From Fomitopsis serialis (taxonomy: Eukaryota > Basidiomycota > Agaricomycetes > Polyporales > Fomitopsidaceae), in NCBI RefSeq assembly GCF_022376445.1, contig NW_025955138.1, forward strand, positions 16,189-80,188: DNA of 64,000 nucleotides, read 5' to 3'. This document shows, one piece after another, positions 1-64,000 of this stretch. Numbering within the stretch: the stretch's first letter is position 1; the number at the start of each line of letters is the position of its first letter. The notes under the pieces were generated by a model, which made no database searches, was not told the origin of the DNA, and saw only the letters and a program-made list of their open reading frames with translations. The translations under genes were made by a program, and so were the position numbers.

Positions 1-975
1 ACCACAGGGACCCGATGACTTGTGCTTGACCTGGGATGTCTTGGACGCAGACTGTCCCATACCAGACCGGCGGAGAGATTCTTCGGCAAGAATATTTGAC
101 TGAACAGAGTCGACTTTGAGATCCTTGATGTTCTGCGTCGCCATGAGCGCAGAAATCATTGATTGATAGGATTCAGGCACCTTCGACAGAAGGAGAAGAG
201 CCTGGGTCAATTCACCAAGAGTTATGCCACCAGCCATAATCTCCTTAAGCCGAGTAACCAGCTTGTTGATCTGATCCTGCAGAGGTTTGGAATCAGACAT
301 CCGGAGACTTGATCACCGGAAGAGACTCCAGACGAATGCCGTGTCGGGTGTACCAAAGGCTGTCTTAAGGGCCGCCCACATTTCCTTAGTGGTCTTGAGT
401 TCACCACTAGATCCCTCGAGCAAATGATGCATCGAGCGATCAGTCCACATAAATAGAACACCCTGAGCACGGGCATTCTGTTTCTTGTACTCTGTGTTGG
501 TAGTTACTGTTGCAATAACAGCGGGCCAGGCCTCTATGAATATTAAATAACCGCACATAGCGGCAGACCAGTCAGCGTATTGGGACGCTGAAGAGAGCTT
601 AGGGATATTGTCTGGCTTGACGTCACCCATGGTTGCGGATAAGAGAATAAATTTGCCTTGTGTGTCGGGCGAAGAAGGAGGTTCTGGTGTAAATAACTCG
701 AAGGGTAATTCCTCCGGTTCAGGTGTTTGAGATCTCGACTCAGGGAGCGAGATTAAATGTTCAGGTTTTGGAGGTGACTCCGAAAATTCGTTGGCGAATA
801 GGAAATTGTCTTGCCAAGCTTCGACAGCGATACCAGCTTTGAAGCCTCGAGGAAAATCACCAGATGGTGTGTGGTAACGGTTTGGACAATGAGTGTTGTC
901 ACAGTTCCACCAGGTTTGATCGTTGTCTCTAGTAGTCGTATAGATGGTAGTGGTTTGAACAATCGTGTGAGTCAT
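1..975 (-). pseudogene. Copia 1 gag (partial, one in-frame stop)
   Basis: Reading from ATG 975, the frame encodes a Copia-type gag of the UBN2 kind. It contains LSSASQYADWSAAMCGYL followed by a helical stretch with a tryptophan-containing KEMWAALKTAFGTPD segment. A TGA at 313-315 interrupts it, and the same frame resumes with MSDSKPLQDQINKLVTRLKE and runs to base 1, where zinc-knuckle and protease should follow. Residues before the gag fold are acidic and Pro/Ser-rich. The frame stays open to about 1011 but without an ATG, so 975 is the first usable start. Gag forms the capsid of the virus-like particle. The single stop makes this a probable pseudogene unless read through. Confidence 0.75.
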
Positions 976-1093
976 CTGACTCTTCGCCTGAAGAGACCTG
1001 AGTCTCTGCAAATGTCTCCTCTTGAGACGTTGCCACAGTTGTGATGCTTCACTGAAAAATATTCCAGGAACAAAGATAAAATTTGTGACGCGA

Positions 1094-1894
1094 CTACAAA
1101 TACTTGTCTACCCAAGCCAAGTGATTGCCCTTGTGCAAGTCCCCAACTTCCCTAGTAACCTTAGAAAGGTTCTTGCTAAGCTCCTTGAAGGAGATCTTCC
1201 CAATCAGCTCGCAGACAAGCTTGACGTCGTTGAGCGCGTCGTGCAACCACAAATGACCCTCTGTCTCAAAGTGAGAACAGACCCAATTGAACCGACGTCC
1301 AAAAGTGTTGAGGTTGTCGGTGAGCAACCAACGAACAGTGTCGCGCAGCTTGTGGGTGAAGAGAGGGTGAAGGTGCTTCTGAACAGCAAAGAGACGCTTC
1401 GTGAGGATGGCGGCCTTCTCCCTCGGAGACTTCTTCTCGGCGTCAAACAGCTTAAGGGCTGTGATAGGAAGGGGAAGAGGTACGCCTTCGATGCATGCGA
1501 TAAGGGAAGCCTTGGCAGCTTCTTTGGTGGTGGTTTCAGTGGCAAGCGTAGCAGCGTACTCCGCACGTCGAGCTTCAAGGAGTGCCCTAGAGTCGTCTGC
1601 CTTCAACTGGAGCTCCTCAAGCTGCTGCTCAAGGGTCTTGCGACAGGACACCTTCGGGGGACGAGAGGTGTCAGGGCGACGATAGGTGGGACGGCAAGGG
1701 CGCGGGGTAGGAGTGAGGATGATATCGATCTGGCGATCGATGGGTAGATGACCGTATAAACGCTGATGACGCTCAGCAACAGCGCTAGTGTCGGTGTCGC
1801 CTACGTCGTATCTCTCACGACGAGACGGTGGAAAAACTTCGTAATTGCTCTTGCGAGCTACCCTGGAAATGCGCTTGGACAAGGCTTTGGGCAC
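1094..1894 (-). CDS. Unknown leader ORF inside Copia 1 (266 aa)
   Basis: An uninterrupted minus-strand ORF starting at ATG 1894 and ending at 1094, between the primer binding site and gag and in a different frame from gag. The protein is basic at its N-terminus. Around residues 85-130 it is rich in Leu, Glu, Lys and Ala and probably coiled-coil (it contains KTLEQQLEELQLKADDSRA). The C-terminal third is helical-looking and leucine-rich. I do not recognise a domain. Canonical Copia elements have no such ORF, so it may be an extra structural gene, a captured fragment, or an N-terminal gag piece joined by splicing. Its 801 open bases argue for coding function, but the product is unknown. Confidence 0.5.
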   Translation of the reverse strand: MPKALSKRISRVARKSNYEVFPPSRRERYDVGDTDTSAVAERHQRLYGHLPIDRQIDIILTPTPRPCRPTYRRPDTSRPPKVSCRKTLEQQLEELQLKADDSRALLEARRAEYAATLATETTTKEAAKASLIACIEGVPLPLPITALKLFDAEKKSPREKAAILTKRLFAVQKHLHPLFTHKLRDTVRWLLTDNLNTFGRRFNWVCSHFETEGHLWLHDALNDVKLVCELIGKISFKELSKNLSKVTREVGDLHKGNHLAWVDKYL

Positions 1895-2010
1895 TTGTCA
1901 CAGAGCGGCTAAACAGTAGTCCAAATAAGGACAAAATATGCCAACTCACTCTTTCAAGAGTTGGGCTTTGGTTGCGCAAAAGGTACAGGTGATATAAACG
2001 ATCAGAGAGC

Positions 2011-2023
2011 GGGGCTCATAACC
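2011..2023 (-). promoter_or_regulatory. Primer binding site of Copia 1
   Basis: On the minus strand the 13 bases directly after the LTR read GGTTATGAGCCCC. This complements the anticodon stem-loop region of eukaryotic initiator tRNA-Met rather than a tRNA 3' end. The same arrangement is known for Drosophila copia, which is primed by a half-tRNA. Copia 2 in this window has the same site at 40423. Confidence 0.8.
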
Positions 2024-2524
2024 TGTTGAAGTGAAAGAGGTTTAGAAGGGCTTGTTAGGCCAGTGGAAGTGAAGGACAGTAGAGTGGAGTGAACAGACCT
2101 ATCCCAGAGGGAAGACTCTGATGCTAGGCAGGCAGAAGAGAGGAGAGATCGTTATCCATTAGGGGGGAATCACCCCAGTATATATACATGTCTGGGACTG
2201 ATCACATGCTACATCAGTAAGCAGATCAGTAATCACTAAGTCCGAGTTTTAGGGAAATGAGTAAGCCTTAACTCCAGAGATAGGGATATGCATAAGCGTC
2301 CATGTGATCAAGGAATGTACTGGAAGGTCATGGAACATGCCGGAAGGGAGTGGAATGATCCAGAATAAGTCTGGAACAGTGTAGATCGGTCTGGAGTGAG
2401 TCACAAGATGAGTCCAGACAGAGTCCATCAAAAGAATGTATGTAATACTACATCGCAGAACACAAGACCATATATGTACGTAACTGATAAGATAAGATAA
2501 CACTGGAAAGTCGGAAGTTCAACA
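2024..2524 (-). repeat. 5' LTR of Copia 1 (501 bp)
   Basis: Bounded by TGTTGAA at 2024-2030 and TTCAACA at 2518-2524, inverted copies of each other and the expected TG...CA LTR ends. A run of alternating T and A near 2178-2187 reads as a TATA box in the element's orientation. The bases outside (2525-2529, caagc) would be half of a 5-bp target duplication; the partner is off the window. Confidence 0.8.
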
Positions 2525-4836
2525 CAAGCTACTTGAGTACAACCGGCAAGTCGGCGGACCCTGGAAGTCGGCGAGTTGCCTAATTGAGGTGAGGACCAGT
2601 TCGAGAAGGTGCTGACTTCAATCCAGGCCAGTCATTCTGGTACACTGTACCACAGCCACTAGTTACAGCATGATTCACTGTTAACTGAGACATGGAATCG
2701 ATTGCGTGTCGCTGTTTTCGGTGTGCATATATATCTATAGTTGTGCATTGACTTGCTCACTGCACGTGATGAAGCGTGACCAACACAACTACAACTTTGG
2801 AAGTCTGATGCGCGTCGCTCCAACACTTGTTCACGCTGCGCACAATGTTGTTCAGTCTCCTCTCCCATTCCCTCGCTGTTGCCGTCGTGGTGGCGGCGGC
2901 ATCCTCGACGCGCTTCCTGACTTATTCTCATTGATTGCGGCCTCTGTCCTGCTGCGATCGTGCGACCGGATCGACCTGTAAGCTCACTGTTGCAAAATCC
3001 AGTAAGTCACTGTTCAAGTTCTTTGGTTTATGCCTTACACCGTTTCCGGCCCTTCGTGGATGGTACAGATAGGTAACTGCACACACACATATAGTCACTC
3101 TTTTCTTGGCAGATAACACGCCGGAGAACAACATCGTGCTTTGACCATCGGGATGGTGCCCGATGCATAAACTCGAGTGACGCACGTGGCATTTAGGACA
3201 AATTTTGCAGTAATGTGGGCGAGTAGCTGATGTCCGTATGATGCAGCCACCACCGCCACCAAAGCCACGCACAGCTAAGCGCAAGCGAGCTTTGAAGCCA
3301 GACGCAATAACTCCAGACTCGGACTCAGAACCTCTCGCAGTTAGGACAAAGTGTGTCAAGATCAATTACGAGGACTCCAATGTGCATGTCGCACTGATAA
3401 GCAATGAGTCATGTTCTTGTATGAGTTTTGTTTGCAATAGCGACATCGCTACCTTGATGATTGACTCGGTGGTGGCCGTCTTGGTATAGGCTCCCTCTGT
3501 GTCCGCCGCCGGGTCTCAGAAGGCTCCGAAAGAGCATCCTTGAACTGATGTACGTGCATAACAATCTCCTTGATGTCTCTGCTGAGCCGTGGCTCGCCCC
3601 TGTCCCTCCTCTGCGCCTTGTACACTGATCCATGTCTCATCATCTGCAGCTTATACCCGCCGCCGAATCATCTCGTCTTCGAGTCAGGCTCTGCAGCCTT
3701 TACCTGCCGTCTCATCTCTGCACGCTTCAACCTACCAACGGCTCACTTTTGCAAGTTCACTTCCACCGCTTTTGCATCTGTACTACTACTAGCCGCCTCT
3801 GTGCCCAAGTCGTCTCTGCAGGTTCAATCCTACCGGGCCACCGTTATTTCGTCTGTCACTCGCTGCTGTCGACCTCTTGTCTGCCCCTTTTGACTCACGG
3901 CCGGTGTCTCTCAGCGACCCAACTCACTTGCACTGCTTCTCACTTCAGCCTCTCTAGCTCGCTGCCATGTCTTCTTGGCGACCGAATTCGCTCAAGCTGC
4001 TTCTCGCCTCGACCACTGCTTTGCCTCACTGTCTGTCTTTGACCTGTCCTATGTTCTACAACTTCTGAGGCTGCCCGCCGCACCGTAAGTCCGGTGGTGC
4101 CTCCTTGACTCGTGTTTATTCGACTCTATGCCTCGTTGTCAGTCTCAAGATTCTCGACATTCCCGTCGCCTTCCGCAATCACTTGACATGATGAACTGTC
4201 AAAGTACTACTGCACATCGCCATCTAACTGTATTGCTGTCACTGTCTAACTCACCCATTGTCTTGTTCCCTATTCTGACATCGCCATGGCACCGCTGCCG
4301 TATACGTGTCGAGCTGGTGTCATGCTGGTAGATCAAGTATTACAGCTACAGCAGTAGTCATACGAGAATATGAAGCCGCTCTGTACTGCTATTAATGCTA
4401 CCCATAATCACTAATATCCGGTGTGAATTCCGTGTGAAATCCATTGCAGTGGTGCTATGGGAATGACTCAAAAACATGGTGGAAAGTATGTAGATTTCAC
4501 AACAAAAATGACCGCGTGTGACGAGGAATTTCAGACATCCAAACACTCATTTACAATAGACAAAATGTCGCCTGGTGAGTGTACGAGAACACTGATTTCC
4601 AACACTCATTTTCAATGTTCGACACACTTGTATTGGAAAAATGAGTGCTTAAGGTACTGAAAACAAATGTCGACAGTCACTGAATTTCATACTTCCCCCT
4701 TCCCACAGTGTGGGAGGGTCACCTACACGGTGCTAGGAGGTGGAAGTTGACAGGAATGACAGGTGGTAGTGGCGGAGAAACAGCTGTTGGAGACTGTCAG
4801 TAGCGTGACCATTACGAAAATAGAACCATATTAGCG
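2525..4836. other. No recognisable gene; spacer between Copia 1 and Tc1/mariner element
   Basis: Short overlapping ORFs on both strands here have no motif I recognise and no splice pattern joining them. A small inverted repeat lies at about 4609-4651 (arms CACTCATTTT and its complement). The stretch 3570-4100 is pyrimidine-rich on the plus strand. I can support no gene. Confidence 0.5.
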
Positions 4837-4838
4837 TA

Positions 4839-4874
4839 TGGTGCGGGACACCTAGCCACCGCTACTTTTGTACA
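4839..4874 (+). repeat. Left TIR of the Tc1/mariner-like element
   Basis: Begins TGGTGCGGGACACC directly after a TA dinucleotide. It matches the right end in inverted orientation at 34 of 36 positions. Confidence 0.88.
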
Positions 4875-5055
4875 ATGGATATGGTAGGTCCACAAGGCCT
4901 CCGATTTCCGTTCTTTTCTGGTAGATCGACTCCGTTTCGATAGAAAGAATTTCCTACCAGAGCAGAATATTTTTAAATCTCATATTGGTGAAGTTGTTAA
5001 TGCCGAGATTGGCCACATTATGTAATCATATCCTAAAGCAGTAGGTAAATGGGCG

Positions 5056-7920
5056 CTAAGTTGGTGCAGTATCAAACTGACAAGCGAGGCTCTCCGGAAC
5101 ACGTCTATGGGACTTATACTGCCTCGAGCTGAACTGCTTGATGTGCAGTTGAGCATCCTTTGCACCCATGCCAAGCCTGTATAACTCCATCCATCGAATC
5201 ATGTGATGCTCCCAGAGACAGATCGTTCTGATGTCAACTGAAGCCATTGCCTTTGGCATGTTTGCCTGTAGGGTGTCAAATGTATAATCACAGTGCTCGC
5301 GCAAATAACACTTCACCACACCCCAAAAAACTCAATTGGGTTGAGTTCACAATGAAACTTCGGCAGGAAGAGACACAGATGGCCTGCATCTTCAATTGTC
5401 TCTTGCACGAGTGAGTGTTGCACCTTGAAGTCTGGCTGAAGATTGAGAATCTGTCTCGCACAGCATTGGGTACTGCGCACATTGCAACACTCCGGCTTTG
5501 GGCACTCCATGCGCAGCATTTGCTGCCACAATCCCTGTTCAATTAAGACCTGCTTCATCCCCTTGGGCTGTCCTGCGTACTTGTTGTGGCCAGGTGGAAA
5601 GGTCATTTGACATTGACTGGATGATTTTCTGTCCATTGTGCATATACCATCCATCACGAAGATGAGCCTGCTTGCCGCCTTCCCGAAGGTTCATGCGTGA
5701 AGTGAGGAGTGCATCCACAGCATAAGCGGAATGACCCTGTGAGTTGTCAACAATGAGCAGCATGCGGTGACCAGCGCCATGTTGCCGCTCGAATGTGGGG
5801 ATTATCTTCTCCTTCAGCTGAAACAACAGTCAGCTCTGGATCTGAGCACGTCAATGAGGGTACTCACCTGTTTCACGAATAACTCTCCCGTCCAATATCC
5901 TTCATGATTTTTGCTGTATTCAAGTGTTTGGCTTGCCTTGCGCAACCAGCCATATGTCGAGCATATGACCTCGCTCTGGTGAACACCACACCCTTGGCCC
6001 TTCTTCTTCAGCGGATACTCGTCTTGAAAGACCCAGCCCTTCTTCTCTCCATCATTGGCTTGTGCAGCTGTCTCGTCATGACAGCATACGACAATTCGGC
6101 GATCAACGCAGTTCTGGATGCCCAGGGAAATCTTGTCGGCTTCTCTCTCAACATCGCCAATGACATACTCGACAATTTGGTCATGATATGCAGCCATCTG
6201 CGGCAGGAATACGTTCTGGCAATAGTCAACGACGTCTGGCCGCTCATGCCCATTGTAATACAGCACTTTGTGGTGCTCGGTATACCGGAAACCTTCGTGA
6301 TGGAGCCAGCAATGTGCGGTGTGCAATGTGATGCCATTCCCCGGTTTCCAGTGGATGCGAGGGAACAGCTCCAGCTCAAGGTACTTCTTGAGGCCCTGTG
6401 GTATCTCCTTTGACATGATGTCCTTCAGGTATTCAGTTGCAACCACAGGGACCATCTTGTTCTGGCTGAAATTGGTGAGCTTCTGTGGGTTCATCGCTCA
6501 GCGATTGGATCGCACGTACGATCGCATTTTGGCACGTATGGAGGGATCACTGAGAAGGGAAAAGGACTTGACATGTTTGCCAATGACAGAACGGGGCAGC
6601 TTGTGGTCCTTGATCCACGCCCGGACCCAGGTGCATACAAGGCGGCTACCCCACTGCCCTGAAAAGCCATTCCCTTCCGCTGCAATCTCGGAAGCTGAGA
6701 TTAGCTTGCGGCCCCTCTCAACATTCATCTTGAGGCATGCCTGAATGGCGCGCGCACAATATGACTGCAGACCATTTGTGCCCGCCTCAAGCAACTCGTG
6801 CTTCGACTTGAGAAGCTTTCGGATTGCTTTGAGCACCACCTTGCACTCCTTCTTCTCTGCGGCTTGCCGCTCGTCTCGTGCCCTCCGAGCTGGGACCAAC
6901 AGCCGTTGTTGCTTCAAGGGCGGAGGAGGACGGACTTTGAATGCGGGCTTCCGAGTCATGGAGTGCGAACTGCCAGTAGGTTGGTGTGAGTTGCCATGCT
7001 CTGGATCCGACTCCGAGTCGTCGTTGTCAGAACTTGAGGATTCATCCAAGTCTGATCCAGGCTCGGATTTGTCGGGCAGGTCTGAAAGATAGCCGGAAAA
7101 GATGCCAGCCTGAGCTGGCTCCCAGTCCAAGTTGCAATTACTGACTCAGATCCTCTGTTGTGCAATGGGCATTGCAACAGAGGCCGTGCTGCCCCGGGCC
7201 ACCTGTGCAGGCATGACTGCTGGCACCGTGACAGATGATACTGCAGCTGGTGGGGCAGAGGCAACCAACTTCGATACGGAGTGGTACGGCTGAGGAAGGA
7301 GCACATCATGTCCACTCCTGCGCTGCAATGTCTCGGTGAGCAAATTTTAATTGAGTATTGTATATTGGAAATCCTCACGTCTTACGCAGCTTTGCATCCG
7401 TCTCTTCCTTTTGGCGCGCTGCGAGTCTGCGATGACACCTGCTACGTTCAGACTGTTTGTTGTATCCCAGCCCTCGGTTTCTCTCAACAACCATCCAGTC
7501 TTTCTTCGTCATGGGTCGCATCATCTCCTGGAGCCTCGCATGTTCTGCCCAGAGCTGTTCTCCATGCTCAACAGCTCTTTGAAGGCTCGCCACGAGGTCA
7601 GTTCCCTGCAACTCCACAACCTCGTTATCCGACTGATCACCAGCTTCATCCTGGCATCCCGGGCCAGGGCACTCAGGCCGGAGGTCACTGCCAGAAGCTT
7701 GATGGTTTACACTCCCATCCCAGATGCACTCTTCGTCTGTTGTTGCGGTGAGATCAACTTCCTGGCCATTGGTAAGGTTTGTCTCTGACTCGGAGTCAGA
7801 TTGCTCCGAGTTTTCACTGTCTGTGGTAGTGTCGCACCGTCTCTTTGCTGCCGCTTTCGCTTCGCGAGCTGCAGCTAGTTGTTTTCGGTTTTTCTGAGCT
7901 GTTTTTGGTTGCCTAGGCAT
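5056..7920 (-). pseudogene. Tc1/mariner-like DDE transposase (decayed)
   Basis: Minus-strand gene from ATG 7920 to the stop at 5056. Its acidic, Ser-rich N-terminal half (7920-7375 and 7343-6498) leads into a DDE catalytic domain. Visible catalytic motifs are CHDETAAQA (first Asp), LIVDNSQGHSA (second Asp) and FLPKFHCELNPIEFF (Glu). The C-terminal segment at 5056-5319 has the conserved ASVDIRTICLWEHHMIRWME. A 50-nt intron at 5818-5867 (GTGAGT...TTTCAG) joins two exons cleanly, and another starts at about 7384. Damage: a TGA at about 6495 where this basidiomycete family usually has Trp, and frame shifts near 5600 and 7140. The enzyme would cut and join element ends in the nucleus. This copy cannot make a full protein. 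Confidence 0.85.
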
Positions 7921-8110
7921 ATCTAATGAGCTTCTGTCGCAGACGAGTTTGTACACTACGATCCAGCCTGTAATCATTCTGACACTGCCGAAATAGAGTT
8001 TTCGTGGCATTGAACAATGGCGGGACATCGCGGTGACTGTCATACTGTAGGAATGAATATTTATATAATACTTTTGTATTTATGGTGCACTGCCCAACCG
8101 ATTTGGCCAC

Positions 8111-8146
8111 TGTACAAAAGTAGTGGTGGCTAGGTGTCCCACACCA
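8111..8146 (-). repeat. Right TIR of the Tc1/mariner-like element
   Basis: Inverted copy of 4839-4874 with two mismatches, followed by TA. Confidence 0.88.
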
Positions 8147-8359
8147 TAGCTCAAAGCTCGGCTATGAACGCAAGGGAGGAGGCAAGAACAATCACTTATG
8201 GGCGCTGTGGTGTATTTTTGGCGTACCTGACGAAGAAAAAGTGCGATTAAACCTAGATTAGTGTGACATGACAGTTATAGATGTCCTATAATAGCGCACC
8301 TACCCAAGTCCGAGTCCAAATCACATCCTTCCCACTGCTCGCCCTTCCCACTGCTCGAG

Positions 8360-8524
8360 ATGAACCCCTCTGCTTGCGGCGCAACCACAGCCAGGGTACG
8401 CTCGACTCGCATCTCGTTCCGCCAGCAGCTAGTCGACCGTGTCAATGAGGGCTACAGCGCCGAATGCCAGTGCCTCATGGAGGCGTGGGCAAATTATCAT
8501 TGTGCAACGATGGATGGTGTGTGA
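8360..8524 (+). CDS. Short ORF, possible first exon of the Harbinger gene
   Basis: ATG 8360 opens a 54-codon frame (starting MNPSACGATTARVRSTRIS) that ends at a GTGTGTGAC sequence able to act as a splice donor. A TATA-like CCTATAATAG lies near 8286. It may be a first exon of the Harbinger pseudogene downstream, since nothing else on this strand explains it. The short length makes chance hard to exclude. Confidence 0.3.
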   Translation: MNPSACGATTARVRSTRISFRQQLVDRVNEGYSAECQCLMEAWANYHCATMDGV

Positions 8525-8837
8525 CTTCGCTTACAAACTGTTCCATCCGCGCGCCCGCACGCGGATGCGGGGAAAAACATTGCAGTTGCAGTGACTCCGT
8601 GTTGAGTGCTGCGCGGCCGTTCTAAGGGATGGTTTCGTATGCTTCACTGCAGTGCAGGAAGAGTACTCGGAGAACGGCCCCGAAAGGATGGTGTGGCGCA
8701 TATGGGCACTTATGGGCACTTATGTAACCAACCGACCAAAAGTGGTGTGTTGTACTGCGAATGCTGCACCACCATATTCGCATTGTAGTTGACAGGTCAA
8801 TAAATCATTCAATTGATTACTGACTTCATGCCTTTAT

Positions 8838-11800
8838 TTGGTAGCTAAGTGGGCAGCCATTAACGAGGAGGATACCGTTGACAAGGAGGATATCAACATG
8901 ATCATTGAATATGATGAAGAGACAGGTATACCGGTGGATGATTCGATAATGATCATTCCACCTGACAATTGTGAATTTTCACCCTGTATGTCATCTATTT
9001 CAGTCCTATTGCTCATTGACCCAGACTGAGAGATGTGTTACTGTAGTGCCAAGTGCTATTGGATATGAAGATGATGCAGTCATGGAAGATATTTTGCCCA
9101 CCAGTGGTATGTGGTTGATCTTATGTCATTGATAGTTCTTATTGATCTAACTGTGACAGACTCCCAAACCATGGATGTTGAAGATTTTACTGAAGCCCAA
9201 GCAGCTCTAAGGGCCAAGATACACCAGTCATTCAAGCATGCTCTGGACAACTTGCAGGCTCAGTGGAAGGAACACCTAGGATACATCACTGAGAGCCGCT
9301 ATTTGCAGACATTCTACCGCCCTCCTGCAGAGTGTCGTGACATCGTTGCACGCCTCCGCCATCTTGCAAAATATGAAGAGCGCCTATGGCACCATGAAAT
9401 GTGTATGCCACGATATGCATTTGAGGATATCCTGGAAAGGATACAGGTATGTGTTTAGTGGTATGTAGTCTTATACAAGGTCTCATACAGTCATATTTGA
9501 GGATGATCCTGTCTTTCATAACAACCCCAACCAATCCCAGATGGATGTTGAGCGTCAGCTGGCTGTCTTCCTCTATCGAGCTGGATGATATGGCACAGGA
9601 GGTGCTGTCCATAGTGCATAGCGTGGGTGTACCCATGGGTGTCTGAGGGCATACCCATACCCATACCCACATGGGTTGCATACCCATGCCATGGGTATGG
9701 GTTTTGCATGGGTATCATGGGTACCCTTGGGTATGGGTACTATCATGGGTAGATCTATGTGCAGTTCATGGTACTCATAATTTCGCATGATATGGGATGT
9801 GTTTGTTGGTATCATGCTGGCCAGGTGAGTTTCACTGACTGCATGGTCAATCACAACATTGTTGGAGCTTCCACTTTTGCAAGCCAGGACACATTGCTTA
9901 GATGGGAGTCACTTACATGAGGGCAGTTACTGTACCTATATTTCCAACATATATGGATATTCAGGTGGGACAACCACAACATTTGGGGAATAGCAAGGCT
10001 GTATACACAAATAAGTCTTACACATCACAACACAAAATGTATAGTGATCCCATGGGCAGAACCCTCTAAAGCTCATCATATTGGATCACCCAGATGTAGT
10101 GGGATTACAATGGTCAACATTGAGCAGAACAAATGTATCTCAGGGTATACAAAAATTGAACTGAAACACAGACAAGATGTTGCATTGTGTCATGAATATG
10201 ATAATGTCTGTCAGACTAGCCCCTGAGAAGAGGATCATATTAGAATTATTTGAATTTATTTCTTGATCATCATCACTGAATCCTGTCTTATGTCACAGGC
10301 TTCCACTAATATATGATAAGTGGGGCCAGGGGATGAATGTGACCAGCCCATTATGCAATTACTTTCATTCAAGCCTAGTTAATACATTGCCAGGTGATAA
10401 GTGACACAATAAGGAGCATGATGTCTTATAAAAAGCATGATCATAGACCTACTGTATTCAATGGCCTGCCACCTGCATGTAACTGTGGCCACTGGTCACT
10501 CTGCTGAAATCCTGGATTTAGAAAATTAACTAACAAGGCATCTATGCTAAATGTAGTGCTGGAACTGCAGGTCTAGGCTCACCTCAAGGGGTCCATGACC
10601 AGTATTCATACTGATTTTTTAAAATTCTAGAGTGGCCCTGTCACATGTACCTAGCAAGAAACTAAGTATACAGTATTACTGGCTGTTCAGCATGGACAAT
10701 TGCATGGTAAGATTCAGTATGATAATATTTTGTGCCAGTATAGTATCTCAGCTGCACTGGGCTACCAAGCACATGGCACTGCATTTAATTGAGCATAATG
10801 GTACATACACTGTAATGCACTTGTTGTTGTCAATAGGACAACCTCAATAGTCTGTGTATCATTGGTTGGAGCATAACAATAAATGACAAAATCTGTCTTC
10901 TGGTTACTTATAGAAGACAGGATGTGGCATAGGCAGGTCTTGCACAAACTTGGTTCCAGTCACTCAGGGTATTGCTTGGGTCAGGAGAGCTAGATAGGTA
11001 GATGAGATGGACAAGGAGAGAGTCAGGTTAGAAAGAACAGTGCATTGGTCGAACTACAATGTACAGAGTACTGTAGTTGTTAATTGTGGGTCAAGATAGA
11101 TGGCAAAAGTGTGTCGTCCATGAGCAAGTTGACACTCCTTATATTCCTGCAGGTTGGCCTTGCTGAATCATCCTCATAATCATAAGTTGAACATTATTGA
11201 ATGTTTGAAAATGGACTCAAATATATAATGCAATTCTAGCAAGTACCAACTGTATCTTGAAGGCTGACATTACGGAAAGGGAACACTTGTCAACTTTCCC
11301 ATACTGCTATTGCAAAGTACTTTGAAGCAAGCTTCAGGATCACCATATAGCTGTTGAACTGTGAGAGAAACATAGCACAGACTATCTAATCAACAGTTGC
11401 CAAATTTTACCACAGAATTATTACCACAGAAGTCCATGGGTTGCATGGGTACATGGGTCAGATTTTGGCTACCCATACCCATACCCATGCATACCCATAC
11501 CCATGACCCACATGGGTTATCCATACCCATGCAATGCACTAGCTGTCCATGAAGTTGCACTGGCAGACTGCGCAGGCATGTCTATTGGCTCAGTTTTCAA
11601 TTGCTCCCGCCGCTGCATGGTCACCATCCTGGGTCATCATGATGTGGAGATCAAGTTTTGTGACGAAGAACAGATGCAACAAGCAAAATTGTATGCTGAG
11701 ATGAAATCCCTAACTGTGGAGTGGAGAGATGGAGACCTTGCTGCAGATGGCACTCCTATCAAGCTGTACACAAGACCTGGGTTTTTTGGACTGGACTTCT

Positions 11801-12543
11801 ATGGGAAGGACAAGATCTATGCTATCCAACTCACAGTTAGCTGTCAATTTGTTATTACTTGATTTTGTACTGATTCAAGACTTCCTGTAGCTTGTGATTC
11901 CCTACTCATTGCCAACTATGCTGTTGGAAAGCCAGGCAGTGTCCATGACGCTACTGCATTCCAGGAGACTCGCTTCTTCCAACACCATGATGAGCTCCTT
12001 CGACCATACAAGTGGATCTGGGCTGATTCAGCCTACTCCTTGGCTCCTTGGCTCATTACCCCATACAAGGCACCTCGTGGCAAACAACTCACTGCAGGAC
12101 AGCGCACTTTCAACTACTATTTGTCAAGAATCTGCATTTCTGTGGAGCATGCAATTGGGCTTCTCAAGATCCGATGGCAGTCACTCAAGGAGCTACAGAT
12201 CAACATCACTGATGAAGTCAAGCTATCATATGCAGTCATGTGGATCCGTAGCTGCCTTGTCCTCCACAACATGGTCATTAGAAGTGAGCTTGCACATAAT
12301 CACGACCTCCTTCAGGACAATGTGTGGCGCTCTGTCATGGCAAATCTGGGTGTTCCTGAAGGTGAACAGGCACAAAGGGAAGTTGATATAGAGGATGATG
12401 GAGATGGAGATGGGCCAGGATTGATTACAGCCACTGGCAAAGCAAAGCACCAGCAGTTGCTGAGGCTTCTGCTAAAGTCATTGAACAAAGATTACCAACC
12501 AGAAGAAGACACAATAGATGATGAGGAGTATGCAGATGAATGA
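8838..12543 (+). pseudogene. PIF/Harbinger transposase (DDE_Tnp_4 type), split by a hAT insertion
   Basis: Exons from about 8838 to 12543 encode a Harbinger nuclease. N-terminal parts include SRYLQTFYRPP and ERLWHHEMCMPRYAFEDILERIQ. Introns at 9107-9159 and 9447-9501 splice in phase. After the hAT insertion (9612-11541) the frame continues with ADCAGMSIGSVFNCSRR, then GTPIKLYTRPGFFG, an intron at 11836-11890, KPGSVHDATAFQ, IWADSAYSLAPWLI and SVEHAIGLLKIRWQSLKEL, and ends in an acidic tail. These are the family's conserved blocks, including the Asp residues and the final EHAIG Glu. Defects besides the insertion are a TGA just before the insertion site (where the family usually has AGHYG) and a one-base frame slip near 11900. 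I could not find convincing element TIRs. Confidence 0.8.
9612..11541. mobile_element. Non-autonomous hAT-like element inserted in the Harbinger gene
   Basis: The 1,930-bp insert begins TAGTGCATAGCGTGGGTGT and its other end, reverse complemented, begins TAGTGCATTGCATGGGTAT. It is flanked by perfect 8-bp duplications GCTGTCCA at 9604-9611 and 11542-11549, the hAT signature. Both subterminal regions are packed with ACCCAT / ATGGGT repeats in both orientations (9625-9750 and 11430-11530). There is no usable internal ORF and very few CpG. It must have been mobilised in trans. Confidence 0.85.
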
Positions 12544-15239
12544 TGACTCATATGATACTTGCTGGGGGGTGGGCCATGTATGGCAATACGATCCCAGTTG
12601 TGTTGTCTGTGTCTTTTGTTTTCTGGTTCATCAAATTATCACTTCAATCTCACTTATCAATGATTATATGTATTATGTATTGATACATACTAGTCTGTGA
12701 GACTAACTTCTGTGCTTGACTAGACCAAGCAGTTGTCAAGCTTTAACAATAATACTAACCTTGCACAAGCCAAATTTTATTCATCAGGGAGTATTATAGT
12801 AGTAACAGAGATGTTTACATTCATATGGCTCAGCTCATCATCCTTAATGTGGTAACACAAATCCTGAGTCCTAAGTGTCCTAGACAATCCATAACCTTTC
12901 CAAAAACATTTATTGATTCCAGGTAGCTATGCCAATATTGCTATACAGCCATTACCCAATGATATGTGCAGTTGCACAGTTGCTCTTGCCTAACTGTAGC
13001 TAAGCTGTCCTGTTATACCATGTCTGGGATATAATTTACTGTCTCAAACACTGAACAATGATACCACCTCAAACTGGCAGACTTTTCTATTACATAATCT
13101 GTGTAGAGCATGCTTATGAATGAATAATGATAATTATTAGAGTTCATTGTACCATTTGAGCTGGGTAGGGAGTCATATACTTCCCTACAAATTGTTACTA
13201 TACTGGCCTAGACCTTCCCAATGTCAAAGTCTGTTCAGGTTAAGTTTGGTACATTCATGATCCTTGTTCCTGAATTTTAGCTCATGCTGTGGAAAAACAG
13301 TCAGTCACATGGTCAAGATACAGTATACTGGAATTCTCATCTGTATTCCTCCTCATCACTTGTCCCAACACCATTCCATAGCATGTCTCTGTCACTACAG
13401 ACATATGTAACAAGTTACTAGCAACAATCTGACCCAGACATTTTTACAAATATTCAATGGAGAGCAAGAACCTGTAAATAAGAATTATATCATCAACATC
13501 ACTGTTTTTTTCTTGCACAATAGCAGGCAGTCTGCATAAGTCTTTCACTCCTTCAGATGGATCAGCTGTAGTCCAGAGCTTTGGGTGAGCAAAATGACCA
13601 CATATGTCATTCATTACTTCATTGATTTTCTGGAGTTTGGGATTTCTTTCTGAGCCTACACAAGGAGGTTAAGTGGCCTCAAAATGAATATCCTGCACAT
13701 GTTCATGCTTTGTTCCATATGAAGGCTATGGAAATTATGAGGAGGTCTGTGAAGAAGCTATCACACAATCATGATTACTACTACATATGGCAGGTGCCCT
13801 CCCATTCACAGTCTCACACTGGGCAATGCTTTGTGGGCCTAGTCAGCATACATGCATTTTATGTGTCCTGTGTCCTGTTCTTGAAATGCTATTGTGAGAC
13901 ATTCAAAGTTGCTGATGCTCCTTCTCATGGATCTCAGTGCTTTATGTGACCCATTTTGCATCTTTCCATAGTTGTAGGCATTTGAAAACTTCTCAACTGT
14001 GCTCTCTGTCTGTATCAATGACAATTAGCATAGTATGCATTCCTACACTCATTGGCACAGGGTGCTATGTAATGCAATTTCTGGGGAAAATAGTAGACCC
14101 ATCTGTTGTGATTGTGAGCATATATCAGACATATTGGGAGCACACACATGGGTGTGTCTAGTGATATTGTTAGATGTGCATACTCTCACTTGTCAGGCTA
14201 CATATGTACTGGTTACCTCAATGTCATACTGTCTGAATCCTCAAACATTAAATGTTGTGCTCTCATCTTTAGCATTCACTCCAAGATATCATAGAGTGGC
14301 CACAGGTAACACCCAATGTGGTACTGTTACTATTGTGCCATGAAAGCTGATTGGCATCCTTGTGGCACTTGTAATTGTAGACATATTGGTATCATACAAC
14401 CTCAAGGTACTTCAAGATAGCTACAGAGAGGTCCTCCAATTTATTGGGGATTTATGCGATTTTCTTGGGCCCAAATCATTAGGTTTTGTCCTCAGAATGA
14501 ATATTCTGCGCATTTTTGACTGCTTTTTCGAAGTCACATGACCAATGACGTGGGGTCACAACACTCGCAGCGGCGGTGTTTTCGCTGCAACTGCTGCGAC
14601 CCCACGTCATTGGTCATGTGACTGGCTACTGGCTATTGTGCCTGTTCTGGTACAAAAGAGACATGTATACAAAGATAGTGATGTGTAGCTAATGTGAACC
14701 ATGGAAATGTACATTTCAGGCAAGTTGTGGGAGGGCTTATTGCACAAGAAGTATCACAAAAGCTCACAATGCCCTAAATGGTGAGCAACCTTCCAAATCC
14801 AGTAATTCTTCATAAAGTGAATGTCTGGTGGTTCATAAATTGCAGATAAGTCAGAAGATATTCATAGAGCACTATGACATGTTTATGAGGGATGTGCCAT
14901 TTACAATATGTTACCATATATGGAAGGTAAGCTATAATACCATGTACAAGCATGAAATCAGCCAACCTTGCCCATTCTGAGCTCTGTTGTGGCACCATAA
15001 AGCATTTTCATGATGTCTGACACACATGGCTATACTGTATAGGTCATGTGCTCCACATCTAGGGTGAAAATAAGCAGTTCAAATTCTGCAAAGTCTCTTG
15101 TGTTTTTTTGTATTTTGCATTTCCTGGCCTAACTAGCCACTATTGGGGCCCAACAAAATTACTGTAGACTCTATGAAACAAGGGCTACAAGTTGACTATA
15201 TAATTGCCATATCCATTTGTGGGTGCTTACTGTTGCAAA
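12544..15239. other. Non-coding, CpG-free AT-rich DNA
   Basis: No ORF with recognisable motifs. I find no CpG dinucleotide between 12590 and about 14455, while TG and CA are abundant, which is how long-methylated repeats decay. A foldback sits at 14533-14622. The stretch probably consists of old transposon remains. Confidence 0.6.
14533..14622. repeat. Foldback with perfect 25-bp arms
   Basis: Bases 14533-14557 and 14598-14622 are exact inverted copies (GTCACATGACCAATGACGTG..., GC-rich at the inner end) around a 40-nt centre that itself has GCAGC/GCTGC pairing. It is CpG-containing inside a CpG-free neighbourhood, so it may be a recent small foldback element. Confidence 0.7.
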
Positions 15240-15580
15240 AAGTGATTGATTATATTGGAGCCCAGTGCTGCTGGTGAGGTCACATGCCATGTTCACCACT
15301 TTCCATATTGGGCTCCAAGCTAGATGTTACAGGAGCCCCAAGTCCATGGGGAATTGTCAGCCACAGCATTTGTTTGCAGGTGTTGGTGCAAGTTGTGTTG
15401 TCTGGGAGTCTGAAATTTGAAACTCAGCTAATGTAAGCATAGTAAGTGTTACTTATCTTTGATTATCTGGCGCTCAAACAGTCACATGCACTGTGGGAAA
15501 AGCCTGCCACATTGGGCTCCATGCTAAGTGTTACATTCTCTCCAGTCATAAGAACGATTCCTTTGTACCTCAGGGATCGT
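15240..15580 (+). repeat. Left long inverted repeat arm
   Basis: Aligns with 16530-16860 inverted. Several positions that are CG in the right arm are TG or CA here, as in 15390-15425, suggesting methylation-type decay of this arm. Confidence 0.6.
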
Positions 15581-15801
15581 AACATACAACTACATTGTCA
15601 TGCAATGGAGTAGCTGTACAAGCCATGGTTCAATCAACCTTACCATCATACTATCAGCAAGGCAAACACCTGGTACTCATTGGCACAACACATTCAACAA
15701 TAGCACAGGTAAAGCATGACATTGATATCACAGGTACAAGTACAATACATCATAGCATTACACATAACAGGCCCTCGACATTCATCATGATACCACAACA
15801 T

Positions 15802-16600
15802 CTAATCATCATACGACTGCATGTCATCTCCAGCATCAGCACTGTCATACCACTCCACGCCAGTGTCGAATTCACGGTGAGTCGTCGCATCAGTCGCTGA
15901 CATGCTCGACGGACCAGAGTAGACAGACGTCGGCCCGTACCCGGTGGGTGGCATCGGATACGCACTGCTAGCGATGGGAGGGAAGAATTGGCTGAATGGC
16001 ATCATCCCAGCAAACGGCCCAGGTAACATACCTGTACCACCGACACCGGCAGTGGAGGACGTAGTAGTGGTGATAGTGGTGGTGGCAGGCGTAGTGACAG
16101 CGGCGGCGGGCCCGAACACAGTGGCGGCAGGGGTGGGGAATGTAGCGGCGGACCCGGGTATAGTGGCGGTGGACGCGGGGGCAGTGGCACGCCCAAACAT
16201 ATTGGTGGCAGCGGCGGGGAGTGTAGCAGTGGGGGCGGCAGGCCCAGATGTATTGGCGGCGGTGGTGGTGGGGAACATAGCGGGGGCAGCACCAGTAGTG
16301 GCGGGCCCAAACATATTGGCAGGCTATGATGTCTGAACGTCGAGCGTCATTGTGCTGCTGTGCCTCAGACAGCAGTTGCTGCTCGCCGTGAACACTGTCA
16401 GCTAGGGTATCCAGAGTGCGCTGTGACGATTCAAGGTTCGGCGCTGCGGCAGCCCTGTCAGCATTTGCACTAGATCAACTCTTCTTCTTCGTGGCAGCTC
16501 CAGATATCCCTCGGGTGCGCGCTTTCCAGAAGCGGTGCGAGTTGGGTTGTTCTTATGATGGACAGGCCTGAAACGCTTCAGTGGCGCCCAATGCGGCAGT
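15802..16600 (-). pseudogene. Broken gene for a Pro/Ala/Thr/Gly-rich protein inside the long-TIR element
   Basis: The minus frame 16314-15802 (170 codons) encodes a low-complexity Ala/Pro/Thr/Gly stretch with repeated MFG and VFG words (MFGPATTGA, NMFGRATAP, VFGPAAAV), then a Pro/Tyr-rich segment and an acidic end (EWYDSADAGDDMQSYDD). Upstream, in another frame with one stop, are a basic ATKKKS patch and a helical region TLDTLADSVHGEQQLLSEAQ. Together they look like the C-terminal half of a nuclear protein: basic patch, helix, disordered tail. At least one stop and one frame shift separate the parts. The function is unknown; it may be cargo or an accessory protein of the element. Confidence 0.45.
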
Positions 16601-16860
16601 TGTTTCCCACAGGTACACTCATTTGCCCCCAGCTTACCATGTATAGTTAACATTTGTTATGGTCAGTTAGCGGAGTTCAAAATTTCAGACTCCCAGATGA
16701 CGCGACTTGCACCAACACCACCAAATAAATGCTGTGGCTCAGTGCTTTGTCCTGGGGTGAGGGCCCAAGAAACACTTTGAGTGGCGCCCAATATGGCAAC
16801 TGGTGTGCATATCATGTGACTGGCAGCCAGGCAGCTCACTGCTAGCGCTCACACTTATAG
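16530..16860 (-). repeat. Right long inverted repeat arm
   Basis: Inverted partner of 15240-15580. It keeps CpG at sites such as the GACGCGACTT near 16700 that are TG-type in the left arm. Confidence 0.6.
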
Positions 16861-17559
16861 GCTGCCCCATAGCCCTAGTTAGTAACAATAGTGAGTGGAC
16901 TTAGTATACTGATCTGATAGCCCTTCATTCAGAGAGTATACACTATCATTATTGAGTAGCTAGAGTGGCTGGCTGGTCCAGCAAATGCAAAATAAAAAAC
17001 CCACATGTGCCTCTGCAGATGTCAAAGTGCCTATTCGTGCCTCAGATGTGTTCCATATGTCTGTGATGACATACATATGTGATTCAGACACTGTACAACT
17101 CAGTGGGTGCTACACTACAGCCAAATCAGCCACAATGGGCCATTTGACCCTCTTTTCACATGTTGTAGTCCATGTACATGGTGTAGTGATGTCTATCATA
17201 ATCCCAAGCACTCAGATTCTCCTATTGGGTGCTTCTGTATATTTGACAGATTTTCTGCATTTTTGTGACCTCCATGGGCACCACATCTTGTCCTACTTCC
17301 TCTTTGGGCAGGACACCTACTCTATATGGTAGTTGTGGCATGTAGCTGGCATATAGACACATAGACACAATCTCGGGATATATAATGGTCATCCATACAT
17401 ATGTATCCATGCTACTATGATGTCAGGCTTTGTATGCTGCAGAGACACTGTCTGAAGTGTGATCATAGGCTTATATGAGCTCACTGAGTGTGAATCTCAC
17501 TGTGTTATTGAGTATACTGCCCTAGTTGATGCAACAATTGTATCATGGAAAGGCTATAA

Positions 17560-18250
17560 GGATTTGACCTCATTCATTCTGAATATCTTCTGAATATTCC
17601 GCTTTTTTGAGTCTATACAAGCCCCTTGAACACAGTAACAGTCTGCACTTACACCACTTACTAAGTGCTCAATAAGTGCCCATTGCCGAAGCAGACTTGT
17701 ATACAACTGCAGCCTGCATTTGTCTGCAACTCAGCTCACCCAAAAGGGATTTTGGAGCAATGTCATTGGTTGAACCACTGGCAAACCTTGCCTTCTAAGG
17801 GAATCATTTAATCTCAGCTCCCCATGCCGAGTTTTTTGATGGCTTGCCCAATGTGGTCAGCAGCACTGTCTAGACTCTTACTAGAGCACATTAAATGTGG
17901 AGAAATCTCGGAATATTGACTCTCATGCAATGCTCCTTGCACACAGGTATGGAGGTCCAAATTAGGTATCCCAGTGCTTGTTCACAGTGTACTGACCAAT
18001 GCAAGTGATGCAGAGGCATATGTACAAATTTGTTTTGCATTTACTGCCCTTACTGGAGAGTCCTACAGGCTGACAATGTTATGCAGGGGTCTATGGCTAC
18101 CAGATATGAAAAATCACCATATATGGTACATCTCTTGCCTGTTTGGGAAGTTGATGATAGATCACCTTTACAGTGTTGCATAAATGGCCGGACAATGAGC
18201 AGAATATTAGATAACACTATTGTCCCATTGTGGGTTGATGTGTGATGCTG
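17560..18250 (+). repeat. Direct repeat family, copy 1
   Basis: Shares ordered blocks with 19150-19810: AAGTGCCCATTGCCGAAGC, ACCCAAAAGGGATTTT, AATCTCAGCTC, CATGCCGAGTTTTTTGATGG, CTCTTACTAGAGC, CAAATTAGGTAT and GGAAGTTGA. Copy 1 has fewer CpG than copy 2. Confidence 0.65.
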
Positions 18251-18331
18251 AGTACTTGTGGATGAGATGGAAAGGGATAGCAGAAACACAGAGTCTGGGC
18301 AATAGGCTCAGCCACATGCCATGTGAGGTTC

Positions 18332-18369
18332 ACTCGTCCACAGGTCAAAATTTTGACCTGTGGATGAGT
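18332..18369. repeat. 38-bp near-perfect palindrome
   Basis: ACTCGTCCACAGGTCAAAA is followed without spacer by its reverse complement with one mismatch. It could be a protein binding site or the joined ends of an element. Confidence 0.7.
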
Positions 18370-19149
18370 CATCTTGCAGTGTAGTCTCCCAGACTCCACT
18401 GAAATATGCTGTTTAAGGGAATTAGCCTCTGACTGGCCTTGCTGTATTTGGCCAAAGGCTCTCAAGTCTATGTATCTGCTGTACTGTAGCCTTCACAAAT
18501 ACAACAAATCCCAAAATATTCTCTCTGATAGGTATGATGCCACAGAGTCTGTAGCTGCTGTGACTTGCCCATCAACTTCAGTGGTTATGGCACAATTCAC
18601 AAAACTCAAAAACCCACATATGCCTCTGTACACATGAGTGCACTGCTTTTAACCTTCAAAGTGACTCTATCAAAGCCTATAGACTGCCCATTGATTCTCT
18701 GACATCTGGGATCTGCTATATAGGGAAGCTGGCCTTCCAAGAATGGCAGTTTCCATTCAGCTGCTCAGTCTGGGCTCAGAAAATGCTGATAGAATCTGGG
18801 AATATTATGTACAATTGAATTAATCCATGATGCCTGCTGTATGTAAGAAATTGATCCTGTATAGAGCCCTCAGAGTCTATAACTAGCATGCCTTGCCTAT
18901 ATATTCATAATCCAGAAAGAGAACCTCTGTGGACAATTGCAAAGTGATTCCAAATATGGATAGGTTGTTGTATGAAGCTCATTTGATATGACCTGTATAG
19001 ACCATGCACATAGTCCACACAGCATGAGTGTGTCTGGAATGTGCACAGCACTGCTATGAATGGGGAAATATTGTCATAACATGCCTGTGTTGATTTCCCA
19101 CAACTGAATGACCATGTATTGAGGTTCTCTCTACTTTAAAGATGCTTAG

Positions 19150-19810
19150 GGATATTCCACAGATCTTCTAGAACATTATCCGATTTTCCGGGACTTTTTT
19201 GAGCCCCAAACAAGTCAGTTTTGCTGCAGAAACAGTGTACACTTCCATTGCTTACTGAGCGCGCAAATAAGCGCCCGTTGCCGAAGCGGAGTCGTCGACA
19301 TACCGGCCTGTCGACGACTCCGGTCACTCAAAAGGGAATTTTGAGCATTCTCATTGGCTGGGATGCTGACAAATATTCCTCTTTAAAGTAATCTTTCAAT
19401 CTCAGCTCTTCATGCCGAGTTTTTTTGATGGCTTCAAGCCACACTAACTGAGCTCTTACTAGAGCCCCATTAAATGCGCAAAAATACCCAAATAAATACC
19501 GAAATATTCCTTCTCCATGGGATGCTTCAGGATACTGATGGGGGTGTCCAGATTAGGTATCTTTGAGAGTACTGACCATGAGAAGTGATACTGAGGCATA
19601 TGAGCAGATCTTGGTAAGCATGTTTACTAGAGGACTCCACAGGTATGAGGGAGTCTTTGAAGCAGACATAGAAACCTGCTATATATGGTTAGTCTTTTGC
19701 CCATTTTAGGAAGTTGACCATTGATGGCCTCTGCAGTGCTGGATAAATAGCAGGAAAATCAGAGAGGAATCCAGGAGTACTATACATTCATATTATGTAT
19801 TGAGGCTCAC
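19150..19810 (+). repeat. Direct repeat family, copy 2
   Basis: Same orientation and block order as 17560-18250, with better preserved CpG and an internal hairpin with 12-bp arms at 19289-19320. Possibly two insertions of one non-autonomous element, or a segmental duplication. Confidence 0.65.
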
Positions 19811-20198
19811 ATGTGGCAAAAAATCTATGATAGTGCAGAGTTTCCCATGCATGGCCTGATATAAGCCACTCTTTCAGTGAGTCTTTGTATGTCTTGTAAC
19901 CACCAGTATCACCTGGAATTGTCAGGAACTGGCAACTCCAAACAGGATCCTAAGCTGTTGTGTTTAGTTCAACAGCTCAACAGGCCCTGAACATGCAGGC
20001 TGCCAAACTTTGGAGTTGAGCTTGAATGCCAGCTCATCAGTGACACTGTATTTGCTGTGCTGTGGCCTCCAAAAAATGAAAAAAAAACTGATTGGGTATA
20101 TTCTCAGTCACATATGATGTGTCATAGAGTCTGTACATAGTATGCCTTCCCATACTTTCATATAAATAATATACATATAAACTGGCGGCTTCAATGTG

Positions 20199-21834
20199 TT
20201 AGTGACCCCAATCTTCACCCCCATACATCTCTTGCCTAAACAAACCATCCGCACCATACGGGCCAATACTGCTGCCCAAAAACACCTTGCCTTCATTGCG
20301 GGCTATGCCGATGAGTCCGCCGGTGATCTGCTGCGACACCACGTGCACCATGGACATGAGATTGGCACCGATGTGTCCCCAATCTTTCGATCTCGACTGC
20401 AGAGGGGGATGCTTCAGCCTGCGTTGCGGCTTCAGATGGTTAAGGTAGTGCGAGGTGAGGATAGATTGGATGCGAGCGTTAACGTGATGAATGCGTCAGG
20501 AGGCAGTGTCTTCGGTGAACTTGTTCCTGGCTGAATGAGATCCAGCCAACACTGTTTAAAGAGCCATGGTTACTGCCGTGCAAGCGGGGTATATGACTTA
20601 GCGAACTCACCATGAAATTAGTATCATTCTCCCAATCCTGGAACCCAACTGCATGAGCAGCTCGATCCTTGAACCTGACGAACTCCTCTCGTTGGTACGA
20701 CAGCACACAACATTCTACTCGCATACCGGCATCGAGCTTCAACGCGGGTATGAACACTAGACTGTCATGACCCTCGCCTAGATCTCCTATAAGCACCATC
20801 ATGAAGCCCTCGAGCTTTTTGAGAGAGGACACGGCGGCGGCCATCTATACATTTTTTGTGAGAATAGAATCAGTGGCAAGACAAGATGGCCTACCGTCTT
20901 TGCTTGATACGTGAATTCTGTCCTGCTCTGAGCCACCGTGACAACGGAAACCTCCCTACCAAGTTTGTTCCAGTGTCCATCCACCCTGACCACACCATAT
21001 TTGATGCAAAACTCGACATCGGGGCTCCTGATTATTGTCCTGGGTGCCACGCTCATCGTGACCTTAGACCAGCCCAACCCAGTCACAGACATGTATCTGT
21101 TCACAGTGGACGCAATGGGAAAGGCAAACTCATCATCGAATGTCGGCGCGATAGCATATGCTCGGCGTTCCTGTGGCCAGAAATCAAGACTGTGCTACAT
21201 CAGCGTCAAGCAGCATGAATGAATGTCACTTCACCTGGTACTCACTGTAAGCAATGGAGGAAAGAGATCCAGTGCTTCAGTATGCCGGTGTGCAAGTCCC
21301 ACTGCCAGCTCCTGGCCAACACATCTTGGATCAGCCAGAACTGTTGTTCGGGCATCCCGGTAATAGACTGAACAAAACAGCCCGAGTGAGCAAGAAGTGA
21401 TTGTTTCGTGATAGTATTAACCCACCTTCGTCAAAAACCCATTGCGATTGCTAGCCACCCATTCCTCCTGTAGCTCCCAGATCGCAACGAAGGCCTCGCG
21501 CACAGCCTCCTGCTCATCACCATCTGGCAGGACCCGCCTGAAGAGCTCCCAAAAGTCGTGTGGGATCCCCCGGTTAGTGGAGGCCACACCAACCTTCTGC
21601 ACAGAGCCATAGGGCTCCAGGTCTCGGAGGTTCTGCGTATCCTGACCACGGGGGTCATGTTCATCTAACGAGGTGTCAGCATCGAACGAGGTGTCGGGGG
21701 AATAGATCTCTGAGTCCGGCGCGTAAGAGTGAATGCTGTCGTTTGTGTCAGGGACCAACGGCGCAGACCCGTAGTCCGAGTCATAATCACTGCTGTAGTT
21801 AGTGCGCCAGGGGGGGGTCGTGGTGGCCAGACAT
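20199..21834 (-). pseudogene. Gene A: Plavaka-linked unknown protein, paralogue of gene B
   Basis: Five exons on the minus strand: 21426-21834, 21246-21367, 20895-21189, 20611-20844, 20199-20551. Introns are 50-59 nt with GT-AG ends, and their four positions and phases match gene B (55178-56879). Shared landmarks are an acidic Ser/Asp-rich N-terminus, a WELQEEWVASNRNGFLTK segment before intron 1, DFWPQ at the start of exon 3, then YAIAPTF, SPDVEFCIKYG and VAQSRTEFTYQ, and DWENDTNFMV closing exon 4. Two lesions are visible: a run of eight C near 21810-21817, where one base too many breaks the ATG frame (removing one restores the gene B phase), and a frame slip near 20480-20500 in the last exon. 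It lies head to head with Plavaka copy 1. No known domain is recognised; localisation and role are unknown. Confidence 0.75.
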
Positions 21835-22327
21835 AGTGAGAGTCGGCAGCCCGCGTCGAAGTCAAGAGTGTACCTTCGTCAGCCACTTGTGGGCCATGGG
21901 AACAGCCCGGGGAAAACACGCTACAACTCCAAAACCGGAACATGTACCACCACGGCCTTAGTCTCTTCCGTCAAGGTATTCCGAGTCAGAAATGCAACTT
22001 ACCGATTCAGCCTTGCTATCTTGCGGCATTCTTGCCTCACGACAATCATCCGCGATGTGTTATGTCAAGGGAATAGGGCAGGAGTCGGGCATTGCACTAG
22101 CGCGACATTTGATGTGTCATGCAGGCCAAAAAAGGCAGGTCTGCCGTACCGCTCTGAACCACTGTTGGTATCTCAACTGCAATAACAGATCAGCATGTAC
22201 CCATCTGAGTGCACAAGATGCATGAGTCACCATCTTATGAGTATTAAGGAGGGTCCGCAGGCCATGGGAAAGCCAGTGGGACTGTGCACGGACTCTCATG
22301 GGCCGTCCCTTGGGAGTGTGCAACACA

Positions 22328-22349
22328 TTGCACACACCATAAAAGGCAA
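22328..22349 (+). promoter_or_regulatory. Conserved TATA-type box before Plavaka copy 1
   Basis: A 22-nt block (TTGCACACACC then ATAAAAGGCAA) matches 57183-57204 with two differences. The distance from its end to the transposase ATG is 517 nt here and 521 nt at copy 2. It contains CATAAAAGG, a plausible TATA element for the rightward transposase gene. Confidence 0.6.
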
Positions 22350-22865
22350 GTGCATACTATACAACTCTCCACACCAAATATCACCCTGGCAAACGACAGC
22401 AACATTACTTACTGGCACAGCAATTGATGAGCGTGGCTTGTCAGACAGTCCATCATGAGTCAGACCATAGTCCATCTATGGTCGATGCAAGCAAATTACT
22501 GAATAACTGACACGGTCACTGAACCGGTACTGATGATCCCTAGGATGAAAGACTTACCACACACTTGAGGAACATGCTCATAGATGGTCCAGTGAATGGT
22601 AAGAAGGTAATAGCATGGATGGAATGCGGAAACTAGGGAAGTATGACATGGGCGGGAAAGCAAGGCGAACTTTACCTCATAAGTCAAATGAATGGGGATC
22701 AGACGCCGGTACAAGTGACTTTACGGTGCTCCGAGAGTGGTGAGCATATCGCTACCTATTCCTTTTGAAGGACATAACACCTCTCCACACCACATGTGAG
22801 CATGCTCCAGCGACTACACTCCGGTGCTCTAAATCTTTTTGTATTGACAGCCATATTTCCAGCTC

Positions 22866-25800
22866 ATGGCGAGAGGCAAAGCAAAGTCATGCCATTTGAC
22901 GCATATTCCCCTTGGTAACGCTGAGGACAACACTTGCCCAGCATGCGACAAACCTCTCAAATCCGCTCAAAGGCTCATGGCCCACCTATCATCTGCCCAG
23001 TCTTGCAAGTGGTACAGGAAAGGAAAGAATCCGGAACCAAGGTGCGAAATTCCAGTGCTGGTACACAAGGCTGCTCCTGCTACAGACATGGACGTGGACG
23101 TGGATGTGGAAGACTTCCGCGATGTTCTTGAGACCAGGGACTTGTTCTGGTTCACACTTCCCACCTCCGTCAACCCACCCATTCCAACTGAGGGTGAAGC
23201 CTCGTCATCATCATCCACAGGGTGCCCTGCAGCCCAGCCATTTCCCAATCCACCTGGACCTGCCTTGGACGATGATGACGATACCAGAGTTGAAGAAGAG
23301 GATGAGCTCGCGGGCAAGGCGATACGAATGGAGGAAACAATAGTGGAGACGTGGAGGGCCTACTTCAGAGAGGACAAAGAAGGAGTGGACCTGGACGAAG
23401 AGGACCGAATGGACGTGGACGGCGAAGATGAGGCTCAGAAGCCGCTAGACCCGAACCAAAAATGGAGACCCTTCGCGTCCGAGCTCGACTGGCGAGTAGC
23501 CATGTGGGTTGTTCGAGAGGACGTTGGTCAGAAGTCACTCAATCGGTTTCTGAGCATACCAGGTGTACGTGTCTCTCCATATCACTCTGCTGGACCAGCC
23601 CTAACTCCAAGTGATTGATCTTAGGTAGTTGAAAAGCTCGGTCTTACGTTCAAAGACGTACGGGAGCTCTTCATGAAGATTGATGACATCCCGGAGATGG
23701 CAGCGTGGAAAACATTGTCTCTTGTGTTCCCAGACAGGCCGGATGAGAAGCATCTCATTCAATACCAAGACATCCTTGAAGCAATCAAGGCGCTGCTAGG
23801 CAACCCGTCCTACGCGAAGTACATCGTGTATCGCCCGAAGCGGATTGGTCGAAGACGAAGCACATTTTCACGGAGATGTGGATGGGACTGTGGTGGAATG
23901 CGGTGCAGGTGAGTTGCAATCTGATTATCTGTATTACTACTGACAATTCTGACAAGCGAGTAACAGAAGTTAATTCCCCGGGAGCACGCCGTCGCCCCCG
24001 TCATCATTTCCACCGATAAGACCCAACTCACTCAGTTTGCAGGCAACAAAGCGGCGTACCCGGTCTATCTCACACTTGGCAACATCCCTCGGGCCATCCG
24101 TCGCAAACCAACAGAGCACACCTGCATTCTATTGGGATATCTCCCTGTGACCAAGATCGGAAAGAAGCAGCTTGGCAAGCGGGAATGCAAGGCAAGGGGT
24201 CAGAGACTCTTTCATGCGGCAATGTGTATCATTCTTCAACCTCTCGTGCAAGCAGGCATGGATGGTATTGAGGTCACCGGAGGCGACGGCTCCGTCCGCC
24301 ACGTTCACCCCATCCTGGCTTCTTACGTTGCTGACTACCCCGAGCAGTGTCTGGTGACGTGCTCGAAGTACGGCACCTGTTCGAAGTGCCTGTGCCCCGT
24401 GGACAAGCTGCAAGATGATGCCCTCAAGGAACCGCGCACCCCCGAGGAGACAGAGCACATCATCAGGGAGGCATGAGCTGAGGGGAACACACCCACCGCC
24501 GCCGACACCCTGTGCATGGAACAAGAGGTCAGCGGCGGTGTGAAGACACCGTTCTGGACAGACCTGCCATACACTGACATCCACATGTCCATCACCCCGG
24601 ACGTGTTGCATCAGCTGTACCAGGGGGTGTTCAAACACCTGGTCTCATGGTGCCAGGATCTCCTCAGCCCGGAGGAGCTCAACAACCTTTCCCGTTGTCT
24701 CCCAGGCGCATACGGCATTTGGCACTTTAAGAACGGGATATCCTCTCTTGCCCAGGTGTCAGGCAAGGAAAGGAAGGAAATGGCGTGCATCCTCCTAGCC
24801 TGTCTTGTCGGCAAGATACCGAAGGCTGTCATGCTCACCTTCCAGTCGATTCTTGACTTCATCTACCTCACGCAGTACCCGACTCATGATGACACCACTC
24901 TAGGATATATGACCGACACTCTGAAGACGTACCACAAGAACAAAGATGTCTTGATCAAGCTTGGAATCCGGGAACACTTCAATATCCCTAAGTTTCACTC
25001 GCTGATGCATTACGTGGATTCCATCCACCAGTTTGGCACCACCGACAACTACAACACTGAGATGTTCGAACGTCTCCACATCGACTTCGCCAAAAAGGTG
25101 TGGCGCACCTCAAATCACCAGGACGAGTTCCCCCAAATGATGAAATGGATCACGTGTCGAGAGAAGATGGCTGCATACAAGGCCTTTCAAAAGGAGTGTC
25201 TAGTGGAGGAGGTATCAGAGGACTTGGACGGCAACCCTGAGGACTCAGAAGGGGCAGCTTCTTGTCTAGAAGAGGTTGTGGACATTGGGAACCATGTCAA
25301 GATAGCTAAGTATCCTCCAGCGCCTCAGCAGCATCTAACTTGTATCCAGGAGCGGCACAATGCTCCTGGTTTCTCCACTGCCTTGACTGCCTTCATCAAT
25401 GATATACAGCCATCCGAACTTCGACTGAACCACCACGACCTCTCTCGAACGTGGCTACCTTTTGATTGGCTGGATGTCTACCACAAAGCCCGCTTCAGTC
25501 CTTTTGCACTGTCCGATGGTAAAGAGGAGCAAGATGTCATCAAGTCTATCCCCGGCTCAGCTATCAAGGGAAGGATGGCGCGGTTTGACACCGTCATTGC
25601 CCTTGAGAACGGGGAAGCCAAATCCACAGGGGTTAGAGGTAGGATCAGTGGTTTCATCCTCACATGTCTGCTGCTCACAAGGCTTATTGTAGGTACACGA
25701 GCAGCAAGATTGAAGGTAATATTCAGGCTGCCTGAGAAGCTCCCGGCTCGCCAAGGCGGCAGATGTTCACCCTCATGGTGGCCCAAAGGACCACTGGCTT

Positions 25801-26075
25801 ATGTCCAGTGGTACTCGAGATTTGCAAGTGCCGCTGATCCCATCCACCTCATGTACACTGTAAATCGACCACCACTACGTTCAGATGGCCTTCCGCCTGG
25901 GCAGATCATTCTGCTCTCGCAGATACGTCAGTTGTGTCAGCTTGTGCCCGCTTTCCCCGACGGGTCCCGAGGTACAGTGCCCCCAAATTGGACCTCGGAG
26001 AACGTGCTAGACGAGGCAAACCGACTCTTACTGAATAACTGGGCTGGGATGTACGCTTATCAGACACTGTGGTAG
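22866..26075 (+). pseudogene. Plavaka-type transposase, copy 1
   Basis: Starts at ATG 22866. The N-terminus has a C2H2-like finger (CPACDKPLKSAQRLMAHL), then an acidic linker, WKPF-like and LDWRVAMWVVREDVGQKS motifs. Introns: 23565-23624, 23909-23966, and an in-frame one at 25639-25692. Catalytic core blocks include IISTDKTQLTQFAGNK, YPVYLTLGNIPRAIRRK, VADYPEQCLVTCSKYGTC, PFWTDLPYTDIH, DVLHQLYQGVFKHLVSW, and FGTTDNYNTEMFERLHIDF. The C-terminus ends YAYQTLW at 26075. Damage: a one-base deletion near 23844 (before KTKHIFTEMW) and TGA at 24474-24476. Plavaka enzymes are basidiomycete cut-and-paste transposases related to CACTA/EnSpm (family knowledge recalled, not searched). It is head to head with gene A. 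Confidence 0.85.
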
Positions 26076-26310
26076 TATATTGTATCTACATAATTGTATT
26101 CCACTGTTTGAGAAACCGCTAGGTTTGCTTGCAAGCGCTTGCGACTGAAACTTCGCCACCATCATAGTGTGAGACACTCCTTTACACGCCTCCGGCGACT
26201 TCCCACTTCAGCAGACAGCTCTTCTTGCTTGAGACTTGGATGTGCCACTTACACAACAACCCTCGTGCTTACAATACAGATCACTTGTTCAGCTTGCTTG
26301 CCTCACCGTC

Positions 26311-27147
26311 ATGGTTCGCCCAGATCCGCGAGTGCTCCGGCTGCTCGCTCCTGCTCTTCCAACCTATGCAATTGCTGCTCACTACTCCCAACCATGTCTT
26401 CACGTGGGGCCCGAGCTCAATCACGTCACTGTGGTGTGCCTGCAGAGAAGGCATTTCGGAGTATTGTTTGACTACGTGAGTGAAGTTTGTTCTGTTACAT
26501 TCGGATGAATTGACATGCAATTCAATTATAGTGCGTAAAGAACGACTGCTCCGTCTGTCCAGCCACGTGCAGCGTGGAGCAAGGCACAAGGAAGGATCGG
26601 ATGCAGGCTCTGGCCACAATAGACTTGTTGGATCCTCCAGCAACGCTTGGCGGATGGGTACTCTTGGGGTCGATACTGGAGAGTCACGTCAGGGCTTTTG
26701 TACCGAAGTGTTTCCAGGGGCCGTCAGTGAAAGTAGTTGTGGAGACGTTGGTATTTGCCTTGGTGAGTCACAGTAGCTCTGTTATCTTATTTTGTTGTGC
26801 TCACGCTGTGCCGTCTGATTCAGGACGCACATCCTCCTCTGTCCCTCCCTCTCATATGGGAGATACACAGTGAGGAGATCGAAATCTTGCTCAATCAGCC
26901 CCTCACCATTCAGCTCTTCCGTGGGCTAAATGTGTGGAAGAGCCATCGAGGTCCGCTTGATGCGACTTTTGATTTCTTCCATGTCGACACCAAGAAGTTT
27001 ATCCCCACGTGTTTGCGCCCCCAAGTCTCCCTCCACCTCACCTTACCTCTGCGGCACACGCCTGTATTCAAAGACACAGCAGTATCCATTACCGTGCATG
27101 CCGCCGAATATGCTCGCAGCATGAAACATCAGGAAAAACCTAGGTAA
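26311..27147 (+). CDS. Gene F: intact unknown protein between two Plavaka copies (239 aa)
   Basis: Three exons, 26311-26475, 26532-26762 and 26824-27147, splice in frame through GTGAGT...TATAG and GTGAGT...TTCAG introns of 56 and 61 nt. The total is 720 nt, or 239 residues plus stop. Near residue 56 there is a Cys cluster CVKNDCSVCPATC (spacing 4, 2, 3), possibly metal-binding or disulfide. The C-terminal half is beta-rich and hydrophobic with no signal peptide. An in-frame upstream extension is open but unneeded. It starts 236 nt after the stop of Plavaka 1, same strand, so it may be a second gene of that element or a host gene trapped between copies. I recognise no family. The intact frame, unlike its neighbours, suggests recent selection or recent arrival. 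Confidence 0.65.
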
Positions 27148-27398
27148 CTTAAGCGGTCTTTAAAAGAACCAGTCGTACTCCCAGAGGCTTTACGCCCTTA
27201 TATATGTACCAAAGTGCATTTAAGGTGCTCTAGAGCGCGTAAGGTGTACTTTCCATTGCTTAAGACACATTAGTCTGGACGTTTTCACTTAAGCCAGCAA
27301 CGCAAAAGTCAGTTGAGGTCACACAAGCTTCGGAATTTTCAAGGCCGCATTTCAATTCACTTTGAGGTCTTAAACACAAGATCTATATGTATGACTAG

Positions 27399-30190
27399 CT
27401 ACCACAGAGTCTGGTATGCATAGGAACTGGCCCAGTTGTTAAGTAGAAACTTCGAAGCAACATCTAGTACAGTATGAGTGTTCCAGTCAGTATTGCTCAG
27501 CTTTATCACCTACAGAACCTGGAAATGTAGGTATCAACTGGCAAGACTGACGTATAGTACTGAGGGGAATAATATCTGCAATGGGCTTACCATCCGAACA
27601 CAATGGTGATTTATGAACTGTGTACATCATATGCGTAGGGTCAGGAGTGGTTGGGAGCTTTGCGAACCACTCTACATAAGCCAGTGGTCCTTGTTCTGCC
27701 CATGACGCAGGGACGTTCAGGGGAACACGAGTGCGCGGGTCTTTAATGTGATTCGGAAGCCTGAAGATGACTTTAACACGTCCGATTCTCGTTCCTGTTA
27801 GCAGACATCAATAGAAATCTTGGAGAAAGCTGTAGTAAGGCGCACCTTGTAATCCTGTAGCCTCGGCATCATCTTCTCTCAATACTACGACTGTATCGAA
27901 CCGCGCCGGTTGTTCTCCGAAAGAAGGTCGCGCCCTGACTGCATCAGTCTCTTCCTTGCTGTCTGTCAAGGGTTCCGGCGAGAACTTGAACCCGTGGAAC
28001 ACGTCTACCCGATCGAAGGGCATATGAGATACGGCGGTGAGAAGCTGAGTGGGAGTGAGACGTCAATTGTTTTTGAGAATATAGATGTACTGTGCGAGCG
28101 TATTCTTGAAACCAGGTGCGTTGTGTCTGTCTTCAATGCGATCGACGGACTGCATCGCTACCGTTGGATGCTTCGGCAGTTTGATGCTCGTCTTGCCAGT
28201 GTGTTCAACAGGGGGCTTGTCTCTGACTCTTCTGCATCTTCTTCTTCATTGTCATCCCTCTGCAATTGTCTTCGCATTGTTGAGCTGAAAATTACCATCT
28301 TTTCCTGGCGTGCAAGCCAGATCACCATTTGCGGTCGCGCGTTTCGAGGCCCTCCAGCCATTCTTCGCGTAATCGATATGAAGGTGTTCGAATGCCTCGG
28401 TATTGTAGTTGTCTGTTGTACCTAGGAGGCGAATTGATTCAATTGATTCAACGTATTGTAGGAGAGAGTGAAACTTACCTAGGAGGCGAATTGATTCAAC
28501 GTAATGTAGGAGAGAGTGAAACTTGGGGATATTAAGGTGTTCTCGTACGCCACAATTGACGAGAACTTCCTTGTTTTTGTGAAAGACCTTGAGCGCATCT
28601 TCCATGTATTGAAGGGTTGTATCGTCGTGCGTCGGGTATTGCGCCAGGTAGATGAAGTCGAGTATGGCGTGAAATGCGACAATCGCATTCTTGGGGATCT
28701 TTCCTACCAGGCACCCGAGGAGAATTCGCGTCATGTACTTCCGTTCAGTGCCAGAGACCTGAGAAAGCACCGAAATTCCGTTTTTGAAATGGCGAGTGCC
28801 AAAGGCAGGCGGCAGGCATCGAATGCGACGATCGAGCTCCTGTGCATCAATGAGTTCAGTACACCACTGGATGATGTGCTTGAAAACGCCTTGGTATAGT
28901 TGGTGTAGAACGTCTGGTGTGATACAGGCATGGATATCCGTGTACGGTAGGTCTCGCCAGAAAGGACGCACGACGTATCCGCAGACGTTCAGCTCGTTGC
29001 AAGCACGAGCGTACGCGGGCGAATCCTTCTTTCCATTGCTGTTCTCGGTCGCGAGACGCAGAACGTCCAGGGTCCATAACAAGGTTCGTGACGTGCCAGG
29101 AGTGGGAGATTCAAGCTTGTCTTCTGGGAGCTGACACTTTGGACAAGTACCGTACTTCGAGCATGTAACAAGGCATTGCTCTGGATAGTCTGCCACGTAC
29201 GCGGCTAGAATGGGGTGCACCCTGCGCACCGCACCGTCCCCTCCGGTCACGTCGATACCGTGCCTTCCGGCCTCGACAAGGGGCTCCAAGATGACACGTA
29301 CGGACGTGTGGAACAATTGCTGCGCGAGGGCGCGTTGCTTGCGTTTCGTAATGCCGTCCGAATCGATCTTGTCAACAGAGAGGTATCCTATGAGGATACA
29401 TGCATGTTCAGACGGCTTGCGTCGCAGAGCTCGTGGTAGGTTTCCTAGCGTCATGTAAACAGGATAGGCTGACTTTCCCCCAGAGAACTGCGTCAGTTGC
29501 GTTTTGTCTGTCGCGATAATGACGGGCGCAACAGCAGCTCCGTCAGGCAAGAGACTCTGAGAACAACATTAATACAATCGCACTCATATACGTTCAAAGT
29601 AACACAAGACAACACTCACCTGCACAGCGTGCCACCAGCGTCCGGTCCACATCTCATGGTAGATGCGACTGGTTCGCGATGCGTCACTGAAGATGCGACG
29701 CGGACAATAGATGATCTGACCTGCATGCGCCGGGTTGCCCAACAAAGTCCTAATGGCTTTGATGATGTCTCGAAACTGGACTAGGTGGCGCTCGTTTGGT
29801 CGGTCCTTGAAGCTCAGCCAATGCTCCTTCCATTCGGCACGCTCTGGAAGCGAATCCACTCGCTGAAGCAGGGAGCGTGAGTTGTGATAGGACAGACCTA
29901 GTCTTTCCTGAAACTAGGGTACGTTGGCCGCACATAGTCGCAATAGTAGTTAGTACTACACACAATCCAACCAGTCTGTAACGCAAGTCAACTCACCCCA
30001 GGAATCTCCAAGGCTCGGTCTACAGAGCCTTGGCTCAGGCCCTCCTGAACAGCCCATGACGCGAATCTCCAGTCCATCTCGGACTGGAACGGCGCCCACG
30101 GGTTTGCGGTTTCTTCAATATCTTCACTGGGGTCTTTGTCTGTGCAATGAATTCTCACTGTTCAGTAACTTACGAAACTGTAGTACTGTG
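27399..30190 (-). pseudogene. Plavaka-type transposase, copy 3 (5' end missing)
   Basis: Minus-strand relative of copies 1 and 2. From the Gypsy LTR boundary it begins in the FQSEMDWRFASWAVQEGLSQ region (about 30150-30000), so the zinc finger is lost. The core (29550-28252) keeps IIATDKTQLTQFSGGK, VADYPEQCLVTCSKYGTCPKC, RPFWRDLPYTDIH, DVLHQLYQGVFKHIIQW and GTTDNYNTEAFEHLHIDY. A short in-frame tandem duplication repeats the KFHSLL(H/Q)YVESI block at 28430-28530. After about 28300 the frame slips. C-terminal pieces follow (28023-27808 and about 27720-27540), ending in NNWASSYAYQTLW at 27399. The 5' end at about 30190 meets the Gypsy LTR. Confidence 0.82.
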
Positions 30191-30196
30191 TGAAGC

Positions 30197-30812
30197 TGTT
30201 AGGATCGTGCGCTCGAGACGAAGTCCGAGGTCGGAGTTACGAAGTCCGGAGTTTCGGAGCGCAGTGGAATGAGGACTTGGCGAAGCTATTAACAACGCCC
30301 CTGGGAGAACTCGACGAGGTCCTCTATTTGGACTTGGACGGAGGTGGACTATGACGGAGTCCGGAGATAGAGTCGGAGGAAGGAGGAGGAGAAGACGAGA
30401 GCGAGAGAGAGAAGAGAGAAACTAGACAGAGGTCGGACGGAAGTCCGGAGTTCAGACAGGAGTTCGGAGGAAAGGAAGTCGGATTGGTTAGACGAGGATA
30501 AACGAGATATTCGAACTGGAGTACAACAGTGCTACAGTTCGGTCTTTTATACTAAGAGTCCTAATTGTGAACGGAAGACAATAAGTCGGAGGAAGGGATA
30601 CGGAAAACAATAACGGAAGACCGGAGATGTTAGTAACCGGAGTGAATACAATAAGCTAATTGTCCGTGCAAGATAGAGACCATGCGGTACGCTAATTGTA
30701 ATGCGGGAGAAGATAGGCTAAGCGAATACAATTAGACCGGAGTTCGGAGAAACGGAGACGGAGAAAACGGAACTGGAGTTCGGAGGTGGTCTTGGTGGCA
30801 CGGAACGTGACA
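30197..30812 (-). repeat. Gypsy 3' LTR
   Basis: Preceded in element orientation by the purine-rich tract TTGGGAGGCAC at 30813-30823, the expected plus-strand primer. Confidence 0.93.
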
Positions 30813-30883
30813 GTGCCTCCCAACTGGATCGAACCCCTGAGATCCATAGGCGATGGCAAGTGGCCGAGATCTGAGATCTGAAC

Positions 30884-30895
30884 GGATATAAGGCT
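30884..30895 (+). promoter_or_regulatory. Possible TATA box of the antisense gene
   Basis: GGATATAAGG lies about 90 nt upstream of the ATG at 30981, inside the element between LTR and gene, so the antisense gene may have its own promoter. Confidence 0.4.
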
Positions 30896-30980
30896 GAAAA
30901 TTTTCGGAGTCCGCATCTTCACAACTTGACCTCCACTCCCCACCATCTCCTCGCCACTCCCGTACTCCGTTGCCCCCACC

Positions 30981-31970
30981 ATGTCCGACGCTGTCACCCA
31001 CAACCCCGACCCCGCCGCCGACGACATCGAGGAGCTGGAGAAGAGGCTCAACGCAGCGAAGGCCGCAAAGGAGGCGCGACGTCGCGCGGAGGCCGAGGCG
31101 AAGGAGAAGGCGGAGGCCGAGGCAAAGGCGCGTGCGGAAGCGGAGGAGCGGGAGCGGAAGGAGGCGGAGGAGCGCGCTAAGCGCATCGAGGCGGAGCAGA
31201 GGGCGAGTGCGGCGGCGGAGGAGAAGGCCGTGGAGGAAAAGAGGGCGGAGGAGTTGAGGAAGGCGCGGGCGGAGAAGCGGAAGGCAACGGAGGAGCCGGA
31301 GTCGTCCGGAGTGATCCAGTGAGTACCCAATGCCATGGTCCGGGATTCGGGGCTAAGGGAAAACAGCACGGAGTGCGACCGGTGCCGGGTCAAGGGCCTG
31401 GAGTGCGTCTTCGAGAACGTGGGACGCAAGAAGTCCTGCGTCGCATGCCATCGCAACAAGGCGGCATGCAAGGGTTCGACGGAGAAGCCGGAGACGACCC
31501 GGAAGAGGACGAAGAAGGCCGAAGAGTCGGAGCCGAAGAAGAGGTCGGCGAAGAAGTCGAAGTCCGTGGTCGCGGACTCCGACGTGGAGATGATGCCGGA
31601 GCCGGAGGCCGGATCCTCCAAGAAGATGGCCGTGGCTCAGGAGTATGAGATGCTCCTGAGCGATGGTCGTCGGATCTGGCAGCGGGACTCGAGCTCCGGG
31701 ATGACGAGCGCGGAGTTGCTCGAGGCCCTCCTGGTGGAGGTCCAGGGACTCCGTCGCGAAGTCCGGGAGGCGCGGACGGAGTGGAAGAAGGAGTCGTACC
31801 GGAGGGAGAGGGTGGTCGCCCACCACTTTGCGGGAATGGTGGAGAAGCTGGAGAAGATCGCGGAGCCGGAGAAGCTCCAGGAGATGGAGGAGGAGGAAGC
31901 GGAGTCGTCGGACTCCGACAGCGAGTACGACCCGGAGAACGAGGAGAGGTCGGGTAGTGAGGACGAGTAG
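30981..31970 (+). CDS. Antisense accessory gene carried by the Gypsy element (313 aa)
   Basis: On the strand opposite pol, between integrase and the 3' LTR. Exons 30981-31318 and 31367-31970 join across a 48-nt GTGAGT...AACAG intron to give 313 residues. The N-terminal half is a long highly charged Ala/Glu/Lys/Arg coiled coil. Next is a Cys cluster, CDRCRVKGLECVFE followed by CVACHRNKAAC, resembling a Zn2Cys6-like or similar small zinc module. Then come a Lys/Arg-rich patch (likely nuclear localisation), a second Glu/Arg coiled coil, and an acidic Ser/Asp/Glu tail. It looks like a chromatin- or DNA-binding regulator. Both frames are open and CpG-rich. Whether it acts on the element or the host is unknown. 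Confidence 0.75.
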
Positions 31971-32061
31971 AATACGGGCACAGCCCCAAAATTGTTTTTC
32001 TTTTTCCTTCAATGTAACTCCGGTGTGGTCCTGCCCGTAAGAATTGCAACGGAGTCGGAGA

Positions 32062-35000
32062 CTACGGAAGTGAGGCTAAAGGTCCGGGTTTCGTCGGATA
32101 TGCGGCGTGAAAGTCTGAGACGAGCTCCGCAGCGTTTTCGAGTTCCGTGGCGAGAATCCAGGAGGTTTCCTCGTCAGTTCCTTCGTAACCAGCCCAGCGT
32201 ACATAGTATAATAACTGGCAGGCGCGACGTCGACGATCAATCTTGGAGTCCAGGATTTCGGAGATCTCGAACTCCGGTTCTCCGTCGATAAGGACTGGCG
32301 GAGGTGGAGACTGAACCCGTCCTGGTATGGTGTTCGGAGTTGCGGGCTCGAGCTGTGAGACGTGGAAGACTGGGTGAACAGCACGCATAGTGTCTGGGAG
32401 TCGAAGAGTGAAGGAATGTGAATCGGCTTGGGCGATAATGGTATAAGGTCCTAGGTTCTTTTCGGAGAACTTCTTTGCGGGACGTGTGGAGCGGAAATGT
32501 TCGGCTTTGACGAAGACGGTATCTCCGACCTTAAGGTCCGGAGCCGGAAGCCGGTGTTTGTCCGCTTGGACCTGGTACCGGGCTTGGGCCTGAACGATAT
32601 TCGTCCGGAGCAAGGTATGGAGTTCGTCTAAGTCGACGACAAACTCGCGTGCGCGCGCGGAAGTGAGATCGCGTTCGGGATGAACAGCGAGGGCCGGATT
32701 GTAACCCTTGTTGGCGAAGAAGGGCGAAATTCCGGTGGTCGCATTCGGAGCATTGTTGTAAGCAAACTCCGCAAGGGGCAGGAGACGCGACCAGTTGTCC
32801 TGCTGGTAGTTGCAGTAGACCCGGATGTACTGTTCCAGGGTCTGGTTGACTCGTTCGGTTTGGCCATCGCCTTCCGGATGATAACCGGAGGTGAAGTGAA
32901 GGCGCATGTCGAGGGCTTTACCGAGTGAGCGGAAGAAATGGGACACGAACTCCGAGCCCCGATCGGAGGTAACGTGCGAGGGAACTCCGTGCTTGGAGAA
33001 TACATGGAGGACGAAGAGGTCCGCAAGTTCCGGAGCGGTAAGGGTGTCGTGCGTAGGTATGAAAATGGACTGCTTGGTGAGGCGGTCGACTACGACGAGG
33101 ATGGCGGTGAAACCATCGGAGTCCGGAAGCTGCTCGATGAGGTCCATGGAGATGGAGTTCCAGGGTCGCTCGGGATTGGGAGTTGTTTGAGCGTGCCATA
33201 AGGAAGATGACGGGGGACTTTGGCTCGTGCACAGACGGTACAGGACTTGCAGTAGTCTCGGACGAAGAGACGGAGTCCGGGCCAGGAATAGTCCCGGAGT
33301 ATGAGGGCTTGCGTCTTGTTCTGACCGTAGTGTCCAGCGGTCGGATGGTCGTGACGGGATCGGAGTACCCGGAGACGGAGATCGTCCACGTCCGGTACGT
33401 AGATGTGACCACTAAGACGCAGGAAGCCTTCTTCGTCGATGGACCAGCGTGCGTTGTCGCCCTGAGAGGCCAGAGCGAGTCCGGCAGCGAGCTCAGAGTC
33501 AGGGAAGGAGGCGGACTGAGCAGTCCGGATGTCGGAACGGAGTAGATGTTCGTCGTGGATGAGGGATGCGCGGAGGACTGGTTCCCGGAGAATGGTTGCC
33601 CGGAGAGAGGAAGCGAGCTGTTCCTGCGTGAAAACAGGTCGGAAGTTGTGTGGGTTGACGACGGAGTAGTCACTATCCCCCTCTTTTGGGTAGACATCCC
33701 AACGGCGCGTGAGTGCGTCGGGTTTGCTTCCGAGTTTTCCGGGGCGGAATCGGATGATCATATTGAACTGCGAGAGGAACTCCGACCAACGCGCTTGACG
33801 TCGCGTCAGGAGTTTTGTGGTAGCGAAGTATTCGAGGTTCTTGTGGTCCGTGACAACGTCGACCGGAGATTCGGAGCCTTCGAGATAATGCCGCCACGTC
33901 TTGAAGGCTTCAAAAATAGCCAAGAGTTCCTTATCGTGAGTGTCGTAGTTCAGTTCCGCACCAGTCAAGGTTCGAGAGTGAAAAGCGATCGGGTGGATTT
34001 CCCCGGAGTCCGCGGTAATGGACAATATTCCGGCGATTGCGTAGTCCGACGCATCGGTCTCGACGGTGATCTGCTTGTCGGGGATCCAGTGGTGCAGGAT
34101 CGGAGCGGTGGTGAAAGCCTGCTTTAGCTCGTTGAACGCTTTACGGCAGTCCTCGGAGAAATTCCAGGCAACAGATTTCCGGGTGAGTCGGGTGAGCGGT
34201 AGGACGATTTCGGAGTAATTGTGAATGAACCGGCGGTAGAAATTGGCGAAGCCGAGAAACGATTGAACGTCTCGGACTTTGCGGGGTTCCGGCCAGTCCA
34301 GAATCGCCTTGACCTTAGACTCAGCCATGGTTAGACCGTCAGCGGAGAGGATGTACCCGAGGTACTCGACGGAATCGGCGTGAAATTCGCACTTGTCCGC
34401 ACGAGCGTAGAGGTGATGCTTTCGGAGCCGCCGGAGTACTTCCTTGACGTGTTTCCGGTGGTCCTCGGGGTTATCGGAATAGATGAGAATGTCGTCGAGA
34501 TAAACCACGACGTGAACGTCGAGTAGGTCGGAAAAAATCTCGTTGACAAAACGCTGAAACGCCGCCGGGGCGTTGGAAAGTCCGAAGGGCATGACTTGCC
34601 ATTCAAAGGATCCGTATCGAGTTCGGAACGCGGTCTTCCACTCGTCTCCCGGAGCAATCCGGACAAGGTTGTAGGCGTGCCGGAGGTCGATCTTGGTATA
34701 GATTCTGGCCTTCCGAGGACTGTCCAGGAGATCGGAGATGAGGGGAAGAGGATAGCGGTCCTTCCGGGTGATTTTATTCAAACCCCGGTAGTCGACACAG
34801 AGACGAAGCGACCCGTCTTTCTTCTTGACGAAGAGGACCGGAGCTCCGCACGGAGAATTGGAAGGGCGGATGAAACCAGAGCGGAGGTTCTCGTCAATGT
34901 ACTCTCGGAGAGTGTCGAGCTCTAGCTTGGACAAGGAATAGATAGGTCCGAGGGGTGGAACAGCGCCGTCCTCAACGGTGATTTTGAGGTCGTACGGGCG

Positions 35001-35753
35001 GTGTTCCGGCAAGATATCCGCCTTGGTCTTGCTGAAGACTTCCGCAAACTCGTGGTACTCCTCCGGTATTCCGGTGAGGTCCGGAGGCGAGTCGGAGACG
35101 GATGAGCTGCGAGCAGAGGTTGAATCGACGGCCAGATTGAGCGAATAGCTCGTGGATCCGGCAAGCTTGCAGGCCCTAGAGAACGCCACAGCGTTCACAA
35201 GAGATACCTGCGGAGCAGTACGCGGAGCAGGCGGAGGATCCGGTAAAGGATCCGGAGGGGTCGGAGGTGGTACCGAGTCAGATACGGGACGAGTCGGAGG
35301 TGCGGTTCGGAATTGGATGCTGCGCTTCTTCCAATCAATCAACGGATTGTAGGCGGAGAGCCAGCTGTATCCCAGGACGGCGGAGACCGACTTATCGAGC
35401 GGAGTGACGTAGAAGTCGACGGAGAGAACTTCCCCTGAGGGAAAGTGGAGCGGAATCGAGGCGGTCCGAGTGATGGTCTCGTTAGACGTGCCGTCGAAAA
35501 GCTGCAGTCGGAGCGGAGTAACAGGCGAGGTGACAAGATGGTATTTCTCCGCGAAGTCCGAATCTACAAAACAGTGCGAAGATCCGGAATCGACAAGAGC
35601 GCGAAAGGGTGATGGTACAGAGTCGGAAAATAGTTCAATTGTGAGGGACGAAGGGTCGGAAAGAGCGGACGCGTTGAGTCGGAGAACCTGTTCCGCGCGG
35701 GTATCGTCAACGCAGTCCCCACCGCGCGCGGAGGTCGGAGGACTGCGGACTAG
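32062..35753 (-). CDS. pol: Gypsy pol: protease, RT, RNase H, integrase, chromodomain (one frame break)
   Basis: Entered by frameshift at 35753. The order is aspartic protease (ALVDSGSSHCFVDS); reverse transcriptase with LCVDYRGLNKIT, MPFGLSNAPAAFQRFVN and VVVYLDDILIYS (catalytic DD); RNase H (VETDASDYAIAGILS); integrase zinc finger (HDHPTAGHYGQNKTQ ... CTVCARAK), core with MDLIEQLPDSDGF, TSDRGSEFV and PEGDGQTERVNQ (D, D, E). The C-terminal chromodomain is FEISEILDSKI ... YYVRWAGY ... TSWI, typical of chromoviruses, which use it to target heterochromatin. A one-base deletion near 33172 moves the reading frame between the integrase zinc finger and the core (ORFs 35342-33090 and 33147-32062). 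It is either a real lesion or a sequence error, since all else is intact. Confidence 0.92.
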
Positions 35754-35759
35754 TTTTTT
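35711..35759 (-). promoter_or_regulatory. Programmed -1 ribosomal frameshift signal between gag and pol
   Basis: On the coding strand the slippery heptamer A AAA AAC (plus-strand 35753-35759) sits in the correct gag phase, directly before the gag stop TAG. Five bases later a perfect 8-bp stem (CGCAGTCC, 35740-35747, with GGACTGCG, 35711-35718) encloses a 21-nt GC-rich loop. The -1 frame is open for 137 codons from 35753 into protease with no in-frame ATG, so pol has no start of its own. Confidence 0.85.
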
Positions 35760-37129
35760 GACTCCTTCGGAGCCTCTGGAGTCGTCGCCGGAGTTGCTTC
35801 GGCAGCGCGGCCTTTGGCAGCGGACGACGTCTTCTTCGGGCAGGCATTGGCAGTATGTCCGGCACCGCCGCAGAAGAGGCAGAGGTTGTTGTTGAAACGT
35901 CGCTGACGCTCCTCCTGCGTCAACTTGCCGTCCTTGCCCAGCTTGTCGGAGTACGGCTTAGCGGGGGCTTTGGACTGCGCCTTCGGAGTAGACGAAGTCG
36001 ACGACTTGGACGGAGTAGAGGAGGACGTGTTCTGCGAGCCGGAGGAACCGGACTTCGCAGGCTGCGACGTTTTGGAGTCGGACTTGGAGTCGGCTGACTT
36101 CTGGCCGGACTTGTGCGAGCTGGGGGATTCCCTAGACTGCTCAGCCTTGCGCTCCCAGTAACGATGGTCGAGCGCTTGGGCCAGGTTTCGGAGCTCCTCC
36201 AGAGTGGAGGGCTTCCCGACTTCGGAGATGCGGTCCTTCAGACGCGCCGGAAGACCTTTGTAGAACTGGTAGCGGAGGGCGGAAGTGCCCCAACGAACCT
36301 GTGTCGCGAGACGGCTGAAGTTGGTGATGTACTTCGCGATCCGTTGATTCTCGGACATGGACAGGTTTACGAGGTCGTGTTCTGCTTGTCCGGTGGCGTC
36401 GTACGGACCGAAGTTGATTCGGAGTTCCTGCTGGAACTCCTCGTAGTCCGTCAGGAACAAGGGAGGGGTAGACGACACTTGCTCCAATAGGTACGGCTCG
36501 AACCATTGCAGAGCAGTACCTTTGAGATAGGAGACGGCGTACGTGACCTTCTTCTCGTCGGAGTCGAATGTCTGGGGGCGAGCTTTGAAAACGAGCTCCA
36601 GCTGGGTGAAGAACGACCGGAGTTTGGTCGAGTCCGAACCGTCGAACTGGTCCGGCTCCCGGACGTTGTTCCGCTCGCGCGAAGAGGGTTGCGTCGGAGC
36701 GGCAGACTGTCGCTGGAGGGTGGTAGCCAGGAGCGAAATAGCTCCGGCGAGCTCGTGGTTGACATCCTGACCCGTTGGAGGCGGGTCACGACGAGGTGAC
36801 GAACGGATGGAAGGGGGTAGCGGAACCAACTCCGGAAGAATTGGAGAACGATCTGGAATCGGTTGTGGAGGCCAGTTGATTGGTCCGCCCGGACTATAGA
36901 CCGGGTTTGCTCCTCCTTCACGGAAGGCAGGATCCTCAAACGGATTGTGGCTGGTGCGACGGGAAGAAGGAACCGGAGAACGTGAAACGGTGTCCGGTGG
37001 GAGTATTACAGCGGTACCCCTAACTGTGGGCGTAACGGGTGCAGCTCGAGTGGGTGTAACCGGAGTCGGATTGTTGACCAACGGAACATTATAACGTCGG
37101 GCGGAGAACCCGCGGAAATCATCGGTCAT
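35750..37129 (-). CDS. gag: Gypsy gag (459 aa)
   Basis: ATG 37129 lies 32 nt inside the 5' LTR boundary. After a Pro/Arg-rich N-terminus (residues 1-125) comes a retrotransposon gag domain around residues 155-270 with LRSFFTQLELVFKARPQTF and VSYLKGTALQWFEPYL. A Ser/Lys/Pro-rich linker follows, then one zinc knuckle near residue 430, CLFCGGAGHTANAC (CX2CX4HX4C). Gag assembles the particle and packages element RNA. The frame ends in AAA AAC TAG, where a -1 frameshift site overlaps the last codons, so gag is the default product and Gag-Pol the minor one. The frame is intact. Confidence 0.92.
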   Translation of the reverse strand: MTDDFRGFSARRYNVPLVNNPTPVTPTRAAPVTPTVRGTAVILPPDTVSRSPVPSSRRTSHNPFEDPAFREGGANPVYSPGGPINWPPQPIPDRSPILPELVPLPPSIRSSPRRDPPPTGQDVNHELAGAISLLATTLQRQSAAPTQPSSRERNNVREPDQFDGSDSTKLRSFFTQLELVFKARPQTFDSDEKKVTYAVSYLKGTALQWFEPYLLEQVSSTPPLFLTDYEEFQQELRINFGPYDATGQAEHDLVNLSMSENQRIAKYITNFSRLATQVRWGTSALRYQFYKGLPARLKDRISEVGKPSTLEELRNLAQALDHRYWERKAEQSRESPSSHKSGQKSADSKSDSKTSQPAKSGSSGSQNTSSSTPSKSSTSSTPKAQSKAPAKPYSDKLGKDGKLTQEERQRRFNNNLCLFCGGAGHTANACPKKTSSAAKGRAAEATPATTPEAPKESKN

Positions 37130-37160
37130 GTCGAGATCCCAAGAGTCAGTTCGAATATAC

Positions 37161-37775
37161 TGTTAGGATCGTGCGCTCGAGACGAAGTCCGAGGTCGGAG
37201 TTACGAAGTCCGGAGTTTCGGAGCGCAGTGGAATGAGGACTTGGCGAAGCTATTAACAACGCCCCTGGGAGAACTCGACGAGGTCCTCTATTTGGACTTG
37301 GACGGAGGTGGACTATGACGGAGTCCGGAGATAGAGTCGGAGGAAGGAGGAGGAGAAGACGAGAGCGAGAGAGAGAAGAGAGAAACTAGACAGAGGTCGG
37401 ACGGAAGTCCGGAGTTCAGACAGGAGTTCGGAGGAAAGGAAGTCGGATTGGTTAGACGAGGATAAACGAGATATTCAAACTGGAGTACAACAGTGCTACA
37501 GTTCGGTCTTTTATACTAAGAGTCCTAATTGTGAACGGAAGACAATAAGTCGGAGGAAGGGATACGGAAAACAATAACGGAAGACCGGAGATGTTAGTAA
37601 CCGGAGTGAATACAATAAGCTAATTGTCCGTGCAAGATAGAGACCATGCGGTACGCTAATTGTAATCGGGAGAAGATAGGCTAAGCGAATACAATTAGAC
37701 CGGAGTTCGGAGAAACGGAGACGGAGAAAACGGAACTGGAGTTCGGAGGTGGTCTTGGTGGCACGGAACGTGACA
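37161..37775 (-). repeat. Gypsy 5' LTR
   Basis: In element orientation it begins TGTCACGTTCCG and ends ATCCTAACA. It is identical to the other LTR apart from about two positions. Confidence 0.93.
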
Positions 37776-39773
37776 GCAAGTTGTCCTGCCCTGTAAGTGA
37801 AAACTCCGCCATAAGTGTCCATGTATAACACCTCAACCAATGTACTGGTACTCACACAAATAGTACTCATATACTCATGGAATGCATTTATGCTTTACTC
37901 ACTACTTACTTGTTGTACGGTCTCAGCAGCAACTGGGGTGATAGAGGTCAAATGTAGGTGGGATGCCACACATATGGCTGGCTCTGTTGCACAGCAGCTA
38001 ATGCACCTATATACACAGATCTTTAGAGTTTTAGCATCTATAAGTTCTAACCAACAATGCTGGGGTATTAAATCATAACAGGATTGTATGCATACCATGC
38101 GATGCGATGATGTTCGCGCTGGTGGCTGACCTAGTGGCTGAGAAAAGGAGTGAGTTGGAATCGTGCACCTCGTCCTTGATTGGTGTCGGATAAAACGGAA
38201 ATAGGACCCACTAATAGTACATCAATGTTAGTATTTGTCCGAGGTTGTTTGGAGTCAATGGCGTGACAGCCGGGGGTCGGTATGCAGAAGTGGTCGTAGT
38301 GGCGTGAAAGCGCCCGTATGCTCGTTAAGTGTGCAATGCACTCGAGCGATGTTCACTCGGGCACCGCTTCGGGCATGTCCCCGAACTGCCCGAGACGATG
38401 TTCGTCTCGCTCTACACGACCTCCTGCTTGTCCAATCCCCAAGAGACTTCACACATAGCATTTAGATATACAACACATGTTGCATACCAAGTTTGGAGAC
38501 AATCCAACCACAGGAGATGATGTGATAAGTTCTTCTCCTTCCTATAGCCCCCTATAGCCAATTGATGAATGCCCTTGTCATCTCATCTCAGAAGCTTATT
38601 GTAAGTGTAAGTACATACACATATGATGCCAATGTAAATTCTGAGAAGTAGTCATAATGTCTGGATGCATGTAGAGGCTCCAAATGAATGAATATGCTTT
38701 TTGTACATGTGAACATTCTCATGACATTGAGGCACATATACTAGTCCTGATACTGTGAGTATACACAAAACAGTACATGAATGTGCTTGCAACATACTGG
38801 TAGAGCTTTCATGAGCTACAGTGGAGTGGTTGTAATGTTATGCATGCCCCCTTGTGGCGAAGTTTCGCATTTTGGGGCCAGTAATCCTTCATCAAGCACT
38901 ATGTGTTGCTTGTGGATAATCATAGCAGTTTTCTAGAGTTTATTAGAGTATATTATGCCACTTCTGGCCGCTCTATTGATGGGTATTAGGTAGGCATCAC
39001 TGAGGAGATAGTCATACTATTCCGAGGTAATAACACATTGTATACACTTGGTAAGCTTATATACAGTGTAAGTATCACTACTAAATGTATGACCCAAGAT
39101 ATTGCGAGAAGAAAAGAAGAAGGGAGCGAGATATTCGTGCTCGTCGTCACCGACAGCGAGCACAGCACCCGACGCGGTGGCGAGCGCGCGTGGGAATCAC
39201 CCGATCAACGACCGTGGGAGTGCCGCGAGGCTCGGGAACGCGCCACCCAGCCGCGCATCAGAGTCAACGCGGACCCGATCTCCGCACGGGCCCGCCATGG
39301 TCGTCGACGGTGAGCGCGATGCGATGGGCCCGTGCGCGTGGCGGCGAGCTCAGCGGGCGTGGCGTCGGCTTACCAAACGTCGGGCGCGACGCCCGGGATC
39401 GGGAAGATCCGTGATCTTGAGGGGAGCGCCCTCAGCCACGTAGCACGTGCGCTGCTCGAGGGATACCGGACTTGGGCAATGGAGAGGAGGAGGGGGATGA
39501 TTACCTTAACGAGGAAAGGGGACGGTGGGCAGTGGTAAATTGCGTGTATGCGGGGACAGGGCTAACTGATTCGTTAGCTACGCGATACGATACCCGTATC
39601 AAGAGCTTATCAGCCGGGAGATATCCGAGAGCGAGGTGCTCGCTCGTCGGCTACCCCGGCCCACCTGCTCCATTTGGTAGGTGGTCTCAGATTCAGATCG
39701 GTCCGATCCGATCCCGGTCCACCTGCCTAACGCGGAATGAACGCGGGGCGAGACATTGATGTCCTCCGTCTGA
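37776..39773. other. No recognisable gene
   Basis: AT-rich DNA with scattered GC-rich islands (38240-38420 and 39110-39450). ORFs in the GC-rich island at 39038-39443 are Arg/Ala/Ser-rich in all frames, as expected of non-coding GC-rich DNA. The left end directly abuts the Gypsy LTR and does not resemble Plavaka sequence. Confidence 0.5.
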
Positions 39774-40067
39774 GTGATTGCAACCCATTCCTCGGTGCTA
39801 TGCCCAGCCAGAGGCCGCAAGGCAATTGAAGCCATGATGGTTATTCACAATCTTGCCATCGATTGGGGGGATAAGCCAGAAGACATCCTCAGCTTCGATC
39901 CACGGGATGATTGGACTGCAGAGGATTTGGATGACGCGGTGATAGACCCTGACCTTGTTCATGTCATTTTCACGACCATGCAGACGTACCCAAGCATGAA
40001 ACGGAGGCATGGTTGAAGAGAATGGGCCTGCAGAAACGTTTAGATCTACTTGACGAACTCTTTCCAT
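39774..40067 (+). pseudogene. C-terminal fragment of a Harbinger-type (DDE_Tnp_4) transposase
   Basis: The frame reads AIEAMMVIHNLAIDWGDKP then an acidic stretch (SFDPRDDWTAEDLDD). After a one-base slip near 40010, a WLKRMGLQKRLDLLDELF tail follows and stops where the Copia 2 LTR begins. This resembles the end of fungal Harbinger nucleases (the alpha-helical VIHNLAID block). The catalytic core is absent. It is a relic, not closely similar to the Harbinger copy at 8838-12543. Confidence 0.5.
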
Positions 40068-40422
40068 TGTAGTAACCAGTAACGACAGATTATGTATCCA
40101 AATTAAAAGCCCTAAGTAAGTATTCCTCCGCCGCCTCCCTGAGCTTCGCAGAGACACCCTGAGAACTGTTGAGTTCGCGCCGCGATCTCGATCTCCGCCA
40201 CCGGGCACGTGACGTACCGCCGGGGGCGGTTCGTCTTCTCGTCTCTCCCCCTTCCCTTCTCCTCAGTCGAATTGTACCGCGACTGAGGTGAGACCCAAAC
40301 CATTACTATACGTTAGGATTGTACTGACTACCTACATAGCGTCTGACCGACGATTTAGGTAGATCAATGCTCAGTCAAATTGTACCGCGACTGAGCGTCT
40401 GACCGATGATTTAGCTTCTACA
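40068..40422 (+). repeat. 5' LTR of Copia 2 (about 355 bp)
   Basis: Begins TGTAG and ends CTACA immediately before the primer binding site. It contains two copies of a CTCAGTC(G/A)AATTGTACCGCG block (40262 and 40371) and two of GCGTCTGACCGA(C/T)GATTTAG (40339 and about 40394). The left limit is inferred from the TG...CA rule. Confidence 0.6.
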
Positions 40423-40434
40423 GGTTATGAGCCC
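40423..40434 (+). promoter_or_regulatory. Primer binding site of Copia 2
   Basis: GGTTATGAGCCC directly follows the LTR end ...CTACA. It is the same sequence as in Copia 1 and complementary to the initiator tRNA-Met anticodon arm. Confidence 0.8.
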
Positions 40435-40602
40435 CGGACGGTGTTTCTGACCCGCCCGCTTACCTGAGGCTTCTCCTCAGCTATTCAGACCTCGGAACAA
40501 GTTTGAGGCACCCATCAAAGTGTGCCTACCCCGCATATTCCCCGCATATAGCCACCTTCTCGGCCAACGACGAATACCCCGACCTCGAGTCCCAGGGTCT
40601 CG

Positions 40603-41570
40603 GTGCCCAAAACGCCGAGAGCTCAAACGGATCTATCTCCGGCGCCCAAGATTGATTTCAAGGCGACCGCCAAGGAGAAGATCAAGCTCCTCCACATACC
40701 ATCGTCTCTACTCAACGGCGGTGTCATCCTCGATCGTAAGAAGGATAACTGGTATGACTGGAAAACATATATCGAGAACTCACTGAAGATCTGCTTCGCG
40801 TGGGGCTACCTGTCTGGCGAGGAGATCGTTCCTTCCGACGACGACGACCCCCGCTCGGTCATCAACTTCCGCAGGAACGAGCAGATGATCATCGCTCTTC
40901 TTAGCTCGAAGGCCGCGAAGGAGGAACAACACTTCATAGCTCGGTTCACCAACGCGCGCCCTCTATGGATCGCTCTCTGCGGCCGTCACAAGAAGCAGCC
41001 CGGGGCGTACGCCCAGGTTCGTCTACTCCAGGACTTCCTCTCCTGTCGCTACACAGCCGAGGAACATTTCTCGGAGACGACCACGCGACTCCAGGAGCTC
41101 GCGGAACATATCTTCCATATCGGCATCCCCAACATCGAGGTCTTCATGACCATAGGAATGCTCAACGCGATGAACGGCTACCTTAGTCACCTCCAATCGC
41201 AAGTCGGTACGTCCCTCACGACTTCAGTCACCTCGGGCGTCCCCTACACTTCCGTCGACATCGCGAGTGCCTCAATCTCGAGCAGCGCATCATCTCAGAC
41301 AACAAGGCGTCCTCGTCCGCCACGGCTCTCGCCGCCTACTTGAAGCCCGGGAAGTCGATGCCGTCGCAGAAGACGTGCACCAACGCTAAGTGCCCGCGTC
41401 CGAACGGTCATACCGCTCCGGAATGCTGGGCTCCGGGTGGAGGAATGGAAGGACGTCCGAGAGGAGGTGCGGTGAACAAGAAAAAGGGGAAGGGACCGGG
41501 CAAGGCTAGCTCCGGTGCCGCCTCGGGACCGACCGTGACAAGATGGGCGGGCGTACATCGTGGATGGTAA
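40603..41570 (+). pseudogene. Copia 2 gag with zinc knuckle (frame-shifted)
   Basis: The frame through 40603-41343 encodes a Copia gag: LDRKKDNWYDWKTYIENSL, a helical core, and LLQDFLSCRYTAEEHFSETT. No ATG lies in frame before this part. Near 41225-41290 the frame slips; the continuing frame (41340-41570) has a CX4CX5HX4C knuckle (CTNAKCPRPNGHTAPEC) and a basic tail. Together they are one gag with at least one frame break, so this copy is not functional. Confidence 0.7.
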
Positions 41571-41699
41571 GACCGGCCACGCTTATCTCTTGAGCACGGT
41601 CCCACCGGCATCCATGTCCTCTACCTCTCAGGTGATGACGCCACGCCGTCCGAGTCCGACTTCGCTGGGCTGACGACTGACGCGTCTCCCGAATGGCTC

Positions 41700-42248
41700 G
41701 TGTCTGTTGCTGTGCCAGCTGACCTCTTCGAGTACGAAGCTCTGGTGTCTGTTGAAGACGAAGAGGCTGTCTCTCTGAACTGGTCCTCACACTCTCGGGC
41801 TCCGTCTGATCCCACTGCTTTCTCGGTGGCTCCAGTGCCTGTGGCTGCTCGCCGTGTCTCTACTGCTGGGACTGAGCCTTTCGTATTCGACTCGGGCGCC
41901 TCCACGCACTTGTCTCCTCATAAGGCCGACTTCCACGACCTTCGTCCGATTGCTCCGCCGCTCGAAGTCTGGCACCGCCGCCTGGGCCACGTCAACCATC
42001 GTACCATTCACAACATGGCTCGTCTCGGGTCAGTCACAGGTATGCCCATCATCCTCTCCCCACCAGCAAAATGTGAACATTGCATTCTCGGCAAACAGAT
42101 GAGAAGTGCGGTTCCGAAGGTGCGGGTGGGGGAAAAGGCAACTAGGGTCCTGGGTACAGTGTTCGTGGACGTGCAGGGGCAGCGGACGTGCGTTCCGCCT
42201 CTGGGAACTTCATCAGGAAAAAACCGCCCGCAGGGCAGGAGCTCTTAG
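41700..42248 (+). pseudogene. Copia 2 protease fused to pre-integrase by deletion
   Basis: FVFDSGASTHLSP is the aspartic protease active site. Only about 25 residues later comes LEVWHRRLGHVNHRTIHNMA ... CEHCILGKQM, the HHCC zinc-binding pre-integrase domain, which normally lies well over 100 residues further on. The protease body has therefore been deleted. The frame decays after GKQMRSAVPKVRVGEKATRV, and no integrase core or reverse transcriptase follows. Confidence 0.75.
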
Positions 42249-42971
42249 AATTGATTTGAAGATAGCCAAACCGGTTTGAAGCGGTCAAACTGTTCAAACA
42301 TGACTCAATACAAGTACCCCTGTTTAAAGGTGTCAAAAATATATCGAACCTGTTGCAAGATTGCCTCGTTTGCTTGAATCAAATTGCTATGGTTTGGTCT
42401 TTACTATGAATACATCCATAGCAGTGCTTTCCAGGGGGAACATTTGAGTTTGGTATGATTGAAATGTCTTCAGAGGATTGCCAAAATATGTTTAATGACT
42501 TTCTTGTTCTCTCTCATTTGATTCAAAGCACACGGTTTCAGGGCCACCGTTCCCTCAGGGTTGTTATTCCTCAATTATTTACCAGCCCGGATAATGCACA
42601 TTCATGAATTAGCTGTCATAAATATATCAATTTCGTACATGGCGTGATGGGCGACAGTACACAGCGGCAATCCTACACGACGGGTATGCGAATGCGGTGG
42701 ACATGGATACAACGTGAGGGGGCTGGATATCATTGGAGGGCAGCGGAGAGCGGTACAACAACAGAGAACAATAACACCAGCGGAGATGATAGGCGTGAGG
42801 ATGACGCCAGCAAAGATGATAGGCGTGAGGATGATGCCAGCAAAGACGATGCCAGCAAAGATGAGGAGAGAGATGAAAGACAGTATCTTACAAGCGACCC
42901 TCCAACATCAGAGCCCTGTGGGATAGCTCAGTCTTGCAACCTACTGATGAGATAACCCACGCACCTAGGCC
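42249..42971. other. No recognisable gene; short tandem repeat
   Basis: Non-coding. Bases 42784-42868 hold about two and a half tandem copies of a 30-33 bp unit containing GATAGGCGTGAGGATGA and GCCAGCAAAGA. Confidence 0.5.
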
Positions 42972-45738
42972 TTATCCTTGGACGCAGCATTTGGACAGCC
43001 CAGCCTGAGCGTTGTCGGGAGCACCACCCCTCGACTGCCACCTAGCCTTCACCTTCCCAGCGTTGATGAGAGGGTCTAGGTCCGCATTGGACTTCTCCTC
43101 GCCTTGCCCACTCTGCGAATCCACCCGAAGCCCAGCGAACACCCTGAACAATTGTTAGAAATGTAATCAAATAAAGTCAGCCGCCTACCTGATGTTCTTG
43201 GACAGACTGGCGTTCAGGGACTCCGAGAGGTTTTCCCCAGCCCTCGTCATAGTCCTTGTTGTTCGGATTGGCCAACCAATGGATCATCTCCACGCCAGAC
43301 AGCAGGCGATCGTACCTATTGAGTGTCAGAACTATCCTGTGAGATGACTGTAATATGTGGCCTACGCTGGGGCGTACACCTTCACCTGGAATTCCACCGT
43401 GTTGTTGTCGTTCATCCACTCGTCCAAGGCCACGAGAATCTGACATTCGGATCGTCAAGCTTGTTAATGGCACATCAGTAGGCATAATTACTCACCGCAC
43501 TGCACGCCAGGGCAATCATGTTGCTTGGGATGATCTTCAACGCACCGCCAAGGTCAAACCGTTCTTTGCACGCCGGGCGAAACACGTCCGGGTTCTGTCC
43601 GCGGAACCATTGGTTAGCGATGACCTCGGCCACGCACAGACCATGGAACAGCATGTCCAGGTCTGGCTCCTCCACAGCTGAGTGGCGTCAGTTAGCAGCA
43701 CACCGCGAGCTCAAGATCGAAGACTTACCGATGGGTCAACCTCGGGATCCGGTAGCACAAGCTGCCCGTAGTGAAAGGTGTTGTTGTCTTTCAAGAACTT
43801 GATGCGATTCTCCCGGGCTTTCTTCACCTTCTGGTTGCGCTCGACAGCATCCACTGGTTTACCATCGTCCCCAACCTCGGGCAGCCTGATAGACAAGAAC
43901 TCTTTCTCCACCACGCGCTTCGCCTTCTGCTTGAGCTCCTGCCGAAGCTGGGGTGCAGCCTTGTTCACCTGGAAAACATGAATATGGTTAGTACTGAATG
44001 ATGAGGGGAGCTAACACGTACGTATGCGATGATCTTGTTCTTTGTCTTCTGGAAGGCCCAATTCGGCTCGAACTTCTTCTGGAAGTCCTCCCTCTGGTAC
44101 TGACATTGCTCGTTATGAGCCGCTCAACGATGTTGGCAGTCGCCGCATGCTTCTCGGAGACACCTTTCTTCATACGAGGCCAAGCATTCTCCAGAGCAAG
44201 GTACACCCTAAGCTCTTGTTGGGCTTTCCCCAGAAGGCTGCGGACATCGACGTCCTCCATGAGCTTCTCATACGCGCCAGCGGTAGGCTCATTCTTGCCC
44301 GCCTCGGACTTCTTCGAGTCTGCCTTCTTCCGTGGTTGCCTCCTCTTCCTACCCTTCGACTCGGACTCTTCCTCCATCTTCACAATGATCTGACCAAGAA
44401 AGTTTCAGCCCACAGTTCAACTAGCGGAGATGGCTTACCTCGTTCGGAGCTTCCTCGTCTTTCGACAACAATTGGTCCGCGCTCTCATCCTCGTCCTCGC
44501 CATCCCCGTCGGAGCCCTTGTACGAAGAGCCTTCCCCGTCCTGCGAGTCATCCACGTCCATCGGAGACGGCTCTCTCCTGCTGGAGTTGCCCTTTGCCAC
44601 ATGTTTGCCTGTAAACGGTCTCTGAATCTGTTGACCGTACGCAGGTACCTTCTCCGATATGTGTGGTACTCACCTTCATCCTTCGACGACCGTGTCTCCT
44701 TCCTTCTGGGAACCCCCTCCTTGTCACTGGTCTCCAGCTCATCCTCATCTTCGCTGCCAAGAACGATGGGAGCGGCTTTCTTCTTCGCCTTCACAGTCCT
44801 CGAGCCTGAAAATTGTTAGGCTATCCCGGTGCTGATGTATGCTCTCTCACCAAGGTGCGCAGCCAGATCATCCTCGTCCTTCGGAGCCTGCGTTCTCGGC
44901 GCAGAACTAATTGCGACCTCCACAATCTTACGTTTGTTACCTGTTGATAGCTCTTATGAATGTTTTCTTACCAGTGCATGCGCAATCCTGAAACTTATCT
45001 GACAAACTCACCCGCTGCTGTTGCCTGTTCCGCCAACTGATCCTGGCGTTGAGTCCTGGTCTTCTTCTTCTCCGGCTTCTCTGACCCAGATTCGCCATCA
45101 CTGTCCTCGTTGTCGGAAGAAGAAGGGACGTTTTTTCTCTTACGCGGCGTGGTAATGGGTGTGGACTTGCCCGGTGACCCTGGAGCAGCCTCAGACCATC
45201 CCTCGCCACACGAACTGATACGAACTGATTTTACTTACTTCGATTCTTCCCTTTGCTCTTTGACGGTATCACTAGCTCATCCTCATCAGACCCCCCAGCC
45301 TTCGACTCTTCCTCAGCAATGGCATCGTCATCGTCCCCTCCTGTTCCATCATCGCCTTGCTCTTGGCTTGCACATCTGCATGTCTGTGTCTCATTGTGTA
45401 CTGTGAGAAAGTAATGTAGGGGACGTACCATCCTGATGCTCCTTCTCCCCAGAGATCCCCTTTGATCCCTTGGCTAGGTTCGACCGAGCCATTGCGTCCA
45501 GCTCTTGCGCTGTCAGGTTGGGCAATAGGGATCGTAGCGACTCCTTCATAGCCTTGAGCCGAGCTGCATAGCTCAGCACCGGTACAGCATCAGCTCCGGA
45601 ATCTGCTTTGCTGGACGAAGACTTGGTTGCCACCCCGGCACCAGCAGACTTTCTCGCCGCCGGGGTCTTGGCCTTGCTCGCCACCGGGGTCTTGACCTTG
45701 TTCGCGGCTGCGGATGAGCGGGTGTTGCGGGGACCCAT
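42972..45738 (-). CDS. DUF6532-like multi-exon protein
   Basis: Starts at ATG 45738 (MGPRNTRSSAAANK, basic) and ends at TAA 42972-42974, through about ten exons. The N-terminal half is disordered: Lys/Arg and Ser/Asp/Glu-rich blocks with likely nuclear localisation signals (TPRKRKNV, KGRKRRQPRKKADSKK). The C-terminal domain has KAQQELRVYLALENAWP, VNKAAPQLRQELKQKAKRVV, LFHGLCVAEVIANQWFRG, IIPSNMIALACSAV then VALDEWMND, and YDRLLSGVEMIHWL. This order resembles the basidiomycete-expanded DUF6532 family, whose function is unknown. A final exon (about 43143-42972) encodes an acidic, polar tail. Exons were joined by eye; internal boundaries are approximate. It lies 320 nt downstream of the TET-like gene. 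Confidence 0.6.
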
Positions 45739-46058
45739 GTTGTGAGATGATGAGCGTGAAAAGAGTGAGCGCAGACGATGAAATAGAGGTTGAAAGTCTA
45801 CCTTCAAAGTTTCGCCGATAACAGAAGACCTTGAGCTTCTAAAACAGAGATGCGGAGATGCGCGGAACTGAGGTCCGCACCCTCCGAAGGACCGACGAAG
45901 AGGTTATGGTCTCAAGCGATTCAAAGAGCTATGGGTAGAGGTAGAGCATGAGGGCAGCGTTCCACAACATAGTTAAAGTTCAAGGTGACGTGGTTCTATT
46001 GCAGGGTAGGTAGTCAAGGTACATCCGAGGAACATAACATACGTACAGGGCGCTAAGG

Positions 46059-48905
46059 CTACCAAAAATGTGCATTGCCGGCCCAGCCGTTACGGCCTTC
46101 CTTTGTCCACCTGTCTATCTCTTTGTCCGTGTGCAGAACGATGGAGGCGCGACACCCAGTAAAGTGGAGGTTAAAATGAGTAACGCGCAATGAAGGAAAT
46201 GCGACGAAATCGCCATTTCGAAGAGGAAGGGCCAGGCCGGGCTCATACAGACACAGCTCGCCTCCCTCAAACTCTCCCACCGCCAAGACCACACAGAGTG
46301 ATTTATCCTGCTTGTCTCTGTGAGCCAGAGTGGCCACATTCAGGTTGACAACGAGTGACAGGAAGGGATGGACCAGAGAACTGGCATTCCCCGGTAATAC
46401 CTCCGCGTCCATGCGTAGGTCGTCATATTCCAAGCAAAGCGAGTCCTTGAGCTGTATATATATTCAGCCACTCAGTTCAGTGGGTAGATAGAGAGACGTA
46501 CCTGCTCAGCCATCCATTCAAACAATTTTTGGAAGACGGATTGCAGATTATTGTAGATGTCTTTGTATTTACCGGTGTCTTGCGACGGGTAGGGAAGCAT
46601 TTGACCGTAGTTCGTTCGAGTGTTGTCGTCTTTCTCAATGAGTATGGGGTGTGCGTCGACCGGAACATCGTGTCCCTGTGATAGCCCATTCTCAGCACGA
46701 AGTGACATACCAACAGTAGAACGTTAAACGGATTCACTGACCCTTGTCCTGTGCCGGTTATACCAGGCGAAATGAAGTGCCGCGAAGCTGAAACCTCTTC
46801 CCTCCGATGAGGAGCACGTTTCTTTGAGATTCTCCGCCTGGTCTTCAAAACAAGCGAGCAAGTTTACAGTGAGCATCTCGCGGATCTCTTGCGGCATGTT
46901 GTTGAACACGCATGCAACGAGAGATCCTCTACTATCCTCGATTTGAATGGGACCCCTTTCAAAGGGTGAGATAGACGCAGTTGATAGTTGAGGAACTACT
47001 CACGATGCCAGGTCAGGCTTGATGGCAACATATTCCTTGACTTTCCGTCCACTGGGGCCTTCTGGAGCAGCCGGTGACAGCTACAGACCAGTTGCTACAG
47101 GTGAGAAGGAGCGTACACTGTTGTATGATCAAACGAAGGGAACATACCAGGGCCTGCAATGCCGTGGGCGTTTCTGGTTTCAGCGCTGCTGCAGCCAGCA
47201 AACGCTGAGTCTCCGTCCAAGTGAAGGCTTCTTCAGGTAGATTGGGCACCGGGTACGCACGATGCACATCGAGGCTGAGATCGAAGTCCTTCATTACAAC
47301 GCATATGCCTGGTATGTTGTGATTCGTCATCTCAACATCGGACTGTTCAGCGAGGATCTCGTCCTCATCTTCGTACACATCGGACAAGGGAGAGGGGGAT
47401 CAATCGCGCCCTCAATGTCGCCATTTCGACGGAAGAGATTTTGACTGGCCCGGGTGAGCGGAACCGCATCGCTGGCCGGATCGGGATTGGGAAGCAGGCA
47501 AGCTGCCCATATTTCCAGGTTTCTATCCACGGAAGTAAAGTTACTAGCACACCACGTATAATTAGCAGAGCACAAAGTTCAAAAGGTCTGTGGACGCTCA
47601 CTTGAGTATTAGGGAGCCGAACAATTTATCGGAGTGCTCAAGATTGGAGCAATCAAGCGCGTCCAATGCCACGCCAAGTTCTACCAGCATGGGAGGAGAG
47701 TACAGTGCGTCAAATTGCAGAGGTAGCTGCGCTCGCACGCGGTCTATAGCCGGGATGATACGCTGAATGACTATACTACCTGCCACAGTATCTGCAGACT
47801 AGTGTGAGGTGAGCTGCGCCGGAGTGAGTTAGTACTTACTTGGGTCGGGATCACGTAGAACGTTGGCGACCGTCCAAGCAAAGTCACCAACGGATTGTAT
47901 GACGTCTTTACGCAGATCGGCTAGAATAACCAGCAGGACAGCATAGATAGATCCTGCCAGAGAGGGTGCATAAGCCATATTGCTTGTTTACTGCAACATT
48001 AAGGACATATACGGGCAACCTACCCCCTGTTGCGATCACCAAGAATCTGCTTCCAATCTCGTTCCAGTGGCAGAATGTTCGCTGGCTTGGCGAGGAAGGG
48101 CGACCGCTGATGTGCTTCTCATACACCTGGCATACGCTCAGATTGCTTGCACGTCTTATGCTATCCAAGCAACTTCAGATTAATAAACGCGATGACCAAA
48201 TATGTTTCACTGACTTAGAGGTTTTGCAGACCAACTGCATGTAATGCACAATGACGAGGAAACTGACACATTGGTCAGCGGTTGTAATTCGCGTACATCT
48301 TTGAACAATCAATTCAAGAGTGTTGTCCAGGAATCCGGTTCCATCGTCTCCTTGTTCTAGCAGCGCCCGCACGGATGATAGCTGAGAGCGGCTGCGGTCT
48401 GAGGCTAAGTCGATGGATGCAGAGAGACGTGCAAAGAACACTCTGATGGCTGGCGTTGACTGGTTGAACGGGTCTCGACGCCTCACCCATTTCTTAACTG
48501 AGGAGCCGCTCTTGCAGTGCGGGGGAGGTAGCACTCCTCTGTCTGCTCTTCTCCCAGGTTTGGGGGGTTGCTTGTCAAGCTTTGCGGTCTGAGAGACCCG
48601 GTGATGCGTCGACTTCTTGGAGTTCTGGCAGCAATTTGAACGACGCAGACTGGGTTCTTCATGGCCATCTGAGTTCGGATTGCCTGCAATATGTTGTCAG
48701 ACTACTACGTACAGCACCTGAGTCAATTGCACTCACCGTTGGGTATCTCCTCCCCATCGCCCTTCAAGGCATCGCTGATCAATTGAAGTCTATCCCGCAC
48801 AGCAGGCAGAGCAGAGTGAAAGTCTTCGTACTTCGTCAAGAGCAATTGAAGCGCCTGACTCTCTTCTTCGGAGAGCTTCAGAATGTGTTGTAGTGTGGGA
48901 GTCAT
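46059..48905 (-). CDS. TET/JBP-like Fe(II)/2-oxoglutarate dioxygenase
   Basis: ATG 48905 to stop 46059. Well-supported exons: 48737-48905, 47840-47953, 47602-47791, 47148-47522, 47004-47080, 46742-46956, 46502-46675, 46059-46451; those between 48233 and 48683 and near 48024-48166 have one uncertain edge. The C-terminal double-stranded beta-helix shows AHRDKQD (Fe-binding His and Asp), GEFEGGELCLYEPG, RNGDFVAFPS, THFNLHF (second Fe His) and CRASIVLH (2-oxoglutarate Arg). Before it is FAALHFAWYNRH and TNYGQMLPYPS, as in fungal TET/JBP proteins linked to transposons. The family oxidises 5-methylcytosine. The N-terminal region is helical. Frame breaks are possible near 47390 and 46921, so this may be a recent pseudogene. 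The catalytic exon is fully open. Confidence 0.78.
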
Positions 48906-49016
48906 GACGACGTAGAAGTTATTAGGCGCCGATGTCCCGAGGGTAGTATGAGTTGGAACACATTTGGAACACGTTACAAGCAATACATTTCATGCTACAA
49001 ATACGTACAGCTACAT

Positions 49017-50214
49017 CTATGGCCATCCAAACCACTGTCTGAGTTGAGCTTGAGCGAGAGACTGAGCAAAGTACACCATGCTTTTCGACCAGTCCATGGA
49101 TAGCCACTGCAGGCCGTCAGCCCCCAGCCTGTTGTACAATTGGCTGTCTTCGAACCACCCTCGATCGTCCGTATCAGATTCATCGTCGTTGAAGGCCGCG
49201 AAATCGTTGACCTCGCCCAGTAGGACGTTGATTCGACGTCTGTCAGAGGTGCTGAGGTCGTCTTGTAGGTCATCGAGGTCGTCAAGGTTGTCGAGGTCGT
49301 CGATGGAGTTGAGGAGGCTCAACTCCTGGGACATGATGGTTATGTTGTACCTAGCCGCGGCCAGGTAACCTTTGAAGACATTGTAGAAAAACGCCCTGGC
49401 CTTCCCAGAGCATTTTTCGAAGTCGAGGCTTTCGCCGTTTGGCGTGATGGCCTGCTGAACGTCAGTTCAGCTCAGTCTAGATGGAGAGGGGGCACTCACC
49501 ATGTGCCCAAAGTAAAGCTTGAGTTCCCTCGCTGTCCACTTCTCGCATCCAGGGTATGGAGGGCGTTGTCGTAGCGCGTTGTACGACACCGATGGGATGA
49601 AGATGGCGTACCCGCTTAGAGCTCCTACGATCGCATGGCGATTGAAACTGATGTGGGGCGTGGTATGCTCCCTGTTGACCTTCCTCAACGCCTGAACCTC
49701 CCGTGCCCTATGCAGATGCCATGTGGCGGCGCTGCTGCCAGTCCCTTCAGTCCCCATGAAGCCCCAGAGGCCCCAGGAAGAGGGGTCCCTTTTGTCCTGG
49801 TTGCCTGCCTGCTCCTTCCACTGCCTCAGCACCTCAGGCTCAGGCTTCTTCATTTGGCCCTCCGATGCAGCGAAGAAGATGGTCCCAAGAACGGCATGGG
49901 CGCCGGCGTCGCATTCCTCTACCAGCTGCTCAACAATCAGTGGGCAAGGTGGCTCAGTTCCGATGGCGGCTCACCTTGTTGACTCCATGGGCCATGCTCT
50001 CCGAGGAGTGAACCTCCACATAGAGGCCCTTGGCGGGGTGTAGGCCCACCATGAGTCTGACCACACAGTCTGGCCGGAAACCGCCAACAGAGAGCTCATC
50101 GTTGGTGGTGGTGGGCTCTGTCATGCCCGCCAGAGATGCGCAGTCCTGGGAGCACAGATCAATGAATCTGTGAGCGAGGTGCTGGACACCGATGTGAACA
50201 TCGCCTACCGCCAT
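49017..50214 (-). CDS. Gene E: intact unknown protein upstream of the TET/JBP-like gene (366 aa)
   Basis: Three exons, 49975-50214, 49500-49925 and 49017-49451 (240, 426 and 435 nt, all phase 0), joined by 48-49 nt GT-AG introns. ATG is at 50214 and TAG at 49017. Features: an N-terminal segment with FRPDCVVRLMVGLHPAKGLY; a Trp-rich middle (SSWGLWGFMG); SFNRHAIVGALSGYAIFIPS; KWTARELKLYFGHM; then a strongly acidic Asp/Leu stretch (NSIDDLDNLDDLDDLQDD). The stop lies 111 nt before the TET-like ATG on the same strand. I recognise no domain. An undamaged frame among decayed elements suggests function. A role as partner of the oxygenase is inference from position only. Confidence 0.7.
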
Positions 50215-50639
50215 CGCGGGTGTGAAGGAGAGGCGGACAGGCCATCAGGAAAATCCAGATTCCGCAATGTGTAATAAATTGTGTCAAATTGTTGCTAACA
50301 CGTCTCATGAGTACTCACCGAACTCCGCGAGCTAATTCTGTGATAATAACATCTACTGGATACAGTATTAGTACATGTATGATCCTATTAGACACAGTGA
50401 CGAGGTTGTTCCCTAATTGTTGCTAAAGTGGTACATCATACAACGTGCACGATGCTTGTTACGAGTAGTTCAACAATGATTCTATTGCTGTGTGGTATGA
50501 CTGAATACAAATGCTGTATGCTACACTAAGCAACGCAACAGTCAATGGTCGACAAGGCCATCTTCAACATAATGACGACAACTCCTATGTGTTAGCTATT
50601 CTACGAATCCCCATAGCATCTCACACCCAAGCCATTACT
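50215..50639. other. Upstream region of gene E; no gene seen
   Basis: AT-rich spacer before gene E. No ORF or clear promoter motif is recognised. Confidence 0.4.
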
Positions 50640-53600
50640 CGTGACGGTCACCATACAGATCACGCACGAGTGCGGGTCATGCAAACCACGAGTGGGGTTA
50701 ATGGGCGCCAGGTTCGTACACATGGGGGATGCACAAATGAGTATGCGGGCGCGCGGGCGGTAGCGGATATTCCGGCGCGTGGTCAGGTCAATACGCGGGT
50801 GGGTAGGGTAGGCAAGCATGCAGGCGGGCGTGCAAATATGTGGGCAGGTGGATAGGCAAGTGCATGAGTAGGCCAGAGAATGGACGGGCAAGCCAGGGAA
50901 GTAAGTGGAGTGATACTACGATGAGCAAGTTGTGGATGAGTAGATGCGTAGACAGACGCACGACTGGACAGGCAGCAGGCGGGCGGGCGAGTGAGTGGCG
51001 CACTGTGGCTGCTGGCGGATGGGGTGCGGGGACGTGAGATGTTGGCAGGGAGGGCGACAGGAGACCTGTGCAATGTGGCCGTGTGTGGTCCAAACTCTGA
51101 TGAGGCGGCGGACGGTGTGAGACGGGGATGCAGTCGCGCATCGTGGCTGCTGGTGGGCAGGGCGCGGGGACGTGAGACTGCGACGGGACGACGAACGGAG
51201 TGAGAAGAGACGCCAGGTAGAAGCCAGGACTCGGGAGCGAGTAGACGGTCGAAGATGGCGTGAGGGAGGTAGGGAGAGTGTCGAGGGCGGAGGGTGGCGA
51301 GCGGTCGCCATCCATTTTCGGGATGGCGAGACGGACCGGATTAGGCAGTGTTGTATCGGATATGACAGGAGGCGGGCGCGGACGAGTAGATTTGGACGTG
51401 AGGAGTGTGGCGGGGACCTGACGGGGGGTAAGATGGTTGTGCAGACAGAGTAGAACTATGATCAGGAGGTCAACAAGTGCCGGGTACTAGTCGAACGAAG
51501 AGGCAGGCGGGAGGGCAAACAATGCGGCAGGCAAAAAGGCATCCATATGAGTGAGGAAGGGGCAGGCGAGTAGGTAGATAGGCAGAGCGAGCGAGTGGGT
51601 AAATGCCGGCGAACGAGTGAGCAGACCATCAAAAGGCTGCGGATAACCAGACGAGCAGGCACACTGGCCGGTGGCGAGTAGGCGCGATGAATTGACTGTT
51701 CGTCGATATGCCGGGTCGCACGGGCGCACGGGCAGCACTAGGGAACTGTGACAAGTAGGGCGGGGAGTATTAGAGTCCGAGTCAGGAGTCAACAAAGGCG
51801 TACGTACCTCTGACTTACAAGCTGTTGTGCGCACCCTTGCTATGGTCATCCCTCTCCTCGTATTCGTCATTCAATCTGCCGCCCCTCCTCGTCCTTCGTC
51901 TTGCTGTCCCTTCCATCCCACGCTCGTCATGTTAGATGCGCATCGCGCGAGCCCGAGTTCGCCTGGCCAAGTTGCATGCCCCAGAGACACGCAGGTTCGA
52001 GAAGAGGCGGTCGAGCGCGCAGTAGATCTGCTGAGATAGACCACAAGTCTCTTGAGGTGCGGTTGGGCAGGCGTCGTGAGGCGTCGTGGCTGGTCGTAAG
52101 TAGCTCAGAACTTACGCCGGCGCTTGCTGCTAGCGCGAACCACATATGCGCGGGAAAGGCCGGAACCGGCGCTTGGGACTTTGTGCTCTCACGGCGCGAC
52201 GACGTTTGCGCCCATTCTCTCATCCTAACCTTCGCCACAGCATTCAAAAGCTGAAGCTGAAGATTTAACGGCCCCGAGACGACACGCCGCAATGAGCGCA
52301 GACAAAGGAAGCGGAGGACGAGGGGTTGGAGTGGTGAACAAAAGGAATGCGGAGGCACGAAAAATACTTGAAGGTGAGTCTTCAGCGCACTCACTGATGA
52401 TTCTTGTTCCCAACTCTTCGCTGTGTGAGTAGGTGCATCAATGAGCAACGAGCTCGCGGTGCCTACTTGCCTGCTCGTCTGCGCATCCCGCGTATTTGTG
52501 CTTCCCATCCGTTGGCCCTCTCACGCCCGCCCGTTCATGCCTGCCTGCCCTAACTAGCGTTTTTACTTGTCTGTCCTCGCCGACTGTCTCGCCTGCTGCC
52601 CTCGCCTTCATGCTTGTACCCTCCCTCCCGCTCTCGCCCGATTACTCATCCTTGCCTGCTCGCCGTTGCTCTCACACGCCTGCTCGCTCGCCCACTCGGT
52701 TGCCCGCTCTCATCTGCTCAGGCTCGCCTTCTCGCCAACTCGCTCGTCCACTTCCTTGCCTGTCCGCCGCCGTCTTGCCCACTGGCATACTCCCCTGCTT
52801 GTTCACTGATCTGCCGGCTCATCTGCCAGCTTGCCAGTCCGCCCGCACTCGTTGCCCACCCTCGCCTCGCCTACTACCCGCCCTTCTTCGCCATCTTGCT
52901 ATCTCACACATCCACCTGTTCTTAACTGCTTGTCATCACCCCCATACTAGGTAAACTGTAGCACGCCGTTCTTCTCGTGCCCGCGCCCTCGACTTCTCGC
53001 GCCCACCCTCGGTTCAGAGCCTGCCTCTTGCCTGTACACTCGCTCGCGGCTTCTCGACTGCCCGCCTGTTCTTGTCCACCCACCCGTACTCACGCACTGT
53101 TTCTTAGCCGAATGGAAGCTGCTCCGGGAAGTGCTCGGGAAGGATGTGCTCTGCGTCGTGTTCGCATCCTATTGGTGCACGAGGATGATCTCCTCGGGCC
53201 TGGGAGCACAAAACGACGCCTGCATCGTGACCGTGCTACCAGGACGATCACTGATCAATGACCATACTGCACACCGCAGCCGACGAACACACCACGGGCC
53301 TGGGCGCAGCGACGACCGGACGGCCGGCGTGGAGTGCGGGGACGGGCGAGAGCGAGGCGAGGGCGAGGGCGAGGGCGCGATGAGGGCGAGGGTGAGGGTC
53401 TACAGGCGAGTGCAGGCATACGCGCGCGGGCTCACTCACGGCAGGTGCAGGACACGTCAATGTGCTGCGCGACGCGTACGACGACCGCGAGCACGCATAC
53501 AAAGCCGACAAACAGTCAGGAGCCATCGGGCGGACGGGTGGACGGGCGGGCGTGCGAGCAGAATGGCAAGCGAGCGGGACGGCGAGCGAGCGAGTGAGTT

Positions 53601-54600
53601 GGCGGGTGGACGAGCGTTAGCAACAACGGGCGGCGACTGGCGCGGACCAACAACACAAGCACGTCAATCACGAGCGTGCTGGGCGAATGCCCAGCATGCA
53701 GACGTGGCCGGCGAGCGCACAGGCAGGCGGGCGGGCCAGTGGGAACACGAGCGCACAGGCAGACGAGCGCACAGGCAGGCGAGCGGGACAGCGGGCAGGC
53801 AAGTGGGATAGCGAGCGCGCGGACGGGCGGACGAGCGACCGAACAGACGAGCGACCGAACAGACGAGCGACCGAACGGACGAGCGGGAAAGCGAACGAGT
53901 AGGCGGCCAGGCAGGCGGATGGGACGTTGGGCAGGGAAGTAGGCAAGCGGGAACAGAGGAGGGCGGATGCCCTGCACAGTCATGGCCGATAGGCGGGCGG
54001 GCGGTCACACAACAGGCAACGACGCACACAGCAACCGCGCGCAGAACACGGTTTGACGAACGTACGCGCAGGTGAGTCAGCACGGCACGCATATCGACCA
54101 CGAGCGCGCAGGGTGAATGCCCAGCACACAGTCATGGCCGATCAGCGGCGAGCGAAGGGTGGGTGCAGACACCAACGAGCAAACGGGAGGGCTCGCAGGC
54201 GGCATGTGCAGACGGGACGCAGGACGGGAAGACGAGAAGACGGGTGGGCGAAAGGCTCGCTGGCACGCGCGAGTCGATGGTGGGTACGCACGGGCGAGGA
54301 AGATGGTGGGGAGCACAGCGAGGAGTCAGGACAACGGGTGCCGCCCGCTTTCCTGCGCAATCGCTCGCTCGCCCACCCGCCCGCCTACGCGAGCCTCTCC
54401 GCCCTTCTGCCCACTCCCTCTGCTTGCCCACCCGTACATGGACCCGCAGACCCGCGAACCTGCACATGACCCGTACCCGTGTAGCGGGTACGGGTACGGG
54501 TAAGCCCCCGGCAATTCACAGCCTGCGACGGGTCTGTACCCGGGGCGGGTATGGGTACACATCAGCACACCCGCGGGTAGAGTCCTACCACTGGCACGGC
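50640..54600. repeat. GC-rich low-complexity region with switching strand skew
   Basis: Degenerate GCGGGCGAGCGAG-like sequence. The plus strand is G-rich at 50700-51700, C-rich at 52470-53110 and 54360-54470, and G-rich again at 53280-54340. Tandem units include a 16-mer ACGAGCGACCGAACAG three times (53831-53878) and a block with ATGCCCAGCA...GTCATGGCCGAT near 53690, 53967 and 54117. Long ORFs in it read as Ala/Arg/Gly or Pro/Leu/Ser on either strand and are composition artefacts. The end (54470-54580) is rich in ACCCGT/ACGGGT words, like the subterminal repeats of hAT elements. Confidence 0.6.
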
Positions 54601-55177
54601 GGGGCTGGGCACGCATATACCTACGCTCGTTTGATACTGAACCTACTTACCATCACTATATTGGCACCCAATCAATTAGTATGATCCTACATGGTGTGAT
54701 ACGATGTCACTACAGCCGCTACGCCGTGATTGGTGGGAAGTATTGTGTGTATAGTATGAAATAGCATGCAGATTTGTGAGATAACATAGCCTCACCGAGA
54801 CCACATCCTCCATGAAGTAGTGAGAATCCGTTCTCCATGAGTGTTGTTTAGATCTAATTAGGAAGGGGGCAACGTAAAGTTATCTAATCTCTAATTCAGC
54901 TAATTAGGTCACATTTTGCGCGATTATGCCTCATTATGCATTATGAGTTCTCATTCGCGAATCCAGATTTTCCTGATGGCCAATCCGCCCAGTGCTGCAC
55001 GCGCTGCACGCAGTGCAAGTCCGCATGTCCTTCTCTTCTCACAGAGAAGGGACTTCGGACTTAACGCGGGACTCAGCGTCCCACTCGGGCGCTCTTGGGG
55101 TGGCATTCTCTGGCCAGAGGCATAAAGCAGACACGGGTATCATATCATCGTTGAAGTAGTTCCAGTGCATATACATA
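54601..55177. other. Non-coding spacer before gene B
   Basis: AT-rich and without a supported gene. It ends at the stop codon of gene B. Confidence 0.4.
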
Positions 55178-56879
55178 CTACACTATGACGTCGTACCTGG
55201 ACAGCCCCTCAGTCTTGTAAGGACTCGCCGCCGCAAGCCGTGTGACCCTGCGCTTGCCCGCCCTGACTGACACGATCCCCTCCAAAACCTGGAACACGAC
55301 CTGTTGCAGGTCGCTCGCGAGGGATTGCGGGAGGATGCGGAGGAGCGCCGTACGGTACTCCTCATCCGTTACGGTGTGCTTTGGATAGGTGGAGCTGGGT
55401 GAGGCGGTTGTCCGTGCTTCAGCGGCATAGCCGTCGACGATTGAGCGGACACATTGCGCGAATATCGTCCATCGATCCGGTGGGAAGACGCTCGGTCCAT
55501 TGCGCATGGACGTCAACCACTGCCAAGTAATCAATATTGTCAGTTTAGTGAGAGACAGCGGTATGAACACTTACCATGAAGCGGTCGCTGTTGGACCAGT
55601 CCGTCACAGAGGTGGCGGATCTCGCTTGCTCCACGAATGCAGGAAACAGCTCACGTTCGTAGTATGCCGTGCAACACACCATCTGGGGCGGAGGACCTTT
55701 GGGATAACGAATATTCAGGTTGCTGGCCTTGTTGATGGTGTTGAGATGGAGTATTAGCAGGCGTAAAGCGTTGGGGAAGTACAGCTTGTCAGGGGTGGTG
55801 ATCTCGTCGACCTCGGCGACAAGGGCAACAAGAAATCCTTGCAGCCCGCAGAGGGCGTTAGACTCCACGACCCACGCCAGCTATTCCAGGCTTTAAAACA
55901 AAACCAGAAGTAGTACAAATGTACGGGACGTACCTTCTTGGTTTCATACAGGAACTCTTCGGAGCTCTGAGCAACTACACAGAAGAAGGGCATTGACGCC
56001 GCATTGCTACGGGGTTCCTTGAGCACAGTGTTGTACCTGAAGCTGAAGTGCACGTCCGGGGCTTTCACAACCATGTCGGACGGTATGGTCAACGCAGACT
56101 GAATGGGGTTGAGATCGCTCTCTTTGAACGTGTTGCCGAAGCGCTTTGTCATAGAGTACGCCATGTCCTCTTGGAAGGTCGGCGCAATGACGACGGCTTT
56201 ACCCTGCTTAGGCCAGAAGTCCATTCTAGAGATAGTCAGGTACTCATCTCATATTCACATTACGTATTGCTGCTCACCTTATACATCGTATGAACAGCAA
56301 CCAACACCGGTACTCTCCCTCGCCCAACTCCCACTCCCGCATAGCATCCACCTTCTTCTGCATGAGCTCATACAGCTGCTCATTCATACCGTCTGTAATG
56401 TCCTGACAATGATGTTACATGACGGCCGCATCATAGCCTACTAGTAATGTTACCTTCGTCACCCAGCCTTCGCAACCGGCATTCTGCCACTCCAGCTGAA
56501 GGTTCCAAATCTGAGTGAAGTATTTGGAAAGCCGGTATTCGTCTCCTTCGCAAAGGTCTGGGCTCCTGATGAGTTTGAGAAATTGAGGCATTATGTCGGC
56601 GGAAGTGGGACCAGAGGAGGGAGAGATCGCCAGGGAGCGCCGGGAGTAGTCCTCGCGAGATATAGATTTTGGGAGAGTCACGGCATACCCTTGGTCCTCG
56701 TCCAAAGAGCGGCTGGGCGAGTAGAGGGCCACCTCGACGGGATGGTGAAGATCGACGGGTGTGCCAGGCTCAGTGTAGTCTGAGTCGGAACCAGGTATAC
56801 TGCACCCAGAGCCGTAGTCGTCTGAGCCGGGCACGGACCCGCTGTCAGAGTTACTTTCCAAGCTTGATTGTCCCTGCAT
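55178..56879 (-). CDS. Gene B: intact Plavaka-linked unknown protein (496 aa)
   Basis: Five exons on the minus strand: 56454-56879, 56278-56402, 55934-56225, 55575-55880, 55178-55519. All introns are GT-AG (51-55 nt) and phases agree, giving 1,491 nt, 496 residues plus stop. The N-terminus is Ser/Gly/Asp/Pro-rich and acidic (about 60 residues). Then WNLQLEWQNAGCEGWVTK, MNEQLYELMQKKVDAMREWE, MDFWPKQGKAVVIAPTF, APDVHFSFRYN, FFCVVAQSSEEFLYETKK, PNALRLLILHLNTINKASN, DWSNSDRFMV and a C-terminal helical region ending ASPYKTEGLSRYDVIV. No signal peptide, membrane segment or known domain is visible. It is homologous to gene A along its length and likewise stands head to head with a Plavaka transposase. 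I infer an accessory protein of that transposon. Confidence 0.8.
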
Positions 56880-57182
56880 GGAGAGTTTACGGTCGACAAC
56901 CTAGTCGGACAAGGCTGCGTCGATGGAGAGAAGGGGCGACGTGCATGGGAACAGCTTTGGAATAACAGACGCAATCCCATGTTGTCGGCGCTAACCACCG
57001 ACTTAAGCTTGTTGCAACTCAGTTCCTTCTCTCACTGGGCCGCGAACTCACTGCTGGGCACGTACTGCTCAAATATGCTCAAATATCGAAGATATCACTT
57101 ACCTCAGTGCCCCTGAACAGATTTGAGGTGTACCTACTCACCCAGTATCGTCCAGAGTGAGGAAAAGGATGTTTGCCATGCG

Positions 57183-57204
57183 TTGCAAACACCATATAAG
57201 GCAA
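57183..57204 (+). promoter_or_regulatory. Conserved TATA-type box before Plavaka copy 2
   Basis: TTGCAAACACC then ATATAAGGCAA; 20 of 22 positions match 22328-22349. It lies 521 nt before the transposase ATG. Downstream, an ATG at 57237 opens a short frame ending at a GTGAGT donor after MSSSDSMYGW, so the leader may be spliced or carry a small upstream exon. Confidence 0.6.
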
Positions 57205-57724
57205 TTCCTACGCACCACTCAAGCATTCGGCCAACATGTCCTCTTCAGACAGCATGTACGGTTGGTGAGTGAGCACGGTTGAGAATGCAGATGACCGCAC
57301 CTGATGTACCCTCAATGAGCTTGCTGTGAGATAGGTGGCAACCGTTAGAAGGCAGGGAGGACAGCAGCTGTACTTACTACCGCGCTCCCTGTCATGACCA
57401 TCCTGTAGTGTGCAGTTACCACGGCAATTGGAAGGCGTATTCTATTTGCTTTGATCTAGTCAGAGCCTTCAGCTGCTACCATTCTATGGCAAGGATTGCG
57501 CAGAGACGAGGAGGTCAGTGTCCAGGCAGGCGTCGTGTCGTGGGGAATTGAAGGGATCTTAGGCGATATGATGCGCTCACGCTCTGATTGGAAGCGCTCT
57601 GTAGCTCGTCGGGGACGCATCATCAACTTCGAACTGGTTTGAACTTTAGGTGAATTGTTTTTTTGTGTGTAGCCAACGGAACCTCACCAGTCCATCAGTC
57701 CAACTTGAAAGTGGTGTTCGCATC

Positions 57725-60230
57725 ATGAGGTCAAGACGAGCACCCTTCGTTCCTCTCAGTGACCCTGATGAACGGACGTGTCCAGCCTGTGACCGAGAAT
57801 TTGATACGTCACAGGGCTTAATGGCTCACCTATCGACAGCGAAGTCTTGCCTGTGGTATAGGAAGGGCAAGAATAAGGACCTCTGGTCCAATCTTCCGAA
57901 CGTTGAGGAGCGAATGGTTGAGGAACAGGCTCTGTCCAGTGCCGAAGACATGGAGGTCGACCCGCAGGAGAATATCTGGGACGCGTTGGAGAACAGAGAC
58001 CTGTTCAGGTTTGTTCTACCTGACGCCGGAACACAACCCGCAACACAGGATGAGAACCAGGCTTCGTCCTCTACGCACCCAGCTGTTCTGCCCGATCCGC
58101 GAGTCGTTCAAGCTCCAGCATTGGACGACGATGAGGACGACAGGGTTGAAGAAGAGGACTCTCTTGCGGGAAAGGTCATCCGAATGGACGCCACCATTGT
58201 ACAGACATGGAAAGCATTCTTCACGGACGATCTAGAAGACGACACATCGGACACGGACCAAATGGAGGTGGACAGCGAGGATGGCAGGCCGAGAGGGAGG
58301 GATAGGAGCGAGGTGTGGAAGCCTTTTGCCTCAGAGCTGGACTGGAGGGTGGCCATGTGGGTTGTTCGTGAGGACGTAGGGCAGAAGTCTATTAACAGAT
58401 TTCTCTCAATACCAGGAGTAAGTCTCCGCTGCGTCATATCTGTGCACTTCTATTCTGAAAGGCTGTCTATAGGTTGTAGAAAAGCTGGGACTGACCTTCA
58501 AGGATGTACGGGAGCTTTTGCTGAAGGTTGACGATATCCCGGACAGGGCTGCGTGGAAGACAGCTTCGTTGAGCTTTCCCGATCGACCAGACGAGATTCA
58601 CCTTGTACGCTACCGTGACATCTTGCAGGCCATCAAGGCCCTCCTCGGTAATCCTACTTACGCCAAACATATCGTATACCGTCCAAGACAAGTGTTCTCG
58701 GATCGTTCAAAGCAGAAGAGAGTCTACACGGAGATGTGGACCGGCCTGTGGTGGAACTCAGTGCAGGCACGTACAAAGTGCGGTCAATTAGGAAGGGCTC
58801 CTGACTTACATGTTGTGTTGCAGCAACTACTACCTGAGGGCGCGGCGGTGGCCCCTGTGATTATCTCTACAGACAAGACCCAGCTTACGCAGTTCTCAGG
58901 CAACAAGACCGCATATCCAGTTTATCTCACCCTTGGCAACATTCCCTGTTCTATCCGCCGCAAACCATCTCAACACGCGTGTATCCTGCTTGGGTCCCTC
59001 CCGGTCTCCAAGATAGCAGGAGAGAAGATGACGAAGAGAGAACGAAAGGCACGGTCCCAGAGGCTCTTCCACGAGGCTATGAGAATCATTCTCAAGCCTC
59101 TGATTCAAGCTGGCGTGGAGGGGATTGAAGCCACGGGAGGAGACGGCGCTGTCCGGCGGGTCCATCCCATCCTCGCAGCATATGTTGCCGACTACCCAGA
59201 GCAATGCCTTGTGGCGTGCTCCAAGTACGGGACGTGTCCCAAATGCCAGTGTCCTGCTGACAAATTGGAGGAACCTGTCTCGGGTGAGCCTCGTACTCCT
59301 CACATGACGGAGAGCATCATCCGGGATGCCTCCAGGGTGGGGCTCAGCGACGCCGCCTGCGAGGCCCTGTGTATGCAACAGGACGTCTCTGGCGCCGTGA
59401 AGAAGCCGTTTTGGGCGGACTTGCCCTACACAGACATTCACCTCTCCATCACGCCGGATGTTCTACATCAGCTCTACCAAGGCGTATTCAAGCATCTGGT
59501 TTCCTGGTGCCAGGATCTTCTCGGTCCAAATGAACTGGACAGGCGAATGCGCTCGATGCCACCGGCATTCAGTGTTCGTCATTTCAAGCACGGCATTTCG
59601 TCACTGTCGCAGATAACCGGCACGGAAAGGAAGGGTATGGCTCGTATCCTACTTGGTTGTCTCATCGGCAAAATCCCGAAGCGGCTCCTCATCTGCTTCC
59701 GATCTCTACTCGACTTCATTTACCTCGCCCAGTACCCCACTCACGATAACGACACTCTAGGGTACATGAGCGACGCACTCAAAACATTTCATGGGCACAA
59801 GGACGTCCTGGTAGAACTGGGGATTCGGGAGCATCTGAACATCCCCAAATTCCACTCCCTACTCCACTATGTCGACTCCATCCGCCTCTTCGGCACCACA
59901 GACAACTACAATACCGAGATGTTCGAGTGTCTTCATATTGATTTTGCCAAGGACGCCTGGCGGGCCTCGAACCACCGCGACGAATTTCCGCAAATGACGA
60001 GGTGGATATCCAGACGCAAGAAGATGATGCTCTACGAGGTCTTTCAAAATGAGCGTCAGGCCACCGGGGAGCTGGAGAACAATGAAGAGGATAGGGAAAG
60101 CCACATCGACGAGTTGGAAGAGCGTGAAGCCCGTCCAGAAGAGGTCTCGGATGCCGACCGTAACATCCGAATCGCGAAGTACGTGCCCGCGCCTCAGCAG
60201 CATCTGTTGAGCAGACTTGGTCACACGTAG
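57725..60230 (+). CDS. Plavaka-type transposase, copy 2 (best preserved, C-terminus truncated)
   Basis: ATG 57725. Introns: 58418-58472 (GTAAGT...CTATAG) and 58767-58823, the latter with an unusual GC donor (GCACGT...TTGCAG), 57 nt and in frame. Otherwise the frame is open to 60230. Domains: C2H2-like finger near residue 18 (CPACDREFDTSQGLMAHL); acidic linker; LDWRVAMWVVREDVGQKS; MWTGLWWNSVQ; then the core with IISTDKTQLTQFSGNK, VADYPEQCLVACSKYGTC, PFWADLPYTDIH, DVLHQLYQGVFKHLVSW and FGTTDNYNTEMFECLHIDF. Copy 1 continues about 200 residues beyond PAPQQHL, whereas copy 2 ends 9 residues later (SRLGHT), so the C-terminal region is lost. It stands head to head with gene B. No nonsense or frameshift is seen before the truncation. 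Confidence 0.87.
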
Positions 60231-60298
60231 TGGACCGCACTCTAACTTACCTGCTTGAAGGTGTTGCTGTTAAGCTTGAGGCACACAAGTAGTTCCGG
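60231..60298. other. Junction between Plavaka 2 and Copia 3
   Basis: Not alignable to the end of Plavaka copy 1 and not recognisable as LTR. It may be debris from an older insertion that truncated the transposase. Confidence 0.4.
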
Positions 60299-60489
60299 TG
60301 TTGGAAGTACTGGAGGGAGAGCTACGCTACTGGTGGGTCTTATATACATCTGAGAGACGCTGACTAATACTACTGTATAGTCCATTCCCACGCATGACTT
60401 GCTTTATGCGGTAAGTGCAGATCTAGCACGTGCAGTGCGATCCGGCCCGTGGAACCCGGCGGCCCGGTGGGCGCCTATATGGTTCAACA
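60299..60489 (-). repeat. 3' LTR of Copia 3 (about 191 bp)
   Basis: In element orientation it starts TGTTGAACC directly after the purine tract AGCAAGGGGGAG; on the plus strand the other end is TGTTGGAAG. The outer limit is inferred from TG...CA ends and cannot be checked against a 5' LTR. Confidence 0.6.
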
Positions 60490-60502
60490 CTCCCCCTTGC
60501 TA
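60490..60502 (-). promoter_or_regulatory. Polypurine tract of Copia 3
   Basis: AGCAAGGGGGAG on the minus strand abuts the 3' LTR. It primes plus-strand DNA synthesis. Confidence 0.75.
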
Positions 60503-60561
60503 AGTACGTCCCTGACATACGAAGCATATCCTGGCGCCATGGGCTGCCGTCCGTGGTTGCT

Positions 60562-63500
60562 CTAGGACTCTTCATCGTAGAATCGAAGTCCGAGCATGCC
60601 TCTGAACTTTTGGAACTTGACACGGCCCAAGTTCTTGATGAAGAGGTCTGCCGGATTATCGTCAGTGCCAATGAAGAAGACTTCGACCTGTCGTTCTTCA
60701 ATTAGCTCCCTGATATAATGATAGCGTATGTCGATGTGTTTCGACCGCCTCTCAGTTACAGGGTTGGAGCCGATGAATATCGCTCCTTGATTATCCGAGC
60801 AGATAGGTAGTGGGCCAAGTGGATATCCAATCTCCGTGAGGAGCATTTTAATCCATACGACTTGGCGGCTGCAGTCGCTGAGCGACATGTATTCAGCCTC
60901 AGTTGAAGACAGTGCTACCGTCTTTTGCCGTTGAGACAGCCAACTGAACACTCCACTAGCTAACTTCATAAAGTAGCCACTCTGGGACCTCCGCATCTCC
61001 GGGTCGTTAGCCCAGTCGGAGTCTGTGCACGCCGAGACACCTTGTCCAGATTTGCCGCTGTATACAAGCGCATAGGACTTAGTTCCAATTAGATAGCGGC
61101 AGATATACAGCGCTTTATCCAAGTGGTCCTGTGACGGATTCGCAGCATGTTGCGCGAGTTTTGTCACGGCGAAACAGATGTCAGGGCGAGTTCCAAGCAT
61201 GATATATAGCAAGGAGCCAATGACAGTCTGATACCGACTTCGAAGTGCAGGGTCAACCGTGCCGGTGTAAGGCTCAGGTTTGTAGCCCGCAGGGAGTGGA
61301 GTAGGCGCAGATTTAGCATTCTGCATGCCACAGCGCTCAAGCACCTTCTCAAGGTAGGCAGTTTGGTCGAGATGAATCTCGTCGCCTTTCCGAGTAATGC
61401 TCATTCGCAGGAATTCCTTGACATCGCCAAGGTCACGACACTCCCACTTCTTCATGAAGCGGTTCTTTAGAGCGGCCACTAGGGCCTTGTCTTTTCCGCA
61501 GAAAAGGGCATCATCCACATAGACAATGATGAGGACAAACCTCCCATCTTTTGTCTTGTAGATGAATATTCCGGCATCGGATACAAGGCGTACACAGCCA
61601 AGTTCCTTGAGGGACTCATTGAGGGTGCGCCACCACGCAAGCCCCGCCTGTTTAAGTCCATAGAGAGCACGCAGTAGCCGGAGGACTCTGTGCTCTTGGC
61701 CTGGGACTTTAAAGCCGTCAGGTTGCTCCATGTAAATCTCCTCGTCGAGTTTACCATAGAGGTACGCATTACGGACATCAAGTCCGGAGATGTGCATGCC
61801 CTCGAGCGCAGCTAGCGCGAGTATTAGGCGCACGGTCTCAAAGCGTACGACGGGAGAGAAGACCTGATCATAGTCAAGGCCTTCAATCTGGGAGTAGCCT
61901 TTTGCGACTAGTCTAGCCTTTTTACGACCGTCAGTTTTGACGTCGAAGACCCAGCGGTTTTTGGTAACCCTACGTCCCTTAGGACGGTCTACCAACTCGT
62001 AGACGTTGCGTTTGCGTAGGGCCTCTAGCTCCTCGCGACACGCTAGTCTCCACTTCTCTTGCTCCTCTTTGGGTAGCTTGAGAATATCGCGGTATGTCCA
62101 TTCACGTGGATTGGATACTGGAGAATCATGTTCAACAGATGGTATTGCGCATGAAAGCAGCATGTTGACCATTCCTACTCCCCCTTCCCGGCATAGTCGT
62201 GCCATGAGTAACTCCTCGACTTCGTCGTCTGAGCCCGAGGCAGATCCAGAAGGTTGGTCTGACTGTGGTTCTGGTGCGCTAGGTCCGGGAACCTGTTGCT
62301 GCGACCCTGATTGAGGGTTAGGGCGGGCGCTACCCGACCCTTCTCCGACAATCTTTTTCCACTGCCCCTTCTTTTCAATCTCTTTGTACTGGTCTACGGG
62401 ATTGCGATTTTCTCCGTAGACGTTCCCTGGGCGAGTTACATGCTTCCGCTGACGACCTGATTTCCGCTGCCCTTGAGGCGCAGGAATTCCCGAAGGTTGT
62501 GGCGGCGGAACTGGACTGGGCGCCTTTGGCTGCTCCTGAGCATCGTCACGCTCATCGTCCGTTCCCTTTGGAAGGTGGTAGGGACGAGAGATATCCTCAT
62601 CGTCTGAATCCTCCTGAGAAGTGGGTTGGTGACCTGCTTTGTGGTCATGTTTTGGCGCGCTTTGCAGCCTAGTATTACCCCGCCGCTTCATGCTGGGGCA
62701 TTTGGGGAACATACTCTCGTCGAACAACGCATGTGACGATGTATAGAGCACATTATTTGGTGCACGCATGAACAAGTCACCGTGACCTCCGGGGGCGACA
62801 CCGAGGTATGTCATTAACTCTGACTTTCTAGACAGAGTGTTTTTGCGCACGTCCTTGGGGATAAAGACGTATGCGCCGCACCCGAATACTCGTAGGTGCC
62901 TAATGGCGGGAGCCTCGCCATTCAACATCTCATATGGTGTCAGCCATTTGAGGCGACGAGATGGTGTTCTGTTGTACACATGGACAGCGTGGTTCACCGC
63001 AAATTCCCACCAGGATTCGGGTAGACACGCTTCAAGGCGCATAGCCTGAGCTTTGTCCATTATCGTCCTGTTGAGCCGCTCAGCTCTGCCATTCTCCTGA
63101 GGAGTGTGCGGCGAGCTTTGCAAGATCTTGATGCCCTCGTCTTTCAGCATCTTGTCAAACACGTCAGACTTGTATTCTCCCCCAGCATCCGACATCCATC
63201 CTTTGACTTTCTTGCCATATTGGGTTTTAACCGTGGCAAGAAATTGGCGCGTAGACGAAATCACAGCACTTTTGGTGCGCAGATTCACGGTCCAGGCGTG
63301 GGACGTGTAGTCATCATAGTACAGTATGTAGTACCTGTACTTATGGTAGGAGTCAAGTGGGAACGACTTCACATCACTGTGAATGAGCTCGAAGGGCTCT
63401 GTCGCTCGCTTTGTGGATGGCGGGAAAGCCTTGTTGGGCATTTTCCCTTCTGCACATCCAGGGCACACAGGATCCTCCGTAGGGAACTCAACCCTGAGAG

Positions 63501-63912
63501 GGAAACCATCGGTGTGTTTTTCAGCCTTCCGAAGAACATCCTTTGAGGGATGCCCAAAACGGCGGTGCATAGTTTCATAGTCTACAGTGTAGACCGTATT
63601 GTGGATACTTTGTGCATCTTCCCCAGAAGCTGCAGCATAAATCCCAAAAATAGAGCCACCTGGGTTCAGCGGTTTAAACACATATAGTGGATCCCACGAT
63701 CCCGGCTCATAGAGGTCGATGTGCTGCGAACCACCGCGCACAGTCATGCCTTCTTTGAGGAAAGTCCCCATGGACAACAACCGTTGATGCAGACCTTGGA
63801 AATAATAGACGGGGTGTAGACGAGTTGTAATCATCTCACCGTCTCCACCCAAGAAATTGATGAAGACGGTCCCGCGCTTCGTGCAGCGGGCCGTGCCATT
63901 CGCGGTCTGCAC
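60562..63912 (-). CDS. pol: Copia 3 polyprotein: integrase, reverse transcriptase, RNase H (1116 aa open frame)
   Basis: Pre-integrase zinc domain (TMHRRFGHPSKDVL ... CPGCAEGK) near residues 110-155. Integrase core with HSDVKSFPLD, SDAGGEYKSD and TPQENGRAERLN (D, D, E) at about 170-290. Then a Pro/Ser/Gln-rich linker. Reverse transcriptase from NRWVFDVKTDGRKKARLVAK through DVRNAYLYGKLDEEIYM to IVYVDDALFCG (catalytic DD). RNase H with CTDSDWANDPEMRRSQSG, SSTEAEYMSLSDCSRQ and SKHIDIRYHYIRELI. The open frame has no stop over 3.35 kb. Upstream, the protease motif WMLDSGASMHF at 63960-64000 lies in another frame, separated by a one-base insertion near 63940 (stop TGA shortly after DFTE), so gag-protease and pol are not contiguous here. 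The first ATG-type start of this frame is an inference; the true protein probably begins upstream. Confidence 0.9.
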   Translation of the reverse strand: MQTANGTARCTKRGTVFINFLGGDGEMITTRLHPVYYFQGLHQRLLSMGTFLKEGMTVRGGSQHIDLYEPGSWDPLYVFKPLNPGGSIFGIYAAASGEDAQSIHNTVYTVDYETMHRRFGHPSKDVLRKAEKHTDGFPLRVEFPTEDPVCPGCAEGKMPNKAFPPSTKRATEPFELIHSDVKSFPLDSYHKYRYYILYYDDYTSHAWTVNLRTKSAVISSTRQFLATVKTQYGKKVKGWMSDAGGEYKSDVFDKMLKDEGIKILQSSPHTPQENGRAERLNRTIMDKAQAMRLEACLPESWWEFAVNHAVHVYNRTPSRRLKWLTPYEMLNGEAPAIRHLRVFGCGAYVFIPKDVRKNTLSRKSELMTYLGVAPGGHGDLFMRAPNNVLYTSSHALFDESMFPKCPSMKRRGNTRLQSAPKHDHKAGHQPTSQEDSDDEDISRPYHLPKGTDDERDDAQEQPKAPSPVPPPQPSGIPAPQGQRKSGRQRKHVTRPGNVYGENRNPVDQYKEIEKKGQWKKIVGEGSGSARPNPQSGSQQQVPGPSAPEPQSDQPSGSASGSDDEVEELLMARLCREGGVGMVNMLLSCAIPSVEHDSPVSNPREWTYRDILKLPKEEQEKWRLACREELEALRKRNVYELVDRPKGRRVTKNRWVFDVKTDGRKKARLVAKGYSQIEGLDYDQVFSPVVRFETVRLILALAALEGMHISGLDVRNAYLYGKLDEEIYMEQPDGFKVPGQEHRVLRLLRALYGLKQAGLAWWRTLNESLKELGCVRLVSDAGIFIYKTKDGRFVLIIVYVDDALFCGKDKALVAALKNRFMKKWECRDLGDVKEFLRMSITRKGDEIHLDQTAYLEKVLERCGMQNAKSAPTPLPAGYKPEPYTGTVDPALRSRYQTVIGSLLYIMLGTRPDICFAVTKLAQHAANPSQDHLDKALYICRYLIGTKSYALVYSGKSGQGVSACTDSDWANDPEMRRSQSGYFMKLASGVFSWLSQRQKTVALSSTEAEYMSLSDCSRQVVWIKMLLTEIGYPLGPLPICSDNQGAIFIGSNPVTERRSKHIDIRYHYIRELIEERQVEVFFIGTDDNPADLFIKNLGRVKFQKFRGMLGLRFYDEES

Positions 63913-64000
63913 CAGGATAGGTTCGCTGAGATCCTCAAACCTCAGTGAAGTCGCTCATCCGGTTGGTAAAGTGCATTGAAGCACCAGAGTCCAACATCCA

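What the first reader, a model, noticed from the sequence alone, without database searches (positions are those of the whole stretch)
20199..26075. Candidate two-gene Plavaka transposon: gene A facing transposase copy 1
Gene A (minus) and Plavaka 1 (plus) are head to head. Gene B (55178-56879, minus) and Plavaka 2 (57725-60230, plus) repeat the arrangement 35 kb away. A and B share all four intron positions and phases and ordered motifs (DFWP, IAPTF, SPDV/APDV, FMV at an exon end). The spacers share a 22-nt box at 517 and 521 nt before the transposase ATG. Independent host genes would not keep this. I infer an undescribed Plavaka partner protein, perhaps a TnpA-like DNA binder as in CACTA elements.
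Basis: partly seen in the sequence, partly recalled or inferred. Interest (0 to 1): 0.88.

Follow-up and report, generated by a model that had tools for sequence, protein, structure and literature searches.

The report
Multi-gene Plavaka transposon in bracket fungus
The two odd genes sitting head to head with transposase genes are parts of a large jumping element that also carries a demethylase-like gene and a row of look-alike genes, so a little-studied fungal transposon family is more elaborate than a simple two-gene unit.

Summary
Genes A and B belong to one family without a Pfam match. Element ends were found: CATCAGGAAAAAC terminal repeats, 179 hits against 0 for the reversed word. Eleven units of 9-21 kb that I picked are bracketed by them; 8 of 11 have a 2-bp target duplication (10 of 110 mis-paired); 6 of 11 enclose B, 4 of those 6 with the duplication. 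The best copy (C124, 21.3 kb): TIR, five gene-C paralogues, Plavaka, B, D, TET/JBP-like gene, TIR. The window and C124 copies stop matching at the terminus, with unlike flanks. The termini fit PlavakaB (Kojima 2025). A TnpA role is not supported: no repeated subterminal word seen, no known domain, and Plavaka units without detectable B exist. B is less constrained than the transposase. Its function is unproven; I favour a regulator or anti-silencing factor. New variant of a known kind.

The parts
20199..21834 (-). gene A, B-family partner of element 1 (frameshifted near the start)
22334..22355 (.). conserved box (ACACCATA[AT]AAGGCAA core) in the A/transposase spacer
22866..26075 (+). Plavaka transposase 1, with one stop and one frame break in the modelled core
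26311..27126 (+). gene C copy of element 1, cut by a foreign terminus at 27127 (start codon by eye)
27127..27139 (+). CATCAGGAAAAAC terminus of a third Plavaka element (transposase 3 on minus, 27487-29913)
42211..42224 (+). left terminus (CATCAGGAAAAAAC) of element 2, inside a copia-like reading frame
46062..48705 (-). E/TET region of element 2: N-terminal E part and Tet_JBP-like dioxygenase domain (below the Pfam cut-off)
49020..50217 (-). gene D of element 2
50240..54977 (.). 4.74-kb later insertion with CATCAGGAAAATC inverted ends, between D and B, absent from C124
55178..56879 (-). gene B, partner protein of element 2 (498 codons modelled, four introns)
57189..57210 (.). conserved box in the B/transposase spacer
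57725..60207 (+). Plavaka transposase 2, interrupted at 60208; the C array and right terminus are not in the window

Best explanation
Genes A and B are one family of element-encoded proteins carried by a group of large PlavakaB-type DNA transposons. The fullest anatomy (C124) is TIR 5'-CATCAGGAAAAAC, five gene-C paralogues reading towards that TIR, Plavaka transposase, then back to back with it gene B, gene D and a TET/JBP-like gene reading towards the other TIR; 2-bp target duplications are seen in most units checked. Shown by sequence: membership, order, termini, duplications, constraint on B between lineages. Inferred: the transposase cuts and pastes at these TIRs; B and the transposase are expressed from one shared divergent promoter. 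Inferred with less certainty (about 0.4): B is a fast-evolving regulator or anti-silencing factor that works beside the TET-like enzyme, not a catalytic subunit.
For: 27 of 39 B/A clusters have a divergent Plavaka match within 5 kb, 0 of 39 another arrangement within 5 kb, chance 0.9% per gene; C55 and C62 are added by the N-terminus search, total 29 of 39. Reciprocal: 28 of 31 Plavaka genes with that N-terminus have B within 3 kb, 0 of 4 weaker ones. TIR 92+87 hits, control 0+0. TSD 8 of 11, control 10 of 110. B lies inside 6 of 11 units. C124 and window copies stop matching at the terminus with unlike flanks. C beyond Plavaka in 22 of 27 pairs; TET beyond B on its strand in 16 of 28. dN/dS of B 0.22-0.38 between lineages. 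B and Plavaka distances correlate, r 0.72, 1 of 720 permutations as high. A B-family protein in Rhodofomes roseus. Plavaka genes with B lie on one side of a branch, support 73/90, 16 rows.
Against: 10 of 39 clusters have no Plavaka found nearby (candidate lists were capped: 123 of 323 scored, 122 of 266; DNA held beside C212 and C441 showed none). 5 of 11 units lack detectable B, and 2 of the 6 with B (C62, C76) lack a 2-bp duplication. C76 and C129 show no C, D or TET match. Many loci are near-copies, so counts are not independent. The C124 right flank recurs at C62 and C401 with unlike left flanks, so no empty site was shown and its CA duplication may be chance; without C124 and C62 the count is 7 of 9. 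Function: no domain, fold or experiment.
Confidence: 0.82

Rival explanations
1. B is a TnpA-like DNA-binding cofactor needed by the transposase to bring the two ends together.
For: Tight pairing with one transposase group, shared spacer box, correlated divergence.
Against: No exact 8-10-base word occurs more than three times in the first 700 or last 900 bp of C124 (one element, no shuffled control); no domain match; four units with the same 13-bp TIR and a Plavaka match have no detectable B; B is less constrained than the transposase (dN/dS about 0.3 vs 0.04-0.06).
Confidence: 0.3
2. B (and D, C) are anti-silencing or host-interface proteins that protect the element, alongside the TET/JBP-like enzyme.
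For: Linkage to a TET-like gene, weak constraint on B and C1 relative to the transposase, diverged tandem C paralogues without stops in my models.
Against: No evidence on methylation; the TET match in the window is below the Pfam cut-off (22.8 vs 34.9 bits).
Confidence: 0.4
3. B, D and C are passengers (captured genes) with no role in the element's life.
For: Some related units lack them; recent copies show dN/dS 0.8-0.9.
Against: Constraint between lineages, conserved order in diverged copies, B and C homologues in a second species.
Confidence: 0.2
4. The two window loci are one host segmental duplication.
For: Two similar arrangements 35 kb apart.
Against: A and B are about 27-29% identical, and each lies in a kind of unit found many times in the genome; the B copy and C124 differ right outside the terminus.
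Confidence: 0.01

Closest known systems
PlavakaB DNA transposons (Kojima 2025, PMC12730594; abstract, passages and sections 18 and 34 seen)
   Same: Plavaka transposase, CATCA..TGATG termini, 2- or 3-bp duplications, some with a TET/JBP gene
   Different: The parts I saw name no B, D or tandem C genes for Plavaka and report TET+ Plavaka only from Agaricus bisporus and Gymnopus confluens; here it is a Polyporales species and a 9-21 kb unit with many genes. Its supplementary sequences could not be read.
CACTA/EnSpm elements with TnpD plus TnpA (recalled, from no call)
   Same: DDE transposase of the wider CMC group plus a second protein
   Different: other termini, a divergent second gene, no subterminal repeat array seen, no similarity to TnpA tested
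VANDAL elements with the anti-silencing protein VANC (recalled, from no call)
   Same: a DNA transposon with an extra protein that may oppose methylation
   Different: unrelated transposase by recall; no homology tested

Membership tests
Plavaka transposon (PF18759) | Plavaka transposase domain over the curated cut-off | tested here: met
   all three window copies over the cut-off
PlavakaB | termini 5'-CATCA..TGATG-3' | tested here: met
PlavakaB | 2- or 3-bp target duplication | tested here: met
   2 bp in 8 of 11 units, 10 of 110 in the mis-paired control; 4 of the 6 units with B. Not testable for the two window copies, which lack one or both ends
PlavakaB | transposase inside Kojima's PlavakaB clade | not testable with these tools
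   reference sequences are in a supplement that could not be read
TET+ transposon | TET/JBP dioxygenase gene between the termini | tested here: inconclusive
   a TET/E match lies inside 7 of 11 units (76 of 268 candidates scored); domain match in the window E 6e-5 but below the cut-off
CACTA/EnSpm with TnpA | CACTA termini | tested here: not met
CACTA/EnSpm with TnpA | subterminal repeats bound by the second protein | tested here: inconclusive
   exact words only, one element (C124); none seen more than three times

The most novel reading that the evidence does not exclude
This is an arms-race DNA transposon that carries its own escape kit: a TET-like DNA demethylase, fast-evolving partner proteins B and D, and a tandem, diversified gene-C array whose units each deal with a different host factor, all packed between PlavakaB ends.
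Probability: 0.3. Interest if true: 0.82.

Novelty: new variant of a known kind. Interest (0 to 1): 0.62.

Why it matters
Plavaka elements are common in some mushroom-forming fungi but their internal genes are hardly described, perhaps because gene callers mask repeats: profile searches of 5.8 billion proteins gave 1 and then 6 B-family entries, and 7 for gene C, although this genome alone holds 39 B clusters. Defined ends, duplications and a gene order make excision and methylation tests possible, and give proteins without a Pfam match over the cut-off (B, C, D and the E part) to place. A tandem array of diverged paralogues beside a transposase is, to my knowledge, unusual, and raises the question why it is kept.

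Tried and rejected
An inverted-repeat search in the flanks held on both sides of the pairs gave only short matches, 11-17 bases and not shared between families, because the element is far larger. Similarity of D to B, suggested by eye (PD...E...K-like motif), was not supported by profile comparison, probability 0.1%; B vs C likewise. Four D proteins have no Pfam match at E up to 10. AlphaFold models of gene C (pLDDT 47) and the B core (pLDDT 50) are too poor; Foldseek of the B core gave no match at E 0.001 or better; the C model was not searched. An empty-site test at C124 failed: the third place with its right flank (C401) does not carry its left flank. My first gene models were rough: B lacked exon 2, and the A query held about 40 residues of a wrong-frame stretch and joined residues across its frameshift. 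Module exchange of B between elements is possible (in C645 vs C158 B has dS about 2 against 0.73 for Plavaka and 0.63 for C1), but low identity makes that dS unsafe. When I entered coordinates by hand into the counting scripts I left out rows that repeat a locus already entered: some rows, a few of the 146 rows, and part of the rows.
Full report
WHAT IS THERE. The window is G000:C88:16189-80188 of a 66.2-Mb fungal genome. Returned Fomitopsis serialis proteins lie on contigs of 38,590, 182,296 and 80,312 bp, the lengths of C300, C779 and C87 here, so I infer that species. Both head-to-head pairs are present as described. No Pfam family matches A or B. Nine of ten B-family models have four introns, C188 three.

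ASSOCIATION. Searches with B and A gave 39 clusters. 27 of 39 have a Plavaka match on the other strand, head to head, within 5 kb, and none has one within 5 kb in another arrangement; 0.9% is expected per gene (only 123 of 323 Plavaka candidates were scored). A search with the transposase N-terminus (122 of 266 candidates scored, list cut) added partners for C55 and C62, so 29 of 39. The ten without are C196, C199, C2, C212, C335, a weak second C374 match, C441, C550, C805 and C95. In the other direction, 28 of the 31 Plavaka genes whose N-terminus matches at E below 1e-10 have B within 3 kb; C72 has it at about 3.5 kb; C458 and one C18 copy lack it; four weaker matches lack it. Two further B queries hit no contig that was not already in the set. 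Near-copies such as C121/C779, C645/C617, C158/C327, C72/C794, C76/C129, C18/C777 and C88/C124/C300 mean that these are not all independent events.

THE ELEMENT IS LARGER. Copies only 70-80% alike in DNA keep more genes in the same order. Gene D lies beyond B on its strand (19 matches; 8 of 28 pairs within 3 kb, with a query from one lineage). A gene with a Tet_JBP-like C-terminal domain follows (16 of 28 pairs on the expected strand within 12 kb, C158 and C374 with a match on the opposite strand). Beyond the transposase lies gene C, in tandem rows: in C124 five paralogues about 1.4 kb apart. None of the five automatic models holds a stop; C1 and C4 hold one frame break each; they have two to five introns, and two phase-0 introns recur. 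Gene C is found beyond Plavaka in 22 of 27 pairs, with one to five units counted; C129, C300, C76, C777 and the window's element 2 show none.

ENDS. The right edge of gene C in the window, 27126, meets CATCAGGAAAAAC; the same word stands at the far end of the C124 array and, with one more A, at window 42211. Genome-wide it occurs 92 times forward and 87 reverse against 0 and 0 for the reversed word (100 of 179 places listed). From that list I picked by eye eleven inward-facing pairs 9-21 kb apart that enclose matches: C124, C62, C76, C129, C146, C72, C223, C22, C29, C63, C158. Two-base duplications flank 8 of 11, against 10 of 110 mis-paired flanks; C62 and C76 have none and C29 one base. C124 and C62 share a right flank that also occurs at C401, with three different left flanks; leaving both out gives 7 of 9. 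B lies inside six of the 11 (C124, C62, C76, C129, C146, C72), four of these with the duplication; a Plavaka match lies inside 10, a TET/E match inside 7. C158 28248-37472 is a short unit with C and TET only. C223, C22, C29 and C63 have no detectable B. Of 39 C-side termini (CATCAGGAAAAACAC, control 0), 21 have gene C within 6 kb reading towards the end; the other 18 have no gene-C match within 6 kb on either strand.

NOT A DUPLICATION. The C124 and window copies are 95-98% alike from window 60208 leftwards, except for the 4.74-kb insertion at 50240-54977, to the terminus at 42211, beyond which the flanks are unlike. The window copy sits in a copia-like reading frame.

SELECTION AND HISTORY. 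Between lineages B has dN/dS of about 0.22-0.38, between recent copies 0.8-0.9, as expected for a gene selected only when the element moves (dS is often near saturation). The transposase is at 0.04-0.06 where it can be estimated, C1 at 0.25 in one pair. Elements with transposases 92% alike can have B only 39% alike (C645 and C158). Distances of B and transposase correlate (r 0.72; 1 of 720 permutations as high; six loci, two nearly identical). In a 16-row tree the transposases with B are on one side of a branch, support 73/90.

FUNCTION. Nothing here shows a biochemical role. B begins with an acidic serine/aspartate-rich stretch, then a body with invariant positions in DFW, APT, AQ and EF.Y. 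The spacer box is in 10 of 10 held loci and once in C124, which fits a shared promoter better than repeated transposase sites; this is inference. A TnpA role is weakened by the absence of a repeated subterminal word in C124 and by related units without B. I rate a regulator or anti-silencing role at about 0.4 and a transposition cofactor at about 0.3.

LITERATURE. 'Plavaka' is in 11 papers of the library (listing). I saw the abstract, passages and sections 18 and 34 of PMC12730594 and passages of PMC8290104. The original Plavaka paper (Iyer 2014, recalled) is not held. The listings of searches show no title or abstract start about a B-like partner or a tandem gene array in Plavaka, but apart from the two papers named I did not read them, and supplements and subscription papers were not seen, so prior description cannot be excluded.

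Noticed in passing
window 50240-54977: 4.74-kb insertion with CATCAGGAAAATC / GATTTTCCTGATG inverted ends and no clear gene, splitting D from B: a likely non-autonomous relative of the host element; the C124 copy shows the site without it, with at most a 1-base duplication by eye.
   Followed up: partly
window 27127-30196 and beyond 37776: A third Plavaka element (transposase on minus) whose terminus cuts gene C of element 1 and which seems split by a gypsy-type element with 99.7% identical repeats at 30196-30813 and 37160-37776.
   Followed up: partly
window 43988-45903: Basic, low-complexity open frames between the TET-like gene and the left terminus, also in C124; possibly another element gene.
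   Followed up: no
G000:C158:28248-37472: A 9.2-kb TIR-bracketed unit with gene C and TET matches but no Plavaka or B match, with a TC duplication: apparently an internally deleted element.
   Followed up: no
G000 C345 and C62 copies: The C345 B model holds many frame breaks and a C62 match of gene D holds 11 TGA codons, which could reflect mutation by a silencing process.
   Followed up: no
window 60208-64000: A copia-like element lies in transposase 2; the contig ends with the window (C88 is 80,188 bp), so the C array of element 2 is not assembled here.
   Followed up: no
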